This document shows, piece by piece, positions 1-64,000 of a stretch of 64,000 nt of DNA (position 1 is its first letter; each line of letters starts with the position of its first letter). The DNA lies in the NCBI RefSeq assembly GCF_012971745.1, contig NZ_CP048834.1, positions 3,968,001-4,032,000 of the forward strand, written 5' to 3'. The position numbers were made by a program, and so were the translations under genes. The notes beneath the pieces are model-generated. The model was given only the letters and a program-made list of their open reading frames with translations. It was not told where the DNA came from and made no database searches. The DNA is from Starkeya sp. ORNL1 (GTDB lineage Bacteria; Pseudomonadota; Alphaproteobacteria; Rhizobiales; Xanthobacteraceae).

Positions 1-1
1 C

Positions 2-322
2 ATCGTCGGCGGCAGCGTGATCAACCTGGTCAGCGGGCTGCGCGAGAATCCCGACGCCATCGCCTCGGAGTATAGCCAGCTCCGCCAGGTGCTGAAGGTG
101 CTCGTCCCGACCACGATCTACTGCTTCCTGGTCGAGCCGCTCGGCATCTACATCCCGTCGTTCCTGTTGATCGCGGTCTTCATGAAGTGGCTCGGCAAGT
201 ATAGCTGGCCCCTCACTGCCGCCATCGCCTTCGGCGTACCCGCCGCCTTCTATTTCGTCTTCGAGAAGTGGTTCCTCATCCCGCTTCCGAAGGGTCCGGT
301 CGAAGCCCTGCTCGGGCTGTGA
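2..322 (+). CDS. TctB family protein, tripartite tricarboxylate transporter small membrane subunit (5' end outside window)
   Basis: This is the C-terminal part of a small integral membrane protein; the frame is open from the first bases, so its start lies upstream. It shows two hydrophobic stretches around LVPTTIYCFLVEPLGIYIPS and the following FLLIAVFMKW segment, then AAIAFGVPAAFYFVFEKWF, the usual end of TctB/DUF1468 proteins. TctB is the poorly conserved small subunit that works with the large permease TctA and a periplasmic TctC binding protein to import carboxylates. The tctA gene follows after 60 bp. TctC is not in the window and would be expected upstream. Substrate cannot be told. Confidence 0.8.
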   Translation: MVGGSVINLVSGLRENPDAIASEYSQLRQVLKVLVPTTIYCFLVEPLGIYIPSFLLIAVFMKWLGKYSWPLTAAIAFGVPAAFYFVFEKWFLIPLPKGPVEALLGL

Positions 323-382
323 CGCCAACATAATCCAGCATGCGGGTGCGGGCCTTGCCGCCGCACCCAAGGGGAAGCGCTC

Positions 383-1891
383 ATGCTCGACAATTTCGTC
401 AATCTTTGGCACGGCTTCTACATAGCCGGCGATCCGTTCAACATCCTGCTGATGGTGGTGGGCATCCTGCTCGGCGTCATCATCGGCGTGCTGCCGGGCC
501 TGGGGGGCGCCAATGGCGTCGCCATCCTGCTGCCGCTGACCTTCTCGATGTCGCCGACCTCGGCGATCATCCTGTTGTCGTGCATCTATTGGGGCGCGCT
601 GTTCGGCGGTGCCATCACGTCGGTGCTCTTCAACATCCCTGGTGAGCCCTGGTCGGTGGCCACGACGTTCGACGGCCACCCGATGGCGCGCAACGGCCAG
701 GCAGGCGAGGCGCTTACGGCGGCCTTCACCTCCTCCTTCGTCGGCGCCTTCGTCGCCATCGTCATGATCACGCTGGTCGCTCCGCTGGTTGCCGCGTTCG
801 CGCTGCAGTTCGGCCCGGCCGAGAAGTTCGCGGTGTATTTCCTCGCCTTCTGCTCCTTCATCGGCATGAGCAAGGAACCGCCGGCCAAGACCGTGGTGTC
901 GATGATGATCGGCTTCGCGCTCGCCGCCGTCGGCCTCGACATGGTGACCGGCCAGCTCCGCCTCACCTTCGGCTCCGAGGAATTGCTGAACGGCTTCGAC
1001 TTCCTCATCGCGGTCATCGGCCTGTTCGGCATCGGCGAAATCCTGCTGACCATGGAAGAAGGGCTCGAATTCCGCGGCAAGGCGGCGAAGATCGACGCCA
1101 AGGTGGTGCTGCGCACCTGGGCGACGCTGCCGAAGTACTGGGCGACGTCGATCCGCTCCTGCATCATCGGCTGCTGGATGGGCATCACGCCCGCCGGCGC
1201 GACGCCGGCCTCCTTCATGGCCTATGGCATCGCCAAGCGCGTGTCGAAGAACGGCAAGAACTTCGGCAATGGCGAGATCGAGGGCGTGGTTGCCCCCGAG
1301 ACCGCCGCGCATGCCGCCGGCACCTCGGCGCTGCTGCCCATGCTCGCCCTCGGCGTCCCGGGTTCGCCCACCGCCGCGGTGCTGCTCGGCGGCCTGCTGA
1401 TCTGGGGCCTGCAGCCGGGTCCGATGCTCTTCGTCGAGCAGAAGGAGTTCGTGTGGGGCCTGATCGCCTCCATGTATCTCGGCAACGTCGTCGGCCTTAT
1501 CGTGGTGCTCACCACCGTGCCGATGTTCGCCGCCATCCTGCGCATCCCCTTCTCGATCATCGCCCCGGTGATCCTGGTGATCTGCGCGATCGGCGCCTAC
1601 ACGGTGAACAACAACGTCTTCGACGTGATCATGATGCTGGTGTTCGGCGTGGTCGGGTATGCCATGAAGAAGACCAACTATCCGCTGGCGCCGCTGGTGC
1701 TGGCCATCGTGCTCGGCGACAGCGCCGAGGAAGCCTTCCGTCAATCGCTGCTGGCGTCCCAGGGCTCGATCAGCATCTTCTGGTCGAACCCGCTGGTCTC
1801 CACCATCATGGCCCTGGGTCTGATCTCCCTGTTCTGGCCGATGCTGCAGAGCGCCTTCAGCAAGTTTCGCGGCGTCGCCCAGCCCGCGTGA
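383..1891 (+). CDS. Tripartite tricarboxylate transporter permease TctA
   Basis: 502 residues, full length for TctA, with about twelve hydrophobic segments. Residues 31-56 carry the family signature (GVIIGVLPGLGGANG followed by LLPLTF). A second TctA-type glycine-rich repeat lies around GVPGSPTAAVLLGGLLIWGL. The ATG is preceded by AAGGGGA, a good ribosome binding site. TctA is the large inner-membrane permease subunit and takes substrate from a TctC-type binding protein. It follows the tctB end by 60 bp, and a strong hairpin lies just after the stop, so tctB-tctA is probably the end of the operon. The carboxylate transported is unknown. The GntR gene downstream may control it, but nothing in the sequence proves this. 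Confidence 0.93.
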   Translation: MLDNFVNLWHGFYIAGDPFNILLMVVGILLGVIIGVLPGLGGANGVAILLPLTFSMSPTSAIILLSCIYWGALFGGAITSVLFNIPGEPWSVATTFDGHPMARNGQAGEALTAAFTSSFVGAFVAIVMITLVAPLVAAFALQFGPAEKFAVYFLAFCSFIGMSKEPPAKTVVSMMIGFALAAVGLDMVTGQLRLTFGSEELLNGFDFLIAVIGLFGIGEILLTMEEGLEFRGKAAKIDAKVVLRTWATLPKYWATSIRSCIIGCWMGITPAGATPASFMAYGIAKRVSKNGKNFGNGEIEGVVAPETAAHAAGTSALLPMLALGVPGSPTAAVLLGGLLIWGLQPGPMLFVEQKEFVWGLIASMYLGNVVGLIVVLTTVPMFAAILRIPFSIIAPVILVICAIGAYTVNNNVFDVIMMLVFGVVGYAMKKTNYPLAPLVLAIVLGDSAEEAFRQSLLASQGSISIFWSNPLVSTIMALGLISLFWPMLQSAFSKFRGVAQPA

Positions 1892-1916
1892 GGGCCGCGA
1901 CAGCTGAGATGACATC

Positions 1917-1948
1917 GGAGGTCCGCCGCCTCATGGCGGCGGACCTCC
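1917..1948 (+). terminator. Perfect 14-bp hairpin after tctA
   Basis: GGAGGTCCGCCGCC, a TCAT loop and its exact complement form a 14-bp stem 26 bp after the tctA stop. There is no clear T tract (GGATCG follows), so it could be a terminator, an mRNA-stabilising structure or both. The rest of 1892-2214 contains no gene that I can support. Confidence 0.6.
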
Positions 1949-2214
1949 GGATCGAAAAGGACCTTCGCACCACGAGGTCCACCGCGGCCCGGTGAGGAGC
2001 GCCAGCCCCTCACCCGATCCCCCTCCCAACGGAGAGAGGAGCTCGGGCACTCGCTCACGCGGGAACCAGCACCGGGATTGAGCCGCACAACAACAAAAGC
2101 GGCCGGCCGGCGCGGCTCCGTCGAAAGTAATGTCCGGGTTCGGGAGGCAACGCCAATGATCAACACTGCGACCGACGTATCCGTCTGGTCTCGCCGCGCG
2201 CGGATGAGGGCCGG

Positions 2215-2940
2215 ATGATGAGCTTTGAAACCCCTTTCCGCCGTGTCAGTACCGGAGCTTCCAAGCTCTCGGTAGCACCGCTCGAGGATACCTCGACCTT
2301 CAAGAACCGCGCCTACAGCGCGCTTAAGGAAGTCATCGTCTCGCTCAATATCTACGACCAGCCGCACGAGGTGCGGCTCGACGAGCGCCAGCTCGCGCAG
2401 AGTCTCGGCGTCAGCCGCACGCCGGTACGCGAGGCGATGGCCCAGCTCGAGCGCGAGGGCTTCGTCCATTCGGTGCCGCGCCGCGGCATCTATGTGGTGC
2501 GCAAGACCAAGCGCGAAGTGATCGAGATGATCCAGGTCTGGGCGGCGCTGGAAAGCCTGGCCGCGCGGCTCATCACCCAGCAATCGTCCGACGCCGAGAT
2601 CGGCCGGCTGCGCGAGATGTTCACCACCTTCGAGGATGGCCGGCTGCACGCCAAGCTCGACGAATACTCCGAGATCAATATCGAGTTCCACCAGGCGATC
2701 ATCGCCATGGGCGGCAACGGCATCCTCGTGAACCTCGCCGAGAACCTGTTCACCCATATGCGCATGATCCGCCGCAAGACGATCGGCGAGAACGACCGGG
2801 TCGAGCGCTCGATCGAGGACCATCTCGCCATCATCCAGGCGCTGGAGGCACGCGACACCGAGCGCGCCGAACTGCTGGTGCGCAATCACGCGCTCGGTCT
2901 CGCCGAGCATGTGGCGCGCAATGCCAATTACCTGGAATGA
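2215..2940 (+). CDS. GntR family transcriptional regulator with FCD ligand domain
   Basis: 241 residues. The N-terminal winged helix (about residues 35-100) has the GntR pattern, with LAQSLGVSRTPVREAMAQLE as recognition helix. It is followed by an all-helical FCD domain (about 105-235), which in this family binds an organic acid, often through a metal held by Asp and His residues. Two ATG codons stand side by side; either could be used. The gene follows the TctBA transporter with 323 bp between them and ends in a canonical terminator. FCD regulators commonly control catabolic and transporter genes, so control of tctBA or of an upstream operon is plausible but inferred. Confidence 0.9.
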   Translation: MMSFETPFRRVSTGASKLSVAPLEDTSTFKNRAYSALKEVIVSLNIYDQPHEVRLDERQLAQSLGVSRTPVREAMAQLEREGFVHSVPRRGIYVVRKTKREVIEMIQVWAALESLAARLITQQSSDAEIGRLREMFTTFEDGRLHAKLDEYSEINIEFHQAIIAMGGNGILVNLAENLFTHMRMIRRKTIGENDRVERSIEDHLAIIQALEARDTERAELLVRNHALGLAEHVARNANYLE

Positions 2941-2989
2941 GGGCCACTGCTGCCTGAAACGGGATCGACGATCCCGCATCGACCTCTCC

Positions 2990-3026
2990 CCCGGCGGGCG
3001 CCTCGGACCCGCCGGGTTCTTTTTTC
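2990..3026 (+). terminator. Rho-independent terminator of the GntR gene
   Basis: CCCGGCGGG (2990-2998) pairs exactly with CCCGCCGGG (3008-3016) across a nine-base loop and is followed by TTCTTTTTT. This is a textbook intrinsic terminator 50 bp after the regulator's stop codon. Confidence 0.9.
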
Positions 3027-3186
3027 GCACGGTCTTTTCGCCGGGCCACGGTAGCGACTGCGTGGCGCGGCCGGGAATCGATGCGGATCATTGCGCCGGC
3101 GCCGCCTTTCGGCTACCTGACGGCGAATACTCGTGCGCGAGGTGACCGCCCGCGGCCGGGTGTTTTTCTCCAGATTGATGATGCTG

Positions 3187-3234
3187 GAGCATGTTCTGAT
3201 CGCAAAAGTCGTGCAACTTTTGCGGGACATGCTC
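3187..3234. repeat. Imperfect palindromic intergenic repeat
   Basis: GAGCATGT and ACATGCTC bound an inner inverted pair, GCAAAAGT and ACTTTTGC, giving a hairpin of about 48 bp between the GntR terminator and the TerB-like gene. The outer GAGCAT ends match those of the other GAGCATTT-type palindromes in this window. It looks like a dispersed palindromic element rather than a promoter. Confidence 0.6.
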
Positions 3235-3274
3235 TCGTCGTCGCCCAACGCCTCCGCCGAGGAGCCAGGCCGGC

Positions 3275-3748
3275 ATGCTGCGCACCCTGACCGATTTCAT
3301 CGCCGAGATCGCCGGCGGGCATCGGGATGCTGCATTCGCCGAGAATGATTATCGTCTCGCCGCCGCCGCCCTGCTGGTCCATGTCGTCACCATCGATGGC
3401 GAGTTCGGCGACGCCGAGCGGGACAAGGTGCTGCGCGTGCTGGAGCATCGCTTCGATCTCGGCGTGCATGACGCCAACGCGCTGCTCGACGCCGCCATCG
3501 CCCGCGACGCCGAGGCAGTGGATCTCTACGCCTTCACCAGCGTGCTCAACCGCGCACTGGACGAGGAAGGGCGCAAGCGTGTGGTGGAGATGATGTTCGA
3601 GGTCGCCTATGCCGATGGCGGGCTGACCGAGTTCGAGGATAACCTCGTCTGGCGCGCCGCCGAGCTGCTCAACGTCTCCTCCCGCGACCGCGTGCAGATC
3701 CGCAAGAGCGTACGCGACGCCTTCGAGGATGAGGACGACGGCGCCTGA
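3275..3748 (+). CDS. TerB family tellurite-resistance-like protein
   Basis: 157 residues, all helical in appearance. It carries the two acidic TerB signatures: HVVTIDGEFGDAERDKV around residue 32 and EVAYADGGLTEFEDNL around residue 109, which resemble metal-binding loops at the starts of helices. TerB-like domains (DUF533/TerB, DjlA N-terminus) are cytoplasmic. They occur in tellurite and stress clusters and in many stand-alone proteins of unknown role. No other ter genes are in the window, so tellurite resistance should not be assumed. The ATG follows GAGGAGCCAGGCCGGC. Confidence 0.8.
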   Translation: MLRTLTDFIAEIAGGHRDAAFAENDYRLAAAALLVHVVTIDGEFGDAERDKVLRVLEHRFDLGVHDANALLDAAIARDAEAVDLYAFTSVLNRALDEEGRKRVVEMMFEVAYADGGLTEFEDNLVWRAAELLNVSSRDRVQIRKSVRDAFEDEDDGA

Positions 3749-3887
3749 GCCGTCGCGGCCGCATACCTGCGATGGTCTTAGCGCCATGATGCTTTCGTGT
3801 GCTTGAAGCCACGGCGAATCCATGTAGTTTAACCATGTTGCGGCGCGGAATCGGCCGGCGCCCGGTTACGGACGACGTTCGGCAGAC

Positions 3888-4622
3888 ATGGCGCCTTCGG
3901 TCCTGATCGTGCTCCACCAGGAGCATTCCTCGCCCGGCCGGGTCGGGCATCGCCTTACCGCTCTCGGCTTCCGCCTCGACATACGCCGCCCCTGCCTCGG
4001 CGAGCCGCTGCCGGAAACGCTGGACGAGCATGTCGGCGCCGTCATCTTCGGCGGGCCGCAGAGCGCCAATGACTGCCACGACTATGTACGGGCGGAGATC
4101 GACTGGATCGGCGTGCCGCTCAGGGAGGGCAAACCGTATCTCGGCATCTGCCTCGGCGCGCAGATGCTGGCGCGCCACCTCGGCGCCCCCGTGGCGCCGC
4201 ATCCCGAAGGTCTGGTCGAGATCGGCTATTACCCGATCCGGGCCACCGAGGCTGGCACCGGCCTGTTCGGCGCCAGTGCGGATGGTGCCGAGGTCTGGCC
4301 GGACCATGTCTATCACTGGCACCGCGAAGGTTTCGCGCTGGCCCATGGTGCCGAATTGCTGGCGCAGGGGCGCACCTTTCCCAACCAGGCATTCCGCTAC
4401 GGGCCATGCGCCTATGGCATCCAATTCCATCCGGAAGTCACGCACCAGATGATGTGCCGCTGGACCGTGAAGGGCGGCGAGCGACTCAATCTGCCGAATG
4501 CGCGGCCGCGCAGCGCACACTTCTTCGACCGGCTGCAATATGACGCCCGCGTCCGGCGCTGGCTCGATGCCTTCATCGATCACTGGGTCGCCGGCAGCCT
4601 CGCCGGACGCTTCGCCGCCTAA
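3888..4622 (+). CDS. Class I glutamine amidotransferase (GMP-synthase-like GATase domain protein)
   Basis: 244 residues forming a single class I GATase domain. The nucleophile elbow is GICLGAQ with Cys88. The His-Glu pair is in FHPEVT (His181, Glu183), and the oxyanion strand is FGGPQSAND. The catalytic triad is complete, so it should hydrolyse glutamine or act on a related gamma-glutamyl compound. There is no fused synthetase domain, and neighbours on both sides are unrelated, so the acceptor is unknown. Stand-alone members of this family are often annotated as GMP synthase-like. The gene ends just before a palindromic repeat. Confidence 0.88.
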   Translation: MAPSVLIVLHQEHSSPGRVGHRLTALGFRLDIRRPCLGEPLPETLDEHVGAVIFGGPQSANDCHDYVRAEIDWIGVPLREGKPYLGICLGAQMLARHLGAPVAPHPEGLVEIGYYPIRATEAGTGLFGASADGAEVWPDHVYHWHREGFALAHGAELLAQGRTFPNQAFRYGPCAYGIQFHPEVTHQMMCRWTVKGGERLNLPNARPRSAHFFDRLQYDARVRRWLDAFIDHWVAGSLAGRFAA

Positions 4623-4644
4623 GCAGCTAGCGGCTTCCTCACAC

Positions 4645-4748
4645 GTCATCCCGGCCGGAGCCCGCAGGGCGTAGAGCCGGGATCGTAAGACGACGATGCA
4701 CAACACCTTCTTACGATCCCGGATCGGCCTTCGGCCGTCCGGGATGAC
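4645..4748. repeat. Paired palindromic repeat (GTCATCCCGG ... CCGGGATGAC)
   Basis: The outer arms GTCATCCCGG (4645-4654) and CCGGGATGAC (4739-4748) are exact complements. Inside them, CCGGGATCGTAAGA and TCTTACGATCCCGG form a second perfect pair. The whole unit folds into a long hairpin. Elements of this kind are common between genes in Hyphomicrobiales and carry no ORF. Confidence 0.75.
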
Positions 4749-4959
4749 AACTATCGGGAGAGCATTGTCCGTCGAGCTTGGCGATCCGACCCCGATCCCA
4801 CGGCATTTACATTGCTTTTGCATCGAATCCCGCTGGTCGCGCTAGCGTTGTTTCAATCCCGCTCCGCGAGGATGAGCATTGGCGGTGGGGCCATACACGA
4901 CCGTGCGCAGACCAGGCGGGACAAACCGCCGGCGCCGCGGGCTGAAGTGGGGACAGGCA

Positions 4960-5838
4960 ATGACGGCGCTCGCTCAATACCGGATGGTGGCCGAGGCGGT
5001 TACCGCTTCGCCGGCTCGCGCCGTGCGCGAAGGTGAGGTGCGCGACGGTCTGCCTACCGAAGCGGACGCTCTCGCTCTTGAGGTGGAGGCCGCGCTCGCC
5101 GAAAACCGCATCCTGCCCTTCTACCAGCCGATGCTGGATCTCGCCTCCGGCGACATTGCCGGCTTCGAGGCGCTGGCGCGCTGGCAGCATGCCGAATTCG
5201 GCCTCGTCGAGCCGGCAGCTTTCGCCGGCGCCTTTACGCAGCCGCGCCTCGCGGTCGCCATCGGCCAGCGCATCGTGTCGCGGGTGTGCGATGACATGTG
5301 CAGTTTCGACCGCCTTGGCGCGCCGCTGCGCGAAGTGGCGCTCAATGTCTCCTATCAGGAGCTGCGCGACGGCGGCTTTGCGACGAGCCTGGCAGTGCGG
5401 CTCGGTGCCGTCGGGCTCGATCCGCGCCGCATCACCGTCGAGCTTGGACGCGGGATCGATTTCTCCGACCCGGACGACCAGCTGCCGGGCGAGATCCGCC
5501 GGCTCGCCGGGCTCGGCGTCAAGATCGCGCTCGACGATTTCGGCACCGGCTTCGCCTCGCTCACCCAGCTGCGGCGACTCAATGCCGACCGCATCAAGAT
5601 CGATCCGAGCTTTATCGCGCGGGTCGAGGATGATCCGGAGGACGCCGCCCTCGTCGCCGGCCTGATCGGCCTCGCCCATCGGCTCGGCATGAAGACGGTG
5701 GCGGAAGGTGTCGAGCGGCCGGCGCAGCTCGCCTTCCTGCGCGAGGAAGGCTGCGATTTCGCGCAAGGCTATCTGCTCGGCCGGCCGATGCCGGCGCCCG
5801 CGGTGCCGCACTTCGCCGCCGGGGTGATGGCGGCCTGA
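4960..5838 (+). CDS. EAL domain protein, probable cyclic-di-GMP phosphodiesterase
   Basis: 292 residues from the ATG at 4960, which follows GGACAGG; a TTG 81 bp upstream would add an unstructured arginine-rich leader. The EAL domain fills residues 42-285. EAL is at 70-72, and the metal and catalytic set looks intact: Asn129, Glu161, Asp192-Asp193 in LDDFGTGFASL, Lys213 in RIKIDPSFI, Glu249 in VAEGVE, and the QGYLLGRP end. It should therefore hydrolyse c-di-GMP to pGpG. There is no GGDEF, sensor or membrane segment. It lies directly before the first T3SS-associated unit, with an operator-like palindrome 12 bp after its stop, so a role in switching between motile, sessile and secreting states is possible but not shown. 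Confidence 0.88.
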   Translation: MTALAQYRMVAEAVTASPARAVREGEVRDGLPTEADALALEVEAALAENRILPFYQPMLDLASGDIAGFEALARWQHAEFGLVEPAAFAGAFTQPRLAVAIGQRIVSRVCDDMCSFDRLGAPLREVALNVSYQELRDGGFATSLAVRLGAVGLDPRRITVELGRGIDFSDPDDQLPGEIRRLAGLGVKIALDDFGTGFASLTQLRRLNADRIKIDPSFIARVEDDPEDAALVAGLIGLAHRLGMKTVAEGVERPAQLAFLREEGCDFAQGYLLGRPMPAPAVPHFAAGVMAA

Positions 5839-5849
5839 ACCTCGCCGGC

Positions 5850-5865
5850 TGTGCCGTACGTGACC
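5850..5865. promoter_or_regulatory. TGTG-N8-CACA-like operator S1, before the 5920 gene
   Basis: TGTGCCGTACGTGACC, centred 62 bp before the ATG at 5920. It shares TGTGCCGTNCGTGAC with site S2 at 24796 and the left arm with S3 at 25944; its right arm is degenerate. Proposed binding site of the Crp-like regulator encoded at 38281. Confidence 0.5.
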
Positions 5866-5919
5866 GGATTGCCGGACTGCCCGCGCTAATATTGCACGGT
5901 TCGCAGGAGGCGGACGGCG

Positions 5920-6735
5920 ATGCGGGCGGCGACACGGACCTGGACAGCACCGACGCCGGAATGGAAGCCGGAGCTCACCATCCTCGCGGATGTCTCCGCC
6001 AATTTGTTCGCCGTGTGCCTGCTCCTGCTGCTCGCGCTGTTGGCCATCGGTGCGGAACCGCCCGAGGAAGGCCCTGCCCTCCCCGCGGCGCCGATCGAAG
6101 CGGAAACCGCATTCGACGTCGTCGAGCGCGCGCCGCTCGGCGCCGGCGCCATGGTGGAACATCTGCGCGCCCGAGGCATGCCGGACACTGAGGCGATCGA
6201 CCTGTTCGCCGACGGCATCATTATCAGTGCCGGGTCCGGCGACATGAATATCCGGCCGGACACGGTGCCCGGCGCGCTGGCTGCCGCGGTGCGCGGCGTC
6301 GACCCGCGCCGTCCGGTGCGGCTCTATGTGTTCGATCCGCGCTGGTACGGCACCGTGATCGCGGCATTGCGCGAGCGTCGGCTCGTCATCACCGAATTGT
6401 CGATACCGGCGGCATTGCGGAGCCCTGACGGCGCCGGCTGGTCATCGGCCTTCCGCACGCTCGCCGCGCGCGGACTGGAGCCGGAATCGTTCCGTGCCGG
6501 CCTGGCGCAGCTTCTCGCTGGTGGCATCGGGGCGGAGGTCCGCAGTCAGAGTGGAGCGGGCGGCGGCGCGACTGCCTCTATCGCCGGCCGCTCCGGTCTC
6601 GCCGAGCGGCTCGCCGCCTGGCTCGGCGGCTTTATGGCCGTCGTCGTCCCGCTGTTCGGGCTGGCGGTGGTCCTCGCCATCGAGGCGCGCGAGCGGCGGC
6701 GCCTGATGATCCCGTTATCCGTTCCCTCTCTTTAG
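5920..6735 (+). CDS. Bitopic or bipartite membrane protein with ExbD/TolR-like N-terminus, T3SS-locus accessory
   Basis: 271 residues, not a family I can name with confidence. An N-terminal membrane segment (about 22-44) is preceded by TILADVSANLF, with Asp24 at the membrane entry, much like the ExbD/TolR/MotB pattern of an acidic residue at the start of a single helix. A mixed alpha/beta domain follows (about 60-215), then a Gly-rich stretch and a second membrane segment (about 233-254) ending in a basic tail. The start follows AGGAGG. It is co-oriented with a small gene 13 bp downstream and has operator-like site S1 upstream. With the ExbB/ExbD-like genes at 11304-12885 it may form a proton-channel complex linked to the T3SS; that is inference. 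Confidence 0.55.
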   Translation: MRAATRTWTAPTPEWKPELTILADVSANLFAVCLLLLLALLAIGAEPPEEGPALPAAPIEAETAFDVVERAPLGAGAMVEHLRARGMPDTEAIDLFADGIIISAGSGDMNIRPDTVPGALAAAVRGVDPRRPVRLYVFDPRWYGTVIAALRERRLVITELSIPAALRSPDGAGWSSAFRTLAARGLEPESFRAGLAQLLAGGIGAEVRSQSGAGGGATASIAGRSGLAERLAAWLGGFMAVVVPLFGLAVVLAIEARERRRLMIPLSVPSL

Positions 6736-6748
6736 TCCCGAGGACGCC

Positions 6749-7036
6749 ATGGCCGACACCATCCAGAAGACCAGTTCGACCCCGCTGCCGCAGCACCAGA
6801 CGGTGACCGGCCAGCAGGATCCGCTGCCGCTGAATTCCCGCGAGCAGACCGAGCGGACCGACGTCAAGCAATCGCAGAATAACGGCGAAAAGGATGCCAA
6901 GGCGTTCGCCGACTATCTCAACCAGCAGGGCATCACCACACTGGAGAAGACTCAGCAGTCCTCGGCGTATGATCCCGTCAACGATATCGGCGACAGCAGC
7001 GTCTACAAGGGCACCGGGCAGTCCGGGCCGGTGTGA
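6749..7036 (+). CDS. Small hydrophilic Gln/Ser/Thr-rich protein, candidate secreted T3SS accessory
   Basis: 95 residues, no signal peptide and no membrane segment. The N-terminal third is rich in Gln, Thr, Ser and Pro, as T3SS secretion signals often are. A short helical section follows (KDAKAFADYLNQQGITTLEK) and the tail is again disordered. The ATG follows GAGGAC. It is 13 bp behind the 5920 gene, so the two are almost certainly cotranscribed. I do not recognise a family. It could be a secreted protein, a needle-like or regulatory peptide, or a partner of the 5920 membrane protein. Confidence 0.6.
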   Translation: MADTIQKTSSTPLPQHQTVTGQQDPLPLNSREQTERTDVKQSQNNGEKDAKAFADYLNQQGITTLEKTQQSSAYDPVNDIGDSSVYKGTGQSGPV

Positions 7037-7057
7037 CGACGGGTTGTCCTGCTTCAA

Positions 7058-7157
7058 CATCCTTCGAGGCTCGCTGCGCGAGCACCTCACGATGAGGTTC
7101 CATCTTAGTACGACCTTATCCTGAGGTGCCCGGCAAGGCCGGGCCTCGAAGGATGCT
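7058..7157. repeat. Paired palindromic repeat, family A copy 1
   Basis: CATCCTTCGAGG and CCTCGAAGGATG bound two shorter hairpins (GCTCGCTGCGCGAGC and GCCCGGCAAGGCCGGGC). It belongs to the same family as the units at 35422, 50541 and 54896. It separates the convergent 6749 and sctC genes. Confidence 0.75.
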
Positions 7158-7180
7158 CAAGCAATGCGCCACCACTCCCC

Positions 7181-9667
7181 TCAGGGCTTCGTCACCTTCG
7201 GCGGTGTCGCCGGGGGATAATAGACCGGCGGCGGCGCGGCGACTGGCGCCGGGTAGACGGGCGGCGGGAACGCCGGTTGCACCACCACCGCCTTCGGGAT
7301 CGCCGGCTGGCGGCCATAGCCGGTCTGGGTGTCGATGCGCAGCTGGCGGGTGATCTCCTCGATCTGCGTGCTGTGGCGCACCACGCGCGGCGTGATCATC
7401 ACCAGCAATTCGACGCGTTGCATCTTGTTGAGCTGCGATTTGAACAGGTCGCCGATCAGCGGCCAGCTGCGTATGCCCGGCACGCCCTGCTCGCTGGTGT
7501 CGAGCCGATCCTGGATCATGCCGCCGAGCAGCACGGTGCGCCCCGACTGCACCAATATGTCGGACTGGATGTCGCGGGTGGCGATGATCGGCTGCTGGTT
7601 GCCTTCCTTCACCGATTGCGAGGGCGTGGTGACGGATTGCTTGACCTTCAGGTCCACGGAGTTGTTGGCGTTGATCTTCGGCGTCACCTCCAGGATGATG
7701 CCGGTATCCTTGATCTCGACGCTCTCCGTGATGGTGGTGCCGCCGGTGGTGCTCGAGGTCTGCTCGCTGGTCTTGTAGGGGATCTGGTCGCCGACGACCA
7801 GGCGGGCCGACTTGCCGTCGACCACGGTGAGATAGGGCGAGGAGATGACCTTGACCTTGGTGACTTCCTGCAGCGCCGTCAGCACGACGTCGACATTGAC
7901 GTCGCCGATACTGCCGCCAATGACCACGGTGGCGCCTGAGCGGCCGGGATCGCCGGGCTCGGGGTCGACCGAGGAACGGGCGACGAAGCCGGCGCCCTCC
8001 AGATACCATTGCACGCCGCGCTGCAGCTCGTCATTGAGCAGCACCTCGACCACGGTGGCCTCGATCACCACCTGGGCCTGCGGGACGTCGAGCGTGCGCA
8101 CCACGTCCTGGATGCGCTTGAACAAGGTGTAGGTGGAATAGACCATCAGCGAGTTGCTGCGCGGATCGGCGACGATGCGCGTGGTGTCGCCATCGCTCCC
8201 GCCTGCCCCACCACCGCCGCCGCCGCCCGCCACGACCGGGCCGCCGCCAACACCACCGCCGCCGAAGCCGCCACCATTGAAGCCACCCTGTGGCAGCATC
8301 ATGCCCGGCACGTTCAGCCCTCCGCCGTCCTCGTCGATGTCGGGGGCGAGCGGGCGGTTATTATTGTTGAAATTGCCGAAGCCATTGTTCAAGGGCGGCG
8401 GCGGGCTGCCGTCGCTGCCGCCTTGCGCGGTCTGGCGGTCACGGATCACCAGTCCGCGGTCGGTCTGCTTCACCACGGTCTGCGACACCGAGACGGCGCC
8501 GAAGATGTTGCTGAGCTGAACCGCGATCTCCTCGGCCTTCAGGTGCTGCAAGGCGATGATGCGCAGCGAGGGGGTGTCCGCCACCGAATAATCCATCTCG
8601 GCGACCAGCTTGCGCAGCCCGTTCAGCAAGCCGGGATCCCGGGTGCTGACGAGCAGCGCGCGTTGCGTCATCAGCGGAATGACGGTGACAGCTCCGGCCG
8701 GCATCTGCGCCGAATAGACCGCCATCACCTGCGTCGCGATCTGCATCGGCTCGCTCTGGCGCAGCGGGACGATGGCGACGCGGTCCTCGGTGATGCCGCG
8801 CGAGGTGAGCGTGTTCATCAGGTCCTGGACCTGCGCGGCGTCGGACGCCGGTGCGCGGATGACGATGGCGTCCTGGGCCGCGGTCGGCAGGATGGTGACG
8901 CCGGGCGGCGAGATCTGGGTGAGCAGGGTCGCCATGGTGTTGGCGCCGCCGCGCGGCAGCTTGACGACGCGGGTCACCACCTCGCCGGCGCGCCCGCTCC
9001 GGGAATTGGTCTCGATGGCCGCCATCGCATCCGCGCTGCCGACCTGGTAGACGCCGCTGAAATAACGGACCACCAGCCCGTTGCGGCCGAGCAGGTCGCG
9101 CAGCACCGCGAGCACCTGGGCGCGCGGGATCGGCTTCTCGGTGTGGAAGGTGATGGTGCCCGGCATCGGGTCCGGCGCGACATAGGTGACGCCCAGCACG
9201 CCGCCCAGCATCTGTTTCAGCACGTCGGGTATGGTGGCGTTGTCGAAATTGATCGAGACCACGCCTTCGGCATCGAAGTTCGGATTGCCGGCAGCGGCGA
9301 TCTCGGCGACGTCGTTGGCGGTCTGCGCAGCATCGGGCTTAATCTCGATGCGCAGCGTGCCGACATAGCCGGTGATCTCGGCCAGCGGCGCGCTCTCGGC
9401 ATTGACGCGGGTGGTATTGATCACCGGACCCTTGCGCTCGGCCTCGCCGGTCCACAAACGCGGCTCGTCGTCCGCCTTCCAGTTACCGCACTCCGTCCAT
9501 TGCGTCGGGACGCCGCGATCGTTGCACGCATTGGTAAGCGCGCCACATCCGCCGAGCGCGAATGCTGCGAAGGCACCGAGCAACGCTGCGCGCACGCACG
9601 CGGCGAGGCGCCGGGCGCTGCCTTCCGCATTGGCATGCCCGTTTGACGACGTACTTACTGAACCCAT
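7181..9667 (-). CDS. sctC: Type III secretion outer-membrane secretin SctC, lipoprotein with GspD-like architecture
   Basis: 828 residues. A hydrophobic signal ends in ALGGC with lipidation Cys41 and no Asp at +2, predicting outer-membrane sorting. Then come an N0 domain (about 118-195, NFDNATIPDVLKQMLGG), an N1 repeat (VVKLPRGGANTMATLLTQI), an N2 repeat (IVPLRQSEPMQIATQVM), and an N3 repeat interrupted by a Gly/Asn-rich loop of about 90 residues. The secretin core follows from VEATVV-type strands through VPGIRSWPLIGDLF, with a Pro-rich tail. The Gly-rich loop in N3 and the multi-N layout are typical of GspD rather than of YscC. No T2SS genes are in the window and no other SctC candidate exists, so it most likely serves this T3SS. 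Confidence 0.8.
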   Translation of the reverse strand: MGSVSTSSNGHANAEGSARRLAACVRAALLGAFAAFALGGCGALTNACNDRGVPTQWTECGNWKADDEPRLWTGEAERKGPVINTTRVNAESAPLAEITGYVGTLRIEIKPDAAQTANDVAEIAAAGNPNFDAEGVVSINFDNATIPDVLKQMLGGVLGVTYVAPDPMPGTITFHTEKPIPRAQVLAVLRDLLGRNGLVVRYFSGVYQVGSADAMAAIETNSRSGRAGEVVTRVVKLPRGGANTMATLLTQISPPGVTILPTAAQDAIVIRAPASDAAQVQDLMNTLTSRGITEDRVAIVPLRQSEPMQIATQVMAVYSAQMPAGAVTVIPLMTQRALLVSTRDPGLLNGLRKLVAEMDYSVADTPSLRIIALQHLKAEEIAVQLSNIFGAVSVSQTVVKQTDRGLVIRDRQTAQGGSDGSPPPPLNNGFGNFNNNNRPLAPDIDEDGGGLNVPGMMLPQGGFNGGGFGGGGVGGGPVVAGGGGGGGAGGSDGDTTRIVADPRSNSLMVYSTYTLFKRIQDVVRTLDVPQAQVVIEATVVEVLLNDELQRGVQWYLEGAGFVARSSVDPEPGDPGRSGATVVIGGSIGDVNVDVVLTALQEVTKVKVISSPYLTVVDGKSARLVVGDQIPYKTSEQTSSTTGGTTITESVEIKDTGIILEVTPKINANNSVDLKVKQSVTTPSQSVKEGNQQPIIATRDIQSDILVQSGRTVLLGGMIQDRLDTSEQGVPGIRSWPLIGDLFKSQLNKMQRVELLVMITPRVVRHSTQIEEITRQLRIDTQTGYGRQPAIPKAVVVQPAFPPPVYPAPVAAPPPVYYPPATPPKVTKP

Positions 9668-10062
9668 CGGTCGTGCCGAATCGCCCCTGGTCTACCGTCA
9701 TCCGCGCGACGGAGCGTTTCCTCGCCCGCATCGCTTCGGCCCCGCCGTTCTTTTGCGGAACACTGGAGCGGCGACGTGATTAACGGAAGACGAAAGCGGG
9801 AGCATCAGCAACGGTTTGTGCGACGTGTGGCGTCGTTACAACGTTTAGCCTTCGATCTCGATTGGAAATCAGCCATAGTGACTTGAAATACGGTCGCAAT
9901 TATTATTTTTGACTAATCTAGAAAAAATTGGAAATTATTATACATGATTATCTTCTAGATTGCGGATGGTTAGCCGGTATGATGGGAAGTCCCCGGCGGT
10001 CACTTCGGGGGAAGTGCGCCGAGAGGCACGGCTGGGCACCAGCCACCTGCGGGGGCGGGACG
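9668..10062. other. AT-rich divergent intergenic region between sctC and the HTH gene
   Basis: A strikingly AT-rich stretch (about 9840-9960) in GC-rich surroundings, lying between divergent genes, so it probably holds promoters for both. It contains an 8-bp inverted repeat, AATCTAGA (9915-9922) and TCTAGATT (9954-9961), a candidate operator. A TTG at 9928 opens the downstream frame early, but the translated leader looks non-coding. Confidence 0.5.
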
Positions 10063-11193
10063 ATGGATCGGCTTGTAGATGGCCAGCGGCGCGCCGCCGT
10101 CATGCGCGGACGCTTGGGCACAAATTATCCTGCGCACCGGCCGCCGGTGCGCAGCCTCGCGGGGAAACTGCATCTCACGCGGATCGCGCTCGGCTGCTCC
10201 ACCAACAAGGAGCTGGTCTCGCGATTCGCGGCGGTCAACCGCGCCACCGCCTTCACCTCGCAGAACGCCTATAAATGGCTGAGCGGCAAGGCCATGCCGC
10301 GCATGTCGAGCGTCTATGAGGACTGGTCTCAGATCCTCGGCGGCAAGCTCGCCGCGCCCTTCATCGCCGCCTGTTCGTTCGAGGAATTCACCCGCGCCTT
10401 GCGCCAGCACTTCGACATACCCGAGGCCGCCATCAGCGAGTTGCGCGGCGAGCCTGCCCCGTCCCTCGAAGAGGTGCCGGACGGCGGCTGGAGGGAGGAT
10501 GCCGGCACATTGGACGAGGCGCGCCGCGCCGACGCCGGGGGCGGAGAATTGCCGCGGGTCGAACCGGCGCGTGGCGACCTGTGGCGCGGCGAAGCGCGCC
10601 GGCGCAACGCACTGATGGCGGGCAATTTCCTCGGCGTCTCGCCGGCCTGGTCGCGGGCACAGGCGGGCCGGCTCCTGATCGGCGCCGCCCGCATAGGCTA
10701 TCGCCGCGATGACGAGCTGTGGATCGACTATATCGAGCGGGTGGTGGGCCATGCTGTCCACTATGCCGGCAGCATGGTGACCGACAATCGGACTGTGCAG
10801 TCGGCTATGGAATGCATGCCGACCGGGCGGGTCTATCTGCTGGCGCTGCAATTCCCCACCTTTCCCGCCAATCTCATCGGCGGCCTGCTGTGCGGAACCG
10901 TGCTTCATGATCCCGATGCGCGCTCGGTCGCCTCGCGCATCCTGTTCGTTCGCAGCCATGCACTCGACTGGGACGGGCTTCTGGCCCGCATCGGCTATGC
11001 CACCCATGACGATGCGACGCTGGCGCGCGAACTCGAGGCGCTCGGCTATATTGGCGGCGAGCGTGCCGGCGAGGTGGCCGGCCAGATCGTGCGCTTCCTG
11101 GCACCGCCGGGCGAATCATCCGGCACCATCGAGGCCGGCCCGGCCGAACTCAACAGCGTCGGCTACGCGCTCGACAGCCTGACGCCGCTCTAG
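10063..11193 (+). CDS. Putative DNA-binding regulator of the T3SS locus (N-terminal HTH, unknown C-terminal domain)
   Basis: 376 residues from the ATG after GGGGGCGGGA. Residues about 28-95 look like an XRE-type helix-turn-helix: a long helix with LAGKLHLTRIALGCSTNKEL, then FTSQNAYKWLSGKAMPR, where the KWLSGKxxPR stretch recalls recognition-helix ends of phage-type and IS-type regulators. The middle (150-215) is Glu/Ala/Arg-rich and probably a linker. The C-terminal part (about 220-370) is a folded domain that I cannot assign. It is divergent from sctC across an AT-rich region and inside the T3SS locus, so regulation of the locus is likely. Alternatively it is an unrelated regulator. Confidence 0.6.
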   Translation: MDRLVDGQRRAAVMRGRLGTNYPAHRPPVRSLAGKLHLTRIALGCSTNKELVSRFAAVNRATAFTSQNAYKWLSGKAMPRMSSVYEDWSQILGGKLAAPFIAACSFEEFTRALRQHFDIPEAAISELRGEPAPSLEEVPDGGWREDAGTLDEARRADAGGGELPRVEPARGDLWRGEARRRNALMAGNFLGVSPAWSRAQAGRLLIGAARIGYRRDDELWIDYIERVVGHAVHYAGSMVTDNRTVQSAMECMPTGRVYLLALQFPTFPANLIGGLLCGTVLHDPDARSVASRILFVRSHALDWDGLLARIGYATHDDATLARELEALGYIGGERAGEVAGQIVRFLAPPGESSGTIEAGPAELNSVGYALDSLTPL

Positions 11194-11307
11194 AGCATTT
11201 CCCGATCAGATGGAATCATCTGATCGAAGAGGAATTGCTCCAGTCTATTGAATCGAGAGCACTTTCTTATCGTTCGGATGCTCCCATCCGAACGATAAGG
11301 GCTCTAG
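11190..11307. repeat. Compound palindromic repeat, family B copy 1
   Basis: Starts and ends with the complementary AGAGCATTT-type and GGGCTCTAG ends. Inside are GATCAGATGGAATCATCTGATC and CGTTCGGATGCTCCCATCCGAACG hairpins. The same unit occurs in inverted orientation at 43718-43834, and one half at 18676. It supplies the stop codon of both convergent genes that meet here. Confidence 0.8.
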
Positions 11308-11789
11308 GGACAGAGCTCGGCGAGCGGCCCGTGCACGCCGGCGCAGCCACGATCCAGACGCACTTGGGCAATGGAGCGTGGACCGTGCGCGGCGGCCAGA
11401 CCTTCGAACAGGAAAGCGGTCTCCTGCCCGTCCGGCGCGATCAGCAGCAATAGTGGCGTGCCGGCCGCACGGATGGATTCCAGCGCCGCCCTCAGATTGG
11501 CATCGTCGAGCATGGCGTCGAGCCCGACGCGGTCGCGCCCAGCGGGACCGAAGGCGACGCCGTCCTGTTGTGCGAGGAAGACAGCCGCGCTTTCGCCGCG
11601 CACCGTTGCGCCGGCTGTCAGTACTACGTCCGCAACTGCCGCCATCTGCCGCTCCGGCTGCTGTGCCGTGCGGGCGGCGGGGAGCAGCAGCAATATGGCC
11701 GGCAGCATCACCGCCACGAGGGTGAAGAACAGGTCCGCCTGCGGATCCGCCAGCCCGGCGAGGCCGCCCTCTCGCAGCTCAGTGCGCAT
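11304..11789 (-). CDS. ExbD/TolR-like membrane protein in the sctV operon
   Basis: 161 residues. One membrane helix (about 19-39) begins with Asp19 in PQADLFFTLVAVML, the position where ExbD, TolR and MotB carry the proton-carrying Asp. A periplasmic alpha/beta domain follows (about 45-155; LLLLIAPDGQETAFLFEGL), with two Cys near the C-terminus. The start ATG lies 11 bp inside the end of the ExbB/MotA-like gene, so the two are translationally coupled. Both follow sctV closely. In known systems such pairs convert the proton gradient into movement across the periplasm. I am confident of the topology and the pairing; the family call itself is moderate. Confidence 0.6.
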   Translation of the reverse strand: MRTELREGGLAGLADPQADLFFTLVAVMLPAILLLLPAARTAQQPERQMAAVADVVLTAGATVRGESAAVFLAQQDGVAFGPAGRDRVGLDAMLDDANLRAALESIRAAGTPLLLLIAPDGQETAFLFEGLAAAHGPRSIAQVRLDRGCAGVHGPLAELCP

Positions 11790-12885
11790 CGGCGCTGCCG
11801 CGGGTTGCCTCGACTAGCCTCAGGCATTCGGCATCGAGTTCGGCCTCGTTCTTCTCCAGCGCCGCCAGGAGCGCCGCCGAGAGGATGGCGGCGACCAGGC
11901 CGAGCAGCGTGGTCTGGAATTTCAGAGCGAGGCCGGCGAGGCTCGCGGCGACGTCCAGCCCGCCGCCGCGATTGACCCCAGTGCCGATCGGCAGCGCGCC
12001 GATGGCGGTGGCAAGCCCCACCACGGTGCCGAGGAAGCCGAGCAGCGGCAGGAAGGACAGCAGCGCGCGGAAGAAGCGGCGCGAGGCATCGTGGAAGCCG
12101 GCGAGCGCGGCAGGCGCCGTCTCACCGTCGAGCGCGGCCTCGATGGTGAGGAAGCTGCGCCGGTGCGCCGCGCGCGGGCGCAGCCGCTCGAGCACCGCGG
12201 TCAGGCCCGGGTGTGACGGCTTGCCTTGCCCGGAGAGCCCGAGCCGCACTGCGGCGAGCACGGCCCGTTCGCGCGCCTGCAACAGCGCGGCGTCGGTGAG
12301 GAAGGCCAGCGCGGTGAAGAACAGCAGCACGATGGCGTAATGGATCACGGTTTCGCCTTCGAGCGCGGCGCGCACCATCTCCAGCGTCGCGCCATGAGCG
12401 GTGACGAAGGGCAGCGCCGCGTAGAAGGCAAGGGTGAAGGCGCCGCCGAGTGCGAGCGCGGCGAGCAGCGATTGCGCCTGGGGCGCGCCGCCGGCTGCTG
12501 CGGGATTGCGCCAGAAGCGGGCGAAGCGCCACTCATTGGTCTCGGCGAGCAGCCGGCTCGCGAACAGGCAGACCACGATCTGTGGCCACACCATGCTTTG
12601 CTTTATTGCGCCGGCTAATGGCTCGCCTTGGGCCAGAAGGGTGCCTACCGGCAGATAGAGCGCGATGGCCGCCAGCAGCACGGCTCCGAGGCGCAGCGCG
12701 GCGTCGTGCAGCGTGGTGGCGGGACCGGCGAGGCCGAGCCCGGTGAGCGCCACACCGAGGGCCGCGAGCATCCAGAGGGTACCGCCTGCGTCTCTTGCCT
12801 CCAGCGCCAGGAACAGCGCAAACGACGCCAACAGGCATGCGCCATAGGCCCGGAGCATCCCGCTGGGTCCGGCGTCCGTGTCCAC
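11779..12885 (-). CDS. MotA/TolQ/ExbB-like proton channel protein in the sctV operon
   Basis: 368 residues from GTG (ATG nine codons later is possible), three bases after the sctV stop. Hydrophobic segments lie at about 11-30, 35-57, 65-86, 95-113, 140-165, 180-203, 273-298 and 312-345. The last two carry the ExbB/MotA pattern: GFLGTVVGLATAI with Thr287, and LALKFQTTLLGLVAAI with Thr325-Thr326, the positions that line the channel in ExbB. A cytoplasmic loop (205-265) separates them from the rest. The additional N-terminal helices exceed those of ExbB (three) and MotA (four). Flagella use MotA stators, but non-flagellar T3SSs are not known to need one, so this placement is remarkable. Confidence 0.7.
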   Translation of the reverse strand: MDTDAGPSGMLRAYGACLLASFALFLALEARDAGGTLWMLAALGVALTGLGLAGPATTLHDAALRLGAVLLAAIALYLPVGTLLAQGEPLAGAIKQSMVWPQIVVCLFASRLLAETNEWRFARFWRNPAAAGGAPQAQSLLAALALGGAFTLAFYAALPFVTAHGATLEMVRAALEGETVIHYAIVLLFFTALAFLTDAALLQARERAVLAAVRLGLSGQGKPSHPGLTAVLERLRPRAAHRRSFLTIEAALDGETAPAALAGFHDASRRFFRALLSFLPLLGFLGTVVGLATAIGALPIGTGVNRGGGLDVAASLAGLALKFQTTLLGLVAAILSAALLAALEKNEAELDAECLRLVEATRGSADAH

Positions 12886-12888
12886 GGC

Positions 12889-15015
12889 CTACGCCGCCTT
12901 GATCTGCGGCGTGATCTTGATGCGATCGAGCGGCTGCACGTTCGCGCTGGCGGTGAGCTCCTGGTAGGAGAGCACGGCGAACTCCGGGAAGTCGCGCTCG
13001 ATGATCTTGCGCATGAAGCGGCGAATATCCATCGGCGCCAGGATCACCGGGGTCAGCACCTGCTGCGTCGAATTGCCGGCGGCGGCGCGGATGGCATTGA
13101 TCAGCTCGCGGTGCACATCCGGCGAGAGTGCGAGATAGGAGGCGCCCGAGGTCTGGCGCACCGCGCCGCGCACCACGTCCTCGATCTCCTTCGAGACGAG
13201 GTAGGCAGGAATCACGTTCTGCCCGCCGGAGAATTTATGGGTGATGTAGCGGCTGAGCGCGCCGCGTACATGCTCCACCAGCATGATCGGGTCTTTCTCG
13301 CGCTGGCCCCAGGTCACCAGCGCCTCGAGGATGGTGCGCATGTCGCGGATCGAGACCTCCTCGGCGACGAGGCGCTGCAGCACGTCGGTGATGGTGACGA
13401 TGGGCAACAAGCGGGTCACCTCGCGCACCAGCTCGCCGAAATTCTTCTGCATCTGGTTCATCAGGAACATGGTTTCCTGGACGCCGACGAACTCGGAGGC
13501 ATGCGACTTCAGCACATGGGCGAGGTGGTAGGTCAGCATGCTGGAGAGTGTCATGACCTGGATGCCGGCGCGCTCGATCAGCGGCAAATGCTTCACCGCT
13601 ACCCAGTAGCTCGGGGTGCGCGGCAGGAAGTCCTCGCCGCGCTCGAACGGGATGTCGAACATGCGCAGATTGGCTTCCGATTCGCGCACGATGCAGAAGC
13701 CCGGCCGCGCGACGCCGGCGGCGACCGGGATCTCGTTGACGAGGATGCGGTACTCGCCCTCGCGTAGGTTCTCGTTGAGCCGCAGATTGATGCCGGGAAA
13801 CGGCACGCCGAGGTCGAAATACAGCGCGCGACGCACCCGCGCGACTTCACGGTCGAGCTTCTCCGGGCGGATCGAGTTGCGCACGCTGGCGGCGATGTCG
13901 ACGATCAGCGGCACGGTGAGGGCGAAGGTCACCGGCTCGACCGGGCCGAGCTTCTCGTCGTCGTCATCGGGGAAGGTGGGCACCATGCCCTTGGGCGAGA
14001 GCGCCGGGGCGAGTGCCGGCATTTCGAGCGAGCGCTGGCCGGTGACGACATTGCTGCGCTTGCGCATGATCAGGTAGCCGCCGCCGCCGCAGACGACGGC
14101 GAGCACCAGGAAGGTGAGGGTCGGGAAGCCCGGCACCATGGCGAAGATGCCGAGGATCGCCGCGGTGATCATCAGCGCCTTCGGCTCATTGACCAGCTGC
14201 TTGGCGATATCGCTGCCGAGGTCCTCATTGTCGTCGGAGGAGACGCGGGTGACGATGAAGCCGGCGGTGATGGAGACAAACAGCGCCGGAATCTGCGAGA
14301 CCAGGCCGTCGCCGATGGTGAGCAGCGAATAGCGGTGGATTGCTTCGCTCACCGGCATGCCGAGCTGCAAGGTGCCGATGGAGATGCCGCCGATCAGATT
14401 GATGGCGATGATGATGAGGCCGGCGACGGCATCGCCCTTCACGAACTTCATGGCGCCGTCCATGGCGCCGTAGAGCTGGCTTTCCTTCTCCAGCTTGTTG
14501 CGCCGGCGCTTGGCCTCGTCGAGCTCGATCATGCCGGCGCGCATGTCGCTGTCGATCGACATCTGCTTGCCGGGCATGGAATCCAGCGAGAAGCGCGCCG
14601 ACACTTCGGCGACGCGTTCCGAGCCCTTGGTAATGACCATGAAATTCACGATGGTCAGGATCAGGAACACCACCAGGCCGACCACGAGATTGCCGGCGAT
14701 GACGAACTTGCCGAAGGTCTCGACGATGTGGCCGGCGTCGGCCTGGATCAGGATCAGGCGGGTGGTGGTGATGGCGAGCGCGAGGCGGAACAGCGTCGTC
14801 AGCAGCAGGATCGAGGGGAAGGCCGAGAGCTGGACCACGTCCTTCAGATAGACCGCGGCCATCAAAAGGATGGCGGCCAGCGACAGATTGATGGCGATCA
14901 GGACGTCCACCAATGCCGTCGGCAATGGCAGGATCATCATGAAGACGATGCAGATCAGCAGGAAGGCGAGCAGCAGATCATTGCGCTTGGAAAGCGTCTG
15001 CAGAAAACCCGTCAT
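12889..15015 (-). CDS. sctV: Type III secretion export gate protein SctV
   Basis: 708 residues from the ATG at 15015; a GTG at 15057 would add 14 basic residues. The N-terminal half has the FHIPEP-type membrane domain (about eight helices, residues 15-320) with SAFPSILLLTTLFRLALAI and the conserved cytoplasmic loop MPGKQMSIDSDMRAGMI. The C-terminal half is the cytoplasmic domain that forms the nonameric ring and binds chaperone-substrate complexes. SctV is the major export gate of the injectisome. It stands in an operon with the coiled-coil gene upstream and the ExbB/ExbD-like genes downstream, whereas sctX and sctY, its usual partners in Ysc systems, are in another operon about 7 kb away. 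Confidence 0.97.
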   Translation of the reverse strand: MTGFLQTLSKRNDLLLAFLLICIVFMMILPLPTALVDVLIAINLSLAAILLMAAVYLKDVVQLSAFPSILLLTTLFRLALAITTTRLILIQADAGHIVETFGKFVIAGNLVVGLVVFLILTIVNFMVITKGSERVAEVSARFSLDSMPGKQMSIDSDMRAGMIELDEAKRRRNKLEKESQLYGAMDGAMKFVKGDAVAGLIIIAINLIGGISIGTLQLGMPVSEAIHRYSLLTIGDGLVSQIPALFVSITAGFIVTRVSSDDNEDLGSDIAKQLVNEPKALMITAAILGIFAMVPGFPTLTFLVLAVVCGGGGYLIMRKRSNVVTGQRSLEMPALAPALSPKGMVPTFPDDDDEKLGPVEPVTFALTVPLIVDIAASVRNSIRPEKLDREVARVRRALYFDLGVPFPGINLRLNENLREGEYRILVNEIPVAAGVARPGFCIVRESEANLRMFDIPFERGEDFLPRTPSYWVAVKHLPLIERAGIQVMTLSSMLTYHLAHVLKSHASEFVGVQETMFLMNQMQKNFGELVREVTRLLPIVTITDVLQRLVAEEVSIRDMRTILEALVTWGQREKDPIMLVEHVRGALSRYITHKFSGGQNVIPAYLVSKEIEDVVRGAVRQTSGASYLALSPDVHRELINAIRAAAGNSTQQVLTPVILAPMDIRRFMRKIIERDFPEFAVLSYQELTASANVQPLDRIKITPQIKAA

Positions 15016-15057
15016 ACCGCCATCACCTCGTCCCCGGTCCTTGTTCCGCCGCTTCAC

Positions 15058-16200
15058 CTAGACGGCGATGCGCAGGCGGATCCCGTCATCGGCCCCGCCA
15101 TTGGTGTCGGTGGGGATCGAATCCAGTGCGCTGAGCACGGCCACCACCTCGGCGACCGCGGTGGCGAGGGCCAGCGCGGCAGCGGCCAGCTTGCGGTCGA
15201 TCGCCTGGTCCGCCGCGGTCTTGCCGGCGAGTGAGGCCGGCGCCTCCTCCTCTTCCGGCTGCACCAGCGGCGTTGCCTGCGGCGCCGTGGCTTCCCCGGT
15301 GCTTGACCCAAGGAAGGCGCTGAACTGCTTGAGCTGCTCGGCGAGGTTCTCGAAGACCCGGTCTATGTCCTCGTCCCAGTTGAAGTCCTCGAGCTGGCCA
15401 AGGTCGCCGCGGCCCTGGATGGTCAGGGCATATTGCGCGAGCACGTTGAGCGCGACCGCTCGCAGCGCCTCGAGGCCCTCATAGGCGGTCTTCTCGGTGT
15501 CCATCTTGGTATTGAGCGTCGCGATCTCGCCGTCGAGCTGGCTGATCTGCGTGTCGAGCGTCCGGATCTCGCGGTCCAGCGTCTGGATCCGGCCGTTGAT
15601 GGTGTTGAGCTGGCCGATCTTCTGGTCGCGTTGCGCGATCAGCGCCGAGGCATCCTTTCCCGCGGCGGTCAGTACGGCGATCTGGACATTCAGTGCGGTG
15701 ATTTCACCGGTGAGGCCCTGGGCCTGTCCCGCGAGCCCCGCGCGCTCCGATAACTTGCCGCTTCGCTCGCTCGCCAGGGCGTCGCGTTCGGTGGTCTTGG
15801 CCGCCTTCTGCTCCGCGAGCTGGTTATATGCCTCGCGATGCTGCGCAATGCCTTCGGACAGGCCGCCGGCATCGCCGAGCAGCGTGCGCAGCGCATTCGC
15901 CAGCATCTCGTTGCGCTTGTCGCGCGCCTGGTCGAGGGTCTGGTCGAGCAGCTGCGCCACCTCGGCGAGGATGGCGGCGGTGTCCTCAGGGCTGTTCGGC
16001 GTGCGGATGCCAAGCGTCGCCAGCGAAAGCTTCTGGAAGCCGAGATCGAGCTTGAGCGTCGCCGGCAGCAGCGAGGTGTTGGGCGAAGTGCTGGACGTCG
16101 TCTCGCTCGCCGAACCGGCCGCCGGCGTCGAGACGGGAGGCAGCGCCGTGGTGTCCGTGCTCGGCACCGGCAGGTTGTTCGGCAGCGTGACGGTCGACAT
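15058..16200 (-). CDS. Long coiled-coil protein at the head of the sctV operon, unknown T3SS component or substrate
   Basis: 380 residues. A Ser/Thr/Pro-rich N-terminus of about 50 residues without a signal peptide, suitable as a type III secretion signal, is followed by helical sequence. Residues 115-240 form a strong heptad coiled coil rich in Ala, Gln, Leu, Asp and Thr (QISQLDGEIATLNTKMDT). The tail includes an Ala-rich hydrophobic helix near the C-terminus (KLAAAALALATAVAEVVAVL). No family is recognised. Overall it resembles hydrophilic translocators or coiled-coil effectors, but it could be a structural or molecular-ruler protein. Operator-like site S6 lies 70 bp before its ATG, making it the first gene of the sctV unit. 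Confidence 0.6.
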   Translation of the reverse strand: MSTVTLPNNLPVPSTDTTALPPVSTPAAGSASETTSSTSPNTSLLPATLKLDLGFQKLSLATLGIRTPNSPEDTAAILAEVAQLLDQTLDQARDKRNEMLANALRTLLGDAGGLSEGIAQHREAYNQLAEQKAAKTTERDALASERSGKLSERAGLAGQAQGLTGEITALNVQIAVLTAAGKDASALIAQRDQKIGQLNTINGRIQTLDREIRTLDTQISQLDGEIATLNTKMDTEKTAYEGLEALRAVALNVLAQYALTIQGRGDLGQLEDFNWDEDIDRVFENLAEQLKQFSAFLGSSTGEATAPQATPLVQPEEEEAPASLAGKTAADQAIDRKLAAAALALATAVAEVVAVLSALDSIPTDTNGGADDGIRLRIAV

Positions 16201-16262
16201 GGCGCAGCCCTCGACGGAGCGGGAAATCAGCTGTCATTCTGGCCCGCCCGGCGCACCGGCTT

Positions 16263-16278
16263 TGTGTCGAACGGCACT
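16263..16278. promoter_or_regulatory. TGTG-N8-CACA-like operator S6, before the sctV operon
   Basis: TGTGTCGAACGGCACT, centred 70 bp before the ATG at 16200 on the minus strand. Fifteen of sixteen positions fit TGTG-N8-CACA (one end base differs), and the inner bases fit the locus consensus TGTGNCGTWCGNCACA. Confidence 0.55.
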
Positions 16279-16289
16279 TTCATGCGCGC

Positions 16290-17582
16290 TCAGCGCAGGA
16301 ACAAGCGGGTGCGTCCGTCCGGGGCCGCCAATTCGTCCTCGTCCGCCTCGTCTTCCTCTTTGAGGCCGCGCAGCACCGCGAGCGTCGAGCCGAGCAGGAT
16401 CATCAGGCCGAACAGGATGCGGGCGCGGCGCTTGAAGGCCTCCAGCCAGGCGGCGAGACGGGCCAGCAGCGAAGCGGGCACGCCAAGGCGGGCGAGATAG
16501 TCCGCGGTTTCCTTCTCGTCGACACCCATCTGGAGCTGATGCACGGCGATCGCCGCATCCGGACGCGCCGATTCGATCGGGCGCGGCGGCGGCCAGCCGG
16601 GGATCATCGCCGCATTCAGTACGAACGAGGCGATGATGCCGGCGCGCTCCGGCAGCGCGCTGCCGCCGGGCATGGCGGCGAAGGCAAGCGGATCCCGCAA
16701 CGCCGCATCCAGGCGCGGCACATCACCCATTGCGGACACTGTGCCGTGCGTGCGGGCCGAGGCAAGGGAAGCCGCATCGGCAGAAGCTGCCGTAGCAGCG
16801 CTGGCGGGCGTGACGGCGCTCGCCGATCGTGCCGACGCCCGGTCCGGCGCGTCGGCGGTCCGCGCGGCCACCTCGGCTGCTGTTCCATCCGCCTGGCTGG
16901 CGACCTGGCGGGCGTCGACGGCATCACCGATATGCGCGGCGACGCCCGCCTCACCGATGACGCCGGAGCCGGCAAAGCCCGGGAATGCGTCCGCCCCGGC
17001 GGACGCCCCCTCCTCATGCGCCTCCGCCATGCGCGCGACCAGATCGCCAAGGAGCGAACCATCATCGGCAGCTGATGGTACCGTGGCCGGCGAGGACATG
17101 GGGACATCCGCCGCACTCGCCTCTATCGCAGCCTGGACCGGATCGAAGGCGCCGATGGCGTGCGACGGCTGCGAAGCCGGGGACGAGGATTCGCCGGCAA
17201 TCGCCGGATTTGCGGCCGTCATCGTGCCGGTCGAAGCGCCGGCTCCGCCGGAAGTCGTCGAAGCCGGCCGCTGTCCCTGGCCCGGCATCGAGGTGCGCAA
17301 GCCCTCGAGCAAAGGCGGGCGCAGGCCGAGCAGGCTGCGCGAGGCTGGGAGCGCAGCCCGCGTATAAAGGTCGGTGTCGGCCGCCTGTCGGGAGGCGTCC
17401 TCGGGAACCGCCGGCCCGCCTGGAACAACGTCGGCCGATGGCTTCACCGTGCCCGGTGCCTGCGGTAGGCCGCGGTCGATTCCCGCCGGTCGCGTCTCGC
17501 CGCCGACATTGCGGATGATGTCGAGCGCCGCGGCGAGCCGTTCCCCGCCGGCCACCATGCCGATCAGGCGGTCGAGACTCAT
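16290..17582 (-). CDS. Ala/Ser/Pro-rich low-complexity protein with C-terminal membrane helix, unknown
   Basis: 430 residues from the ATG that overlaps the upstream stop (ATGA). The first 40 residues are helical. Residues about 45-330 are low-complexity Ala/Ser/Asp/Pro-rich sequence, likely disordered. Residues about 345-395 are helical again, and a single hydrophobic segment (RARILFGLMILLGSTLAVL) sits near the C-terminus before an acidic, then basic tail. No signal peptide. It is the last gene of a run with two SycD-like chaperone genes, which suggests a secreted or translocated product that inserts in a membrane, or a tail-anchored accessory. No family recognised. Confidence 0.55.
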   Translation of the reverse strand: MSLDRLIGMVAGGERLAAALDIIRNVGGETRPAGIDRGLPQAPGTVKPSADVVPGGPAVPEDASRQAADTDLYTRAALPASRSLLGLRPPLLEGLRTSMPGQGQRPASTTSGGAGASTGTMTAANPAIAGESSSPASQPSHAIGAFDPVQAAIEASAADVPMSSPATVPSAADDGSLLGDLVARMAEAHEEGASAGADAFPGFAGSGVIGEAGVAAHIGDAVDARQVASQADGTAAEVAARTADAPDRASARSASAVTPASAATAASADAASLASARTHGTVSAMGDVPRLDAALRDPLAFAAMPGGSALPERAGIIASFVLNAAMIPGWPPPRPIESARPDAAIAVHQLQMGVDEKETADYLARLGVPASLLARLAAWLEAFKRRARILFGLMILLGSTLAVLRGLKEEDEADEDELAAPDGRTRLFLR

Positions 17583-18178
17583 GCCGACGAGCCCGCGCGC
17601 CGCGCGCGCATCTCCAGTGCGACGCGCCAGCGGCTCACTTCGGCGCGCACCGCGTCGGGAATATCGCCGGCGCCGGCATGGGCATCGAAATTCTTCAAGT
17701 GCTCGGCAGCAGCAGTGAAGTCCCCGGTCCGCAACGCGATCTCCAGGGTGTGAAAGTCCGGCATCGCCCAGTCTGGCCGCAGCCGCCCGGCGATCTCGAA
17801 GGCCATGGCGGCCTCGGTGAAGGCGCCGCGAAGCTTGAGGCACACGCCATAGCCGATCCAGTAATCGGCGCTGGTGCCGTCGAGCAGGCAGAGCGCCTGG
17901 AACAGCGGTTCGGCGCGCTCCGGCCGGCCGGCGGCGAACCAGCGATGCGCCCGCGCATAGAGCACCTCGTCGGTGCCGGCCGGCAAGGCGAGCGCGCCGC
18001 CGAGCGTCTCGCCCTTCGACAGGCGCTCGAAGATCGGCCCGCCCTCGATGCCGAGCGCCGCGGTCGCCGCGCCGAACAGCTTGCCCAGCACCGCGGTCTC
18101 GCCGGCATCGAGGCCGAGCGTTCGAGCCAGATGACTTTCGGAGAGGTGGCCGTCGGCCATAGCGGGGGCGTCAGGCAT
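17579..18178 (-). CDS. SycD/LcrH-like TPR type III chaperone (paralog 1)
   Basis: 199 residues. The central part has three tetratricopeptide-like helix pairs; YGVCLKLRGAFTEAAMAFEIAGRLRPD (residues about 108-134) fits the SycD/LcrH class II chaperone pattern. A 60-residue N-terminal extension and a short C-terminal extension are added. Class II chaperones hold hydrophobic translocators before export. The gene overlaps both neighbours by a few bases, including the low-complexity membrane protein gene just downstream, which may be its client. Confidence 0.65.
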   Translation of the reverse strand: MPDAPAMADGHLSESHLARTLGLDAGETAVLGKLFGAATAALGIEGGPIFERLSKGETLGGALALPAGTDEVLYARAHRWFAAGRPERAEPLFQALCLLDGTSADYWIGYGVCLKLRGAFTEAAMAFEIAGRLRPDWAMPDFHTLEIALRTGDFTAAAEHLKNFDAHAGAGDIPDAVRAEVSRWRVALEMRARRAGSSA

Positions 18179-18641
18179 TGATGGCCGCGAGGGTCTGCAG
18201 CAATTGCCTGGCGTCGTTGACGACGACGGCGTTGCGCTCGGCCTGGCCGAAGGTCACGGCATCGCGCAGATCCTCCTCGGCCTCGGCGTGATGACCAAGC
18301 GCAAGACAGGCGCGGCCGGAGAGCAGATAGCCGCGCGAATCCCGCGGCGCCAGCGCGATCACCGCCGACGCCGCCTGCAAGGCAAGCGGATTTTCTTCGA
18401 GCTGGAGCGCGCAATTGGCGAGGCCGACCTGGAAGTCGACGACCATCGGGTCACACAGCACCAGCGCTACATAGACGCGCATCGCTTCGGCCGCGGCGCC
18501 GCGCTGCAAGTGGCGCCGCGCAACGTCGAGGCCGATCTGCAGATCGGCACTTTCAATGCCCAGTTCCTTGCGGAGCGCGCCGCCGACGAGCGATTGCACC
18601 ATCGCCTCGCGGGTGTTGCTGTCCTCGACAGACACGTTCAT
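18171..18641 (-). CDS. SycD/LcrH-like TPR type III chaperone (paralog 2)
   Basis: 156 residues, close to the normal length of SycD/CesD/LcrH chaperones. Three TPR-like repeats are visible: AMRVYVALVLCDPMVVDFQ, then GLANCALQLEENPLALQAAS, then YLLSGRACLALGHHAEAEED. Overlap with the next SycD-like gene (18171-18178) implies coupled translation. It probably binds a translocator or another hydrophobic substrate of this T3SS; the partner is not known. Confidence 0.7.
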   Translation of the reverse strand: MNVSVEDSNTREAMVQSLVGGALRKELGIESADLQIGLDVARRHLQRGAAAEAMRVYVALVLCDPMVVDFQVGLANCALQLEENPLALQAASAVIALAPRDSRGYLLSGRACLALGHHAEAEEDLRDAVTFGQAERNAVVVNDARQLLQTLAAINA

Positions 18642-18675
18642 CGAACTTCCCTTTCAAGACGGCTGAACCGGGCCC

Positions 18676-18724
18676 AGAGCACTTTCCCGCCGTTCGGCTT
18701 TCATCCGAACGGCAAGGGCTCTAG
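18676..18724. repeat. Half unit of palindromic repeat family B
   Basis: AGAGCACTTTCCCGCCGTTCGG and its inverted partner CCGAACGGCAAGGGCTCT form one hairpin equal to one half of the B units at 11190 and 43718. Its end includes the stop codon of the CesT-like gene. It may act as a transcription attenuator between two sets of chaperone genes. Confidence 0.65.
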
Positions 18725-19203
18725 AGCCGGATAATGAATTCGCCACGCACATCGTCGGCGGCGCCGGCGGGCGCCGGTGCCGGGCGGGTCGTGGGCCGCA
18801 CCGCGAGCTCCGGCTGATGAAACTCGACAAGCTGCAGCACGTCCTCGACCCGCCTCGACAGACTTTCCGCCGTGCCGCCTTCATAGCGCCAGTCCGCCTC
18901 CACCCGTACGACAGCTTCCGGCTCGTCGCCGATGAGGCAGACTCCGGCGCGGTTGCCGACCAGGAAACCGAGATTGGCGCGCAACAGGCGCGAGACCTGC
19001 TCGCCCTGCCGGAACGGATCGGCGGCGAGCCGGCCGGGCGAAGCGGAGACGAGAATGCCCTCGCCGTCCCGGCTCTCGGCGAGCGCGATTGCGGTGCCGT
19101 CGACCGTCAGCGTCACCGCGTCCTCCGTGCCGAAGGACGGCGCGGGCATGCCGAGCCGCGCCCACAGCGCGGTCACGGTCGTTTCGAAGCGGCGATTGGC
19201 CAT
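18721..19203 (-). CDS. CesT-family class I type III chaperone
   Basis: 160 residues. The first 125 have the CesT/SycE layout: a first amphipathic helix (NRRFETTVTALWARLG), strands with TLTVDGTAIALAESRDGEG, then a second pair of strands (GVCLIGDEPEAVVRVEADW) and a final helix around SLSRRVEDVLQLVEFH. A Pro-rich tail follows. Class I chaperones bind effectors or SctW-like proteins as dimers. It lies directly behind the minor translocator gene (10 bp) in the translocator operon, so its client may be SctB, a regulator or an unlinked effector. Confidence 0.72.
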   Translation of the reverse strand: MANRRFETTVTALWARLGMPAPSFGTEDAVTLTVDGTAIALAESRDGEGILVSASPGRLAADPFRQGEQVSRLLRANLGFLVGNRAGVCLIGDEPEAVVRVEADWRYEGGTAESLSRRVEDVLQLVEFHQPELAVRPTTRPAPAPAGAADDVRGEFIIRL

Positions 19204-19213
19204 GTCGTCCTCG

Positions 19214-20212
19214 TCAGACCTTGGTCAGTGCCTGCATGTGGTTGGCCTTGGCTTCCTGAAGCTCCTTCAGGAAGTTGATGATCTGCTTGACCATGTCGTC
19301 GAGCGCCTGCTGCATTTCCTTCTTCATGTCGGCCTGGCCTTCCTCATACTGCGCGTTCGCCGCCGAGATCGAGCCGAGGGCGTCCAGTTCCTTGGACTGC
19401 GCCTGGGTGATGGAGGATGCGGCGTTGGCAGCGCCCTGGCCGAGCTGGTTCACGGTCTGGCCGATGGTGCCGATATTGGTCGCCTGCTGCAGCTTCGACT
19501 GGAACAGGTTCATGTTGGACTGCGAGGTGGTGAAGGAGCTGTTCAGACCCTGGAGGTCGAACTCCTTGTTGAGGCTGTCCAGATCCTTGTCGTAGTGCGC
19601 ATCGTTCTTGTCGAGCTTGCCGAGCGCGTCCTGCTTGATGCCGTCGATCTTGGTCATGTTGTTGGCGTCGTTCTTCATGGCCGCCAGATTCTTGGAGGCC
19701 TGGAACGACGACATGCCGGCGGCGACGAGCGAGACCGCCGACATGACGACGGTGAGCACCAATGCGGTGATGGCGCCGGCCATCATCTTCTCGGCGGCTT
19801 CCTTCATCTGGCCGGCCTGCGCCATCAACTCGCCACGTGCGGTCTCGCGGGCATTGAGGCGGCCTTCCAGCGCTTCCTTACGCTGCTCGCCGGCCTGCTC
19901 GATCATGGCGCGGGTGAGGAATTCGATGCTGCTGCTCGACTGGAGCAACTGGGCGACCTTGCCGGCGAGCGACTCCAGGCCGTCGAGCGTGGTCTCGATA
20001 TCGGCCGGCGGGTCACCATTGATCGGGGCCAGCTTGGTGCTGAGCTGCATCAGCGCCAGGAACGCTTCCTTCTGCGCCGGGGGCATATCGGCGATGCGGG
20101 CCTGGATGCCCGCCGCCACGGTCTGCGCCTCGGTGTCGGAAACCGTGAGCTGGCCGTTCTGGTAGAAGGACGGCGGCAGCAGGGTCTGGAGAGTGGCTGA
20201 GTCGATGGGCAT
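19214..20212 (-). CDS. sctB: Type III translocon minor pore protein SctB (YopD/IpaC-like)
   Basis: 332 residues, no signal peptide. The N-terminal 130 residues are hydrophilic and helical. A single hydrophobic region (about 142-170, AGAITALVLTVVMSAVSLVA) is followed by long polar Asn/Gln/Lys/Asp-rich helices to the end, the YopD/IpaC/EspB arrangement. It follows the two-segment translocator gene by 20 bp and a SycD-like chaperone precedes both, the standard order of translocator operons. With SctE it should form the pore in the host membrane. The subunit naming relies on the number of hydrophobic regions. Confidence 0.75.
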   Translation of the reverse strand: MPIDSATLQTLLPPSFYQNGQLTVSDTEAQTVAAGIQARIADMPPAQKEAFLALMQLSTKLAPINGDPPADIETTLDGLESLAGKVAQLLQSSSSIEFLTRAMIEQAGEQRKEALEGRLNARETARGELMAQAGQMKEAAEKMMAGAITALVLTVVMSAVSLVAAGMSSFQASKNLAAMKNDANNMTKIDGIKQDALGKLDKNDAHYDKDLDSLNKEFDLQGLNSSFTTSQSNMNLFQSKLQQATNIGTIGQTVNQLGQGAANAASSITQAQSKELDALGSISAANAQYEEGQADMKKEMQQALDDMVKQIINFLKELQEAKANHMQALTKV

Positions 20213-20232
20213 CTGATCTGTCTCCTGCTGTC

Positions 20233-21252
20233 TCAGGCCGAGAAGCGGGCGCGCGAGACACTGTTGCCGGTGTCCTGGATGGCGTCGGTCAGCGCATCAA
20301 GCATGGCATTGAAGCGGTCGGTCGCGGCCATCAGCCGTTGCAGCGCCTGGTCGATGAAGTCGTCGAGCTGCGAGAGCAGCGCCTCGAACTGCTTGCCCTC
20401 GGCCTGCAATTCCTTGGCTTCGGACTCCTTCTTCGTCGCCTCGTAGCGGATGGCCCCGCTGGCGATATCGCCGACCGCGGTGGCGCCGGTGATGACGCCG
20501 TTGGCGATGGTGGACACCGCCTGCGCCATCGTCGCGATCGCGGACGCCTGTCCGCCCGGCACGAAGAAGGTCGCGACCGCCGCCGCGAGGCCGACAATCG
20601 CCAGGCTTATGCCGAACCCCATATCGGCCTTCGCCCAGGCCTCCGGATTGTCGGGCTGCGCCAGCTTGGCGAAATTGCCGGCGATGCCGAGGCCGGTGGA
20701 CATCTTGACCGCGGCGTCCACCATCATGATGACGCTGAGCACGCCGGCGGCGATCATCAGCCCGCCGACCGCCTGGAAGCCGGGAATGACCGAGAGGACG
20801 GCGCCGATGACGATCATCAGCAGCGCCGCCAGCGCCTGGAAGGCGAGCTTGATCTTGTCCCAGATGCTGCCGCTCTCGCGCATGCGGCGGGACTCCTCGA
20901 TCTTCTTGGAGGCCTCTTCGAGCTTCGAGGTCTTCTCGCCGATGGCGGTGCGCTTCTTCTCCTGGTCGATCGAGATCTTGTCCTTTTCCGAGCTCTCGAC
21001 GATCTGCTTCATCAGCGTGGTCGCCTCGACCAGCTTCACCGAGGAATCATCGTTCGAGATCTTCGGCATGAGGCTCATCATGCTCTTCATCAGCGCGCCA
21101 TAGGCCGCGACCTGGAACAGGCCGGGATCCGGCACCTGGCCGCCGGCGCCGTTGTTACCCTTGCCGACCTGGTTCGGATCGTTGGCGGTGTTGTTGAGGG
21201 CGTTGGGATCGGTGATCTGCGTGGTGGTCGCGGTGCTGAGGGTGATCGCCAT
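20233..21252 (-). CDS. sctE: Type III translocon major pore protein SctE (YopB/IpaB/EspD-like)
   Basis: 339 residues, no signal peptide. A Thr/Asn-rich N-terminus is followed by a Lys/Glu coiled coil (about 82-125). Next come two hydrophobic regions, about 135-180 (LAALLMIVIGAVLSVIPGF) and 213-268 (GFGISLAIVGLAAAVATFF), then an amphipathic C-terminal coiled coil. That is the hallmark layout of YopB, IpaB and SipB. It is the second gene of the operon headed by the SycD-like chaperone at 21313. Its presence indicates that the apparatus targets a eukaryotic membrane, unlike the plant-type rhizobial T3SS. Confidence 0.82.
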   Translation of the reverse strand: MAITLSTATTTQITDPNALNNTANDPNQVGKGNNGAGGQVPDPGLFQVAAYGALMKSMMSLMPKISNDDSSVKLVEATTLMKQIVESSEKDKISIDQEKKRTAIGEKTSKLEEASKKIEESRRMRESGSIWDKIKLAFQALAALLMIVIGAVLSVIPGFQAVGGLMIAAGVLSVIMMVDAAVKMSTGLGIAGNFAKLAQPDNPEAWAKADMGFGISLAIVGLAAAVATFFVPGGQASAIATMAQAVSTIANGVITGATAVGDIASGAIRYEATKKESEAKELQAEGKQFEALLSQLDDFIDQALQRLMAATDRFNAMLDALTDAIQDTGNSVSRARFSA

Positions 21253-21312
21253 GAGTCCGGCCTCCTGAAAGCTGAAATCGGCGTTGCAACGGGAGAAGCG
21301 CTGGGCGGGCGC

Positions 21313-21873
21313 TCAGGCGCCGCGGCGCGCCTTGATGATGTCCAGCATCTTCGCGGCGTGCTGGGCGTGCTCGGGGTCGCCGGAGTTCTTCTGCACGAGC
21401 TCGATCGCGGTCTCGAAGCACTCGACCGCCTCGTCGTCTTCCTGCGCGGCGAGGAAGCACTCGCCGAGCCGCAGGAAGCCTTCCGGATTGGTGGCATCGA
21501 GCGCAATGAACTGCACATAGAGCTTGCCGGCCCGGGAGAAATCGCTCTCCACCTGGTAGGTCGCGGCCAACGCATAGATCACCCGCTCGTCGAGCGGCTC
21601 GATCTGGTAGAGCCCGGTGAGCAACTCGCGGGCCTTGGCGGGCTCGCCGAGCTGCAAAGTACGGATACCCTGCGCCAGTATGGCGTCACGGTGGTCCTTG
21701 GTGATGTCGAAGATGTCGGCGAGCGACAGGCCCTCCTGCATCAAGGCGAGCACCTGGCGCTGCTTGTCGTTGAGGTCGGCCTTGGCGAGGAAATCCTGCA
21801 TGGCGGCACCGGCCATGGTGAACGAGGCCTGCAATTCGGCTTCGCTCGATATCATTCCGTCAAGGATCGACAT
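21313..21873 (-). CDS. SycD/LcrH-family class II chaperone of the translocators
   Basis: 186 residues from the ATG after GGAAGGAAAG. It shows three TPR-like repeats: QGIRTLQLGEPAKARELLTG, then YALAATYQVESDFSRAGKLY, then GFLRLGECFLAAQEDDEAVE. The layout and length match SycD, LcrH and IpgC. It is the first gene of the operon with sctE and sctB, so it is the best candidate for the shared translocator chaperone. Operator-like site S5 lies 66 bp before the ATG. An upstream in-frame ATG would add 40 residues of non-conserved Arg-rich sequence and was not chosen. Confidence 0.82.
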   Translation of the reverse strand: MSILDGMISSEAELQASFTMAGAAMQDFLAKADLNDKQRQVLALMQEGLSLADIFDITKDHRDAILAQGIRTLQLGEPAKARELLTGLYQIEPLDERVIYALAATYQVESDFSRAGKLYVQFIALDATNPEGFLRLGECFLAAQEDDEAVECFETAIELVQKNSGDPEHAQHAAKMLDIIKARRGA

Positions 21874-21931
21874 GGACTTTCCTTCCCCCGTCATCGACCA
21901 GAAAAGACTACCGGGCCGGGGAAGCACTTCT

Positions 21932-21947
21932 TGTGTCGAAGATGACA
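21932..21947. promoter_or_regulatory. TGTG-N8-CACA-like operator S5, before the translocator operon
   Basis: TGTGTCGAAGATGACA, centred 66 bp before the start of the SycD-like gene. The left arm equals that of S6; the right arm ends in GACA. Confidence 0.5.
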
Positions 21948-21996
21948 TGCGGCGCGATCTTTGCGGGATGCCGACGCGCGGCTCCCCGCGCATCGC

Positions 21997-22410
21997 TCAC
22001 TCGTCGGCGCCGGCCTTCTCGGCACCGTGGCGCAGATAGACCTCCATGGCGTCGCGGGCCCGGCCGGTCTCCTTGAGCTCGTGCAGGCAGCGCATCTTGA
22101 GATAGCGGCGCATGCGCTGGCGCTCATTCAGCCGGTAGCTGCCGAAGCGCTCCGCCGGATCGACACGGTCGAGCTCCTCGATGCAGGCAAGCGCCGCCGC
22201 CCATTCACGCACCGAGAAGCGCAGCACGGCACGCGCCAGCAGCACGTCGGGCGTGCCGTCGCCAACGAGGTGCAGTGCCTCGGCAAGCACCGCGGCGCGG
22301 TCGACATAGCCGTGCCGGGCGAGCACATAGATATTGAGCAGCAGGAAGTCGCGCTCGCGCCGCCCCAGCACGCTCTTTGCCGGCAAAGCGGGAACCGGAA
22401 GGCGGCTCAT
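21997..22410 (-). CDS. sctY: SctY (YscY-like) TPR protein, partner of SctX
   Basis: 137 residues, starting at an ATG that overlaps the sctX stop (ATGA). The N-terminal stretch LGRRERDFLLLNIYVLARHGY, followed by a helix with RAAVLAEALHL, matches what I recall of YscY (an FLLLN motif early in a small TPR protein), and the final repeat (RCLHELKETGRARDAMEVYL) fits as well. YscY is a cytoplasmic chaperone of YscX; the pair contacts SctV and is needed for export of early substrates in the Ysc family. The tight sctX-sctY arrangement is the same as in Yersinia. A generic TPR chaperone is the alternative. Confidence 0.75.
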   Translation of the reverse strand: MSRLPVPALPAKSVLGRRERDFLLLNIYVLARHGYVDRAAVLAEALHLVGDGTPDVLLARAVLRFSVREWAAALACIEELDRVDPAERFGSYRLNERQRMRRYLKMRCLHELKETGRARDAMEVYLRHGAEKAGADE

Positions 22411-22787
22411 GCGCGCAGCAGCGCGGCGAGTGCCGAGCGGATTTCGTCGTCGAGGCCGATATCGGCACCCAGCAGCGTGGCGGCCTGTTCGAGTATGTCC
22501 CGGCTGCGGCCGCTCGCGCTGAGCGATCGCTCGACAAACGCACTGCGGGCGCCGACACGGGCGTCCGCGAGCGCGGTGGGATCCAGAAGGTCGGGGTCGA
22601 CCGTCGCCGGGCGCAGGAACTCCGGCAGTCGCTCGTCGAGCGAGGGCCGCTGCAGGATCTCCTCGAGCGGCCGGTATTGCGGCATGAAGGCCGGCGCGCT
22701 GGTGCCGTCGCGCGGCAGGTGCACCTCGTCCGCGACGTCCCAGCGGGTGATCGATTCCAGCCCGATATCGAGGTTCCGGATGCGCAT
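22407..22787 (-). CDS. sctX: SctX (YscX-like) export component
   Basis: 126 residues, the length of YscX. The N-terminus (DIGLESITRWDV), a Pro-rich central section (LPRDGTSAPAFMPQYRPLEE) and a C-terminal helical hairpin (RDILEQAATLLGADIGLDDEI) line up with the general YscX layout. The gene is fused by ATGA overlap to the YscY-like gene, and no other family fits that pairing. YscX is secreted, binds YscY and, with it, SctV, and is specific to Ysc-type systems. The sequence call is from remembered pattern rather than an alignment. Confidence 0.68.
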   Translation of the reverse strand: MRIRNLDIGLESITRWDVADEVHLPRDGTSAPAFMPQYRPLEEILQRPSLDERLPEFLRPATVDPDLLDPTALADARVGARSAFVERSLSASGRSRDILEQAATLLGADIGLDDEIRSALAALLRA

Positions 22788-22819
22788 CGCTGTTCGGCTC
22801 CGCTGGCCTGCCGCTGTCG

Positions 22820-24301
22820 TCAGCTGGACCGGGCGATGTTCTGCAGGATTTCCGACATCTTCGACAGCGCATTATTGGCGAGGTCGAAATGCCGGTTCTT
22901 CTGCTTGTCCAGCGAATTGACGTTGTTCATCTTGATCTGGCTTTCCTGGTTGATCAGCGTGACACGGTCGGAAAGCTGCGAGCCGAACGTATCCCAGGTC
23001 GATTTGGTCCATTTGTTGATGTAGTTGGTGTTGTTCTCGAACATGTCCTGCTTGGCGCGGGTGATGCCCTTCAGCTTTTCGATCGGATGCTGGACGCTGC
23101 CCAGCGCATCCTCGAACATCGACAGGATCTTGTGCTGCGAGAGCGCGGTGGTCGCGCGCGTGGCGTCGTCGTCGTCCTTGTCCTTGCCGTCATTGTAATT
23201 GTAGACCGAGCGCGCTTCTTCCTGCTTGGTCGGATTGAAGGCTTTCACGGTCTCGTTGACCGCGCTCTGCATTTCGGCATAGGTCTTGAGCAGGGCGTTG
23301 GTCTGGTTGATCTCTTCCGTCTGGATCGCCATCTTGGCTTCGTCATTCAGATTGTAGTTGAGCTGCAGCATATAGACGAGCGTCGGCACGTCGATGCTGC
23401 TCGGCAGCGGATCACCGGTCGGATCCTTCAGCCCCGCGATCTCCAGCCGCTTGTTCTGCAGCGCCAGTATCTGCTTTTCCTGGGTCATGAACAGCGTATA
23501 GCCGTTGCGGATGGCCTGGCCGCCATCGAGGCTCACCACGCCGTCGGTGTAGGTGACGGTCTTGTCGTCCTTGGTGAACGACTTGGTCGTTTCCGCCCAC
23601 GAGCCGGCGAACGCATCGACGCGGGTGAAGCGCTCCTTGAGGTCGTTCACCAGATTGCCGACGTCGATCGGCGAGAAGATCGCCATTGCGTCGAGCTGCT
23701 TCTGGATATTCGCGATCTGGTCGAGGAACACCTGCTTGTCCGTCGCGGGGACATTGGTGTTGTTGGTGATCGCGGTCTTCTGTGCGGTGAGGGCGGCCTG
23801 CACCACCGTCTTGTCGGTGGTCAGGCCGAGATTGATCGCCTGGCCGGTCTCGACGCCGGTGGTGGCGTTCTTGGAATAGAACGTCGAAAATGTCGCCAGA
23901 CGCTGCTGATCGGCCAGCGACATCTTGGAGATGGTCGCCTTGTCCAGCTTCTGCACGACATAGGTCTTCAAGCCGTCGGTCGACAGCATGATGGTGGCGG
24001 TGTCGGGGGGTATGCCGATCTCCTTGCCGGCATTGGCCGAAGGGGCGCCGAACTTCTTGATGTATTCGAGCTGGTAGCTCGAATGCCAGCTCAGGAAATC
24101 ATCGATCTTGACCTGGTTCGGCGGCTTGTCGAAATCGTCCGGGCGGCTTGCGGTCGGCAGCGACTTGGCCGCGCTCGACCCATCAAACACCGGGAACCGC
24201 GCGTCCGCGCCCTCGGCGATCTCAGGCGATTCGGTGCCGACATCGCTGCCCGGCAGGTAATGATAGGGAATCGGTCCACTCGGGATCGGGTCGAGGGCCA
24301 T
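22820..24301 (-). CDS. Candidate needle-tip or hydrophilic translocator protein (SctA-like)
   Basis: 493 residues, no signal peptide, Asn/Thr/Lys/Asp-rich, unlike the Ala-rich surroundings. The N-terminal 70 residues are Pro/Ser-rich. The middle alternates polar helices. The C-terminal 60 residues form a long helix ending NNALSKMSEILQNIARSS, which recalls the C-terminal helix of LcrV, IpaD and BipD needle-tip proteins. It stands just upstream of sctX, in a cluster with both translocators, where a tip gene would be expected, and no other gene in the locus fits that role. An effector identity remains possible; it is longer than known tips (about 330 residues). Confidence 0.5.
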   Translation of the reverse strand: MALDPIPSGPIPYHYLPGSDVGTESPEIAEGADARFPVFDGSSAAKSLPTASRPDDFDKPPNQVKIDDFLSWHSSYQLEYIKKFGAPSANAGKEIGIPPDTATIMLSTDGLKTYVVQKLDKATISKMSLADQQRLATFSTFYSKNATTGVETGQAINLGLTTDKTVVQAALTAQKTAITNNTNVPATDKQVFLDQIANIQKQLDAMAIFSPIDVGNLVNDLKERFTRVDAFAGSWAETTKSFTKDDKTVTYTDGVVSLDGGQAIRNGYTLFMTQEKQILALQNKRLEIAGLKDPTGDPLPSSIDVPTLVYMLQLNYNLNDEAKMAIQTEEINQTNALLKTYAEMQSAVNETVKAFNPTKQEEARSVYNYNDGKDKDDDDATRATTALSQHKILSMFEDALGSVQHPIEKLKGITRAKQDMFENNTNYINKWTKSTWDTFGSQLSDRVTLINQESQIKMNNVNSLDKQKNRHFDLANNALSKMSEILQNIARSS

Positions 24302-24324
24302 GGCTGCTATCTCCGTTCGGCTCG

Positions 24325-24675
24325 TCAGAGCCTGAGAAAGGTGCGGGCCGGCGCGGCGGCCGAGCTATCGTCGAGTGCGGTCTCCGCCGCATGCCGCGGC
24401 GCGATCCGGTGCAGCGTGGCGCGGGCGGCCGGTGCAGCACCGGTGCGCGCAATGATCAGTTCGTCCACCCGATCGCCGAGCCGGTCGAGAGCGGTGCTGA
24501 ACGCTTCCATATCCTCCGCGCGGGCAAGATCGGCGAACAGCTCGGCGGCGCGAGCGTCCTCGCGTATCAGTTCGGCGGCGCCGAGCGCCTCCAGCATGGC
24601 GCGGATCTCGAGCAGCACCGCGGCAATGGCGGCTTTGCGCGCCGTCGGCACTGCTTCCTGTTCCGCCGGCCGCAT
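24325..24675 (-). CDS. Small helical protein before the candidate tip gene, possible tip chaperone
   Basis: 116 residues from the ATG at 24675; an in-frame start 51 bp upstream is possible. The body is two or three long Ala/Glu/Leu-rich helices (AAIAAVLLEIRAMLEALGAA and LFADLARAEDMEAFSTALD). It is the first gene of the operon that continues with the candidate tip gene, sctX and sctY. In Yersinia the small helical LcrG precedes the tip gene lcrV and binds it, so an LcrG-like role is an attractive guess; no LcrG sequence motif is evident. Operator-like site S4 lies 84 bp before the start. Confidence 0.5.
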   Translation of the reverse strand: MRPAEQEAVPTARKAAIAAVLLEIRAMLEALGAAELIREDARAAELFADLARAEDMEAFSTALDRLGDRVDELIIARTGAAPAARATLHRIAPRHAAETALDDSSAAAPARTFLRL

Positions 24676-24751
24676 GCCAGACCTCTCGCCGCGTTCCGAA
24701 TGCGCCCCGCACCATCCGCCGCCCACTTAGCCAGCCGGCGGCCCGCGCGCC

Positions 24752-24767
24752 TGTGTCAAATGTCACA
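24752..24767. promoter_or_regulatory. TGTG-N8-CACA operator S4, minus-strand tip-sctXY operon
   Basis: TGTGTCAAATGTCACA, palindromic with one mismatch and extended to 18 bp by the flanking C and G. Centred 84 bp before the ATG at 24675. With S2, 28 bp away, it lies in the divergent promoter region 24727-24886. Confidence 0.6.
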
Positions 24768-24795
24768 GTGCCGTCCGGTGAGTGCGCCGGCTGGC

Positions 24796-24811
24796 TGTGC
24801 CGTTCGTGACT
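24796..24811. promoter_or_regulatory. TGTG-N8-CACA-like operator S2, plus-strand chaperone unit
   Basis: TGTGCCGTTCGTGACT, sharing the pattern TGTGCCGTNCGTGAC with S1. Centred 83 bp before the ATG at 24887, almost the same distance as S4 from its divergent gene. Confidence 0.5.
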
Positions 24812-24886
24812 TTGACGATTCGAACCGGTGGCATGATCCGCCGCGAAGGGGGGCACCGGCGGCGGTGCGCCGGAGGCATCGGGATC

Positions 24887-25552
24887 ATGGAGCCTGTCTT
24901 AACGCTTTCGCTCGGCCGGCCGACCAGCGGCGGCGTTCCGGGAGCGATGCTCGCGGGGTCCTCGCCGGCGGACATCGAGCGACAGCTCGGGCAAGCCCTG
25001 GCCGACTTCACCCGGCGTGTGGGCGCTGGCGATATCGGTGCGCGCGCTGCGCTGGAGCTGATCCCGGTCCGCGGCGAACAGCTGCTTGCGGAGATTTCGT
25101 TCGAACTCGCCGAGCGCATGGCGGGCGAGGCGGAAAGACCTGTCGAAGTCGGCAACAGCGCCCTGGCTGAAAGGCATGCCCTCGCGCCGATCGCCTATGA
25201 GCTGGCGGGCGAGATGGTCGAAGGCGGCCGGTTCCGTGAGGTCGTGGTGCTGCTCTGCGCCATTGCCGGGCTTCCCGGCGGCGAGTTCGACGGCCTGCTC
25301 GGGCTAGCGGTCTGTGCATTGCGGCTCGGCCGGCCCGAAGTGGCGCTGGCGCTCGCCCAGGAATGCCTGAAGCGCGATCCGCGGCACCCGCGCGCCTGCT
25401 GCATCGCCGCCCATTGCGAATTGAAGCGCGGCGATCGCCGCACCGCACAGCATTATTTCGCGCTCGCCGCCCGTGTGGCGCGCACCCGTCCGGAATTCCG
25501 CGAGGATCTGCGCTCGGCGCAGCGCGCCCTCCTCCTCATGCATCTCGCCTGA
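24887..25552 (+). CDS. TPR protein, SycD/LcrH-like type III chaperone (paralog 3)
   Basis: 221 residues from the ATG 10 bp after GGAGG; two earlier in-frame starts would add an Arg-rich leader and were rejected. After a 90-residue N-terminal region come TPR-like repeats: LLGLAVCALRLGRPEVALALAQ and CCIAAHCELKRGDRRTAQHY. The first gene of the plus-strand half of the locus, it is followed 27 bp on by another TPR gene. It probably acts as a chaperone for an early or middle substrate. The client is unknown. Confidence 0.6.
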   Translation: MEPVLTLSLGRPTSGGVPGAMLAGSSPADIERQLGQALADFTRRVGAGDIGARAALELIPVRGEQLLAEISFELAERMAGEAERPVEVGNSALAERHALAPIAYELAGEMVEGGRFREVVVLLCAIAGLPGGEFDGLLGLAVCALRLGRPEVALALAQECLKRDPRHPRACCIAAHCELKRGDRRTAQHYFALAARVARTRPEFREDLRSAQRALLLMHLA

Positions 25553-25579
25553 TGCACCCTTACCCGTGAGCGGATAGCG

Positions 25580-25939
25580 ATGATCTCCGAGGCTTTCGAG
25601 ACCGAAGATGTGCGGCTGCTGACCGACATTGGCTTTATCGCCCTGTCGCGCGGGCTCGACACGCACGCCACCGCCATCTTTGAAGGGGTGCGGGCGCTGC
25701 GTCCGCGGCAGGAGGCCGGTCCACTCGGGCTTGCTCTGGTGCACATGTTCCGCGGCGAGCTCGATCAGGCGGTCGCCGGCCTCAGGGCGCTGCCGCCGAG
25801 CGACGCCGCGCTCACCTTCCTCGGCATCGCACTGTCGCGCCAGGGCGCGCAGGCCGAGGCCCGCGACATCCTCGCCGATGTCATCGCCACCGCCCCCGAC
25901 ACCCCGTTTGCGGTGTTGGCCCGGGAGGCGCTCGGCTGA
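25580..25939 (+). CDS. Small TPR protein, YscG/SctG-like needle chaperone candidate
   Basis: 119 residues, the size of YscG and PscG, made of TPR-like helix pairs only (IGFIALSRGLDTHATAIFEG, GLALVHMFRGELDQAVAGLR, FLGIALSRQGAQAEARDILA). In Ysc systems YscG wraps the C-terminal helix of the needle subunit with the help of YscE. A YscE-like gene does lie directly before the needle gene at 39066, so a YscG-like partner is expected, and this is the best match in size and content. HrpB1/HrpK-type TPR proteins are an alternative. Confidence 0.6.
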   Translation: MISEAFETEDVRLLTDIGFIALSRGLDTHATAIFEGVRALRPRQEAGPLGLALVHMFRGELDQAVAGLRALPPSDAALTFLGIALSRQGAQAEARDILADVIATAPDTPFAVLAREALG

Positions 25940-25943
25940 CCGT

Positions 25944-25959
25944 TGTGCCGTACGGCACA
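25944..25959. promoter_or_regulatory. Perfect TGTG-N8-CACA operator S3, before the sctI-U operon
   Basis: TGTGCCGTACGGCACA, a perfect 16-bp palindrome, centred 72 bp before the sctI start. It is the best copy in the window and heads the twelve-gene apparatus operon. It begins five bases after the preceding stop codon, so it cannot be coding constraint. Confidence 0.7.
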
Positions 25960-26023
25960 CAAGCGGAGCGGCCGGCATAGGATGCTCGCACGGCGGGGTT
26001 TGCCTCGTTGGGGGAGAGATCAC

Positions 26024-26542
26024 ATGGCCTCGGTGCCTTCGGCTTATCTTGGCCCATCGGCGGTAACGCGCGGCGTCAGTCTCGACAGCGCGCTCGACGG
26101 CGCCCATTCGGTGCAGCGGGTTGCCGCCTTCGATGCGGCCATGGCACGCCAGTCCGGCCAGGCGGCAGCCATGCAGCCGGTGCAAGCGGTCGCTCCGGCG
26201 AGCGCGGCGGATCCGGCGCAGGCCCCGACGTCGGCGAAGCCGGTGCAGGCGAACGAGGGCACCGACGCGGTGCGGGCGCGCCGGGCACTCGAACTCGACG
26301 GCGCCACCAGCGCCAAGCCGGCCAATGGCGACATGATCCTCAATGGCCTCCAGCATTTGCGCGGCGAGTTCAACTCCCGCATCTCCAAGGTGAACGAGGC
26401 GCTGGCGTCGAACGGCATCGACACCAAGACGCTGTTCGCCATGCAGGTCGAGGTGGTGAACTTCACCATGCTGGTCGACATGACCTCGAAGCTCACCGGC
26501 AAGTCGACGCAGACCTTCGACAGCCTGATGAAGGGCCAGTAG
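26024..26542 (+). CDS. sctI: Type III secretion inner rod protein SctI
   Basis: 172 residues from the ATG after GGGGAGAG. The N-terminal 100 residues are Ala/Ser/Gln-rich and disordered, longer than in YscI. The last 70 residues fit the SctI/YscI rod helix: a helix with MILNGLQHLRGEFNSRISKV, then FAMQVEVVNFTMLVDMTSKL and a KSTQTFDSLMKGQ tail. SctI is secreted early and links the export apparatus to the needle inside the basal body. It is followed by sctJ after 9 bp, as in Ysc-type operons. Confidence 0.88.
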   Translation: MASVPSAYLGPSAVTRGVSLDSALDGAHSVQRVAAFDAAMARQSGQAAAMQPVQAVAPASAADPAQAPTSAKPVQANEGTDAVRARRALELDGATSAKPANGDMILNGLQHLRGEFNSRISKVNEALASNGIDTKTLFAMQVEVVNFTMLVDMTSKLTGKSTQTFDSLMKGQ

Positions 26543-26551
26543 CGGTCCGCC

Positions 26552-27397
26552 ATGACGAGCCATCCGATGCGCCCACGCGAGGCGGCCAAATGGCGCCGCC
26601 CTGCGGTGAAAGCCGCTTTTCTCGCCATGGCGCTGGCGCTCGGCGCTTGCAAGGCCGACCTCTACACCAATCTCACCGAGGTCGACGCCAACCAGATGAT
26701 GGCCATCCTGCTGGCCAACGGCATCTCCGCCTCCAAGGCGCCAGTAGGCGAAGGCTTCACGGTGCAGGTGCAGGATGGCGACATGCTGCGCGCCATCTCG
26801 CTGCTCAATGAGCGCGGCTTTCCCAAGAGCACGCGCGATTCGATCGGCAAGGTGTTCGAGAAGAGCGGGATCATGTCCTCGCCCTTCGAGGAGCGGGTGC
26901 GCTACATCTATGCGCTCGGCGAGGAAGTCGCGCGCACGCTCAGCCAGATCGACGGCGTGGTCACCGCGCGCGTGCATATCGTGCTGCCGGAGGCGCCGAA
27001 GCTCGGCCAGACCATCAAGCCGTCCTCCGCCGCCATCTTCATCAAGCACCAGCCGGGCGTCGATCTCGACTTCCTGGTACCGCAGATCCGCCGCCTGGTC
27101 AGTTCCTCGATCGAAGGGCTCGACTATGCCGCGGTCACGGTGGTGCTGGTCGAGGCCGAGCCGATCCGCACACCGCTGGCCGCGGCGGCCGCGGTGTCGA
27201 CCGTCGAGGTGCTGCCGGGCGTCTCGATCCTGCAGAGCGACCAGGAGCGCTTCATGCAGTTCGCCTATGTCGGCGCCGGCGTGTTCGCGTTGCTGCTCAT
27301 CGGCAGCATTGCCGGCCTCATCGGCATGGTGCGCTCGCGTCCGCGCAAGCGTGGCGATGCCGGCCCCGGCGGGTCCGCGGTGATGGAGCCGTCCTGA
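26552..27397 (+). CDS. sctJ: Type III secretion inner-membrane ring lipoprotein SctJ
   Basis: 281 residues. The signal ends in LALGAC with lipidated Cys33, then DLYTNLTEVDANQMMAILL, the classic YscJ/PrgK/FliF N-terminal domain. A second domain carries QIDGVVTARVHIVLPEAP. A C-terminal membrane helix (about 238-262) is followed by a short basic tail. SctJ forms the inner ring of the inner-membrane platform with SctD. Its stop overlaps the sctK start (TGATG). Confidence 0.97.
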   Translation: MTSHPMRPREAAKWRRPAVKAAFLAMALALGACKADLYTNLTEVDANQMMAILLANGISASKAPVGEGFTVQVQDGDMLRAISLLNERGFPKSTRDSIGKVFEKSGIMSSPFEERVRYIYALGEEVARTLSQIDGVVTARVHIVLPEAPKLGQTIKPSSAAIFIKHQPGVDLDFLVPQIRRLVSSSIEGLDYAAVTVVLVEAEPIRTPLAAAAAVSTVEVLPGVSILQSDQERFMQFAYVGAGVFALLLIGSIAGLIGMVRSRPRKRGDAGPGGSAVMEPS

Positions 27398-28128
27398 TGG
27401 CGGCCGCCGCACACCCGGCAGCGCCGCCCGATGCGCGAGCAACCGGGCTCGCGGTGCGGCTCGCCGCCATGCTGGCGTCGCCGTTCGAGGCGTTTCCCGC
27501 CGCGGCCGCGGCGCTGGCGCCGCTCACGCCCGGCGAGTTGCGCAAGGCCGCCGCGCATCCTGCCTTAGCCCGGCCGCTCGGTCGCGCCGCCGGCAATGCG
27601 CTCGGCCTGCCGAAGGTGGTTCTGGGCGGTGAGACGCTGGCGCGCCTTGCCGATAGCCCGGCCCATCGGCTGGCGGCGCTGGTGCTGATGGAGCCGGCTC
27701 CCGCGGTACGCGCCGCCGGCACAGTGCTCGCGAGCGCCGTCGTGCATGGCAGGGTGATCCGCACCACGCTGCGCGCCGAGCGCGACCATATGCGCGCCGC
27801 GCTGGGCGATGAGGGTTTCGAGATCGCGACCCGCGAGGCGCCGATGCTGCACGCCTGCCTCGCCGGTCTCGACAGCCCCGCCGCGACTGCCGAACCGCTG
27901 CTCGGTGCGCTCGCGCCTGCCGAGGCCTCTGCACGCCTCGCGGCCTATGGCGTCGCGGTGCTGACCCGCTTCGCCGCCAGTGTCGAGCCGGCCTTCGCCA
28001 GCCTGCTGCCGCTGCGCTGGGTCGAAGAATACGCCGCTCCGGCAGCGGTGCCGAGCGAGATGCAGTGCACGCACATCGTCAAGCTGCTGCAGCGGAGGAT
28101 GCCGGCATGGTCGGCCACTATCGGCTGA
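27397..28128 (+). CDS. sctK: Type III secretion sorting platform protein SctK
   Basis: 243 residues, soluble, Ala/Leu/Arg-rich. The sequence is weakly conserved, as usual for SctK. The C-terminal section around [18 protein letters not shown] and the position between sctJ and sctL identify it. SctK links the cytoplasmic SctQ pods to the SctD ring. It starts inside the sctJ stop and overlaps sctL by 22 bp, so all three are translationally coupled. Confidence 0.8.
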
Positions 28129-28763
28129 GCGAATTCGGCTTCGACCTGCCGGCCGGTGCGCACATCGTCGCGCCGGAGACGGTGCGCGCCGTGGAAGGCG
28201 CCACCGCCTTGATCGAGGCCGCCGAGGCCAAGGCCGCCGGCATCGTCAAGGATGCCGAGCAGGCCTATCAGGAGGAGCGCGAGCGCGGCTATCGCGACGG
28301 CCTCGCGAAAGCGCGGCTGGAAGCCTTCGAACGGCTGCTGCGCGAGAGCGCGACACTCGATGCCGAATTGCACCGGGTCGAGGGCGAGCTTTCCCGGCTG
28401 GTGCTGGCCTGCGTGCGCAAGCTGGTCGACGGCTTCGACGACCGTGCCAAGGCGGAAGCGACAGTGCGCAGCGCGCTGAAGCAGATGCGCCGCGAGAAGC
28501 GCGCCGAGCTGCGCGTCGCGCTCAGCCAGTATGGCCATTTCAGCGAGGCGATCGGCGCGATCACCGCGCAGTTCCCGGAAGTGGAGCTGATCGACGTGGT
28601 CGAGGATGCCGGGCTGGAAGCGCCGCGCGTCATCATCGAGACCGGGATCGGCCGGGTCGATGGCGATCTCGGCAGCAATATCGCCGAGCTGGAGGCGATC
28701 CTGCGTCGGGTGGTCGCCGGCGAAGAGGAAAGCGCGCCGCTGCCCGAGGCGGCAACGCCATGA
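28107..28763 (+). CDS. sctL: Type III secretion stator/ATPase regulator SctL
   Basis: 218 residues from the ATG after AGCGGAGG. The N-terminal third is followed by a charged helix ([20 protein letters not shown]) typical of the FliH/YscL/V-ATPase E-subunit fold. The C-terminal half has the globular FliH-type domain ([18 protein letters not shown]). SctL dimers hold the SctN hexamer and connect it to SctQ. Its stop overlaps the sctN start (ATGA). Confidence 0.9.
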
Positions 28764-30160
28764 AGCCGCTTTCCGAGCCGGATTTCGCCGGCCCCGAGAC
28801 CCCGGCCGCCATCGAGGCGGAGCGTCGGCGGCGTATCGGCCAGCGCCTCGGCATCGCGGCCACGGCCTTGACCGGCGCCGCGGAGGGCTTCCGCCCGTTC
28901 GGCGCCACCGGGCGGGTGAAGAAGGTGGTCGGCACCATCATCCATGCCGCCGTTGCGGACGTGCAGGTCGGCGAGATCGTCGAACTCCATACCCGTTCCT
29001 CCGGCGCCCGCATCTTCGCCGAATGCGTCGGTTTCCTCGCCGACGAGGCGTTGCTGGCGCCCATCGGCGAGACCCAGGGCATCTCGCCGCGCACGGAGGT
29101 GCGCCGCACCGGACGGGTGCAGTCAGTCGGCGTCGGGCCGGGCCTGAAGGGCCGGGTGCTCGACGGGCTCGGCAATTTCATCGACGCCAAGACCGAGATC
29201 TTCGTTCCCGAGACCTATTACCCGGTCTATCGCGCGCCGCCGGATCCGATGAAGCGGCGCGTCATCGACACACCTTTGCCGCTGGGCCTGCGCGTGCTCG
29301 ATGGCCTTTTGACCTGCGGCGAGGGCCAGCGCATGGGCGTGTTCGCCGCGGCCGGTGGCGGCAAGTCGACGCTGCTTTCCATGCTGGTCAATGGCGCCGA
29401 GGTCGATGTCACCGTGCTGGCGCTGATCGGCGAGCGCGGCCGCGAGGTGCGCGAATTCCTCGAGCACGATCTCGGCCCGGAGGGGCTGGCGAAATCGGTG
29501 ATCGTGGTCGCCACCTCCGACCGCTCCTCGATGGAGCGCGCCAAGGCTGCCTTCGTCGCCACCGCGGTGGCGGAATATTTCCGCGACCAGGGACAGCGCG
29601 TGCTGTTCCTGATGGATTCGGTCACCCGCTTCGCCCGCGCGCAACGCGAGATCGGCCTTGCCGCCGGCGAGCCGCCAACCCGGCGCGGCTTCCCGCCTTC
29701 GGTGTTCGCCAACCTGCCGAAGCTGATGGAGCGCGTCGGCATGAACGACAAGGGCTCCATCACCGCGCTCTACACCGTGCTGGTCGAGGGCGACGACATG
29801 AACGAGCCGGTGGCGGACGAGACCCGCTCGATCCTCGACGGCCATATCATCCTCTCGCGCAAGCTGGCCTCGGCGAACCATTACCCGGCTATCGACGTGC
29901 TCGCCTCGAAGAGCCGCGTGATGGATGCGGTGACGACGCGGGAGCATCGCGACATGGCGCGCAAGGTGGTGTCGTGGCTCGCCACTTATGCGGACGTCGA
30001 ACTGCTGATCAAGGTCGGCGAATACAAGAAGGGCTCGGACGCCGAGGCCGACATCGCCATAGCCAAGATGAGCGCCATCAACCAGTTCCTGCGCCAGCGC
30101 ACCGATGAGTTCGACAGCTTCGACGCCATGCTCGGCAAGTTGCAGGGCCTGATGCGATGA
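28760..30160 (+). CDS. sctN: Type III secretion ATPase SctN
   Basis: 466 residues, normal for the family. An N-terminal beta-barrel (about 45-120) precedes the F1-like catalytic domain with Walker A AAGGGKST (197-204). The Walker B strand is [19 protein letters not shown], and the conserved [19 protein letters not shown] segment follows. A short C-terminal helical domain docks chaperones. It hydrolyses ATP to strip chaperones and unfold substrates at the SctV gate. Confidence 0.98.
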
Positions 30161-30173
30161 GAGGCCACACGCG

Positions 30174-30653
30174 ATGATCGGCCAGATCAAGGTGCTGCTC
30201 CGCATCAAGCAGCTGCGCGAGGAGCAGGCGTTCCGTGCGCTCCAGGCCAAGCGTGGCCAGGTGGCAGAGGCGCAGCAGCGCCTTGTCCGCGCCCGCGAGG
30301 TGGTGGCGGAGAGCGCAGCGAGCCTGCCGGCCCGCGAGGACGCCATCTATGCCGAGCTGCTCGGCAAGGTGGTCGAGCCCGACGCCTTCGACGAGGCCCG
30401 CGCCAAGGTGGTCGAGCTGGAGAAGGCCCACGCCCGCCTGAAGGACGAGGTGGAGCGCGCGGCCCATGTGCTGAGCCGGCTGGAGGAAGAGCTCCAGGCC
30501 GCGATCCGCGCGCACAACCTCGCGCTCAAGGCGCGCGACAAATACAACATCATCACCGACGAGCTGGTGCGCGAGGCGTTGGCGATCGTCGATGCCAAGG
30601 AAGAGGTCGAGATCGAGGACCTGTTCTCCCGCGGCAAGAAGGTGCCGGCATGA
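30174..30653 (+). CDS. sctO: Type III secretion central stalk protein SctO (YscO-like)
   Basis: 159 residues predicted to form one long antiparallel coiled coil with high Ala, Glu, Arg and Lys content. It starts with the YscO-type MIGQIKVLLRIKQLREEQA and has no globular part. Located between sctN and sctP, exactly where yscO and fliJ stand. It is the stalk connecting the ATPase to SctV, like F1 gamma. Confidence 0.9.
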   Translation: MIGQIKVLLRIKQLREEQAFRALQAKRGQVAEAQQRLVRAREVVAESAASLPAREDAIYAELLGKVVEPDAFDEARAKVVELEKAHARLKDEVERAAHVLSRLEEELQAAIRAHNLALKARDKYNIITDELVREALAIVDAKEEVEIEDLFSRGKKVPA

Positions 30654-31402
30654 CGCGCATCGGACCGCACAATCCCGGACAGGCGAGCGCGGGCGCGCTG
30701 CAGAACGGTGCCCCCTCCTTCGATCCCGGCCGCCTGCCGGCGCGCGAGCGCCGGCAGCACGAGGACGGCCTCGGCTCCGGCATCGGCCATCAGCTCGGCC
30801 AGGACCATCACGGTGCGCTGCGCGACGGTGCCTCGCGGCATGGCACGCCGCCGCACAGCCAGGGCGCCTTCGAGGAAAGCCTGCGCCGCGCGCTCAGCGA
30901 GAGCGGGCAGGAGGCCGAGCGCGGCCGGGCCGGCGCGCGGGACCGCGACACCGACGACGAGGCGACGGGTGTCGATCCCGGTCAGCTGCGCCTGCTGGCG
31001 CAGGTCGAACGGCCAAGTGGCTTCGCGCTGATGCCGCAGCCGGCCGCGCCGGCGCCGGCTCCCAGCGAGGCCGCGGCCCGGGTCGAGGCGCTGGCCGTGC
31101 GCGTCGAGCAGGCGGTGCGCGCCGAGACGGCGCTGGCGCCCGGCCAGCCGATCGCGCTGCGGCTCGATCTCGGCGACATGGTGCCGGGGCTTTCCGCCCT
31201 CACCGTGGAGATGACGGCCGACGGCATCGACGTCACGCTCACGCGCTCGACCGGTCCGGCTTCCGAGGAACTGGTGCGCGCGGCGCAGATGCTGGCGGAG
31301 CGGCTGCAAGCGCGCTTCGCCCGCCGCCAAGTCCGGGTGTTCGACGTACGGGTGCTCGACGCCCCGGCAGCGCCGCGTGAACCTTCGGGGGATGCCGCGT
31401 GA
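30650..31402 (+). CDS. sctP: Type III secretion needle-length and substrate-switch protein SctP
   Basis: 250 residues. The first 120 are low-complexity (Gly, Gln, His, Arg, Asp) and likely disordered. The C-terminal part (about 140-240) is the compact FliK/YscP T3S4-type domain (VEMTADGIDVTLTRSTGPA and a last helix with LAERLQARFARRQVRVFD). SctP is secreted, sets needle length and acts on SctU to switch export to translocators. The assignment rests on position between sctO and sctQ and on the C-terminal pattern. Confidence 0.75.
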   Translation: MTRIGPHNPGQASAGALQNGAPSFDPGRLPARERRQHEDGLGSGIGHQLGQDHHGALRDGASRHGTPPHSQGAFEESLRRALSESGQEAERGRAGARDRDTDDEATGVDPGQLRLLAQVERPSGFALMPQPAAPAPAPSEAAARVEALAVRVEQAVRAETALAPGQPIALRLDLGDMVPGLSALTVEMTADGIDVTLTRSTGPASEELVRAAQMLAERLQARFARRQVRVFDVRVLDAPAAPREPSGDAA

Positions 31403-32430
31403 GGGTCGAACCGTTCGTACCGCCGCAGCTCTGGACCACGCCCGGCCGCGAGGCGCTGTGGAATGCCATGCTCAGCCATTCCGGCGCGCCGTTGCCGCTC
31501 GCCGCGCGCGGCACGGCGGCGATGTTCGTGCCGACAGAGCCGCCGGCGCCGCAGAGCTGGGCGATCTCGCTGCTGCCGGAGCGGGCGCCGCATCTGGTGG
31601 TCGTGGTCGACAGCTTCCCGTTCCGCGCGCTGTTCGGAGCCGAGCTGACCGCGAGCGCGGTCCCTGACCTGCCGCCGGCGCTGCATGTCGCACTGGTCGA
31701 GGGCATGGTGGCGGCGGTGCGCAATGTACTGCCGCCCGGCCTGATCGGCGAGGTGCAGGTGCTCGGCTTCGGCTCCGCCGGCGAGCTTGCCGGGCGCACC
31801 GAGCCGGCCGGGCTCGCATGGTTCGCGGTGAGCGTCGCCGGCATTGCGCAGGAGCCGGTGGAGCTGCGGGTCGGCTGCGCCCGCGACGCGCTGCTCGCCG
31901 CCCTGTTGGCGCTGGAGCCGCAGGCCCGGACCGCATGGAGCGGCCTCGCCAGGCGTCTGACAGAGACCGGGCATTTCACCCTTGGTGCGCTGACGCTGAG
32001 CCGGGCCGAACTTGCTTCCCTCGTTCCCGGGGCGCTGGCGGTCTTCCCGCCGGCTCCCGCGGACACCGCAACGCTGCGCACTGGCGCTGCGCTCTACCGC
32101 TTCGCCCGTACCGAGGGCGGCTGGCAGTGCCGCGCCCGTGAGCCCGCCCGGCAGAACCGCACCCGACTTCAAGGATCGGCCATGAGCACCGACGACAGCC
32201 GCCCGCCGCTCCTCATCGATGTCGATTTCGATCTCGGCAGCGTCACCGTGCCGATCGGCGAGATCGAGAGCTGGCAACCCGGCGCGGTGGTGCCGCTGGC
32301 CCCGCCGGCGCCGACCCGCGGGCTGGAGGTGACGATCCGCATCAATGGCCAGGTGGTGGGCAGCGGCGATCTCGTCACCATCGACGAGCGGCCGGCGGTG
32401 CGCATTTCGCGCCTCGCGCTCGGCGCCTGA
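31399..32430 (+). CDS. sctQ: Type III secretion cytoplasmic C-ring protein SctQ, with internal start for SctQ-C
   Basis: 343 residues from GTG overlapping the sctP stop. The C-terminal SPOA domain (about 265-343; VDFDLGSVTVPIGEIESW and the end with VRISRLALGA) is clear; a first, weaker SPOA domain lies around 180-250. An internal ATG at 32182 (Met262) follows AAGGATCGGCC, a good ribosome binding site, and would give an 82-residue C-terminal fragment. In Yersinia, Salmonella and Shigella such an SctQ-C product is made and joins full-length SctQ in the sorting platform pods. Confidence 0.9.
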   Translation: MRVEPFVPPQLWTTPGREALWNAMLSHSGAPLPLAARGTAAMFVPTEPPAPQSWAISLLPERAPHLVVVVDSFPFRALFGAELTASAVPDLPPALHVALVEGMVAAVRNVLPPGLIGEVQVLGFGSAGELAGRTEPAGLAWFAVSVAGIAQEPVELRVGCARDALLAALLALEPQARTAWSGLARRLTETGHFTLGALTLSRAELASLVPGALAVFPPAPADTATLRTGAALYRFARTEGGWQCRAREPARQNRTRLQGSAMSTDDSRPPLLIDVDFDLGSVTVPIGEIESWQPGAVVPLAPPAPTRGLEVTIRINGQVVGSGDLVTIDERPAVRISRLALGA

Positions 32431-32455
32431 GACGAGAGGCCAGCCGGAGCCGCCG

Positions 32456-33097
32456 ATGGTCGATCCGTTAAACCTGATCCTGGTGCTGGCGATCGCGGCC
32501 CTGATGCCTTTCCTCGCCGTGGTCGCCACCGCCTACACCAAGCTCTCGGTGGTGTTCCTGCTGGTGCGCAATGCGCTCGGCGTGCAGCAGATCCCGCCGA
32601 ACATGGCGCTGAACGCGCTCGCCATCATCCTCTCCGGCTACATCATGGCGCCGGTGGCGGTGCAGACCTATGACATCCTCTCCACCGGCCAATACACCTT
32701 CACCACCGCCGACGGCATGCGCCAGGCCTATGAGGCCGGCCGCGGGCCGCTCGCCGGCTTCCTCAACCGGCATGCCGGCGAACGCGAGAAGCTGTTCTTC
32801 ATCGAGGCGGCGAAGACGCTGTGGCCGAAGGAGATGGCCGACAAGCTCGACCATGAGAGCATCGCCGTGGTGCTGCCGGCCTTCACGGTGACGCAGCTGC
32901 GCGAGGCATTCGAGATCGGCTTCCTGCTCTATCTCCCATTCATCGCCATCGACCTCATTGTCTCCAACATCCTGCTCGCCATGGGCATGATGATGGTTAG
33001 CCCGCTAACAATATCGCTGCCCTTCAAGCTGTTCCTGTTCGTCATGATCGACGGCTGGTCGCGGCTGATCCTCGGGCTGGTCAAGACCTATATGTGA
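32456..33097 (+). CDS. sctR: Type III secretion export apparatus protein SctR
   Basis: 213 residues, four membrane helices. Signature stretches include TAYTKLSVVFLLVRNALG, the conserved QIPPNMALNALAIILS, and MGMMMVSPLTISLPFKLFLF near the end. Five copies of SctR with SctS and SctT form the entry portal of the export channel. Followed by sctS, sctT and sctU in the canonical order. Confidence 0.98.
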   Translation: MVDPLNLILVLAIAALMPFLAVVATAYTKLSVVFLLVRNALGVQQIPPNMALNALAIILSGYIMAPVAVQTYDILSTGQYTFTTADGMRQAYEAGRGPLAGFLNRHAGEREKLFFIEAAKTLWPKEMADKLDHESIAVVLPAFTVTQLREAFEIGFLLYLPFIAIDLIVSNILLAMGMMMVSPLTISLPFKLFLFVMIDGWSRLILGLVKTYM

Positions 33098-33106
33098 GGA
33101 CGCGCC

Positions 33107-33373
33107 ATGACCCCCGAGACCGCACTGCACGCCATCACCGAATCCATGATGCTGGTGATGCTGCTCTCGCTGCCGCCGATCCTGGTCGCTTCGGTGGTCG
33201 GCATCGGCATCAGCCTGTTGCAGGCGCTGACCCAGGTGCAGGAACAGACCGTCTCCTTCGCCATCAAGCTGATCGCGGTGGCCGCGACCATCGCCGCCAT
33301 GTCCAGCCTGCTCGGCAGCGAGATGATGAACTACACGCTGCGCCTGTTCGACGATTTCCCGAGCATGACCTGA
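33107..33373 (+). CDS. sctS: Type III secretion export apparatus protein SctS
   Basis: 88 residues with two membrane helices (MLVMLLSLPPILVASVVGI and IKLIAVAATIAAMSSLLG) and the family loop SLLQALTQVQEQTVSFAIKL. Four copies close the lateral side of the SctR5-T1 export gate. Confidence 0.98.
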   Translation: MTPETALHAITESMMLVMLLSLPPILVASVVGIGISLLQALTQVQEQTVSFAIKLIAVAATIAAMSSLLGSEMMNYTLRLFDDFPSMT

Positions 33374-33389
33374 CGCGCGCGGGGCCGGG

Positions 33390-34247
33390 ATGAACGAGCT
33401 GCGCGAGACCATCCTGTTCTTCTTCCGGACGTTCGACCGGGAGTTCATCGCGCTGTTCCTCACCATTCCGCGGATCTATGCGTTCCTGGAGACGGCACAG
33501 CTGCTGAACTCCTCGGCGGTGCCGCGGCTGACCCGGACGGTGGCGATCCTCTCGCTCGCCATCGCCGCGGTGCCGATCAACATGGTGCACGCCGAAGCCT
33601 TCGACCGCTCGGTCGCCTCGATCGCCCTGCTGGTGGTGAAGGAGGGCGTGATCGGCTTCGTGCTGGGCTATCTGGTCGGCTGGATCTTCTGGGCGGTGCA
33701 ATCGGCCGGCGCGCTGATCGACAACCAGCGCGGCGCCGCCATCGCCGCCTCGATCGACCCGATGCAGGGGCAGGAGACCTCGCCGCTCGGCATCCTGTTC
33801 TCGCAGGCCTTCTTCGCCTATGTCTACGCCGCCGGCGTCATATTGCCGGTGCTCGGGCTGCTCTATCAGTCCTATGCGATCTGGCCGGCGACCGTCGTCA
33901 TGCCCGCCATCGCGCCGAACTTCCCGGAACTGGTGCTCGGCTTCACCGACCAGGCGATGCGCCTCGTCCTGGTGCTGGCCGGGCCGATCGTCGCGGTGAT
34001 GTTCCTCGCCGAATTCGCCCTCGCCATCGTCAGCCGCTTCGCGCCGCAGGTGCAGGTCTTCATTCTGGCCATGCCGATCAAGAGCGGCCTCGCCATCTTC
34101 ATGCTGATCTTCTATTTCTCGGTGTTGCTGCCGCACGCGGCCGACCAGATGCTGTTCGTCACCGATGTCATCGGTCGGCTGCGCTCCGTGGTCGATCCCG
34201 GCGGACCGCTGCTGCTGCCGAACGGCATCATCCAGGGCAATCCCTGA
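33390..34247 (+). CDS. sctT: Type III secretion export apparatus protein SctT
   Basis: 285 residues with about six to eight membrane segments. It contains the family stretch SAGALIDNQRGAAIAASIDP and MPIKSGLAIFMLIFYFSVL. SctT is the single subunit of the SctRST export gate. Its stop overlaps the sctU start (TGATG), a conserved coupling. Confidence 0.97.
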   Translation: MNELRETILFFFRTFDREFIALFLTIPRIYAFLETAQLLNSSAVPRLTRTVAILSLAIAAVPINMVHAEAFDRSVASIALLVVKEGVIGFVLGYLVGWIFWAVQSAGALIDNQRGAAIAASIDPMQGQETSPLGILFSQAFFAYVYAAGVILPVLGLLYQSYAIWPATVVMPAIAPNFPELVLGFTDQAMRLVLVLAGPIVAVMFLAEFALAIVSRFAPQVQVFILAMPIKSGLAIFMLIFYFSVLLPHAADQMLFVTDVIGRLRSVVDPGGPLLLPNGIIQGNP

Positions 34248-35377
34248 TGAGCGGCCAGTCCTCCGGCGAGAAGACCGAACAACCCACCCCGAAGAAGGTG
34301 CGCGACGCCCGTCAGAAAGGGCAGGTGGCGCGCAGCCAGGAGGTGGTCACGACGATCTCGCTGTTCGCGGTGATCGCCTATCTCTGGGCGTCCTTCAACC
34401 TGCTGGTCGACAAGATGGTCGTGCTGTTCGGCCAGGCGGCGCAGCTCTCGGTGATGGGCGACTTCCGCACCAGCGCGGCCGCCGGCATCTTCATCACCGC
34501 CAAGGACGTGGCGCTGGTGCTGCTGCCGGTGATCGGCATCACCGTCATCGCTGGCATCGCGGCGAACTATTTCCAGTTCGGCAGCGTGTTCTCCTTCGAG
34601 AGCATCATGCCGAAGCTGGAGAAGATCAGCCCCGGCGCCGGCTTCAAGCGGCTGTTCTCGATGAAGAGCCTCATTGAACTCTTGAAGTCGGTGTTGAAGA
34701 TCATCTTCCTCTCGGTGCTGCTCTATTATGTGATACGCGGCGCGCTCGGCGGCTTCCTGACCTCGGTGGCCTGCGGCATGCCCTGCCTCACCCGGATCAC
34801 CGGCATCGCCATCACCGACGTGCTGCTCTATTCGCTGCTCGCCTTCCTCATCGTGGCGGCGGCCGACTTCGCCTATCAGCGCTACAGCTTCACCAAGAGC
34901 CTGATGATGACGAAGGACGAGGTGCACCGCGAATACAAGGAGAGCGAAGGCGATCCGCACATCAAGGGCCATCGCCGCCAGCTCGCCCAGGAACTCGCCA
35001 TGGGCGACGGCCCGCAGGCGGCGCGCTCGGGCAGCGCGCTGGTGGTGAACCCGACCCATTTCGCCGTGGTGCTGAGCTACAAGCCCGAGGAGCGCCCGCT
35101 GCCCATCGTCACCGCCAAGGGCCGCAATCTGCAGGCCTACCGGCTGCGCGAGGCGGCCGAGGAGGCGGGCGTGCCGATCTTCCGCAACGTGCTGCTGGCG
35201 CGTGCGCTATTCGCCGATGCCGAGATCAATGCGCCGGTGCCGGACGAGTTCTTCGACGCGGTGGCCGAGGTGCTGGCCTGGGTGACCAAGAACCAGGCGC
35301 TGCTCTATGGTGGACGGCTGGACCATGGCGTGATCGACATGGATGCCGGGGATCATCGGGTGGCGCGGGGGGATTGA
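34247..35377 (+). CDS. sctU: Type III secretion switch protein SctU
   Basis: 376 residues. The N-terminal GEKTEQPTPKKVRDARQKGQ signature is followed by four membrane helices (about 32-205) and a cytoplasmic domain with the autocleavage motif Asn268-Pro-Thr-His271 in VVNPTHFAVVLSYKP. Self-cleavage between Asn and Pro allows the substrate switch triggered by SctP. The C-terminus is about 20 residues longer than in YscU. It is the last gene of the sctI-U operon; a paired palindromic repeat follows. Confidence 0.98.
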   Translation: MSGQSSGEKTEQPTPKKVRDARQKGQVARSQEVVTTISLFAVIAYLWASFNLLVDKMVVLFGQAAQLSVMGDFRTSAAAGIFITAKDVALVLLPVIGITVIAGIAANYFQFGSVFSFESIMPKLEKISPGAGFKRLFSMKSLIELLKSVLKIIFLSVLLYYVIRGALGGFLTSVACGMPCLTRITGIAITDVLLYSLLAFLIVAAADFAYQRYSFTKSLMMTKDEVHREYKESEGDPHIKGHRRQLAQELAMGDGPQAARSGSALVVNPTHFAVVLSYKPEERPLPIVTAKGRNLQAYRLREAAEEAGVPIFRNVLLARALFADAEINAPVPDEFFDAVAEVLAWVTKNQALLYGGRLDHGVIDMDAGDHRVARGD

Positions 35378-35421
35378 GGGGAGGCGTGGTGGGCGTGAGG
35401 CTCGTCGCGCTTCGGGAGGGA

Positions 35422-35540
35422 CCACGTCATCCTGAGGTGCGAGCGCAGCGAGCCTCGAAGGATGGCCGTCCCCGATGGCGGCCTCCTGTTTCAGCATCCT
35501 TCGAGGCCCGGCTGACGCCGGGCACCTCAGGATGACGTGG
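35422..35540. repeat. Paired palindromic repeat, family A copy 2
   Basis: CCACGTCATCCTGAGGTGC at the left and its exact complement at the right bound two inner hairpins, with CCTCGAAGGATG and CATCCTTCGAGG in the middle. It lies between the convergent sctU and sctD genes and could serve as a bidirectional transcription end. Confidence 0.8.
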
Positions 35541-35583
35541 TTCCAGCTTCCGTACCGAAGTGTTCGGCGGCCAACTCGCAGAC

Positions 35584-37857
35584 CTACTGCGCCAGCCAGC
35601 CGATGGTCGGGCCGAAGATCACCGCCGACCAGCCGTCGCGCGACTGCACGATGGCGCCGAGCTCGCCGACGGCGGCTAGCCGGCTCTCGGTGTCGGGCGC
35701 CGCGCCCTCATACATGCGCGCGCCGGTGCGGGTCTGCACGAAGCGCTCATTGGTGGCGTCGGCGCCGACAATGTCGAGCGCGTAGGGCTTCAGGTCACGC
35801 ACGATGTAATGCACGAAGTCCGGATTGTGCCTGACCTCATTGAGATAGACCGATTGCCGGCCGACCTGCGCGCTGGTCGGGTTCCTCGAAGCGCAGGCGG
35901 CGACCCGCTTGGGATCGAGCGCCGCCTGCAGCAGCAGCGGCTGCAATTCGGCATCGAACGAGACCAGCGACACGCTGTCGGAGACGCTCAGGAGGTCGAG
36001 CCAGAAGATGGCGGCGGTGACGTTGGAGGCCTTCACCCGCGCGCCCGGCCAGCACTCCGCCGGATCGGTAACGCCGGCGCCCCTCGGTGCGAACAGCGGA
36101 CTGTAGCGCGCTCGCAGCGTGGCCTTCTCGCCCTCCGACACGCCGGCGGCGGCCGCGATGTGGCCCTGCTCCAGCGCGTTGAGCGAGGCGTCGAGCTGGC
36201 GCTCGTCGCCGTCCCGGGTGAGCTTCTTGCCGGCCCAGCGCAGCAGCAGGCTGCGCGCCAGATCGTCGATCTTGCCACCGGCGAGATCGGTCGAGACCAC
36301 GGGCACATTGACTGGCGCGGTCACGCCCTGGCCGACCACGCGCGGGCCGCCCGCCGCCGGCGGCGTAGTGGCGACCCCGGCGGCGCTGGCCGGCGCGCCC
36401 GGGGGTGCCGCGCCGGCGGGTGGGCTGCCGGGAGCCGTCGCCGCGGCGGCTGGTGTCGCCAGCAGGCTCGACAGGTCGACGCGCGGCCCCCCGGGAGCAG
36501 CGTTCCCGGTAGCCGGCGCCGGGCCGCCCGGCCGTCCCCCTATCGGTCGGCCGGTGGGACCGGTCGCCGCGGCTGCCGCGGCGGCGCCGGGCGAGGTCGC
36601 GCCTTCCTGCGGCTGGTTCACGAAGACATCGCTCAGCTTGAACGTGCCCTGGCGCAGGGTCTCCACATTGAGCGGGCGGCCGTCGGTCGCGTTCTCGCCG
36701 ATGACGATGGCCGGGCCGTTCGGCGCCGGCGTCTCGCCCGAGGCCTGCGCGACGCCCTGGAGCTGGACGAAGGAGCGCAGCGGGATTTCCTTGGCGAGCC
36801 GCGTCGCATAGGCCTGGAGGAAGCCGACCCAGGGATCGATCTTGTAGACCGGGATGGTGCCGTTGGCCTCGATCAGGTTGCCGTCGAGGCGCAGCATGAC
36901 GAACGGGTCGATCTGCGATTGCTGGCCGAGCCGCCTGGCATCGGCGAGCAGCGTATCGGCGGTGCGGATGTTCGACACCACCTTGGCAACGCCGAGCACA
37001 TTGTCGCGCACCAGCGCCTCGACCGTGCTCGCCCGGGTGCTGTCGAGCAAGGTGCCGTCGAGTGTGACGGTGCCGTCGGGCGCGAGCGCGAAGTTGATGG
37101 TCACCTTCTGCGATTCGATCAGCCGCGCGATCTCCTCGCGCATCGCCGCCAGCACCCAGATGCGCATGCGCACCGGGACGCCGGTGGCCTCGATCGCGCC
37201 GGTCACGGCGCGGCGCTCGACCGGGCTCTCGACATAGCCGGTGAGATAGATGGTGCCGTCGACCTCGCGGCGGAGCTGAAGATTGCGGGCGAAGCCGAGC
37301 GGGGCGAGCGCGCTCTGGGCGATCTCCATCTCGGTGCGGCCGTCGACCGGGGTGCTCTTCGGCGCTATCGCCGGGCCGAACAGGAAATAGAGCACGCCGA
37401 CGAGGCCGAGCAACGCGGCCGCGGCGATCGGCGCGGCATAGGGGCGGACCCGTTCGGGGATCAGCGGCGCCGATGGCCGGCGGGGCGGCGGTGGCGGGCG
37501 GCCATTGGCGTCATCCTCGGTGATCGAGGCCCAGTTGGCGCCGGGCGGGCCGAGCGCGAAGCGCGTGGTGCCGGCGACCAGCACGTCGAGCGGCTGCACC
37601 TCCTGCCAGTCGCCGGCCTCCGGCAGCACCAGCCCGGCCGAGCTGCGCAGCGTGCCGGCGGCGCCATGGATCTCGATCTTGCCCGGGCCGACGCGCAGGC
37701 GCGCATGGCCGGCTTTCAGCGCGACATCGATGAGCTGGATATCGTCGGCGCCGGAGCCGAGGCTGTATTCGCCGGGAACCAGCGATACCTCGACACCGGC
37801 CTGCACGCCGTTCAGAATCTTGAGGACGGTGTTCGTCGAAGCCGCCGTGTCGCTCAA
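35584..37857 (-). CDS. sctD: Type III secretion inner-membrane ring protein SctD, enlarged with SH3-like C-terminus
   Basis: 757 residues; SctD proteins are usually 360-430. Order: cytoplasmic FHA-like domain (about 10-105, with VLKILNGVQAGVEVSLVPGE), Pro-rich linker, membrane helix (about 140-163), periplasmic BON-like domains (about 172-380), a Pro/Gly/Ala-rich stretch (about 405-520), then an added region (530-757). The last 50 residues (RTGARMYEGAAPDTESRLAA, GELGAIVQSRDGWSAV, GPTIGWL) fit a bacterial SH3 domain, a fold that often binds peptidoglycan or peptides. The additions would lie in the periplasm. It is a single-gene unit, convergent with sctU, with a weak operator-like site 101 bp before the start. 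Confidence 0.88.
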   Translation of the reverse strand: MSDTAASTNTVLKILNGVQAGVEVSLVPGEYSLGSGADDIQLIDVALKAGHARLRVGPGKIEIHGAAGTLRSSAGLVLPEAGDWQEVQPLDVLVAGTTRFALGPPGANWASITEDDANGRPPPPPRRPSAPLIPERVRPYAAPIAAAALLGLVGVLYFLFGPAIAPKSTPVDGRTEMEIAQSALAPLGFARNLQLRREVDGTIYLTGYVESPVERRAVTGAIEATGVPVRMRIWVLAAMREEIARLIESQKVTINFALAPDGTVTLDGTLLDSTRASTVEALVRDNVLGVAKVVSNIRTADTLLADARRLGQQSQIDPFVMLRLDGNLIEANGTIPVYKIDPWVGFLQAYATRLAKEIPLRSFVQLQGVAQASGETPAPNGPAIVIGENATDGRPLNVETLRQGTFKLSDVFVNQPQEGATSPGAAAAAAATGPTGRPIGGRPGGPAPATGNAAPGGPRVDLSSLLATPAAAATAPGSPPAGAAPPGAPASAAGVATTPPAAGGPRVVGQGVTAPVNVPVVSTDLAGGKIDDLARSLLLRWAGKKLTRDGDERQLDASLNALEQGHIAAAAGVSEGEKATLRARYSPLFAPRGAGVTDPAECWPGARVKASNVTAAIFWLDLLSVSDSVSLVSFDAELQPLLLQAALDPKRVAACASRNPTSAQVGRQSVYLNEVRHNPDFVHYIVRDLKPYALDIVGADATNERFVQTRTGARMYEGAAPDTESRLAAVGELGAIVQSRDGWSAVIFGPTIGWLAQ

Positions 37858-38280
37858 TCCCCGCCTCCCCGGAACCCGCCCGCCCGCGGCGTTGCCTTTG
37901 GCAGCGGCCGGCCTTCCCTATGGCCGCGGTGCGCCGCAGCGGTTCCGTCGGGTGCTATTAAGCACATTCCGTTGTGACCGGGCTAGATATCGCTCATCCC
38001 GTCAATGTATCGTTTTCGCTTCTTTTATCCAAAGTTAGAAATCATTCTACGATACTAGCAATATCGTCGCGTGTTTGGCCTTTCACTTGCATCTATATTG
38101 ACAGAGTTGCATGCCGCTGACAGGTTTTTGCGGACCGGGAAAGAAGAAGGCTTGCGGGGGCGGCCGGTTCTATGCGCGAAAGCGCGGCATCTCCTTGTCC
38201 CGCAATCCGTCGTTCTTCGCGCTCCGTGACCGGATGCGTCCGCGGGCGCGTCGCGATTCGCGTGCAACAGGGATGAGCTC
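37858..38280. other. Divergent AT-rich control region between sctD and the Crp-like gene
   Basis: 423 bp without a gene. The middle (about 37970-38120) is AT-rich. Besides S7 it holds TGGCCTTTCACTTGCA at 38076-38091, which has the sigma-54 spacing (GG-N10-GC) and nine of the consensus bases and points toward the Crp gene. That candidate would leave a leader of about 180 bases. A TTGACA occurs at 38098 with no convincing -10 partner. Confidence 0.4.
37951..37966. promoter_or_regulatory. Weak TGTG-N8-CACA-like site S7, before sctD
   Basis: GGTGCTATTAAGCACA, i.e. GTG-N8-CAC with the first T replaced. Centred 101 bp before the sctD start, farther than the other sites, and its inner eight bases differ from the locus consensus. 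Confidence 0.35.
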
Positions 38281-39069
38281 TTGACGCCGAACGCCACGCT
38301 GCCTTCGACGCTTGCCGGCGCCGGCTTGCTCGAGCCGCCGGCCGGTCTGCCCGGCGCGGCGCGCGGGGAGCCCTCGGCGTTCCTCGATTCGCGCGAATTC
38401 GCCGGCATCAGCGCCGCGGCGCGGCTGTCGCTGGCGCAGGCGCTGAGCCGGCGCACCTGCGGGCCCAACGAGTTCATCTATCTGCAGGACGACGACGCCG
38501 ACTATCTCTATTTCGTCCGCTCCGGCCATGTGCGCCTGTCCTATCTGCTGGAGGACGGCTCGCCGATCCTGTTCGGCATCCTGCCGCCCGGCGAGAGCTT
38601 CGGCGAGGTCGGGGTGTTCGAGGCCGGCACGCATTGCGACATGGCGACGGCGATTGGCAACGTCACCATCGCCAGCATCCCGGCGCGCACCTTCCGCGCG
38701 CTCGGCCAGCGCTACCCGGAGCTGGAGGCGGCGCTCGGCCGCGTGGTGGCGCGGCGCTATCGCGCCTATGTTGGCCTGACCCGCAGCCTCGGCCTCAAGA
38801 CCTTGCAGGCGCGGCTCTCCCAGACCCTGCTCCGGCTCGCCGACGGGCTTGGCACCCGCACCACCCATCGCGGCCGCGAGGTGCCCTATATCGGCGCCTT
38901 CGTCACCCAGACCGACCTCGGCCTGATGGCGCGCGGCGCCCGCGGCAACGTCAATCGCGCCATCAAGACCTGGGAGCGCGCCGGCTGGCTGGTGATCCAG
39001 GATCGCTGCATCCTCATCGTCAACCGGCCGCAGCTCGAGGCGCTCGCCATCGAGGAGGGATTACGGTGA
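38281..39069 (+). CDS. Crp/Fnr family transcriptional regulator of the T3SS locus
   Basis: 262 residues from TTG preceded by CAGGGATGAG. The cyclic-nucleotide-like sensor domain (about 45-165) has YLYFVRSGHVRLSYLLEDG and LPPGESFGEVGVFEAG. A dimerisation helix is followed by a winged-helix domain (about 175-255) with the recognition helix near TQTDLGLMARGARGNVNRAI. No Fnr-type Cys cluster is present in the N-terminus. It overlaps the YscE-like gene before the needle gene, so regulator, co-chaperone and needle are coupled. The seven CRP-spaced palindromes in the locus make it the likely direct activator. Its ligand is unknown. Confidence 0.9.
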   Translation: MTPNATLPSTLAGAGLLEPPAGLPGAARGEPSAFLDSREFAGISAAARLSLAQALSRRTCGPNEFIYLQDDDADYLYFVRSGHVRLSYLLEDGSPILFGILPPGESFGEVGVFEAGTHCDMATAIGNVTIASIPARTFRALGQRYPELEAALGRVVARRYRAYVGLTRSLGLKTLQARLSQTLLRLADGLGTRTTHRGREVPYIGAFVTQTDLGLMARGARGNVNRAIKTWERAGWLVIQDRCILIVNRPQLEALAIEEGLR

Positions 39070-39335
39070 CGTTTGGCACAGCGGGCGCCCCCGCGCCTGC
39101 GCTAGATTTCGGCATGACCGATCTGGAAGAGGGCCTGCGCGGCGCATCTGGTGCCGAGCTCAAGGCCGGCATTCTCGGCCGGCTCGATGCCTTGAAGGAG
39201 CAGCTGGCGGCGCTGGAGAAGTCCGGCCTGCCGCCCGACGCCTTCAGGCGCAATGAAGCCGCCGTGCGTGCGATTGCGGCGGCACGGGCCGTCGCGAGCG
39301 CCTTCCCCGTTTCCGGCACGACCCAAGGAGAGTGA
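39066..39335 (+). CDS. YscE-like needle co-chaperone
   Basis: 89 residues from the GTG at 39066, which follows GAGGAGG and overlaps the stop of the Crp-like gene; an ATG at 39114 without a ribosome binding site would give 73 residues. The body is two antiparallel helices (GILGRLDALKEQLAALEKSG and NEAAVRAIAAARAVASAF), the fold and size of YscE, PscE and EscE. YscE works with YscG to keep the needle subunit soluble before export. It lies one base before the sctF ATG, the expected place. Confidence 0.7.
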   Translation: MTFGTAGAPAPALDFGMTDLEEGLRGASGAELKAGILGRLDALKEQLAALEKSGLPPDAFRRNEAAVRAIAAARAVASAFPVSGTTQGE

Positions 39336-39336
39336 C

Positions 39337-39642
39337 ATGCCCGGTACTTCCTCGATCTACGCGCCGACCGTCCCGGAATCCCCGCCGACCGACTGGACCG
39401 GCAACTACACCAACAAGGACGGCTTCGACCTGATCTGGCGCCAGAAGTATCTCCAGGAGCAGATGGGCCAGATCGAGGACGACATCCGCGCCATCGAGCA
39501 GAACGCCAACCTCTCCGACACCGAGAAGATGTTCTCGATGCAGATGGCGATGAACAGCTGGTCGGCGATCAGCAATCTGCGCACCAACATGCTGAAGAGC
39601 GTGTCGGATACGCTGAAGACCATCGCACGCAACGTCGCCTGA
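39337..39642 (+). CDS. sctF: Type III secretion needle subunit SctF
   Basis: 101 residues from the ATG after AAGGAGAGTGAC. A polar N-terminus of about 35 residues precedes a helix-turn-helix. The second helix, NSWSAISNLRTNMLKSVSD, matches the C-terminal helix of YscF, MxiH and PrgI (the KWSVIYNINSTIVRS type), and the loop around ANLSDTEK takes the place of the P-x-x-P turn. It polymerises into the external needle. The strong ribosome binding site suits a highly expressed product. Confidence 0.88.
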   Translation: MPGTSSIYAPTVPESPPTDWTGNYTNKDGFDLIWRQKYLQEQMGQIEDDIRAIEQNANLSDTEKMFSMQMAMNSWSAISNLRTNMLKSVSDTLKTIARNVA

Positions 39643-39789
39643 TCGGCCGGGGCGCACTGCGCCTCATTGCCGTGCCCGGAAAATACCGGAAAGCTGGTCC
39701 GTCACCGGAGCGGCCGGCTTTCTGCGTGTTGAGACATCTTACCTAACGGCAATCGTTGGTTCGACGAACAGAGCTGTACGGAGCCCAAA

Positions 39790-41010
39790 ATGGCGGTGCC
39801 GACCGAGGTCGTGCGGCAGAACATCGCCGCTTTCAACGTCATCTCCCCGGTTGGCGCGGAGGTGATGCAGGAAGCGCGCGGTGCCTATCGCGGCGAGGAA
39901 GTGGTCGCTTCCTCGGAGAGCTCGAAGCTGGCCGACGCCGCCGAGGAGCTCGGCATGTCGGTGGCGCACCGCGCCGACAAGCGTACGCTGGCGCAGCACG
40001 AGGTGCGCCAGGGCTCCGGCGCCAATCTCGAGGCATTGGCCCGCATCGCCGATTATTACGACAAGCTTCCCGATATGCCGCGGGAGGTGCAGCTCAAGGC
40101 GCTGGTCGATCAGCTCGAGAGCTTCCAGCAATTGATGGAGAAAGCGGGCTCCGGCGGCGGCGGGCCGACCAAGGAAGACATCCTCGCCGCGCTGCGCGAT
40201 TTCGACGGCGACGTCACCCATCAGTATGCCGCGCTCGACCTGGCGCGAGATTATTTCGCGGCGGCGGGCGCCCCGAGCGAATTCCAGCTGCTGCTCGACG
40301 AGGCGCGCGGCGAATTCGAGAAGACCGACATCGCCCGTGACGTACGCGCCGGCTTCGCCGCCGCCGAGGTCGCGGCGAAGGCCGCAGCGACGCTGGAGAC
40401 CGATCCGGCCACGGTGCGCGACACCTATCGCGCCATGCTGCGCGAGACCATGAATATGGGCCAGTTGTTCGACGCGCTCGGCAAGTTCGACATGATGAAG
40501 AGCTTCACCGAGACGGTGGCGACCTTCATGGAGGCGGCCGGGCGCGATCTTGCCGGCACCACTTCGTCCACCGATCCCGGCTTCCTGCACGGTCTGCTCA
40601 CCGAATTGTCCAAGCTGAAGAAGCTGCAGAGCGTGATGGACGGCACCACGCAGCTGGTGCGCACCACCGAGCGCCTGCTGCCGAAGGACGAGCGCGGACA
40701 GATCGATGTGCGCGAGACCGCGAGCCGGCTGTTGAACTTCGCCGCGCAGTCGGCGGTCGGCCTCGCCGATGCGCGGGCGCTGCTCGGCAAGCTGCAGACA
40801 GCCGAACCCGCCAGTCAGCTCGCCTTCGCCACCGGCCTGCACGGCCTGCACGGCGAGATACCGGACGACGTCATGCCCTCGATGCAGGCCCGCCTCCAGC
40901 AGAACGCGACCTTGCGCTCGCTGCTCGACCGTCTCGTCGGCGACGAGGAGGCAGCCTTCGACAAGCAGCAGAATGGCGGCACGCCGAAGCGCGATACGGG
41001 AGGCAACTGA
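39790..41010 (+). CDS. sctW: Type III secretion gatekeeper SctW (YopN-TyeA type)
   Basis: 406 residues, soluble. The HrpJ/YopN-type domain occupies about 55-260 (AHRADKRTLAQHEVRQGSG, then LARIADYYDKLPDMPREVQL). The C-terminal part (about 270-365) could be a TyeA-like module, so the protein is likely a natural YopN-TyeA fusion, as in MxiC. SctW plugs the channel before host contact and orders translocators before effectors. The gene overlaps the following CesT-like chaperone gene by one base. No operator-like site is evident upstream; it may be read through from sctF (147-bp gap). Confidence 0.85.
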   Translation: MAVPTEVVRQNIAAFNVISPVGAEVMQEARGAYRGEEVVASSESSKLADAAEELGMSVAHRADKRTLAQHEVRQGSGANLEALARIADYYDKLPDMPREVQLKALVDQLESFQQLMEKAGSGGGGPTKEDILAALRDFDGDVTHQYAALDLARDYFAAAGAPSEFQLLLDEARGEFEKTDIARDVRAGFAAAEVAAKAAATLETDPATVRDTYRAMLRETMNMGQLFDALGKFDMMKSFTETVATFMEAAGRDLAGTTSSTDPGFLHGLLTELSKLKKLQSVMDGTTQLVRTTERLLPKDERGQIDVRETASRLLNFAAQSAVGLADARALLGKLQTAEPASQLAFATGLHGLHGEIPDDVMPSMQARLQQNATLRSLLDRLVGDEEAAFDKQQNGGTPKRDTGGN

Positions 41011-41387
41011 TGGCCGAATTCGCCGCCGGCGCGCAAATGGTGGTCGATGCCTTCGCCGCCAGTCTCGGCCTGCCCTCAAAACCGGCGCGCGACGGCAGCT
41101 ACAGCTTCGCCTTCCGGCAATCCGGCGTGCTGACACTGACGCCGGGTTCCGACGGCCGCGCGCTGATCAGCCTCGCCCGTAAACCGGCGCGGCCCGACCG
41201 CACGGCGGAACTGAAGGCGCTGGCGGCGGCGCGGCGCGATCCCACCACCAACCGCTTCCTGCATGCCGGCCTCGCCACCGACGGCAGCCTGGTCTTCACC
41301 ATCGGGCTGGAGGCCGGCGCGTTCGACGTACCCACGCTGGACGCCTGCTTCCACCAGCTCGTCGCGGTGCACGCCAGCGTGGCTTAG
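41010..41387 (+). CDS. CesT-family class I chaperone of SctW (SycN/YscB-like)
   Basis: 125 residues with the class I chaperone pattern: first helix (AQMVVDAFAASLGLPSKPAR), strands with GSYSFAFRQSGVLTLTPG, then ATDGSLVFTIGLEAGAFDV and a final helix (LDACFHQLVAVHASVA). One-base overlap with sctW marks it as its specific chaperone. In Yersinia, YopN needs a SycN-YscB heterodimer; only one such gene is here, so it may form a homodimer or pair with the CesT-like protein at 18721. Confidence 0.78.
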   Translation: MAEFAAGAQMVVDAFAASLGLPSKPARDGSYSFAFRQSGVLTLTPGSDGRALISLARKPARPDRTAELKALAAARRDPTTNRFLHAGLATDGSLVFTIGLEAGAFDVPTLDACFHQLVAVHASVA

Positions 41388-41555
41388 ACACGGCACATCA
41401 AACATCTCAACGAATTTGGAGCGCCGTTTCAACGGATTCGCCGCGAAGCTACAGTTTTCTACCGTCCGTTGCGGAACGTCGATGGCAGCCGTATGTCACG
41501 CAGAGCGTCCTGCGTCGGTTCGGGCCATCAGGCTTTGTTTGAGGTTGGTGTTCGG

Positions 41556-41951
41556 ATGGTTTTAAAAACGGCGGTTCTGCTCGGGCTTTTGCTCGCGAGC
41601 GGCGGATGCATGTACACGCCGGAAGGCAAGCCGCCGCAAGATATCTGGCTGATCGACGCGCCGATCGACGAAGCCGCCAGCTGCATCGTAAGTGGTATGG
41701 ATGCAGCGATGATCAACAAGATCAACAGATCCAACGATGTAAAACATCAGGTCAAGGTTATTGTGGCTGGTAGCCTCTATGAGGTCACTGCGGCGGAGGG
41801 TCCTCCCAATCGGTATATGGTGCAATTGATCAAGGTTAGCGACTCAACCACGAAGGTACTTCTGCAGTCCCCGCCGGGGTGGGGGCGCTTGCTCAGTGTC
41901 GCGGCCGAGCGTTGCGGTGACGCGCGAAAGTTTATTCGCTACGGCTCATAG
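41556..41951 (+). CDS. Small lipoprotein of unknown function at the T3SS locus end
   Basis: 131 residues from the ATG in TTCGGATGG. The signal ends in LLASGGC (lipobox) with Gly-Cys-Met, predicting an outer-membrane lipoprotein. The mature part is a small beta-rich domain (WLIDAPIDEAASCIVSGMD, then VIVAGSLYEVTAAEGPPNRY), with three Cys including the lipidated one. Base composition is lower in GC than its neighbours, a hint of separate origin. It could be a pilotin for the lipoprotein secretin or an unrelated exported protein. No family recognised. Confidence 0.65.
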   Translation: MVLKTAVLLGLLLASGGCMYTPEGKPPQDIWLIDAPIDEAASCIVSGMDAAMINKINRSNDVKHQVKVIVAGSLYEVTAAEGPPNRYMVQLIKVSDSTTKVLLQSPPGWGRLLSVAAERCGDARKFIRYGS

Positions 41952-42115
41952 CCTCGACAAGGCGCGCCTCCGATCCGCCGAAAGATAAGGTCTGGCTGTT
42001 CCGGAATGGCGCACCGGTCAAACAAGCCCGAGTTCGCCGGTCCATATCCGGCCTGGCGCTCAGCCGGCGATCATCGGGATCACGGTTCAGGGCCGAGCCG
42101 TTCGTCATTGGGGGC

Positions 42116-42265
42116 ATGTCGCTCGTGCGGAGCGTTCTTGTTGTGGAAGCCGGGATCGATATGGACGTGACCGAAGTGACGGCGCCCGGAGTGTCATACG
42201 GTGGACAATTCGGTGACGGCATGATCGACCAGAGCGTTCACGGCAGCGTCACAGTCAGGTTTTGA
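42116..42265 (+). CDS. Possible small ORF (49 aa) or remnant
   Basis: An ATG-started frame of 49 residues, acidic to neutral (VEAGIDMDVTEVTAPGVSYG), ending just before the IalB-like gene. The same frame stays open about 180 bp upstream without an ATG and reads like protein there too (VWLFRNGAPVKQARV). It may be the end of a decayed gene. No ribosome binding site is obvious. Otherwise 41952-42273 shows nothing recognisable. Confidence 0.2.
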   Translation: MSLVRSVLVVEAGIDMDVTEVTAPGVSYGGQFGDGMIDQSVHGSVTVRF

Positions 42266-42273
42266 GCGGAAGA

Positions 42274-42828
42274 ATGTCCAACAGGTCCCTTGCGTGGCTG
42301 TACGCCGCGCTGATCGGCGTCGTCGTCTCCGGTGCCTTTGCCGCCACCGCCACCGCCCAGGAGGCCCCGAGCCTGCCCGGCGGGGCCAGTTCGCTCCGCG
42401 AAAACCATGGCGACTGGATCGTCACCTGCCGGATCGACGCCCAGGCCGGAAAGAGCGTTAAGCTCTGTGCCCTTGCCCAGGAGCAGGCCGACAGCCGCAC
42501 CCGCCAGCGGGTGCTGGCGCTGGAGTTGCAGCCTTCGGCGACGGGGGCGCAGGGCACGCTGGTGCTGCCCTTCGGCCTCGCGCTCGATGCCGGCGTCACG
42601 CTCCAGGTCGATGACGGCACCGCGACGCCGGTGCAGCGCTTCCGCACCTGCCTGCCGGCGGGCTGCATCGTGCCGATCACCTTCGATGCCAGGGGGCTGG
42701 CGCTGCTGCGCAAGGGCACCGCGCTGCGCATCAAGGCGACGGCCGACGGCGGCAAGGAAGCGCCGTTCAGCATCTCGCTGAAGGGTTTCCCGAGCGCCTT
42801 CGACCGCGCCGCCGCGCTCGCCAAATAG
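42274..42828 (+). CDS. IalB family (invasion-associated locus B) exported protein
   Basis: 184 residues. A signal peptide (about 1-30, cleavage near ATATAQEA) is followed by the IalB fold with ENHGDWIVTCRIDA at the start of the mature domain, conserved cysteines (TCR..LCAL and TCLPAGCIV) and the family end FSISLKGFPSAFDRA. IalB of Bartonella was named for a role in erythrocyte invasion; homologs are widespread in Hyphomicrobiales and their function is generally unknown. A start at ATG 42274 follows GAGCGGAAGA; a TTG four codons upstream is possible. Confidence 0.88.
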   Translation: MSNRSLAWLYAALIGVVVSGAFAATATAQEAPSLPGGASSLRENHGDWIVTCRIDAQAGKSVKLCALAQEQADSRTRQRVLALELQPSATGAQGTLVLPFGLALDAGVTLQVDDGTATPVQRFRTCLPAGCIVPITFDARGLALLRKGTALRIKATADGGKEAPFSISLKGFPSAFDRAAALAK

Positions 42829-42858
42829 CCGCTCAGGCGGCAGGGCGCAGATCTGGGA

Positions 42859-43524
42859 TCAACCCTCGACGAAGGTGACGGTCTCGTTGAGCGGCGCCCG
42901 GCCGGTGCGTTTGTAAGGCTCTGTGACATCCTCGTATCCGATCGACATCCCACAGAAGAGGATGAGCCCTTCGGGCGGCGACAGGACCTCGGCGACGGTC
43001 TTGCGATACACAGACCACGCCATCTGCGGGCAGCTGTGCAATCCTTCACTGCGCAGCAGCAGCATGACGGTCTGCAGATACATGCCGACGTCGGCCCATT
43101 GGGGCGCACCGAGGTCGCGGTCGATGTAGCAGAACAGGGCGGCAGGCGCGCCGAAGCAATCCCAGTTCGCGGAGGCGGCCCTCTGGCGTGCCTCCCAGTC
43201 GTCGCTCGTAATGCCGAGTGCGCTATAGCGTTCATGGCCGAAGGCGGAGCGGCGATCGCGGTAGGGGGACTCCAGTTCGGGTGGGTACATTTCGTACTCC
43301 CGCTCGTCCCACGGGGTGCGTGCCGCCACACGCTCGCCCGCGCGTTTCTTGAGCTCGGCCAGCGGCGCGCCTGTCACCACATAGGTGTTCCATGGCTGGA
43401 GGTTCGATCCGGACGGCGACCAGGCCGCAGCGGACAGCACGCGCTCCAGCATTTCCTTCGATATATCTCGGTCGGTGAATCCGCGTACCGCCCGCCGGCT
43501 CGTAACCGCCTCGTATACATCCAT
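42859..43524 (-). CDS. Nitroreductase family protein
   Basis: 221 residues. The FMN-binding N-terminus TSRRAVRGFTDRDISKEMLE and SAAAWSPSGSNLQPWNTYVV is diagnostic. The dimer interface region QWADVGMYLQTVMLLLRSEG and a C-terminal GMSIGYEDVTEPYKRTGRAP follow. These enzymes use NAD(P)H and FMN to reduce nitro groups, quinones or similar compounds. Substrate is not predictable. It is a single gene, convergent with ialB, next to a palindromic repeat region. Confidence 0.93.
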   Translation of the reverse strand: MDVYEAVTSRRAVRGFTDRDISKEMLERVLSAAAWSPSGSNLQPWNTYVVTGAPLAELKKRAGERVAARTPWDEREYEMYPPELESPYRDRRSAFGHERYSALGITSDDWEARQRAASANWDCFGAPAALFCYIDRDLGAPQWADVGMYLQTVMLLLRSEGLHSCPQMAWSVYRKTVAEVLSPPEGLILFCGMSIGYEDVTEPYKRTGRAPLNETVTFVEG

Positions 43525-43717
43525 GTTCGCTTACCTTCTGGTTGCTGAGGTCCAGAGCAAGCCCCACCGCAGGAGTGGTACCAAATTCGAGATGAGCCGA
43601 CCCAGTCTGCGCGGTGTCTGCCCGCACACGACATTTGGCTAGGAGACGTCATACCGACGTCGAGCATATCTGGATGAAGGGCGTGGCTACTTGAGGTGGG
43701 CAAAGCGTTCCGCCCGA

Positions 43718-43834
43718 CTAGAGCCCTTTCCGTTCGGATGGAAACATCCGAACGACAGATGAGTGCTCTAGATCAATAAGCTGGAGCAACTCCTCTTCGA
43801 TCAGATGATTCCATCTGATCGGAAAATGCTCTAG
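43718..43834. repeat. Compound palindromic repeat, family B copy 2 (inverted relative to copy 1)
   Basis: Nearly the reverse complement of the unit at 11190-11307, with CGTTCGGATGGAAACATCCGAACG and GATCAGATGATTCCATCTGATC hairpins and CTAGAGC / GCTCTAG ends. It occupies most of the 315-bp space between the nitroreductase and purine operon ends. The remainder of that space holds nothing that I recognise. Confidence 0.8.
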
Positions 43835-43839
43835 CCCGT

Positions 43840-44724
43840 TCAGCTGCCGCGATAGGTGGAGAAGCCCCAGGGCGTGACCAGCAGCGGCACGTGATAGTGG
43901 CCTTCGGGCTCGCTGATGCCGAAGCGCAGCGGCACCTCCCCGAGGAAGGGCTGGCCCGGCAGATCGAGCCCGCGACGGGAGAAATACTCGCCGACCTGGA
44001 ACACCAGCTCATAGACGCCGATGCGCAGCGGCGCGCCACTGAGGAGCGGGACGTCAGTGCGGCCATCCGCATTGGTCACTGCTTCCGCGAGCCTGGCGCG
44101 GCCGGAGCGGCCGACTTCATAGAGCGCGATCGCGACGCCCTCAGCCGGGCCGCCGCGGTGGGTGTCGAGCACATGAGTGGAGAGCCGGCCGAACACCGGC
44201 GGCAAGCCGGGGCCGTCGACCCGCTCAACAAGGCGCAGGCGGGTTATGTAGCCGATCTCGTCGAGCGCGGTGGCCAGTTCGGCCGCGGGATCATTGCCGA
44301 GCCGGCGCTCGAAGGTGTCGAGCACCGCGTCGCGCGTCATGCGGCGCACGCAGACCACGAAGGGAAAGCCGAAGCGCTGCTGGTAGGCGGCGTTCAGCCG
44401 TTCGAAGCGGTCATATTCCTCGTGCGACAGCCGGTCGAGGCCGAGCCCGGCCTGTTCGGAGACCGAGGCCGGCGCCATATCGCCAGCGCGCGCCGCCTTG
44501 CCGGCAAGGTCGGGATGGTTGCGCACGAAGGCGATCTGCTCGTCTGCCGTCTGTGCACGGACCGCGCCCATCAGCGCCTCGTGCAAGGCGGCGACGGTGG
44601 GATAGGGCCGATGTGGCGCAGCGGCCTCAGCTACCCACGGCGCGTGCTCGTAGATGCCGTCGAGCGCCAGCACGAAATCGGCGTCGAAGGCGGCGTTCAG
44701 CTCGTCGAGGGTTACGGGCGCCAT
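43840..44724 (-). CDS. Fused OHCU decarboxylase and 5-hydroxyisourate hydrolase
   Basis: 294 residues from the ATG after GGATGAGGCC. Residues 1-165 are the OHCU decarboxylase (HPDLAGKAA with His70, FVVCVRRMTRDAVLDTFERRL). Residues 180-294 are the transthyretin-like HIU hydrolase with LSTHVLDTHRG (His184), TNADGRTD and the C-terminal Tyr-Arg-Gly-Ser. Both active sites look complete. It converts HIU to OHCU, then OHCU to S-allantoin, the two steps after uricase. The same domain order is found in plant transthyretin-like allantoin synthase. It is the last gene of the purine operon. Confidence 0.94.
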   Translation of the reverse strand: MAPVTLDELNAAFDADFVLALDGIYEHAPWVAEAAAPHRPYPTVAALHEALMGAVRAQTADEQIAFVRNHPDLAGKAARAGDMAPASVSEQAGLGLDRLSHEEYDRFERLNAAYQQRFGFPFVVCVRRMTRDAVLDTFERRLGNDPAAELATALDEIGYITRLRLVERVDGPGLPPVFGRLSTHVLDTHRGGPAEGVAIALYEVGRSGRARLAEAVTNADGRTDVPLLSGAPLRIGVYELVFQVGEYFSRRGLDLPGQPFLGEVPLRFGISEPEGHYHVPLLVTPWGFSTYRGS

Positions 44725-44728
44725 GGCC

Positions 44729-46063
44729 TCATCCTTCAGCATAGCGGAACGGATCGCCGCTGCGCTCGCGATCATAGACGGTTTCGCCGGCGACATAGGT
44801 GGCACGCACCGCTCGATCGTCGCCGAGCACCATCAGCATGAAGAGCTGCTCGATGATGTCGCGGCAATAGCCGTTGCGGAACGCCATAAGCGGCGTCGCT
44901 TTGGGGTCGAGCACCACGAGGTCGGCCTCATAGCCCGGCGCCAGCCGGCCGAGCCGTTCGTCGAGATGCAGCGAACGGGCGCCGCCCAGCGTCGCCAGAT
45001 AGAAGGCCTGCACCGCGTTCAGCTTGTGCCCGGCCATAGCGGCGACCTTGTAGGCGGCGTTCAGCGTCTGCAATTGCGAGAGGCTGGTGCCGCCGCCGAC
45101 ATCGGTGCCGAGCCCGACCCGCACCGGGCGCACCGGGTCGGCCGCCTCGAACAGCTTGAACAGCCCGCTGCCGAGGAAGAGGTTCGAGGTCGGGCAATGC
45201 GCCAGCGCCGCGCCGGCCTGGTGGCAAGTGCAGAAATCATGCTCGTGCAAATGGATGCCGTGCCCGAACATCGAGCGCGCGCCCACCAGCCCGGTATGCG
45301 CATAGACATCGAGATAGGAGGCGCGTTCCGGGAACAGCTCGTGCACCCAGGCGATCTCGTCGAGGTTCTCGCACAGGTGGGTCTGCAGATAGACGCCGTC
45401 ATGCGCCCTCAACAGCGCACCGGCGGCGTCCAGCTGGGCCTGCGTGCTGGTCGGGGCGAAGCGCGGGGTGACGCAATAGAGCTGGCGGCCCGTGCCGTGC
45501 CAGCGGCGGATCAAGGCGTCGCTCTCATCATAGCCGCGCTCGGCGGTGTCGAGCAGCGCGGCCGGCGCATTACGGTCCATCAGCACCTTGCCGGCGATCA
45601 TGCGCGTATTGTAGCGCACGGACTCGGCGAAGAACGCCTCGACCGATTGCGGATGCACGGTGCAATAGACCATCGCCGTGGTGGTGCCGGCGCGCAGCAA
45701 TTCGCGCAGGAACAGCTTCGCCACCGCGTCCGCATGCGCGGCATCGGCGAAGTGCTGCTCGGCGGGAAAAGTGTAGCGCTCCAGCCATTCCAGCAGCTGG
45801 CTGCCATAGGCGCCGATCACTTCGAGCTGCGGATAATGCACATGGGCGTCGATGAAGCCCGGCATCATCAGGCCATCCGGATATTCCACCAGATCGGCGC
45901 CGGCCGGCAGGGTTGGCGCCAGCTCGGCATACGGGCCGAAGGCGGCGATGGTGCCGTCCTCGACCAACACCAGTGCATCCTCGTGATAAACGAGGCAGTC
46001 GGCTACGCTCTTCTCGAACGGATTGTCCTTCAGGGTGACGGCAGCAGCGCGGATCGCCTTCAT
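44729..46063 (-). CDS. guaD: Guanine deaminase
   Basis: 444 residues, amidohydrolase fold. Metal ligands are visible: [11 protein letters not shown] (His-x-His), the second His in [12 protein letters not shown], a His in [10 protein letters not shown], and Asp in [21 protein letters not shown] and the ALAHCPTS stretch fit guanine deaminase rather than other amidohydrolases. It makes xanthine and ammonia from guanine, feeding the xanthine dehydrogenase encoded directly upstream (overlapping start). Confidence 0.93.
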
Positions 46064-48762
46064 GTTCGCTCGCTCTGCTCCTCGATGACGGCGCGATAGA
46101 GCGTGTCGGCCTTGAACGGCGTCGCGGTGCAGCGCACGCCGGTGGCGTCGAAGATGGCATTGGCCAGCGCCGCCGCGACCGGATTGAACGGGCTCTCGCT
46201 CATGGATTTCGCCCCCAGCGGCCCCAGCCTGTCCGACGTGTCGGCGAAGAATACGTCGGTGCGCGGCACGTCGGCGAAGGCCGGGATGTGGTAGCCGCGA
46301 AAGGTCGGGTTGGTGATGCGGCCCTCGCCATCTTCCAGCATCGCTTCATGGAGCGCGGCGCCGATGGCCTGGGCAACGCCGCCCTCGATCTGGCCGCGGC
46401 ACTGCATCGGATTGATCACCGTGCCGGCGTCGGCGGCGTGGATGCTGCGCAATATGCGGATCTCGCCATAACGGCGATGCACCGCGACCTCAAACCCCTG
46501 CACATTGAAGGCGACCGAGCGCGGCGTGCCGTCGGCGACGCCTTCCGTGCTGAGCGGCGCGAGATCCGCCAGAGCGATGCGGCGATCGCCGGCGGCGATA
46601 TGTCCGTCTTCCAGTCGGCAGGCCGCGGTCACGACGCCGAGCCGTGCGGCGGCGGCTTCCCGTATCGCTTCCGACAGCGCCGCTGCCGCCCGGCGCGTCG
46701 CCTCGCCGGCGACCACCGTGCCGGTGCTGCCATAGGCGCCAGTATCAAAGCCGCCGTTTGCGGTGTCGGACTGGCGGATGCGGATGCGCCCCGATGTCGT
46801 GCCGAGTATCGTGGCGGCGATCTGCGCATGCACCGTGGTGGTGCCGTTGCCGAACTCGGCGGTGCCGACGGAAAGCTCGAAGCCGCCATCCGCCATCAGC
46901 GCGATGCGGCTCTCGGCGCGATGGCCGCGCGGCGGCACGGTATCGAGCATGGCGGCGGCGACACCGCGACCGACCAGCCAATCGTCATCGAGGCCGTGCG
47001 CCACGTCCTGCGCCAGCTCACGCTCGACAATGTCGAGGCACTGGTCGAGGCCGTAGCTGCCGAACTCGACATCGTGCGGCGCGCTGTCGAGCGCCACCAG
47101 CGGATCGGCCGGCGTCACCACATTCTTGCGGCGCAGGGCGAACGGGTCGATGCGGAGCGCATGCGCCAATTCGTCCATCGCCGATTCCACAGCGAAATTG
47201 GTCTGGCTCAGCCCATAGCCGCGAAACGCACCGCTCGGCAGCGTGTTGGTATAGGATGCATAGCCGTCTATCTTCTTATTCGCGCAGCGATAGAGCGCGA
47301 CACTTTCATTGCTGCTGTGGAACATCACCCCGGCGCTGTGATTGCCATAGGCGCCCGCGTTCGAGATCACGCGTATCTGGATGGCCGTCAGCGTGCCATC
47401 GCGCTTCGCCCCGAGCTTCACCGTGACCCGCATCGGGTGCCGGCTGGTCGAGGCCATGAACTGCTCCTGCCGCGTATATTCCAGCTTCACCGGACGGCCG
47501 AGCTTCAGTACAGCCAGCGCCACGATGTCCTCGGTGAGCATTTCCTGCTTGCCGCCGAAGCCGCCGCCGACCCGTTCGGTGAAGACCCGCACGCTCTCGC
47601 GTGGCCGCGCATAGAGCGTCGCCAGCGCGTCGCGGGTCAGGAACGGCACTTGCGAGGAGGTGCGCAGGGTGAGCACCTCGCCGTCCATCCAGCCAATCGA
47701 GCCATGGGTCTCCAGATGGGCGTGCTGGACCCGCTGCGTCGCATAGGTGCCCTCGTGGATGAGGTCGGCCTCGGAGAAGCCGGCATCGACGTCGCCGACA
47801 TGGCCGTGCATCTCGGCGACGATGTTGCGCGCGGCATTGGCGATGCGCGAGGCGGCCGGCTTGTCGTGGATCACCGGCGCGCCCGGCGCCATCGCCTCCT
47901 CCGGATCGAACACCGCAGGCAGCAGCTCGTACTCAACCTTGATGAGGTCGCGCCCGGCTTCCGCCGCCGCCTCGCTCACCGCCACCACGGCAGCGATACG
48001 CTGGCCGACATGGCGCACCACATCGTCCAGTACGCGGGTGTCGTCGGTGTCGTCGGTCGCGTGATGGTGGCGGGCGGACGAATAGAGCACCGCCGGCGCG
48101 TCCTCATGCGTCAGCACCGCGACGACGCCGGGCACCGCCAGCGCCGCGCTGGTATCGATGCCGACGATCCGCGCCGAGGCGTGAGGCGAGCGCAGCAGCT
48201 TCATGTGCAGCAGGCCGTCGAGCACGCCACTAGGGGCGACATCCATGGTGTAGCGCACCTGGCCGGTGACGATGGCGGGGCCGGCCGGCGCCGGCAGATT
48301 GCGGCCGACCCCGTCGCCGGCCGCATCCGCCTCTACATGGGGCACGCCGCCGATCGCATCTTCGATTGCGCGGTAGCCGGTGCAGCGGCATAGATTCCCC
48401 TTGAGCGCAGCGGGCAGGTCGCGGAGCTGGCCCTGGTCGAGCGCCGCTGCGGTCATCACCATGCCGGCGGTGCAGAAGCCGCACTGGAAGCCCTGCGCGT
48501 CGAGGAAGGCGGTCTGCATCGGGTGGAGCGTGCCGGCTCCCAACCCCTCTATGGTGGTCACCGGCTTGTCCTCGGCCTTGAAGGCCGGGACCAGGCAGCT
48601 ATGCACCGGCCGTCCGTCGAGATGCACGGTGCAGGCGCCGCAATCGCCGGCGTCGCATCCCTTCTTGACGCCGAGCCAGCCGAGATCACGCAGGAAGCTG
48701 CGCAGGCACTGGCCGGGCCGCGGCGTGGCGTCGAACGTCGTGCCGTTGACGAGGAAGCTCAC
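46060..48762 (-). CDS. Xanthine dehydrogenase, 2Fe-2S domain fused to molybdopterin subunit
   Basis: 900 residues. Residues 1-150 carry both 2Fe-2S clusters: plant-ferredoxin type Cys36, Cys41, Cys44 and Cys56, then Cys94, Cys97, Cys125 and Cys127 (CGFC and CRC). Residues 165-900 are the molybdenum-cofactor part, with [20 protein letters not shown], a [14 protein letters not shown] stretch, and a catalytic Glu region [17 protein letters not shown]. The FAD subunit is a separate gene overlapping the start. The usual bacterial split is XdhA (FeS+FAD) and XdhB (Mo), or three separate genes; this FeS-Mo fusion is less common. Neighbours point to xanthine or hypoxanthine oxidation to urate. Confidence 0.9.
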
Positions 48763-49580
48763 GCCCGTGCCTCCGCCAGCTCGGTCCTGATCTCCTCGGC
48801 GAAAATGAAGGTCATGTGCCGGCGCCAGTCCGGCCGGCCGTGCATGTCGTCATAATAGAGCGCATCCGGGATCTCGGCCGCCAGCCGGCCCGCCAACGTC
48901 GCCGCATCCGGCATGCCGGCGAAGGCGAGGCGCACCGGGCGGCGGGTCGAGGCCGTCACCGTCAGCGCCATCTCGGCGCCTGCGAGCGTGCCGATCAGCA
49001 GCACGCCGGAGCGTCCGATCGGCGAGAGCGAGGCGCGGCGAAAGGCAAAGCGGCGGGTGAGCGCCTCGCGCGGCAGATGGATGGCGCGCAGCACCTCGCC
49101 GGGGGCGAGCGCATTGTGCTGCGGCCCGCGCACGAAATCGACCACCGGCAGGCGGCGCTCGCCACCATCCGGCGTCCAGATCTCGCACACGCCCTCGAGC
49201 GCGGCGGCGAGCGAGATCATCGGTCCGGCCGGCAGGCCCATGCACAGATTGCCGCCGACGGTGGCGGTGTTCCAGATCTTGAAGGAGGCGAGGAAGGCGC
49301 GGCAGGCGAGGCCGATCAGCGGCGCCGCGGTCCATGCGTCTTGGGCCTCGAAGGCGTCGAGTTCGGCGACAGTGCAGGTTGCGGCGATGGCCAGCCCGTC
49401 GGCGTCGGCGTGCAGCGCTTGCCAGCCGAGCGCCGTCAGGTCGATCAGCCGCTTCAATTGCGGTTGCGGCTCGGAGAACAGCCAGGTGCCGCCCGCCAGG
49501 AATGCGTCGCCGCCGGCAAAGCCGGCGAGATCCGCGCGCTGACGCGGCCGGGCGACGGCTTCTATGCTGTTGAGGTCCAT
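48759..49580 (-). CDS. Xanthine dehydrogenase FAD-binding subunit
   Basis: 273 residues of the CO-dehydrogenase-flavoprotein type. The FAD loop is [15 protein letters not shown] near residue 27; a second FAD contact is [21 protein letters not shown]. The C-terminal CoxM-like domain follows. It passes electrons from the FeS centres of the fused subunit to NAD+. Overlap of four bases with the fused subunit gene indicates coupled translation and fixed stoichiometry. Confidence 0.9.
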
Positions 49581-49595
49581 GCCGCCTGACGCGCC

Positions 49596-50435
49596 TCAGC
49601 CCCGCGCCACCGTACACTCGATCTGGCCATGCGGCTCGTCGGTGGGGACGAATACCTGTCCGTCGAACGATCGGCCGAACGGGGTCAGATCGATCGGCAG
49701 ATAGTGCTTGTTCGGGCAGGCGAGCGAAATCTCGGCAATCTCCGGCACTGCGGCGAGCACCGCCTCGCCCATCAGATACAGGGTGTTCTGCACGCCGGGG
49801 CTATAGGTCGTGGCGAACACCTTCAGCGCGGCATCGAACACCTTGGCGTTGGCGTCAGCATAAGAGGCCGGCACCGAGGACCACCGCCACGAGGCGTCCA
49901 TGGCGGTGGCGAACATGCGATCGGCGGTCGGCTTCAAGGTGGTGACCTCGTCCATCCAGTAATTCTCCCAGCCGGACTGCGTGGTCTTCATGAAGGTGAA
50001 GCCCTCGATGCCGGAGCTGAGGGTGGATCCGGTGCGCGTCGCGCTGAGCTTCACGAACGGCCGGCCATTGGCGTCGAGCGTGAAGCTGTGGGCATGTGGC
50101 GCCCCGTCCACCGCAAGCCGCGCCCATCTGGTCTCGCTGGCGAAGATGTCGACCTTCTCGACATGGGCATAATGGTCGAGAAAATAGGCAGCGAGCTTGC
50201 CCGCATAGTCCTCATTCTCGGCGCCGACATGGTCGCGGGCGACGATATTGACGATGTTCTTGATGGAGTCGGTGGCGATCACCGAGGCATTGTCACCTTC
50301 AGTGTAGGAGGCCTCGAACGCACCCGTGAGCATCGTCTGTACGGTGAGCTCGCGCACCTCGTGCCGCTCGCCATCCCGCTTCACCCGCATGATGCGCACG
50401 CGGCCTTTGCCGTAGGTGTTCTGGATCAGCGGCAT
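49596..50435 (-). CDS. Urate oxidase (uricase, factor-independent urate hydroxylase)
   Basis: 279 residues from the ATG after GGGGAGTGCC. Two T-fold repeats. Catalytic features: QNTYGKGRVRIM near the start with the active Lys, and SVIATDSIKNIVNI with the active Thr. SGIEGFTFMKTTQSGWENY and LACPNKHYLPIDL follow. It oxidises urate to HIU with O2 and no cofactor. It is the first gene of the operon uricase, XDH FAD subunit, XDH FeS-Mo, guanine deaminase and OHCU decarboxylase/HIUase. A palindromic repeat lies upstream. Confidence 0.95.
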   Translation of the reverse strand: MPLIQNTYGKGRVRIMRVKRDGERHEVRELTVQTMLTGAFEASYTEGDNASVIATDSIKNIVNIVARDHVGAENEDYAGKLAAYFLDHYAHVEKVDIFASETRWARLAVDGAPHAHSFTLDANGRPFVKLSATRTGSTLSSGIEGFTFMKTTQSGWENYWMDEVTTLKPTADRMFATAMDASWRWSSVPASYADANAKVFDAALKVFATTYSPGVQNTLYLMGEAVLAAVPEIAEISLACPNKHYLPIDLTPFGRSFDGQVFVPTDEPHGQIECTVARG

Positions 50436-50540
50436 CTGGCACTCCCCGCGGCGCTCGAATCCGGTCCGGCATTGCCGGTGTGAAATCATTGGCATGCAGG
50501 AATTGGTCCGGCCAGTCCCTCACATGCGCCTGCCTCCAAA

Positions 50541-50654
50541 CGACCTCATCCTGAGGTGCCGCGAAGCGGCCTCGAAGGATGCCCGTCCCCGATGAACGTC
50601 TCCTGCATTAGCATCCTTCGAGGCTCGCTGCGCTCACACCTCAGGATGACGTGG
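50541..50654. repeat. Paired palindromic repeat, family A copy 3
   Basis: CCTCATCCTGAGGTG, inner CCTCGAAGGATG and CATCCTTCGAGG, and CACCTCAGGATGACG at the other end. Same family and order as copy 2 at 35422. It ends directly at the stop codon of the LigD-type polymerase gene. Confidence 0.8.
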
Positions 50655-50656
50655 CT

Positions 50657-51553
50657 TTACGAACGCAGCGGCGCGGCGGCCTTGCGGAAGTCGGCCCATG
50701 GATCGGCGGCCTGAAGGCGCTTGGCGATGTTCGCCACGGTGAAGACACTTGCCCTGCCCAGGCCGTCGAGCTCGTCCCAGGCCACCGGAGTCGCCACCGC
50801 GGCGCCGGGGCGGGCGCGGGTGGAATAGGGTGCGACGGCGGTGGCGCCGCGCGCATTGCGCAGATAGTCGACGAAGATGTGATCGTCGCGCTTTGCCTTC
50901 GCCGCCTGGGCGACGATGCGCTCCGGTGCGTCCGCCGCCATGCTCTCCGCCAGAGCGTGGGCGAAGTCCTTCACCTCGTCCCAACCTGCCTTCGGCGCCA
51001 CCGGTGCCACCACATGCAGTCCCTTGCCCCCGGAGGTCTTGACGAACGCAGGGAGCTTCGCTGCCTCCAGCCGCGCCCTCACCTCGCGGGCGGCGGAGAC
51101 CATGCCGTCCCAGCCGACCCCGGCGCCGGGGTCGAGATCGAAGATCATCTGGTCCGGCGTCTCCAGCGTCTTGAGCGGTGCTCCCCAGGGGTGGATCTCC
51201 AGTGCGCCGGCCTGCGCCAGCGCGATCAGTCCGTCGAGATCATCGATGATGAGGAAGGGTTCGGCCGCATTGTCTCCCGGGTCCGGCACCTGCCGGATCG
51301 CCTTGTTGATGCCGCGCCAGGCATGCTTCTGGAAGAAGCAGGCATGGGAGATGCCATCCGGGCAGCGCAGCAAAGCGAGCGGGCGCCCCACCACATGCGG
51401 CGCGATGCGCGGCCAGACCAAAGCGTAATGGTCGGCGAGCTGCTGCTTGGTGACGCCATCCTCTGGCCAATAGAGCCGGTCGGGATGGGTGAGCTTGATC
51501 CCGCCGCCCGACGTGACGTCTGTTTCGGCTTGCTTGCTTTTCGGCACGGTCAT
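50657..51553 (-). CDS. Stand-alone LigD-type polymerase/primase domain protein
   Basis: 298 residues, one domain: the archaeo-eukaryotic primase-like polymerase domain of DNA ligase D. Signature sections: GIKLTHPDRLYWPEDGVTK at the N-terminus, ACFFQKHAWRGINKAI, PDQMIFDLDPGAGVGWDGM with the catalytic Asp-Leu-Asp, and VKTSGGKGLHVVAPV. Ligase and nuclease domains are absent, so it is a single-domain form acting in end joining or gap filling. No Ku gene is in the window. The ATG chosen is closely preceded by GGGAG; an alternative start cannot be excluded. Confidence 0.9.
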   Translation of the reverse strand: MTVPKSKQAETDVTSGGGIKLTHPDRLYWPEDGVTKQQLADHYALVWPRIAPHVVGRPLALLRCPDGISHACFFQKHAWRGINKAIRQVPDPGDNAAEPFLIIDDLDGLIALAQAGALEIHPWGAPLKTLETPDQMIFDLDPGAGVGWDGMVSAAREVRARLEAAKLPAFVKTSGGKGLHVVAPVAPKAGWDEVKDFAHALAESMAADAPERIVAQAAKAKRDDHIFVDYLRNARGATAVAPYSTRARPGAAVATPVAWDELDGLGRASVFTVANIAKRLQAADPWADFRKAAAPLRS

Positions 51554-51682
51554 CTCCCGGCTGAAGTCGCGGCGTCTAGCCTCGCGCGAACCGCCTAAGG
51601 CGTCCAGAGCGTGCAAATCGGGTAGAAAGCCCGGACCACCGGGGGCAATAGATAGGTTCTGCTTTCCTGGAGATATGCCCGC

Positions 51683-52462
51683 ATGGTTGCCAGCTCCCGC
51701 CCGCTCTTCGCGCTCCAAGGCCGCGTCGCCCTCATCACCGGTGCTGGGCGCGGGCTCGGCTATGAGATGGCGAAGGCGCTTGCGCGTGCTGGTGCGGCAG
51801 TTGTGATCAATGGCCGCGATGCCGGGAGGCTGGAGGCCGCAGTTACCTCATTGCGCCGCGAGACCGAGGCCGAGGTGGATGCCATGGCCTTCGATGTCGC
51901 CGACTACCCAGCCGCCCAGGCGGCGCTGGCGGCTATCGTCGCCCGATACGGGCGGCTCGACATTCTCGTCAACAATGTCGGCGCGCGGGACCGCCGGCCG
52001 CTCGATGCCTTCACGCCCGAGGAGGTGCAGCAGCTCATCGCCACCGACCTGATCGCGCCGGCGCTGCTGGCGCGTGAAGCGGCAGCGATCATGAAGCGGC
52101 AGGGCCATGGCCGGTTGATCTTCATGACCTCGATCGTCGGCCATGTCGCGAACCGCGGCGACTCTGTCTACACGGCGGCAAAAGGTGGAGTGACCGGGCT
52201 TATGCGCGCTTTGGCGGTGGATCATGCGCGCGAGGGCATCACCAGCAACGCCATCGCTCCCGGCATGTTCGCCACCGAGACGAATGCCCATCTGGTGACC
52301 GATGCTGATTTCTCGCGCTTCGTCGATGTACGGGTGCCGATCGGCCGCTGGGGCAAGCCGGAGGAGATCGGCGCTGCCGCAGTGTTCCTGGCCTCCGACG
52401 AGGCGTCGTTCGTCAATGGCCATGTGCTGACGGTGGATGGCGGTCAGACTGTGCGGATGTAG
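51683..52462 (+). CDS. Short-chain dehydrogenase/reductase (gluconate 5-dehydrogenase-like)
   Basis: 259 residues with the classical SDR plan: TGAGRGLG dinucleotide loop, NNVGARD, a Ser in MTSIVGH, Tyr-x-x-x-Lys in YTAAKGG, and a C-terminal FVNGHVLTVDGGQ. The section LITGAGRGLGYEMAKALARAGA with INGRD resembles gluconate 5-dehydrogenase and related sugar-acid oxidoreductases, but SDR substrates are not safely predicted. It is divergent from the LigD-type polymerase gene and appears to be a single unit. Confidence 0.92.
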   Translation: MVASSRPLFALQGRVALITGAGRGLGYEMAKALARAGAAVVINGRDAGRLEAAVTSLRRETEAEVDAMAFDVADYPAAQAALAAIVARYGRLDILVNNVGARDRRPLDAFTPEEVQQLIATDLIAPALLAREAAAIMKRQGHGRLIFMTSIVGHVANRGDSVYTAAKGGVTGLMRALAVDHAREGITSNAIAPGMFATETNAHLVTDADFSRFVDVRVPIGRWGKPEEIGAAAVFLASDEASFVNGHVLTVDGGQTVRM

Positions 52463-52703
52463 GCATCCCGCGTGGGGATTATGTACTTCAAGCCGGACGA
52501 GGCTGATCTCACACGCCGCCCTCGCGAAAGCGAATGGCTAGTGGTACAGTCCATGCAGTTTGTGCATGGCTACAATTCCATTTGAATGGATTGCCAAATC
52601 ACCGTATCTTTGTCTTGCCCCCGCCTTCCTATGAACCAATCCGATGCTTATTGGTTCTAAGCAGACCTCAGTGTCTGCCATGTAGCGGTAGAGGGCTCTG
52701 ATC

Positions 52704-53003
52704 ATGCGCAATCAGGATATGAAAAAAGTCGCTGATCTCGTTAGAGACGTCTTCCGTGCGGAGTTTGACAAGGTCGAAATCGTCGGCATCAACGCCATTC
52801 AAGACAAGGACCGCGACGGGGACTCGATTCTCCGAATCGAGGTTGTTTTCAAGGGTGATCTCAAGAATTTCGACGCCAGCAAACTCTCTGGCGCCACTCG
52901 GAGACTCATCCCTCGGTTGAGCGAGATTGACGAATCAGCTTTTCCTTTGTTCTCCTTCCTGTCCCAGAAGGAGGCGAAGGGAATGAGGTTTGAAGCCGCT
53001 TGA
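52704..53003 (+). CDS. Small protein paired with a HEPN-like gene, possible antitoxin
   Basis: 99 residues, mixed alpha/beta. An N-terminal helix (MKKVADLVRDVFRAEFDKVE) is followed by strands with VGINAIQDKDRDGDSILRIE and VVFKGDL. No nucleotidyltransferase GSxxxGxxxxSDxD motif is visible. Codon use is distinctly less GC-rich than in neighbours, like the following gene, which overlaps it by 14 bp. The pair and composition suggest a recently acquired two-gene module such as a toxin-antitoxin system. Family not recognised. Confidence 0.6.
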   Translation: MRNQDMKKVADLVRDVFRAEFDKVEIVGINAIQDKDRDGDSILRIEVVFKGDLKNFDASKLSGATRRLIPRLSEIDESAFPLFSFLSQKEAKGMRFEAA

Positions 53004-53460
53004 CCTGCTGCTAACAGCAGAGGACCTCGTCAACGCCAGCAACGGCAAGCCGCGGCAGTCGAACCTGCGGCGGGCGATGAGTAGCGTCTACTATGCCTTG
53101 TTTCATACGCTGGCCTGCTCCTGCGCTGACCTACTGATCGGCGGTGCAGGAGCAGGCAAAAGTCTCGAAGCGTGGCGGCAGGTTTACAGATCCCTTGATC
53201 ACGGCTTCGCCAAGTCCGCGTGCAAAAATACGGCTAAGATGAGGCTATTCCCTCAAGATATACAAGAATTTGCTATAAGATTCGTGACTATGCAGGAAAA
53301 GCGACATCTAGCTGATTACCATCCTAACGAAAAGCAGTTCAAGACAGACGTGCTATTAGAGATCGGCCAAGCCAGATCAGCAATTAAGGCGTATGCCAAT
53401 ACGGACAAGAAAGACAGGCGTGCATTCTGCGCTTATGTTCTGCTCAAAGATCGACAATGA
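52990..53460 (+). CDS. HEPN-like domain protein, possible toxin
   Basis: 156 residues from TTG overlapping the upstream stop. The helical core SNLRRAMSSVYYALFHTLAC strongly resembles HEPN domains, which often have an RRAxSxxYYALFH stretch. A candidate catalytic R-x(4-6)-H is found as Arg105-x5-His111 in KRHLADYH. HEPN proteins are commonly RNases acting as toxins, often next to a small antitoxin gene. Lower GC than flanking DNA. The function as an active toxin is inferred from the motif and pairing. Confidence 0.6.
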   Translation: MKPLDLLLTAEDLVNASNGKPRQSNLRRAMSSVYYALFHTLACSCADLLIGGAGAGKSLEAWRQVYRSLDHGFAKSACKNTAKMRLFPQDIQEFAIRFVTMQEKRHLADYHPNEKQFKTDVLLEIGQARSAIKAYANTDKKDRRAFCAYVLLKDRQ

Positions 53461-53476
53461 AAGCTTCCCGCTAACC

Positions 53477-54868
53477 TCACAAAAACGCCGACGCGGCCTC
53501 CGGTGAATGGGCGAGCGCGTGCGCCATATATTCCAGCGCGCTCTTCACCTTCTCGCGGTTCACCGGGCCGCCGAGGCAGACCCGCGCGGCTTCCGGCGGG
53601 GCGCCGTCGACGGTGAAGACGTCGCTCGCCACCACCCCGATGCCGGTGGAGAACATGTGGCCGACAAAGGCGGAGCGGGTCCATGGCTCGGGCAATTCGA
53701 CCCAGAGATTGAAGCTCATCGGATCGGCGCGGAAGCTGCCCACCGGCAGGATCTCCGCCGCCAGCTTCTGCCGGGCCGCGGTCTCGGCGCGGATGAACCG
53801 CAGCAGGGTGTCGGCGGTGCCGTCCTCGATCCAGCGCGTGGCCAGCGCAACGGTCAGCGGCGAGGCCATCACGCTGGCTGCGCGCAGCGCCGCGGAGAAC
53901 GGCCAGCCGGCGCGGGCCTCCGGCACCACGACATAGGCGGTGCGCAGGCCGGCGCCGATGCATTTCGCGAGCCCGGCGACATGCCAGGTGAGGTCCGGCG
54001 CGATCGCCGCGAAGGGCGGCAGGCCGTGGGCGGGAATGAAGCCATAGGCGTCGTCCTCGACGATCGGCACATGGAAGCGCCGCGCCACCGAGGCGATGGC
54101 GGTGCGCCGCGCCTCGGGAATGGTGAGCGTCGTCGGGTTCTGCAGCGTCGGATTGAGATAGAGCGCCTTGGGCGCCAGCGTCCGGCAGGCCTCGGTGAAC
54201 GCGTCGGGATCGATGCCGTCGGCATCCATCGGCAGGCCGACAAGGCGCAGGCCAAGCTGGGCCGCGATGGAGCGCGCGCCGGGATAGGTGATGGCCTCGC
54301 ACAGCACGACATCGCTGGGTTTCGCCAGCAGCGTGAAGATGCCGAGCAGCGCCGGATGGGCGCCCGGGGTCACGAAGATGCGCTCCTGCGAGGGCACCAA
54401 AGCGCGGCGGCCGAGCCAGGCCGAGGCGGCATCCTTGTCCGCCGGGGCACCGCCAAAGCCCTGGTAGCGCAGCAGCGCCACCAGATCGCGCGATACCTCG
54501 GCAAGGCCGTCCTGCATGCGCCCGATCAGCACCGGATCGTCCGGCTCCGGCGGCAGGTTCATGGAGAGATCGACGATCTCCCGGCCGTGATGGCGGGCGG
54601 GGGCGTTGCGCAGCACGGGCCGCGGCAGGCCAGTGACGAAGGTGCCCTGCCCGACCCGGCTCTCGACCAGGCCGCGCTTCTGCGCCTCGACATAGCCGCG
54701 CGCCACCGTGGTGAAGTCGATGTCGAGCCGGCCGGCGAGCTTGCGCTGCGGCGGCAGGCGGTCGCCGATGGCGAGCCGCCCGGCGCGGATGTCATCGGCG
54801 ATCAGGTCGGCGATGGCGAGATAGCGCGGCTTGTCGGAGCGGGAGAGGTCGGGCGTCCAGTCGGGCAT
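53477..54868 (-). CDS. MocR/PdxR-type regulator (GntR winged helix fused to aminotransferase-like domain)
   Basis: 463 residues from the ATG at 54868. Residues 8-80 form the GntR winged helix (LIADDIRAGRLAIGDRLPPQ, VARGYVEAQKRGLVESRVGQ). Residues 105-460 are a fold type I aminotransferase domain with the PLP Lys likely in GLAKCIGAGLR and YLNPTLQNPTTLT as part of the binding site. MocR proteins sense amino acids or vitamin B6 vitamers and usually control a divergent neighbour. The Nit1 operon starts on the other side of the intergenic region, so it may be the target. Confidence 0.92.
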   Translation of the reverse strand: MPDWTPDLSRSDKPRYLAIADLIADDIRAGRLAIGDRLPPQRKLAGRLDIDFTTVARGYVEAQKRGLVESRVGQGTFVTGLPRPVLRNAPARHHGREIVDLSMNLPPEPDDPVLIGRMQDGLAEVSRDLVALLRYQGFGGAPADKDAASAWLGRRALVPSQERIFVTPGAHPALLGIFTLLAKPSDVVLCEAITYPGARSIAAQLGLRLVGLPMDADGIDPDAFTEACRTLAPKALYLNPTLQNPTTLTIPEARRTAIASVARRFHVPIVEDDAYGFIPAHGLPPFAAIAPDLTWHVAGLAKCIGAGLRTAYVVVPEARAGWPFSAALRAASVMASPLTVALATRWIEDGTADTLLRFIRAETAARQKLAAEILPVGSFRADPMSFNLWVELPEPWTRSAFVGHMFSTGIGVVASDVFTVDGAPPEAARVCLGGPVNREKVKSALEYMAHALAHSPEAASAFL

Positions 54869-54895
54869 GTCACTCGTCGTCCACTTCAGTCGAAC

Positions 54896-55002
54896 CTCAT
54901 CCTGAGGTGCCCGGCGTAAGCCGGGCCTCGAAGGATGCTCGTCCGGGTCGCTCTGCTTGAGCATCCTTCGAGGCTCGCTTCACTCGCACCTCAGGATGAG
55001 GT
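54896..55002. repeat. Paired palindromic repeat, family A copy 4
   Basis: ACCTCATCCTGAGGTGC, inner CCTCGAAGGATG and CATCCTTCGAGG, and CACCTCAGGATGAGGT at the far end. Same family as 7058, 35422 and 50541. It lies between the MocR start and the Nit1 control region. Confidence 0.8.
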
Positions 55003-55230
55003 CGCGAGGAAGGGTCGCCAACTCGGCGACCGGATTGACTGTATAATGTTGCAGAGATGGCCTGTCACCTGTGGACTCCATCTTGCTGCATCATGGGTGT
55101 GGATGCTGCGCGGATGCCGCGATGCCAAGGAATCGAGCATTTCCCTGCCTTTTGAGCGCGCTTTCGCCTCTCGTTCGGGCATTTCGAAAATCATCTGAAC
55201 GACAGTATTGTATGTATTATTGAATGTAAA

Positions 55231-55266
55231 TTGACTGTTTTGATGATTCTTCGTGCAAACAGTCAA
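55231..55266. promoter_or_regulatory. Perfect 10-bp inverted repeat abutting the sigma-54 promoter
   Basis: TTGACTGTTT (55231-55240) and AAACAGTCAA (55257-55266) are exact complements, 16 bp apart. The right arm ends two bases before the -24 element. It is likely an operator; candidates to bind it are the divergent MocR regulator or a nitrogen regulator. Position so close to a sigma-54 core suggests repression or close-range control. Confidence 0.65.
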
Positions 55267-55267
55267 T

Positions 55268-55283
55268 TGGCACATTGATTGCA
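55268..55283 (+). promoter_or_regulatory. Sigma-54 promoter of the Nit1 operon
   Basis: TGGCACATTGATTGCA matches the -24/-12 consensus TGGCAC-N5-TTGCA at every defined position, with GG-N10-GC spacing. It is 72 bp before the first start codon and in an AT-rich stretch. This fits nitrogen control of the Nit1 cluster, whose first protein belongs to a nitrogen-starvation response family. Confidence 0.8.
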
Positions 55284-55355
55284 GTCTCCGTTGGCGTGCT
55301 GCCGGCAAGCGCCGGTCCTTCAATTCCAGCCCAGATCCCCGCCAAGGAGTGCACC

Positions 55356-55838
55356 ATGCCCGCCGTCACCGCCCCCGCCCACCAGAAGGGCGACTTCCTG
55401 GTCGACTACGAAGACAAGAAGTTCGAGGACGTCAAAGCCGCTCCCGGCGAGAAGGCGCTCGTTACCTTCCACACCGTCGCCTTCGAAGGCTCGATCGGGC
55501 TGGTCAACCTGCTCCAGGCACTGCGCCTGAAGCGCAAGGGCTTCGACACCTCGGTGCTGCTCTATGGCCCCGGCGTCACGCTCGGCGTGCAGCGCGGCTT
55601 CCCGAAGCTCGGCGACGAGGCCTTCCCCGGCCACCTGAACTTCAACAACCAGATCACCAAGTTCATGGAAGAAGGCGGCAAGGTCTATGCCTGCCGCTTC
55701 GCGCTCCAGGCGCTCTACGGCCATGGCGAGCCCTCGCTGATCCCCGGCATCATCCCGATCAGCCCGCTCGATGTGCTCGACCTGATCCTGCTCCACCGCA
55801 AGGACGATGCCTTCATGCTCCATACCTGGACGCTGTGA
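55356..55838 (+). CDS. MSMEG_0572/Sll0783 family nitrogen starvation response protein
   Basis: 160 residues from the ATG after AAGGAGTGCACC. Mixed alpha/beta protein with [40 protein letters not shown] and [20 protein letters not shown], hallmark sections of this family (DsrE-like appearance). In Synechocystis the sll0783 homolog is induced on nitrogen starvation and affects PHB formation. It is the first gene of the Nit1 cluster. Confidence 0.92.
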
Positions 55839-55879
55839 TCTGGACGCTGTGAAGCCCGCCCACTGACAAGGAGGCTGCC

Positions 55880-56935
55880 ATGGCCGAGAAGAGAGCCGTC
55901 CGCGCCGCCGCGGTGCAGATCGCGCCCGATCTCGACAGCGTCGAGGGCACGCTCAGCCGCGTGCAGGCGGCGCTGGACGAAGCGGCGGGAAAGGGCGCGG
56001 AGCTCGTGGTCTTCCCCGAGACCTTCGTGCCCTGGTACCCGTACTTCTCCTTCGTCTATCCGCCGGTGCTGACTGGTGGCGAGCATTTGCGGCTCTATGA
56101 GAATGCCGTGGTGGTGCCCGGCCCGGTGACGGAGGCGGTGGCCTCCGCCGCCCGGCGGCACGGCATCGTCGTCGTGCTCGGCGTCAATGAGCGCGACCAC
56201 GGTTCGCTCTACAACACCCAACTGGTGTTCGATGCCGACGGCTCGCTCAAGCTCAAGCGCCGCAAGATCACCCCCACTTTCCATGAGCGGATGATCTGGG
56301 GGCAGGGCGACGGCGCCGGGCTCCAGGTGGTCGACACCGCGGTCGGCCGGGTCGGGGCACTGGCCTGCTGGGAGCACTACAATCCCCTCGCCCGCTACGC
56401 CTTGATGGCGCAGCACGAAGAGATCCATATCGCGCAGTTTCCCGGTTCGCTGGTGGGGCCGATCTTCGCCGAGCAGATCGAGGTGACGATCCGCCACCAC
56501 GCGCTGGAGAGCGGCTGCTTCGTCGTCAATTCCACCGGCTGGCTCACCGAGGAGCAGATCGCCCGCATTGCGCCGGACGAGAAGCTGCGCCGCGCGCTGA
56601 CCGGCGGCTGCATGACGGCGATCATCTCGCCGGAGGGCTCGCATCTGGTGCCGCCCCTCACTTCGGGTGAGGGCATCCTGATCGCCGATCTCGACATGGC
56701 CCTCATCACCAAGCGCAAGCGGATGATGGATTCGGTCGGCCATTACGCCCGGCCGGAACTGCTCAGCCTCACTCTCGACAACCGTCCGACCGCGCCGATG
56801 CAGGCGCACGCGACCTTCCCCGTCCTTGCAGGGAGCCAATCCGATGAAGCCGATGGATCTGACGAGCGATCTCGCGCCGCTGCCGACGGAGCGCCTGATC
56901 AACGAGTTGCAGTCCTACGGGGTGCGGCTCGTTGA
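55880..56935 (+). CDS. Nit1 nitrilase of the Nit1 cluster
   Basis: 351 residues with the nitrilase triad: Glu47 in [10 protein letters not shown], Lys129 in [13 protein letters not shown] and Cys163 in ACWEHYNPL. The Trp-Glu-His after Cys is typical of nitrilases rather than amidases. Homologs in Nit1C clusters act on cyanide in cyanide-assimilating bacteria. The last 30 residues are Ala/Arg/Asp-rich and run 92 bp into the next gene, which suggests a lost original stop codon and a read-on tail. Starts after AAGGAGG. Confidence 0.94.
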
Positions 56936-57980
56936 TCCCCGGGCCGGGGCGGACAGCCGCCGCGGCGGGGCAGGCCCATCCGACCACAAGGCGCTGACCA
57001 TCGACGGCATGACGGTGATGGTACCGGTGCATACCGCGCCGGCCTTCAAGAGCCCGTATCTGGTGGAGAAGCCGGATGCGTTCGGGCGCAGCCGCATCAG
57101 CCGCGATGGGCTCAGCCTCGGCGAGGTGACCTTCCCGTTGCAGCCGAAATTCTACGGGCTGACGACGGCGGACGGCATCCCCTATTCCAAGATCGCGGTG
57201 CTGCACGGGCGTGACGTGCTGGCGACGACGGTGCTGCAGAGTTGCATCCGCTATCAGAGCCGGACCAAGACCTGCCAGTTCTGCGCCATCGGCCAGTCGC
57301 TCGCCGCCGGCCGCACCATCGAGCGCAAGACCCCTGCGCAGCTTGCCGAAGTGGCGAAAGCGGCGGTCGAGCTCGACGGGGTGAAGCATATGGTGATGAC
57401 CACCGGCACCCCGCCCGGCAAGGACCGCGGCGCGGCGATCCTCACCGAGAGCGCGGCGGCGATCAAGGCGGCGGTCGACCTGCCGATCCAGGCGCAATGC
57501 GAGCCGCCGGACGACGATGCCTGGTTCATGCGCATGCGTGAGGCCGGCGTCGATGCGCTCGGCATGCATCTGGAAGCCGTCACCGATCCGGTGCGCCAGC
57601 GCATCATGCCGGGCAAGGCGCAAGTCTCGCTGGAGCGCTATTTCCAGGCGTTCGAGGCGGCGGTGCCGGTGTTCGGCCGAGGCCAGGTCTCGACCTATAT
57701 CCTCGCCGGGCTCGGTGATACTCGCGACGAGATACTCGACATCTGCCGGCGGCTCACCGCGATCGGCGTCTATCCCTTCGTGGTGCCGTTCGTGCCGATC
57801 TCCGGCACGCCGCTGGAGAGCCATCCGACGCCCTCCCCGGCCTTCATGCATTCCATCCTCGGCCCGCTGTCCGGCATGCTGATCGCCTCGGGGCTCAAAG
57901 CCATCGACGTAAAGGCCGGCTGCGCCAGATGCGGCGCCTGCTCGGCGCTCGCCACCTATGAGCGGAGGGCCTGCTCGTGA
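56844..57980 (+). CDS. MSMEG_0568 family radical SAM protein
   Basis: 378 residues from the ATG after AGGGAG. The cluster-binding cysteines are Cys134, Cys144 and Cys147 (C-x9-C-x2-C, in [19 protein letters not shown]), not the usual C-x3-C-x2-C. VDGVKHM-type and [10 protein letters not shown] segments follow. The C-terminus has a second small Cys group (CARCGACS), possibly for an auxiliary cluster. It is a core enzyme of the Nit1 cluster with unknown chemistry. Overlaps nit1 by 92 bp and its stop overlaps the next start. Confidence 0.93.
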
Positions 57981-58519
57981 TGTTCGAGCCGTTCAAGCCC
58001 TTCACCGCGAGCGCCTTCACGGTGAAGTACGCTACCGACCCGTGGGAGCGCGAAGGCGCGGCTCGCCTGCGCCGGGACGTGTTCTGCGAGGAGCAGGGCA
58101 TCTTCGAGGGCGACGACCGCGACGTCATCGACGCGGTGGCGACGCCGATCGTCGCGCTCTCCATGCTCGGCGTCGCCGCCGCCGACGTCGTCGGCACGGT
58201 GCGCATTCATGAGGAGACGCCGGGCCTGTGGTGGGGCTCGCGGCTCGCGGTGGCGGCGGATTATCGCAGCGCCGGTGCGCTCGGGCCGGCGCTGATCCGG
58301 CTCGCGGTCTCCTCCGCCCATGCGCGCGGCTGCACGCGTTTCCTGGCGAACGTGCAGGCGCAGAATGGCCTCCTGTTCCGCCGCATGCGCTGGCGCATCG
58401 TCGAGGAATTCGAGCTGCTCGGCCGCCCGCATCTGCGCATGGAGGCGGACCTCAATTACTATCCGCCTTTCACTGAGCCCGAGACCGGCTTCCACGCCCA
58501 TTCGCGAAAGGCAGCGTGA
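57980..58519 (+). CDS. MSMEG_0567/Sll0786 family GNAT-type N-acyltransferase
   Basis: 179 residues (GTG one codon earlier also possible). GNAT-like fold similar to autoinducer synthase-type acyltransferases: REGAARLRRDVFCEEQGIFE at the start, then VGTVRIHEETPGLWWGSRL and a C-terminal RRMRWRIVEEFELLGRPHLR. It is one of the conserved proteins of the Nit1 cluster. Overlaps the radical SAM gene by one base and the following AIR synthase-like gene as well. Confidence 0.9.
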   Translation: MFEPFKPFTASAFTVKYATDPWEREGAARLRRDVFCEEQGIFEGDDRDVIDAVATPIVALSMLGVAAADVVGTVRIHEETPGLWWGSRLAVAADYRSAGALGPALIRLAVSSAHARGCTRFLANVQAQNGLLFRRMRWRIVEEFELLGRPHLRMEADLNYYPPFTEPETGFHAHSRKAA

Positions 58520-59496
58520 TGTTGACCGGGCTCGCTCAGACCCTGCGCACCAGCCGCGGCCTCGCCGCCAAGGCGGATATCGGCCTAGCCACCGCCCGGC
58601 TCGGGCTCTCGGGTGCGAGTGCGGTTCCGGTTGGTGACGATTGCGCCGCGATCCCGGACGGCGACGGCTGGCTGCTGCTCGCCATTGAAGGCTTCATGAA
58701 CGAATTCGTGGCGGGCGACCCGTGGTTTGCAGGCTGGTGCGGGGTGATGGTCAACATCTCCGATATCGCCGCCATGGGTGGGCGGCCGATCGCCGTGGTC
58801 GATGCGGTGTGGGCCGATGGCGAGGACAAGGCGGCGCCGGTGCTGGAGGGGTTGCGCGCGGCGTCCGAGCGCTTCGGCGTGCCTCTCGTCGGCGGCCACA
58901 CCAATATAAGGACGGATCGCGGGCAGCTTTCGGTGGCCATACTCGGCCGGGCCAAGCGCCTGCTCACCAGCTTCGATGCCCAGCCCGGCGAGCGGCTCAT
59001 CGCCGCCATCGATCTGCGCGGCGCCTATCGCGAGCCGTTCGCCAATTGGCAGGCGGCGCTCGATGCGCCGGGCGAACGGCTGCGCGGCGATCTCGAAGTG
59101 CTGCCGCTGATCGCCGAGAGCGGGCTGTCGCGCGCCGCCAAGGACATCAGCCAGGGCGGCGTCATCGGCACCGCAGCCATGCTCGCCGAGTGCTCCGGCG
59201 TCGGCATCGCCATCGACGTGCGGTCCGTGCCGGCGCCGGACGGCGTGGATCCGGCGCGCTGGCTGCTGAGCTTTCCGAGCTACGGCTACCTATTGTCGGT
59301 GCGGCCCGCCGATGTGCCGGCGGTGTCGGCGCTGTTCCGGGCGCGCGGCATTGGGGCTGCGGATATCGGCGCGGTCACCGCGGATCGCCGCGTCACCATC
59401 ACCGACGGCACGTCGACCGAGTCCATCTGGGATTTCACCCGCCAGCCACTGCTCGGCTGCGGCCCGACAACCAGCGATGCGGAGGCGGCGGCATGA
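58519..59496 (+). CDS. MSMEG_0566/Sll0787 family AIR synthase-like protein
   Basis: 325 residues (GTG one codon upstream possible). PurM/ThiL/SelD-like ATP-binding enzyme: VGDDCAAIPDGDGWLLLAIE, the metal-binding MVNISDIAAMGGRPIAVVDA, and VPLVGGHTNIRTDRGQLSVA. It should activate a carbonyl or carboxyl oxygen by phosphorylation. Conserved in Nit1 clusters; substrate unknown. Confidence 0.93.
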   Translation: MLTGLAQTLRTSRGLAAKADIGLATARLGLSGASAVPVGDDCAAIPDGDGWLLLAIEGFMNEFVAGDPWFAGWCGVMVNISDIAAMGGRPIAVVDAVWADGEDKAAPVLEGLRAASERFGVPLVGGHTNIRTDRGQLSVAILGRAKRLLTSFDAQPGERLIAAIDLRGAYREPFANWQAALDAPGERLRGDLEVLPLIAESGLSRAAKDISQGGVIGTAAMLAECSGVGIAIDVRSVPAPDGVDPARWLLSFPSYGYLLSVRPADVPAVSALFRARGIGAADIGAVTADRRVTITDGTSTESIWDFTRQPLLGCGPTTSDAEAAA

Positions 59497-60647
59497 GCGC
59501 GCTCCGCATCGCCATACTCGCTCATTCCACCAATCCGCGCGGCGGAGTGGTGCATGCGCTCGAACTCGCCGATGCGCTGGTAAAGCTTGGCCACGAGCCG
59601 GTGGTCCACGCGCCCGATGCCAAGCGCACCGGCTTCTTCCGCGAGAGCCTGTGCGAGACCGTTTCCGTGCCCGCCTCGCCGGTCGGCAGCGACATCACCG
59701 AGATGGTGGAGATCCGCGCCGCCGATTATGTCCGGCACTTCGAGAATCCCGCGCATCGCCGCTTCGACGTGTTCCACGCGCAAGACGGCATTTCCGGCAA
59801 TGCTCTGGCAACGCTCAAGCAACGCCAGAGCATTGCAGGCTTCGCCCGCACCGTCCATCACATCGACGCCTTCCGCGACCCAAAGCTCCAGGCCCTGCAG
59901 ACGCGGGCCATCGTCGCCGCCGACCGGCATTTCACCGTCAGCCGCATGTGGCAAGCCGAACTCAAGCAACGCCACGGCATTGCTTCCGTAGTGGTCGGCA
60001 ATGGCGTCGATACCGGGAGTTTCACGCCCAACCGCGACGGCCGCGAGGCGGCGTTGCGAGAGCGGCACGGCATCGGCGTCGGGCCGGTGATCCTCGCGGT
60101 CGGCGGCATCGAGGCGCGCAAGAACACGATCCGGCTGCTGGAGGCCTTCACCCAGCTACACGTCATGCATCCGCATGCCCAACTCGTCATCGCCGGCGGC
60201 GCCACCCTGCTCGACCACCATGATTACAAGCAGGCGTTTGCCGCCGCGCGCTCCAGTCTCGCTCTGCCGGCCCATGCCGTGATCGAGACCGGCCCGGTGC
60301 TGCAGCAAGACATGCCGGCGCTCTATCGCCTCGCCGACGTGCTGGCCTTCCCATCAGTGAAGGAGGGCTTCGGCCTTGTCGTGCTGGAGGCCATGGCGAG
60401 CGGCGTGCCGGTGATTGTCTCGCGCATCGCGCCCTTCACCGAGCATTTGCGGGATGAGGAGGTGGTGTGGTGCGACCCGATGAACGCCGGCTCCATCGTC
60501 AATGCGCTCGCCACGGCGCTCACGCCGGAACTCGCCGGCCGGCTGAGATCGCGCGGGCCGGTCGCCGCACGGCGCCATGACTGGGGCGCCACCGCCGCCG
60601 CCCATATCGAGACCTACCAGGCCCTGCGGGAGCGCACCTATGCCTGA
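59493..60647 (+). CDS. MSMEG_0565 family glycosyltransferase
   Basis: 384 residues, GT-B fold. N-terminal HSTNPRGGVVHALELADAL; C-terminal GT4 features VILAVGGIEARKNTIRLLEA and the nucleotide-sugar motif SVKEGFGLVVLEAMASGVPV. It is the Nit1-cluster glycosyltransferase; its presence suggests the product is glycosylated or that the activity is on a sugar-linked intermediate. Overlaps both neighbours by a few bases. Confidence 0.93.
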   Translation: MSALRIAILAHSTNPRGGVVHALELADALVKLGHEPVVHAPDAKRTGFFRESLCETVSVPASPVGSDITEMVEIRAADYVRHFENPAHRRFDVFHAQDGISGNALATLKQRQSIAGFARTVHHIDAFRDPKLQALQTRAIVAADRHFTVSRMWQAELKQRHGIASVVVGNGVDTGSFTPNRDGREAALRERHGIGVGPVILAVGGIEARKNTIRLLEAFTQLHVMHPHAQLVIAGGATLLDHHDYKQAFAAARSSLALPAHAVIETGPVLQQDMPALYRLADVLAFPSVKEGFGLVVLEAMASGVPVIVSRIAPFTEHLRDEEVVWCDPMNAGSIVNALATALTPELAGRLRSRGPVAARRHDWGATAAAHIETYQALRERTYA

Positions 60648-60927
60648 GATGCGCTTCCATATCCGCTGGCCCGATGGTCGTTCCGAGAGCTGCTATTCGC
60701 CCTCGCTGGTCATCAAGGACTATTTCGTGCCCGGCGAGCGCTATGCGCTCGTCGATTTCCTGGAGCGCAGCCGTACCGCGCTCAGCATCGCCAGTGCGCG
60801 CGTCGCCGCACGCTACGGCCATCCCTGTTCGCTTGCGCTTGGCCAGCTTGCCCGCATCGAGGCGGCCGGCCGGCTTTTCCTTGAAACCCCTGATGCGTGC
60901 GTCGCCGTCGAAGCTTTCGACGAGTGA
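60640..60927 (+). CDS. MSMEG_0570 family nitrogen starvation response protein
   Basis: 95 residues. MPEMRFHIRWPDGRSESCYS and the YFVPGERYALVDFLERSRTA segment fit the small MSMEG_0570 family found only in Nit1 clusters. Function unknown; it may be a partner of the flavoprotein encoded next. Overlaps the glycosyltransferase gene by eight bases. Confidence 0.9.
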   Translation: MPEMRFHIRWPDGRSESCYSPSLVIKDYFVPGERYALVDFLERSRTALSIASARVAARYGHPCSLALGQLARIEAAGRLFLETPDACVAVEAFDE

Positions 60928-60944
60928 GCGCCGGAGATCCCGTC

Positions 60945-62222
60945 ATGACCTCGAACGCAATCCCGCACCTCCCAGTCCTCATCGTCGGGGGCGGCCAGGC
61001 CGGCCTGGCCACCAGCTGGCATTTGCAGCGCAGCGGCATCGAGCATCTGGTGCTCGAAAAACATAAGGCGATGCATGCCTGGGAAACCCAGCGCTGGGAC
61101 AATTTCTGCCTGGTCACGCCGAACTGGCAGTGCGACCTGCCGGGCCACGCCTATGCCGGTGATGATCCCGACGGCTTCATGAAGAAGGACGAGATCCTCG
61201 CCTATCTCAAGGGCTTCCGCGCCGCGGTCGATCCGCCGCTCCGCGAGGGCGTCGCGGTGTCCAGGGTGACGAGGCGCGAGGACGGCGGTTTCCATGTCGC
61301 CACTTCGGCCGGCGACTACACCGCCGACCAGGTCGTAGTCGCCTCCGGCGGCTATCATGAGCCGATCGTGCCGCGCATGGCGGAACGCCTGCCTTCCTCC
61401 ATCACGCAGATCCATTCCGCGCAGTATCGCAATGCCGAACAGCTTCCCGAAGGCGCGGTGCTGGTGGTCGGCTCCGGCCAGTCCGGCGCGCAGATCGCCG
61501 AAGACCTGCATCTCGAGGGGCGCAAGGTATTCCTCGCCGTCGGCGCCGCGCCGCGTTGCGCCCGCTTCCATCGCGGCCGCGACGTCGTCACCTGGCTCGC
61601 CGACATGGGCTATTACGACATGCCGGTGGAGCAGCACCCGCTGCGCGAGGGCGTGCGCGACAACACCAACCACTATGTTACCGGCCGCGACGGCGGGCGC
61701 GACATAGATCTGCGCAAGTTCGCCAGCGAGGGCATGGAGCTCTATGGCGTGCTGCGGGACTTCGACGGCGCCGATCTCGCCTTCGACAGCAATCTGACCA
61801 AGGCTCTCGACGACGCCGACCGGACCTATAACGGCATCAATGCCGCGATCGACAAGCATATCGCCGAGAACAACATCCAGGCCCCGCCGGGCACGGTCTA
61901 TCAGCCGGTATGGCGGCCGCAAGGCGAGCGTCCCACACTGACGCTGGAGGGCTCGGGCATCACTTCCATCGTCTGGTGCATCGGCTTCAAGCCGGATTTC
62001 CGCTGGCTCGACGCTGCCGTGTTCAATGGTGCCGGCCACCCCAGGCACCGGCGCGGCGTCACCGGCGAGGAGGGCATCTATTTCATCGGCCTGCCCTGGC
62101 TGCACACCTGGGGCTCGGGGCGCTTCGGCAGCGTCGGGCGCGACGCCGAGTTCATCGTCAGCCATATGGTCGAGCGGATGGGCGCGCGCTCCTTATCGGC
62201 ACGTCTCAAGGTCGCGAGCTGA
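60945..62222 (+). CDS. MSMEG_0569 family flavin-dependent oxidoreductase
   Basis: 425 residues from the ATG after CCGGAGATCCCG. FAD loop VLIVGGGQAGLATSWHLQRS; NADPH loop VLVVGSGQSGAQIAEDLHLE; a FAD-containing monooxygenase-type end VWCIGFKPDFRWLDA and GIYFIGLPWLHTWGSGRFG. Resembles the flavin monooxygenase group. In the Nit1 cluster it is the likely oxidation step. It completes the eight core genes. Confidence 0.93.
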   Translation: MTSNAIPHLPVLIVGGGQAGLATSWHLQRSGIEHLVLEKHKAMHAWETQRWDNFCLVTPNWQCDLPGHAYAGDDPDGFMKKDEILAYLKGFRAAVDPPLREGVAVSRVTRREDGGFHVATSAGDYTADQVVVASGGYHEPIVPRMAERLPSSITQIHSAQYRNAEQLPEGAVLVVGSGQSGAQIAEDLHLEGRKVFLAVGAAPRCARFHRGRDVVTWLADMGYYDMPVEQHPLREGVRDNTNHYVTGRDGGRDIDLRKFASEGMELYGVLRDFDGADLAFDSNLTKALDDADRTYNGINAAIDKHIAENNIQAPPGTVYQPVWRPQGERPTLTLEGSGITSIVWCIGFKPDFRWLDAAVFNGAGHPRHRRGVTGEEGIYFIGLPWLHTWGSGRFGSVGRDAEFIVSHMVERMGARSLSARLKVAS

Positions 62223-62234
62223 GGGAATCCGCGC

Positions 62235-63110
62235 ATGAACGTCGCCTTTCCTCCACCCGGCGCCGGTGACGCCCTCGCCTGCCGCGACGCTTCGATGCTG
62301 GACCGCATCGTGCTCGGCATGCCGCATCTCAGCCTTGGCGGGCTGTCCGAGACCTGGTTGCTGAAGGAACTCGGCCACCGGCACTGGCAATTACTGGCGC
62401 TTCTGGCCGGGCGTGCCGTACCGGAATTCCGTGATGCCGAGAGCAATCCGGTCTATGCCGCCTTCTGCGCGGTGACGATCAGTAACGCCGCATTCGGCAT
62501 GCTGCGCGAGCACGACGAGCTCTCCATCGAATCGCGCATCGCCCGTATCTCCCGCACCCAGTTCGCCAGCCTGCACGAATTGCGCTGCCGCGGGCGCAGC
62601 GTCGGCCGGGTGGAGCTGTCCTCGGTGTTCGTCAGGCGCGGCATTCCGGGGCGAAACCGCTCGGTGGCGCGCGTGGCGCTCGATCTGTTCCCGCCGGCGG
62701 CGCTGGCTCCCGGCTTTGGCGCGGCGGCGGCTTTGGCGGCGCGGCTGCGCAGCGGGGAATGGCAGGAGCATTTCGGCTTCGTCCGCGCGGCGGGGCAGGT
62801 GCGCCGGGAAATAGTGATCAATCCCTGCCCATCGCAGGATTTCAACGGTGCGGACTTTCTCTATTTCGCCGCGTTCCAGTCCTTCGTTGATCGCGCCGAA
62901 TGGGAATTCTTCAACTTAAGTATAAGTTCGACCCTTGATCGCGACCTCATCTATCACGGCAATGTCGAGATCGGCGATCGTGTCGTCGTGCAATTGATGG
63001 GCGAGCGCCGATCTGCCGATCGCATCGCGCATTGGTGCCGAATCACCCGGCACATCGATGGTGCGCCGCTCGCGGATGTCTTCACCGAAAAGTTGATCGC
63101 GCCGGTCTGA
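62235..63110 (+). CDS. LnmK/Pnap_2097-like double hot-dog protein
   Basis: 291 residues, two hot-dog-like halves. The diagnostic stretch is NPCPSQDFNGADFLYFAAF followed by DRAEWEFF, matching LnmK and the Pnap_2097 family, which act on acyl carrier protein thioesters in natural-product pathways (LnmK is an acyltransferase/decarboxylase). N-terminal half has LGMPHLSLGGLSETWLLKEL. The start is 13 bp after the Nit1 flavoprotein stop, so it is probably in the same operon and extends it toward acyl-chain chemistry. No carrier protein or polyketide synthase gene is in view. Confidence 0.82.
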   Translation: MNVAFPPPGAGDALACRDASMLDRIVLGMPHLSLGGLSETWLLKELGHRHWQLLALLAGRAVPEFRDAESNPVYAAFCAVTISNAAFGMLREHDELSIESRIARISRTQFASLHELRCRGRSVGRVELSSVFVRRGIPGRNRSVARVALDLFPPAALAPGFGAAAALAARLRSGEWQEHFGFVRAAGQVRREIVINPCPSQDFNGADFLYFAAFQSFVDRAEWEFFNLSISSTLDRDLIYHGNVEIGDRVVVQLMGERRSADRIAHWCRITRHIDGAPLADVFTEKLIAPV

Positions 63111-63189
63111 TCTCCTGAGCTCGCATATCGACTGCATGCGCAAAGCCGAATAGAGCGATTCCGCCCGAATGATTGGGCGGGAGAGCGAG

Positions 63190-63840
63190 ATGTCGAGCTT
63201 CAGCGAGCGTTTGCGCGCGGACAATATCGAGAACTGGAATGCCGCGATAAACCATCGCTTTGTCGGAGAGATCTTCCGCGGCGCGGTGCCGTCGCAGGTG
63301 ATGCGGCGCTATCTGGTGCAGGATTATCAGTTCATCGACCGCTTCGTTGCACTGCTCGGCGCCGCCATTGCCAGTGCCGATCTCTATGCCTCGCGCATCC
63401 GATTCGCCCAGTTCGCGGCGATGATCACCAGTGACGAGAACACTTATTTTCAGCGCTCGTTCAACGCTCTAGGCGTTCCCGAAAGCGAACGGACGGCGCC
63501 TCATCTGGCCGATGTCACCCGACAATTCCAGGCGCTGATGGCGGAGGCTGCGGCAAGTCGAAGCTATGCAAACGCTCTCGCGGTGCTCACGGTGGCCGAG
63601 GGCATCTATCTGGAATGGGCTGACCAGGGGTACCCATTGCCGGCCGACTTCATCCATGCCGAGTGGATCACGCTTCATAACAGTCCCGGTTTCCGGGAAT
63701 TTGTACTTTGGCTGCGGTCTGAGCTCGATCGTATTCACGATTTTCTGAACGACGCTGAACGGCATGTCGCCGCCGGTTACTTCCGTCGGGCGGTCGAGCT
63801 CGAACGGGCGTTCTTCGATTACATATATGAGGGCGAATAA
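63190..63840 (+). CDS. TenA/PqqC-like family protein (TenA_E type, no cysteine)
   Basis: 216 residues from the ATG after GGGAGAGCGAG. Helical bundle with FRGAVPSQVMRRYLVQDYQF, VLTVAEGIYLEWADQG and a C-terminal ELERAFFDYIYEGE that has the acidic residue of the active site. The catalytic Cys of classic thiaminase II is absent; there is no Cys in the protein at all. Such TenA_E proteins act on amino-pyrimidines or unrelated substrates. Located 79 bp after the LnmK-like gene, in the same direction, probably same pathway. Confidence 0.85.
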   Translation: MSSFSERLRADNIENWNAAINHRFVGEIFRGAVPSQVMRRYLVQDYQFIDRFVALLGAAIASADLYASRIRFAQFAAMITSDENTYFQRSFNALGVPESERTAPHLADVTRQFQALMAEAAASRSYANALAVLTVAEGIYLEWADQGYPLPADFIHAEWITLHNSPGFREFVLWLRSELDRIHDFLNDAERHVAAGYFRRAVELERAFFDYIYEGE

Positions 63841-64000
63841 GGGCGAAGAGAGCAGCCGGCTTACGGTTAAATTAAGCTAAGTCATGCGGCTTTCCGCCCG
63901 GTGAATTCACGATCCTGATGCCGGCTGCATTACCCCGCACTGCGGCGAATACGTTCAGTCCATGGCTGCCGGCGATTGTTTGCGTATGGTATGGAAATCC
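63841..64000. other. Right-end sequence without a supported gene
   Basis: 160 bp after the TenA stop. It holds an AT-rich patch (GTTAAATTAAGCTAAGTC) but no terminator hairpin or ORF that I can support; the next gene would begin beyond the window. Confidence 0.4.

Follow-up and report, generated by a model that had tools for sequence, protein, structure and literature searches.

The window, i.e., the whole stretch of DNA analyzed here, comprises 64,000 nt of Starkeya sp. ORNL1 (NZ_CP048834.1, assembly GCF_012971745.1, positions 3,968,001-4,032,000, forward strand). Judging by its predicted proteins, the locus is a non-flagellar, Ysc-like type III secretion system, with the following secretion genes:

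7181-9667, minus strand: secretin gene sctC, 828 aa, GspD-type, NCBIfam TIGR02517 (GspD) 361.9 bits vs. a cut-off of 351.35
12889-15057, minus strand: sctV, export gate, 722 aa, NCBIfam TIGR01399 (SctV) 912.1 bits vs. a cut-off of 692.25
19214-24301, minus strand: translocator block (sctB, sctE, SycD-like chaperone, large protein)
19214-20212, minus strand: sctB, over the NCBIfam SctB cut-off
20233-21252, minus strand: sctE, over the Pfam SseC cut-off
21313-21993, minus strand: SycD-like chaperone, below the NCBIfam LcrH/SycD cut-off
22820-24301, minus strand: large protein of the translocator block, no family match at E < 0.01
25943-35377, plus strand: sctI-J-K-L-N-O-P-Q-R-S-T-U, with sctJ, R, S, T, U and N over the NCBIfam cut-offs and sctI and sctQ below them
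28760-30160, plus strand: sctN, over the NCBIfam cut-off
within 25943-35377, plus strand: sctK, L, O and P, assigned from their position and from relatives that other loci carry at the corresponding place
35584-37857, minus strand: sctD, Pfam YscD (PF16693) over cut-off, NCBIfam SctD 58.6 bits vs. a cut-off of 86 (below)
39253-39642, plus strand: sctF, needle, NCBIfam 34.8 bits vs. a cut-off of 41.7 (below)
39790-41010, plus strand: sctW, gatekeeper, NCBIfam 68.4 bits vs. a cut-off of 89.5 (below)

SctV, SctJ, SctR, SctS, SctT, SctU, SctN and SctB were thus recognized over the NCBIfam cut-offs and SctE over that of Pfam SseC; the recognition of SctD, SctF, SctW, SctQ and SctI by NCBIfam stayed below the cut-offs. 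The PDB chain closest to SctV (834 bits) is named "low calcium response protein", which we take to denote the Ysc type. SctV is the sole FHIPEP match in the whole genome, and therefore the genome has no flagellar export gate. The locus resembles the Ysc injectisome in its SctV over the equivalog cut-off and in the presence of translocators and needle, but differs from it in possessing the motor module described below and a secretin of the GspD type. The T3SS-type SctC model of NCBIfam failed for this secretin (102.3 bits vs. a cut-off of 238.45), relatives of which are present in other loci of the SctV clade considered below. Two genes close to the secretin gene may be mentioned separately: a gene resembling EAL-type cyclic di-GMP phosphodiesterases (4879-5838, plus strand), which passed no listed NCBIfam cut-off and lies directly upstream of exbDlong (see below), and a frame of 421 aa (9928-11193, plus strand), flanked by sctC and exbDs, with no family match in Pfam, PADLOC or NCBIfam.

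The putative motor genes are situated on both sides of the secretin gene; the names exbDs and exbDlong are used here as labels of convenience for the two small subunits:

11779-12885, minus strand: exbB-like gene, 368 aa, GTG start, PF01618 over the Pfam cut-off, MotA/ExbB core at residues 265-346
11304-11789, minus strand: exbDs, small ExbD/TolR-like subunit, 161 aa, ATG start, assigned by VIA-align and a conserved Asp, model pLDDT 79
5920-6735, plus strand: exbDlong, second Asp-bearing subunit, 271 aa, homologues directly behind exbDs in 11 other loci, model pLDDT 76
6749-7036, plus strand: sm95, companion gene for a small protein of 95 aa, recognized by its profile in other loci as well
5920-9667: exbDlong, sm95 and sctC as one block, of opposite orientation to that in loci such as L079, judging by gene order and strands in L006, L079 and L121

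The exbB-like gene begins 3 bases after sctV and is overlapped by exbDs, as was stated in the original prediction, made from the window sequence, of two overlapping genes behind sctV; the overlap amounts to 11 bases. The 368-aa product contains the predicted ExbB-type motifs with their Thr residues, GTVVG (T287) and TTLLGL (T325/T326), and the profile comparison with the MotA/ExbB superfamily that had been proposed along with the prediction revealed the relation: Pfam PF01618 (MotA/TolQ/ExbB) matched residues 265-346 with 32.5 bits vs. a cut-off of 22.9 (E 8.4e-8). These sequence data support the assignment of the protein to the MotA/TolQ/ExbB superfamily. T287 and T325, presumably channel positions, are kept in 12/12 loci, and T326 is replaced by Ser in 4 of the 12. 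The core is preceded by a long extra hydrophobic N-terminus, and the score with the NCBIfam ExbB equivalog TIGR02805 was 21.9 bits vs. a cut-off of 135.35.

Kinship with more remote members of the superfamily was considered in this connection. A search of the PDB with the ExbB profile yielded MotA (6ysl, E 0.041) as the best match, then two designed proteins (E 0.18 and 0.21) and nothing else; since MotA belongs to the same Pfam family, and injectisomes and flagella share ancestry, the gene might be regarded as a relic of a flagellar stator. This is barely conceivable, considering that the sole FHIPEP protein of the genome is SctV, that the similarity of the small subunit is to TolR and ExbD, and that inspection of other SctV/FlhA-type genes revealed no such gene beside them. 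It is also highly improbable that a ZorAB-like defense motor landed in the locus: weak matches of ZorA over the common core were indeed obtained (PADLOC, E 0.0033; NCBIfam, E 0.37), but the NCBIfam ZorA score was 9.8 vs. a cut-off of 100, the partner proteins had no ZorB match, no other defense match was found among the six proteins tested (PADLOC, E ≤ 1), and the place of the gene behind sctV is conserved. The reading pursued below is that of a motor dedicated to the injectisome.

The model of exbDs displays one long N-terminal helix (residues 16-59) with Asp19 near its start, in agreement with the predicted single helix starting at this residue, and Asp19 is kept in 12/12 loci. The protein had also been predicted to be ExbD-like, which held for its fold but not for sequence profiles. 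In VIA-align, the first five rows obtained with the exbDs model were TolR and ExbD structures, whereas exbDs gave neither a Pfam match at E ≤ 10 nor an NCBIfam match, and hhalign against 30 canonical ExbD/TolR proteins revealed no relation, the probability being 0.9% for exbDs and 0.3% for exbDlong. When the genome itself was searched with the PF02472 profile, matches appeared at two other places only, none of them at exbDs or exbDlong. As Foldseek returned no ExbD or TolR among the best 50 matches of the exbDs model (best E 0.077), the ExbD/TolR-like fold, supported by the predicted structure, rests on VIA-align. The Starkeya genome also has separate ExbB/ExbD pairs of its own; its fourth PF01618 protein, a 360-aa frame (G000:C1:5153343-5153594), is just over the cut-off and lies away from the two PF02472 genes.

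The pair of motor genes proposed originally proved to be real, as it recurs in 11 other genomes, but incomplete: the set is a trio plus the small protein sm95, the third subunit at 5920-6735 having been overlooked. In those 11 genomes sctV, exbB, exbDs and exbDlong are consecutive on one strand. ExbDlong consists of an N-terminal helix with Asp24, which is kept in 12/12 loci, a periplasmic-type domain and a second hydrophobic helix at the C-terminus. Its profile aligned with that of exbDs in hhalign with a probability of 44% (P 2.4e-4), the helices being aligned at the Asp. No Pfam match, PF02472 included, was found for exbDlong at E ≤ 1, the best hit of its profile in a sequence search of the PDB had an E of 2.3, and Foldseek placed TolR at rank 19 (E 0.032) amid other folds. 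The database relatives of exbDlong and exbDs lie partly on equal-sized contigs (7668, 11601 and 157808 bases). In genome G253 (locus L082, 6806-7132, plus strand) ExbDlong is reduced to about 108 residues, with both hydrophobic helices and the Asp kept and the periplasmic part nearly absent, hinting that the membrane parts are what counts most in that genome. Downstream of exbDlong, the sm95 profile (E ≤ 0.05) had a match in nine of the 11 other loci, five of which had been built into it; sm95 had no PADLOC match. As judged from gene order and strands, exbDlong and sm95 were probably parted from exbDs in the window by an inversion that included the secretin gene. No 9-mer, direct or inverted, is common to the two regions where the breaks presumably lie (5839-5920 and 11194-11304).

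The occurrence of the gene was surveyed with the ExbB profile. In the order sample, 397 genomes included 7 with a match at E 1e-10; the class sample (385 genomes) included 6, of which five were weak, and the phylum sample (289 genomes) 5, of which three were weak. Genomes with a match numbered 4 among 15 of family f28, 6 among 199 of family f42 and 1 among 195 of the genus of G071, these genome samples being overlapping. Sixty relatives, 29 of them of the same genus, contained no strong and three weak matches to the ExbB protein. The stretches fetched around the five weak matches of the class sample contained no SctV, exbDs or exbDlong, and plasmid records contained no ExbB relative at E 1e-5. 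With SctJ as an independent query, the six genomes strongest for ExbB in the order sample ranked first of 397, and the seventh (G364) was thirteenth. A complete ExbB was found in 12 distinct genomes, in all 12 directly behind sctV and in all 12 accompanied by exbDs and exbDlong (the latter displaced in the window); in a thirteenth genome, G297, the contig ends within the ExbB that follows sctV. One wider scan gave at least 28 loci, 26 of which, mostly of Planctomycetes, were left out of the comparison. Alignment A1 comprised 45 of 48 rows (P0042, P0043 and P0044 left out), and alignment A5 was made without P0058 because of its shifted frame. The 157808-base contig behind P0042, P0051 and P0058 carries a close relative of this locus; its exbB, exbDs and exbDlong records are short or frame-shifted, so that the genes or the assembly look broken, and intact copies are present in other genomes.

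In the tree of 41 SctV/FlhA-type rows, 18 sequences at least 68% identical to the SctV of the window formed one clade with a support of 99/100, the placing of rows outside it being unsure because of long branches among them. A survey of sctV neighborhoods had been named originally as a check, absence of the pair from related loci being the outcome that would speak against the prediction; ExbB was found behind sctV in 13 of the 18 loci of the clade. The remaining five (G312, G321, G400, G363 and G388) lack ExbB, exbDs and exbDlong, and no ExbB-like frame occurs within about 1.5 kb on each side of the 23 SctV/FlhA-type genes outside the clade. The distribution of ExbB requires at least two changes on the SctV tree and could have arisen by gain on two occasions or by a single gain and a larger number of losses. 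In G312 sm95 lies 92 bases behind sctV, so that precisely the motor trio is absent from between them. With 38 window genes as queries (tblastn, E 1e-4), matches in the fetched stretches, which represent partial regions, numbered 29 in G312, 26 in G363, 23 in G388, 12 in G400 and 11 in G321. Since the loci without the module carry many other secretion genes, the module appears, on this comparative evidence, to be accessory. Near the expected place of the motor genes downstream of sctV, transposase-like frames were noticed by eye in G321 (locus L096) and G400 (locus L089), and they may be scars of motor-gene loss.

Over 12 loci, the distances in the SctV, ExbB, ExbDs and ExbDlong trees are correlated (r 0.79-0.96, with none of 5000 permutations as high), which points to joint descent of these genes and does not in itself imply contact between their products. 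Gene trees and neighborhoods support an association of the motor genes with a single kind of injectisome, and it is against this background that a general Tol- or Ton-like envelope function, merely co-transcribed with the secretion genes, e.g., maintenance of the wall or outer membrane during building of the machine, should be judged. ExbBD/TolQR systems commonly do such maintenance, and a module that can be absent as a unit would suit it; but ExbB of this kind was found strongly only beside SctV of one clade, whose tree it shares, those window proteins that were searched by profile gave no TonB, TolA, Pal or receptor match, and the genome is already provided with its own ExbB/ExbD pairs. We regard such a function as distinctly unlikely, the dedicated motor remaining the preferred explanation.

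Injectisomes are powered by the SctN ATPase and by the proton gradient at the export gate. To our knowledge, no stator is present in them, and literature searches within open PubMed Central text brought up no paper with a title or abstract describing a motor of ExbB or MotA type in an injectisome. We propose, giving this reading a little better than an even chance, that the trio constitutes a dedicated proton-driven motor of the TolQR/ExbBD/AglRQS type belonging to this Ysc-like injectisome. Its anatomy, linkage and descent, as deduced from sequence comparison, support it well: ExbB belongs to the superfamily, exbDs possesses the corresponding fold, the Asp and Thr positions are invariant, and linkage to sctV is fixed and descent parallel. 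ExbB would form a membrane ring, presumably in a 5:2 assembly with an axle composed of ExbDs and ExbDlong as homodimers or heterodimers. The Asp of each axle subunit would face the Thr residues of the ExbB ring, and proton flow past it would turn or reshape the axle, whose putatively TolR-like periplasmic domains would hand the work over to the machine or the surrounding envelope. In ExbDlong, the periplasmic part would be secured to the inner membrane a second time by the C-terminal hydrophobic helix. Several facts count against a motor: ExbDs and ExbDlong show neither a Pfam ExbD match nor an hhalign relation, the best 50 Foldseek matches of ExbDs include no ExbD, the core can exist without the module, which 5 of the 18 clade loci lack, and the ExbDlong of G253 is nearly devoid of the periplasmic part.

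The least certain step is the load of the proposed motor. The trio could serve the export gate directly, passing protons into SctV or exerting force on it and thereby energizing or gating export at the inner membrane. The adjacency of exbB to sctV in 13/13 loci having exbB, even where the rest of the set has moved, speaks for this, as does the extra hydrophobic N-terminus of ExbB, which could contact a partner. We nevertheless consider service to the gate unlikely, because SctV does without the module in the five sister loci, ExbB is unseen within 1.5 kb of the 23 other SctV/FlhA-type genes, and the predicted topology would place the additional domains of ExbDs and ExbDlong in the periplasm. 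For the dedicated motor, an envelope-side step, such as getting the base and the GspD-type secretin through the envelope or open in it, appears likelier than driving export via SctV, since the work-bearing domains would be periplasmic, since the module is absent from five sister loci that share many of the secretion genes, and since the secretin is of the GspD type; the last is a weak link, as relatives of the secretin are also present in the motor-less G312, G363 and G388.

The closest parallel in composition is AglRQS, the gliding motor of Myxococcus xanthus, which is described as one TolQ/MotA-like and two TolR-like genes, each of the latter with a membrane Asp (PMC3169522; PMC9389320), the homo- or heterodimeric state of AglQ and AglS being given as not known (PMC9389320). 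Compared by description, both systems combine a TolQ-like subunit with two Asp-bearing ones of TolR type, putatively so in the case of ExbDlong; the present genes form one run in 11 loci and are split in the window. The differences are that AglQ and AglS are reported to match PF02472 whereas exbDs and exbDlong do not, that ExbDlong has a second, C-terminal hydrophobic helix, and that Agl drives gliding and not secretion. In purpose, the proposed motor would resemble GldLM, a proton-driven motor dedicated to the type IX secretion machine (PMC8986121); GldL and GldM form a two-subunit motor of Bacteroidetes with no conclusive sequence homology to other motors (PMC9389320). The likeness consists in a motor being given to a secretion machine, which in the case of GldLM is the T9SS. 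With ExbBD/TolQR the trio shares the ExbB core over the Pfam cut-off and the TolR/ExbD fold of exbDs; it differs in the long hydrophobic N-terminus of ExbB, two ExbD-like subunits instead of one, linkage to sctV, no TonB or TolA match among the proteins searched, and the NCBIfam ExbB score of 21.9 vs. 135.35.

Extending this reasoning, we tentatively suggest, at somewhat less than an even chance, a class of Ysc-like injectisomes of Hyphomicrobiales with a stator of their own, i.e., a three-subunit rotary proton motor with a heterodimeric axle bearing two acidic residues and anchored by the C-terminal helix of ExbDlong, which would turn or strain the base or the borrowed GspD-type secretin. If true, energy would enter the machine by a second, independent route in addition to SctN and the use of protons by SctV. 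As far as we know, it would be the second ring-and-axle motor given to a secretion system, after GldLM (type IX), and another motor with two different Asp subunits, beside AglRQS. As the module is present in some members of the clade and absent in others, almost identical machines with and without it are available in nature, and a mechanical energy input to the injectisome becomes testable through simple gene removals.

A sequence element common to several places of the window was found as well. The element CATCCGAACGATAAGGGCTC (also given as CATCCGAACG..AAGGGCTC) occupies positions 11285-11304, with further copies, each having 2 mismatches, at 18702-18721 and 43721-43740; at ≤ 3 mismatches the window contains three copies vs. 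0.01 expected by chance. The first copy is one arm of an inverted repeat (11266-11299). The predicted operator shared with the rest of the locus and lying in front of the pair was not confirmed: a shared element exists, but its copy at 11285-11304 lies behind exbDs. Two copies thus terminate secretion genes of the minus strand, being situated at their 3' ends, and the third (43721-43740) is outside the secretion genes. Among 15 intergenic stretches searched for shared pairs, the others were weak or GC-rich, except for one long repeat between convergent genes. This repeat of about 100 bases (7037-7180 and 35378-35583) has internal palindromes and is REP-like in look. In addition, a perfect 22-base palindrome occurs at 11204-11225 and again, outside the secretion genes, at 43799-43820 (0.03 expected by chance).
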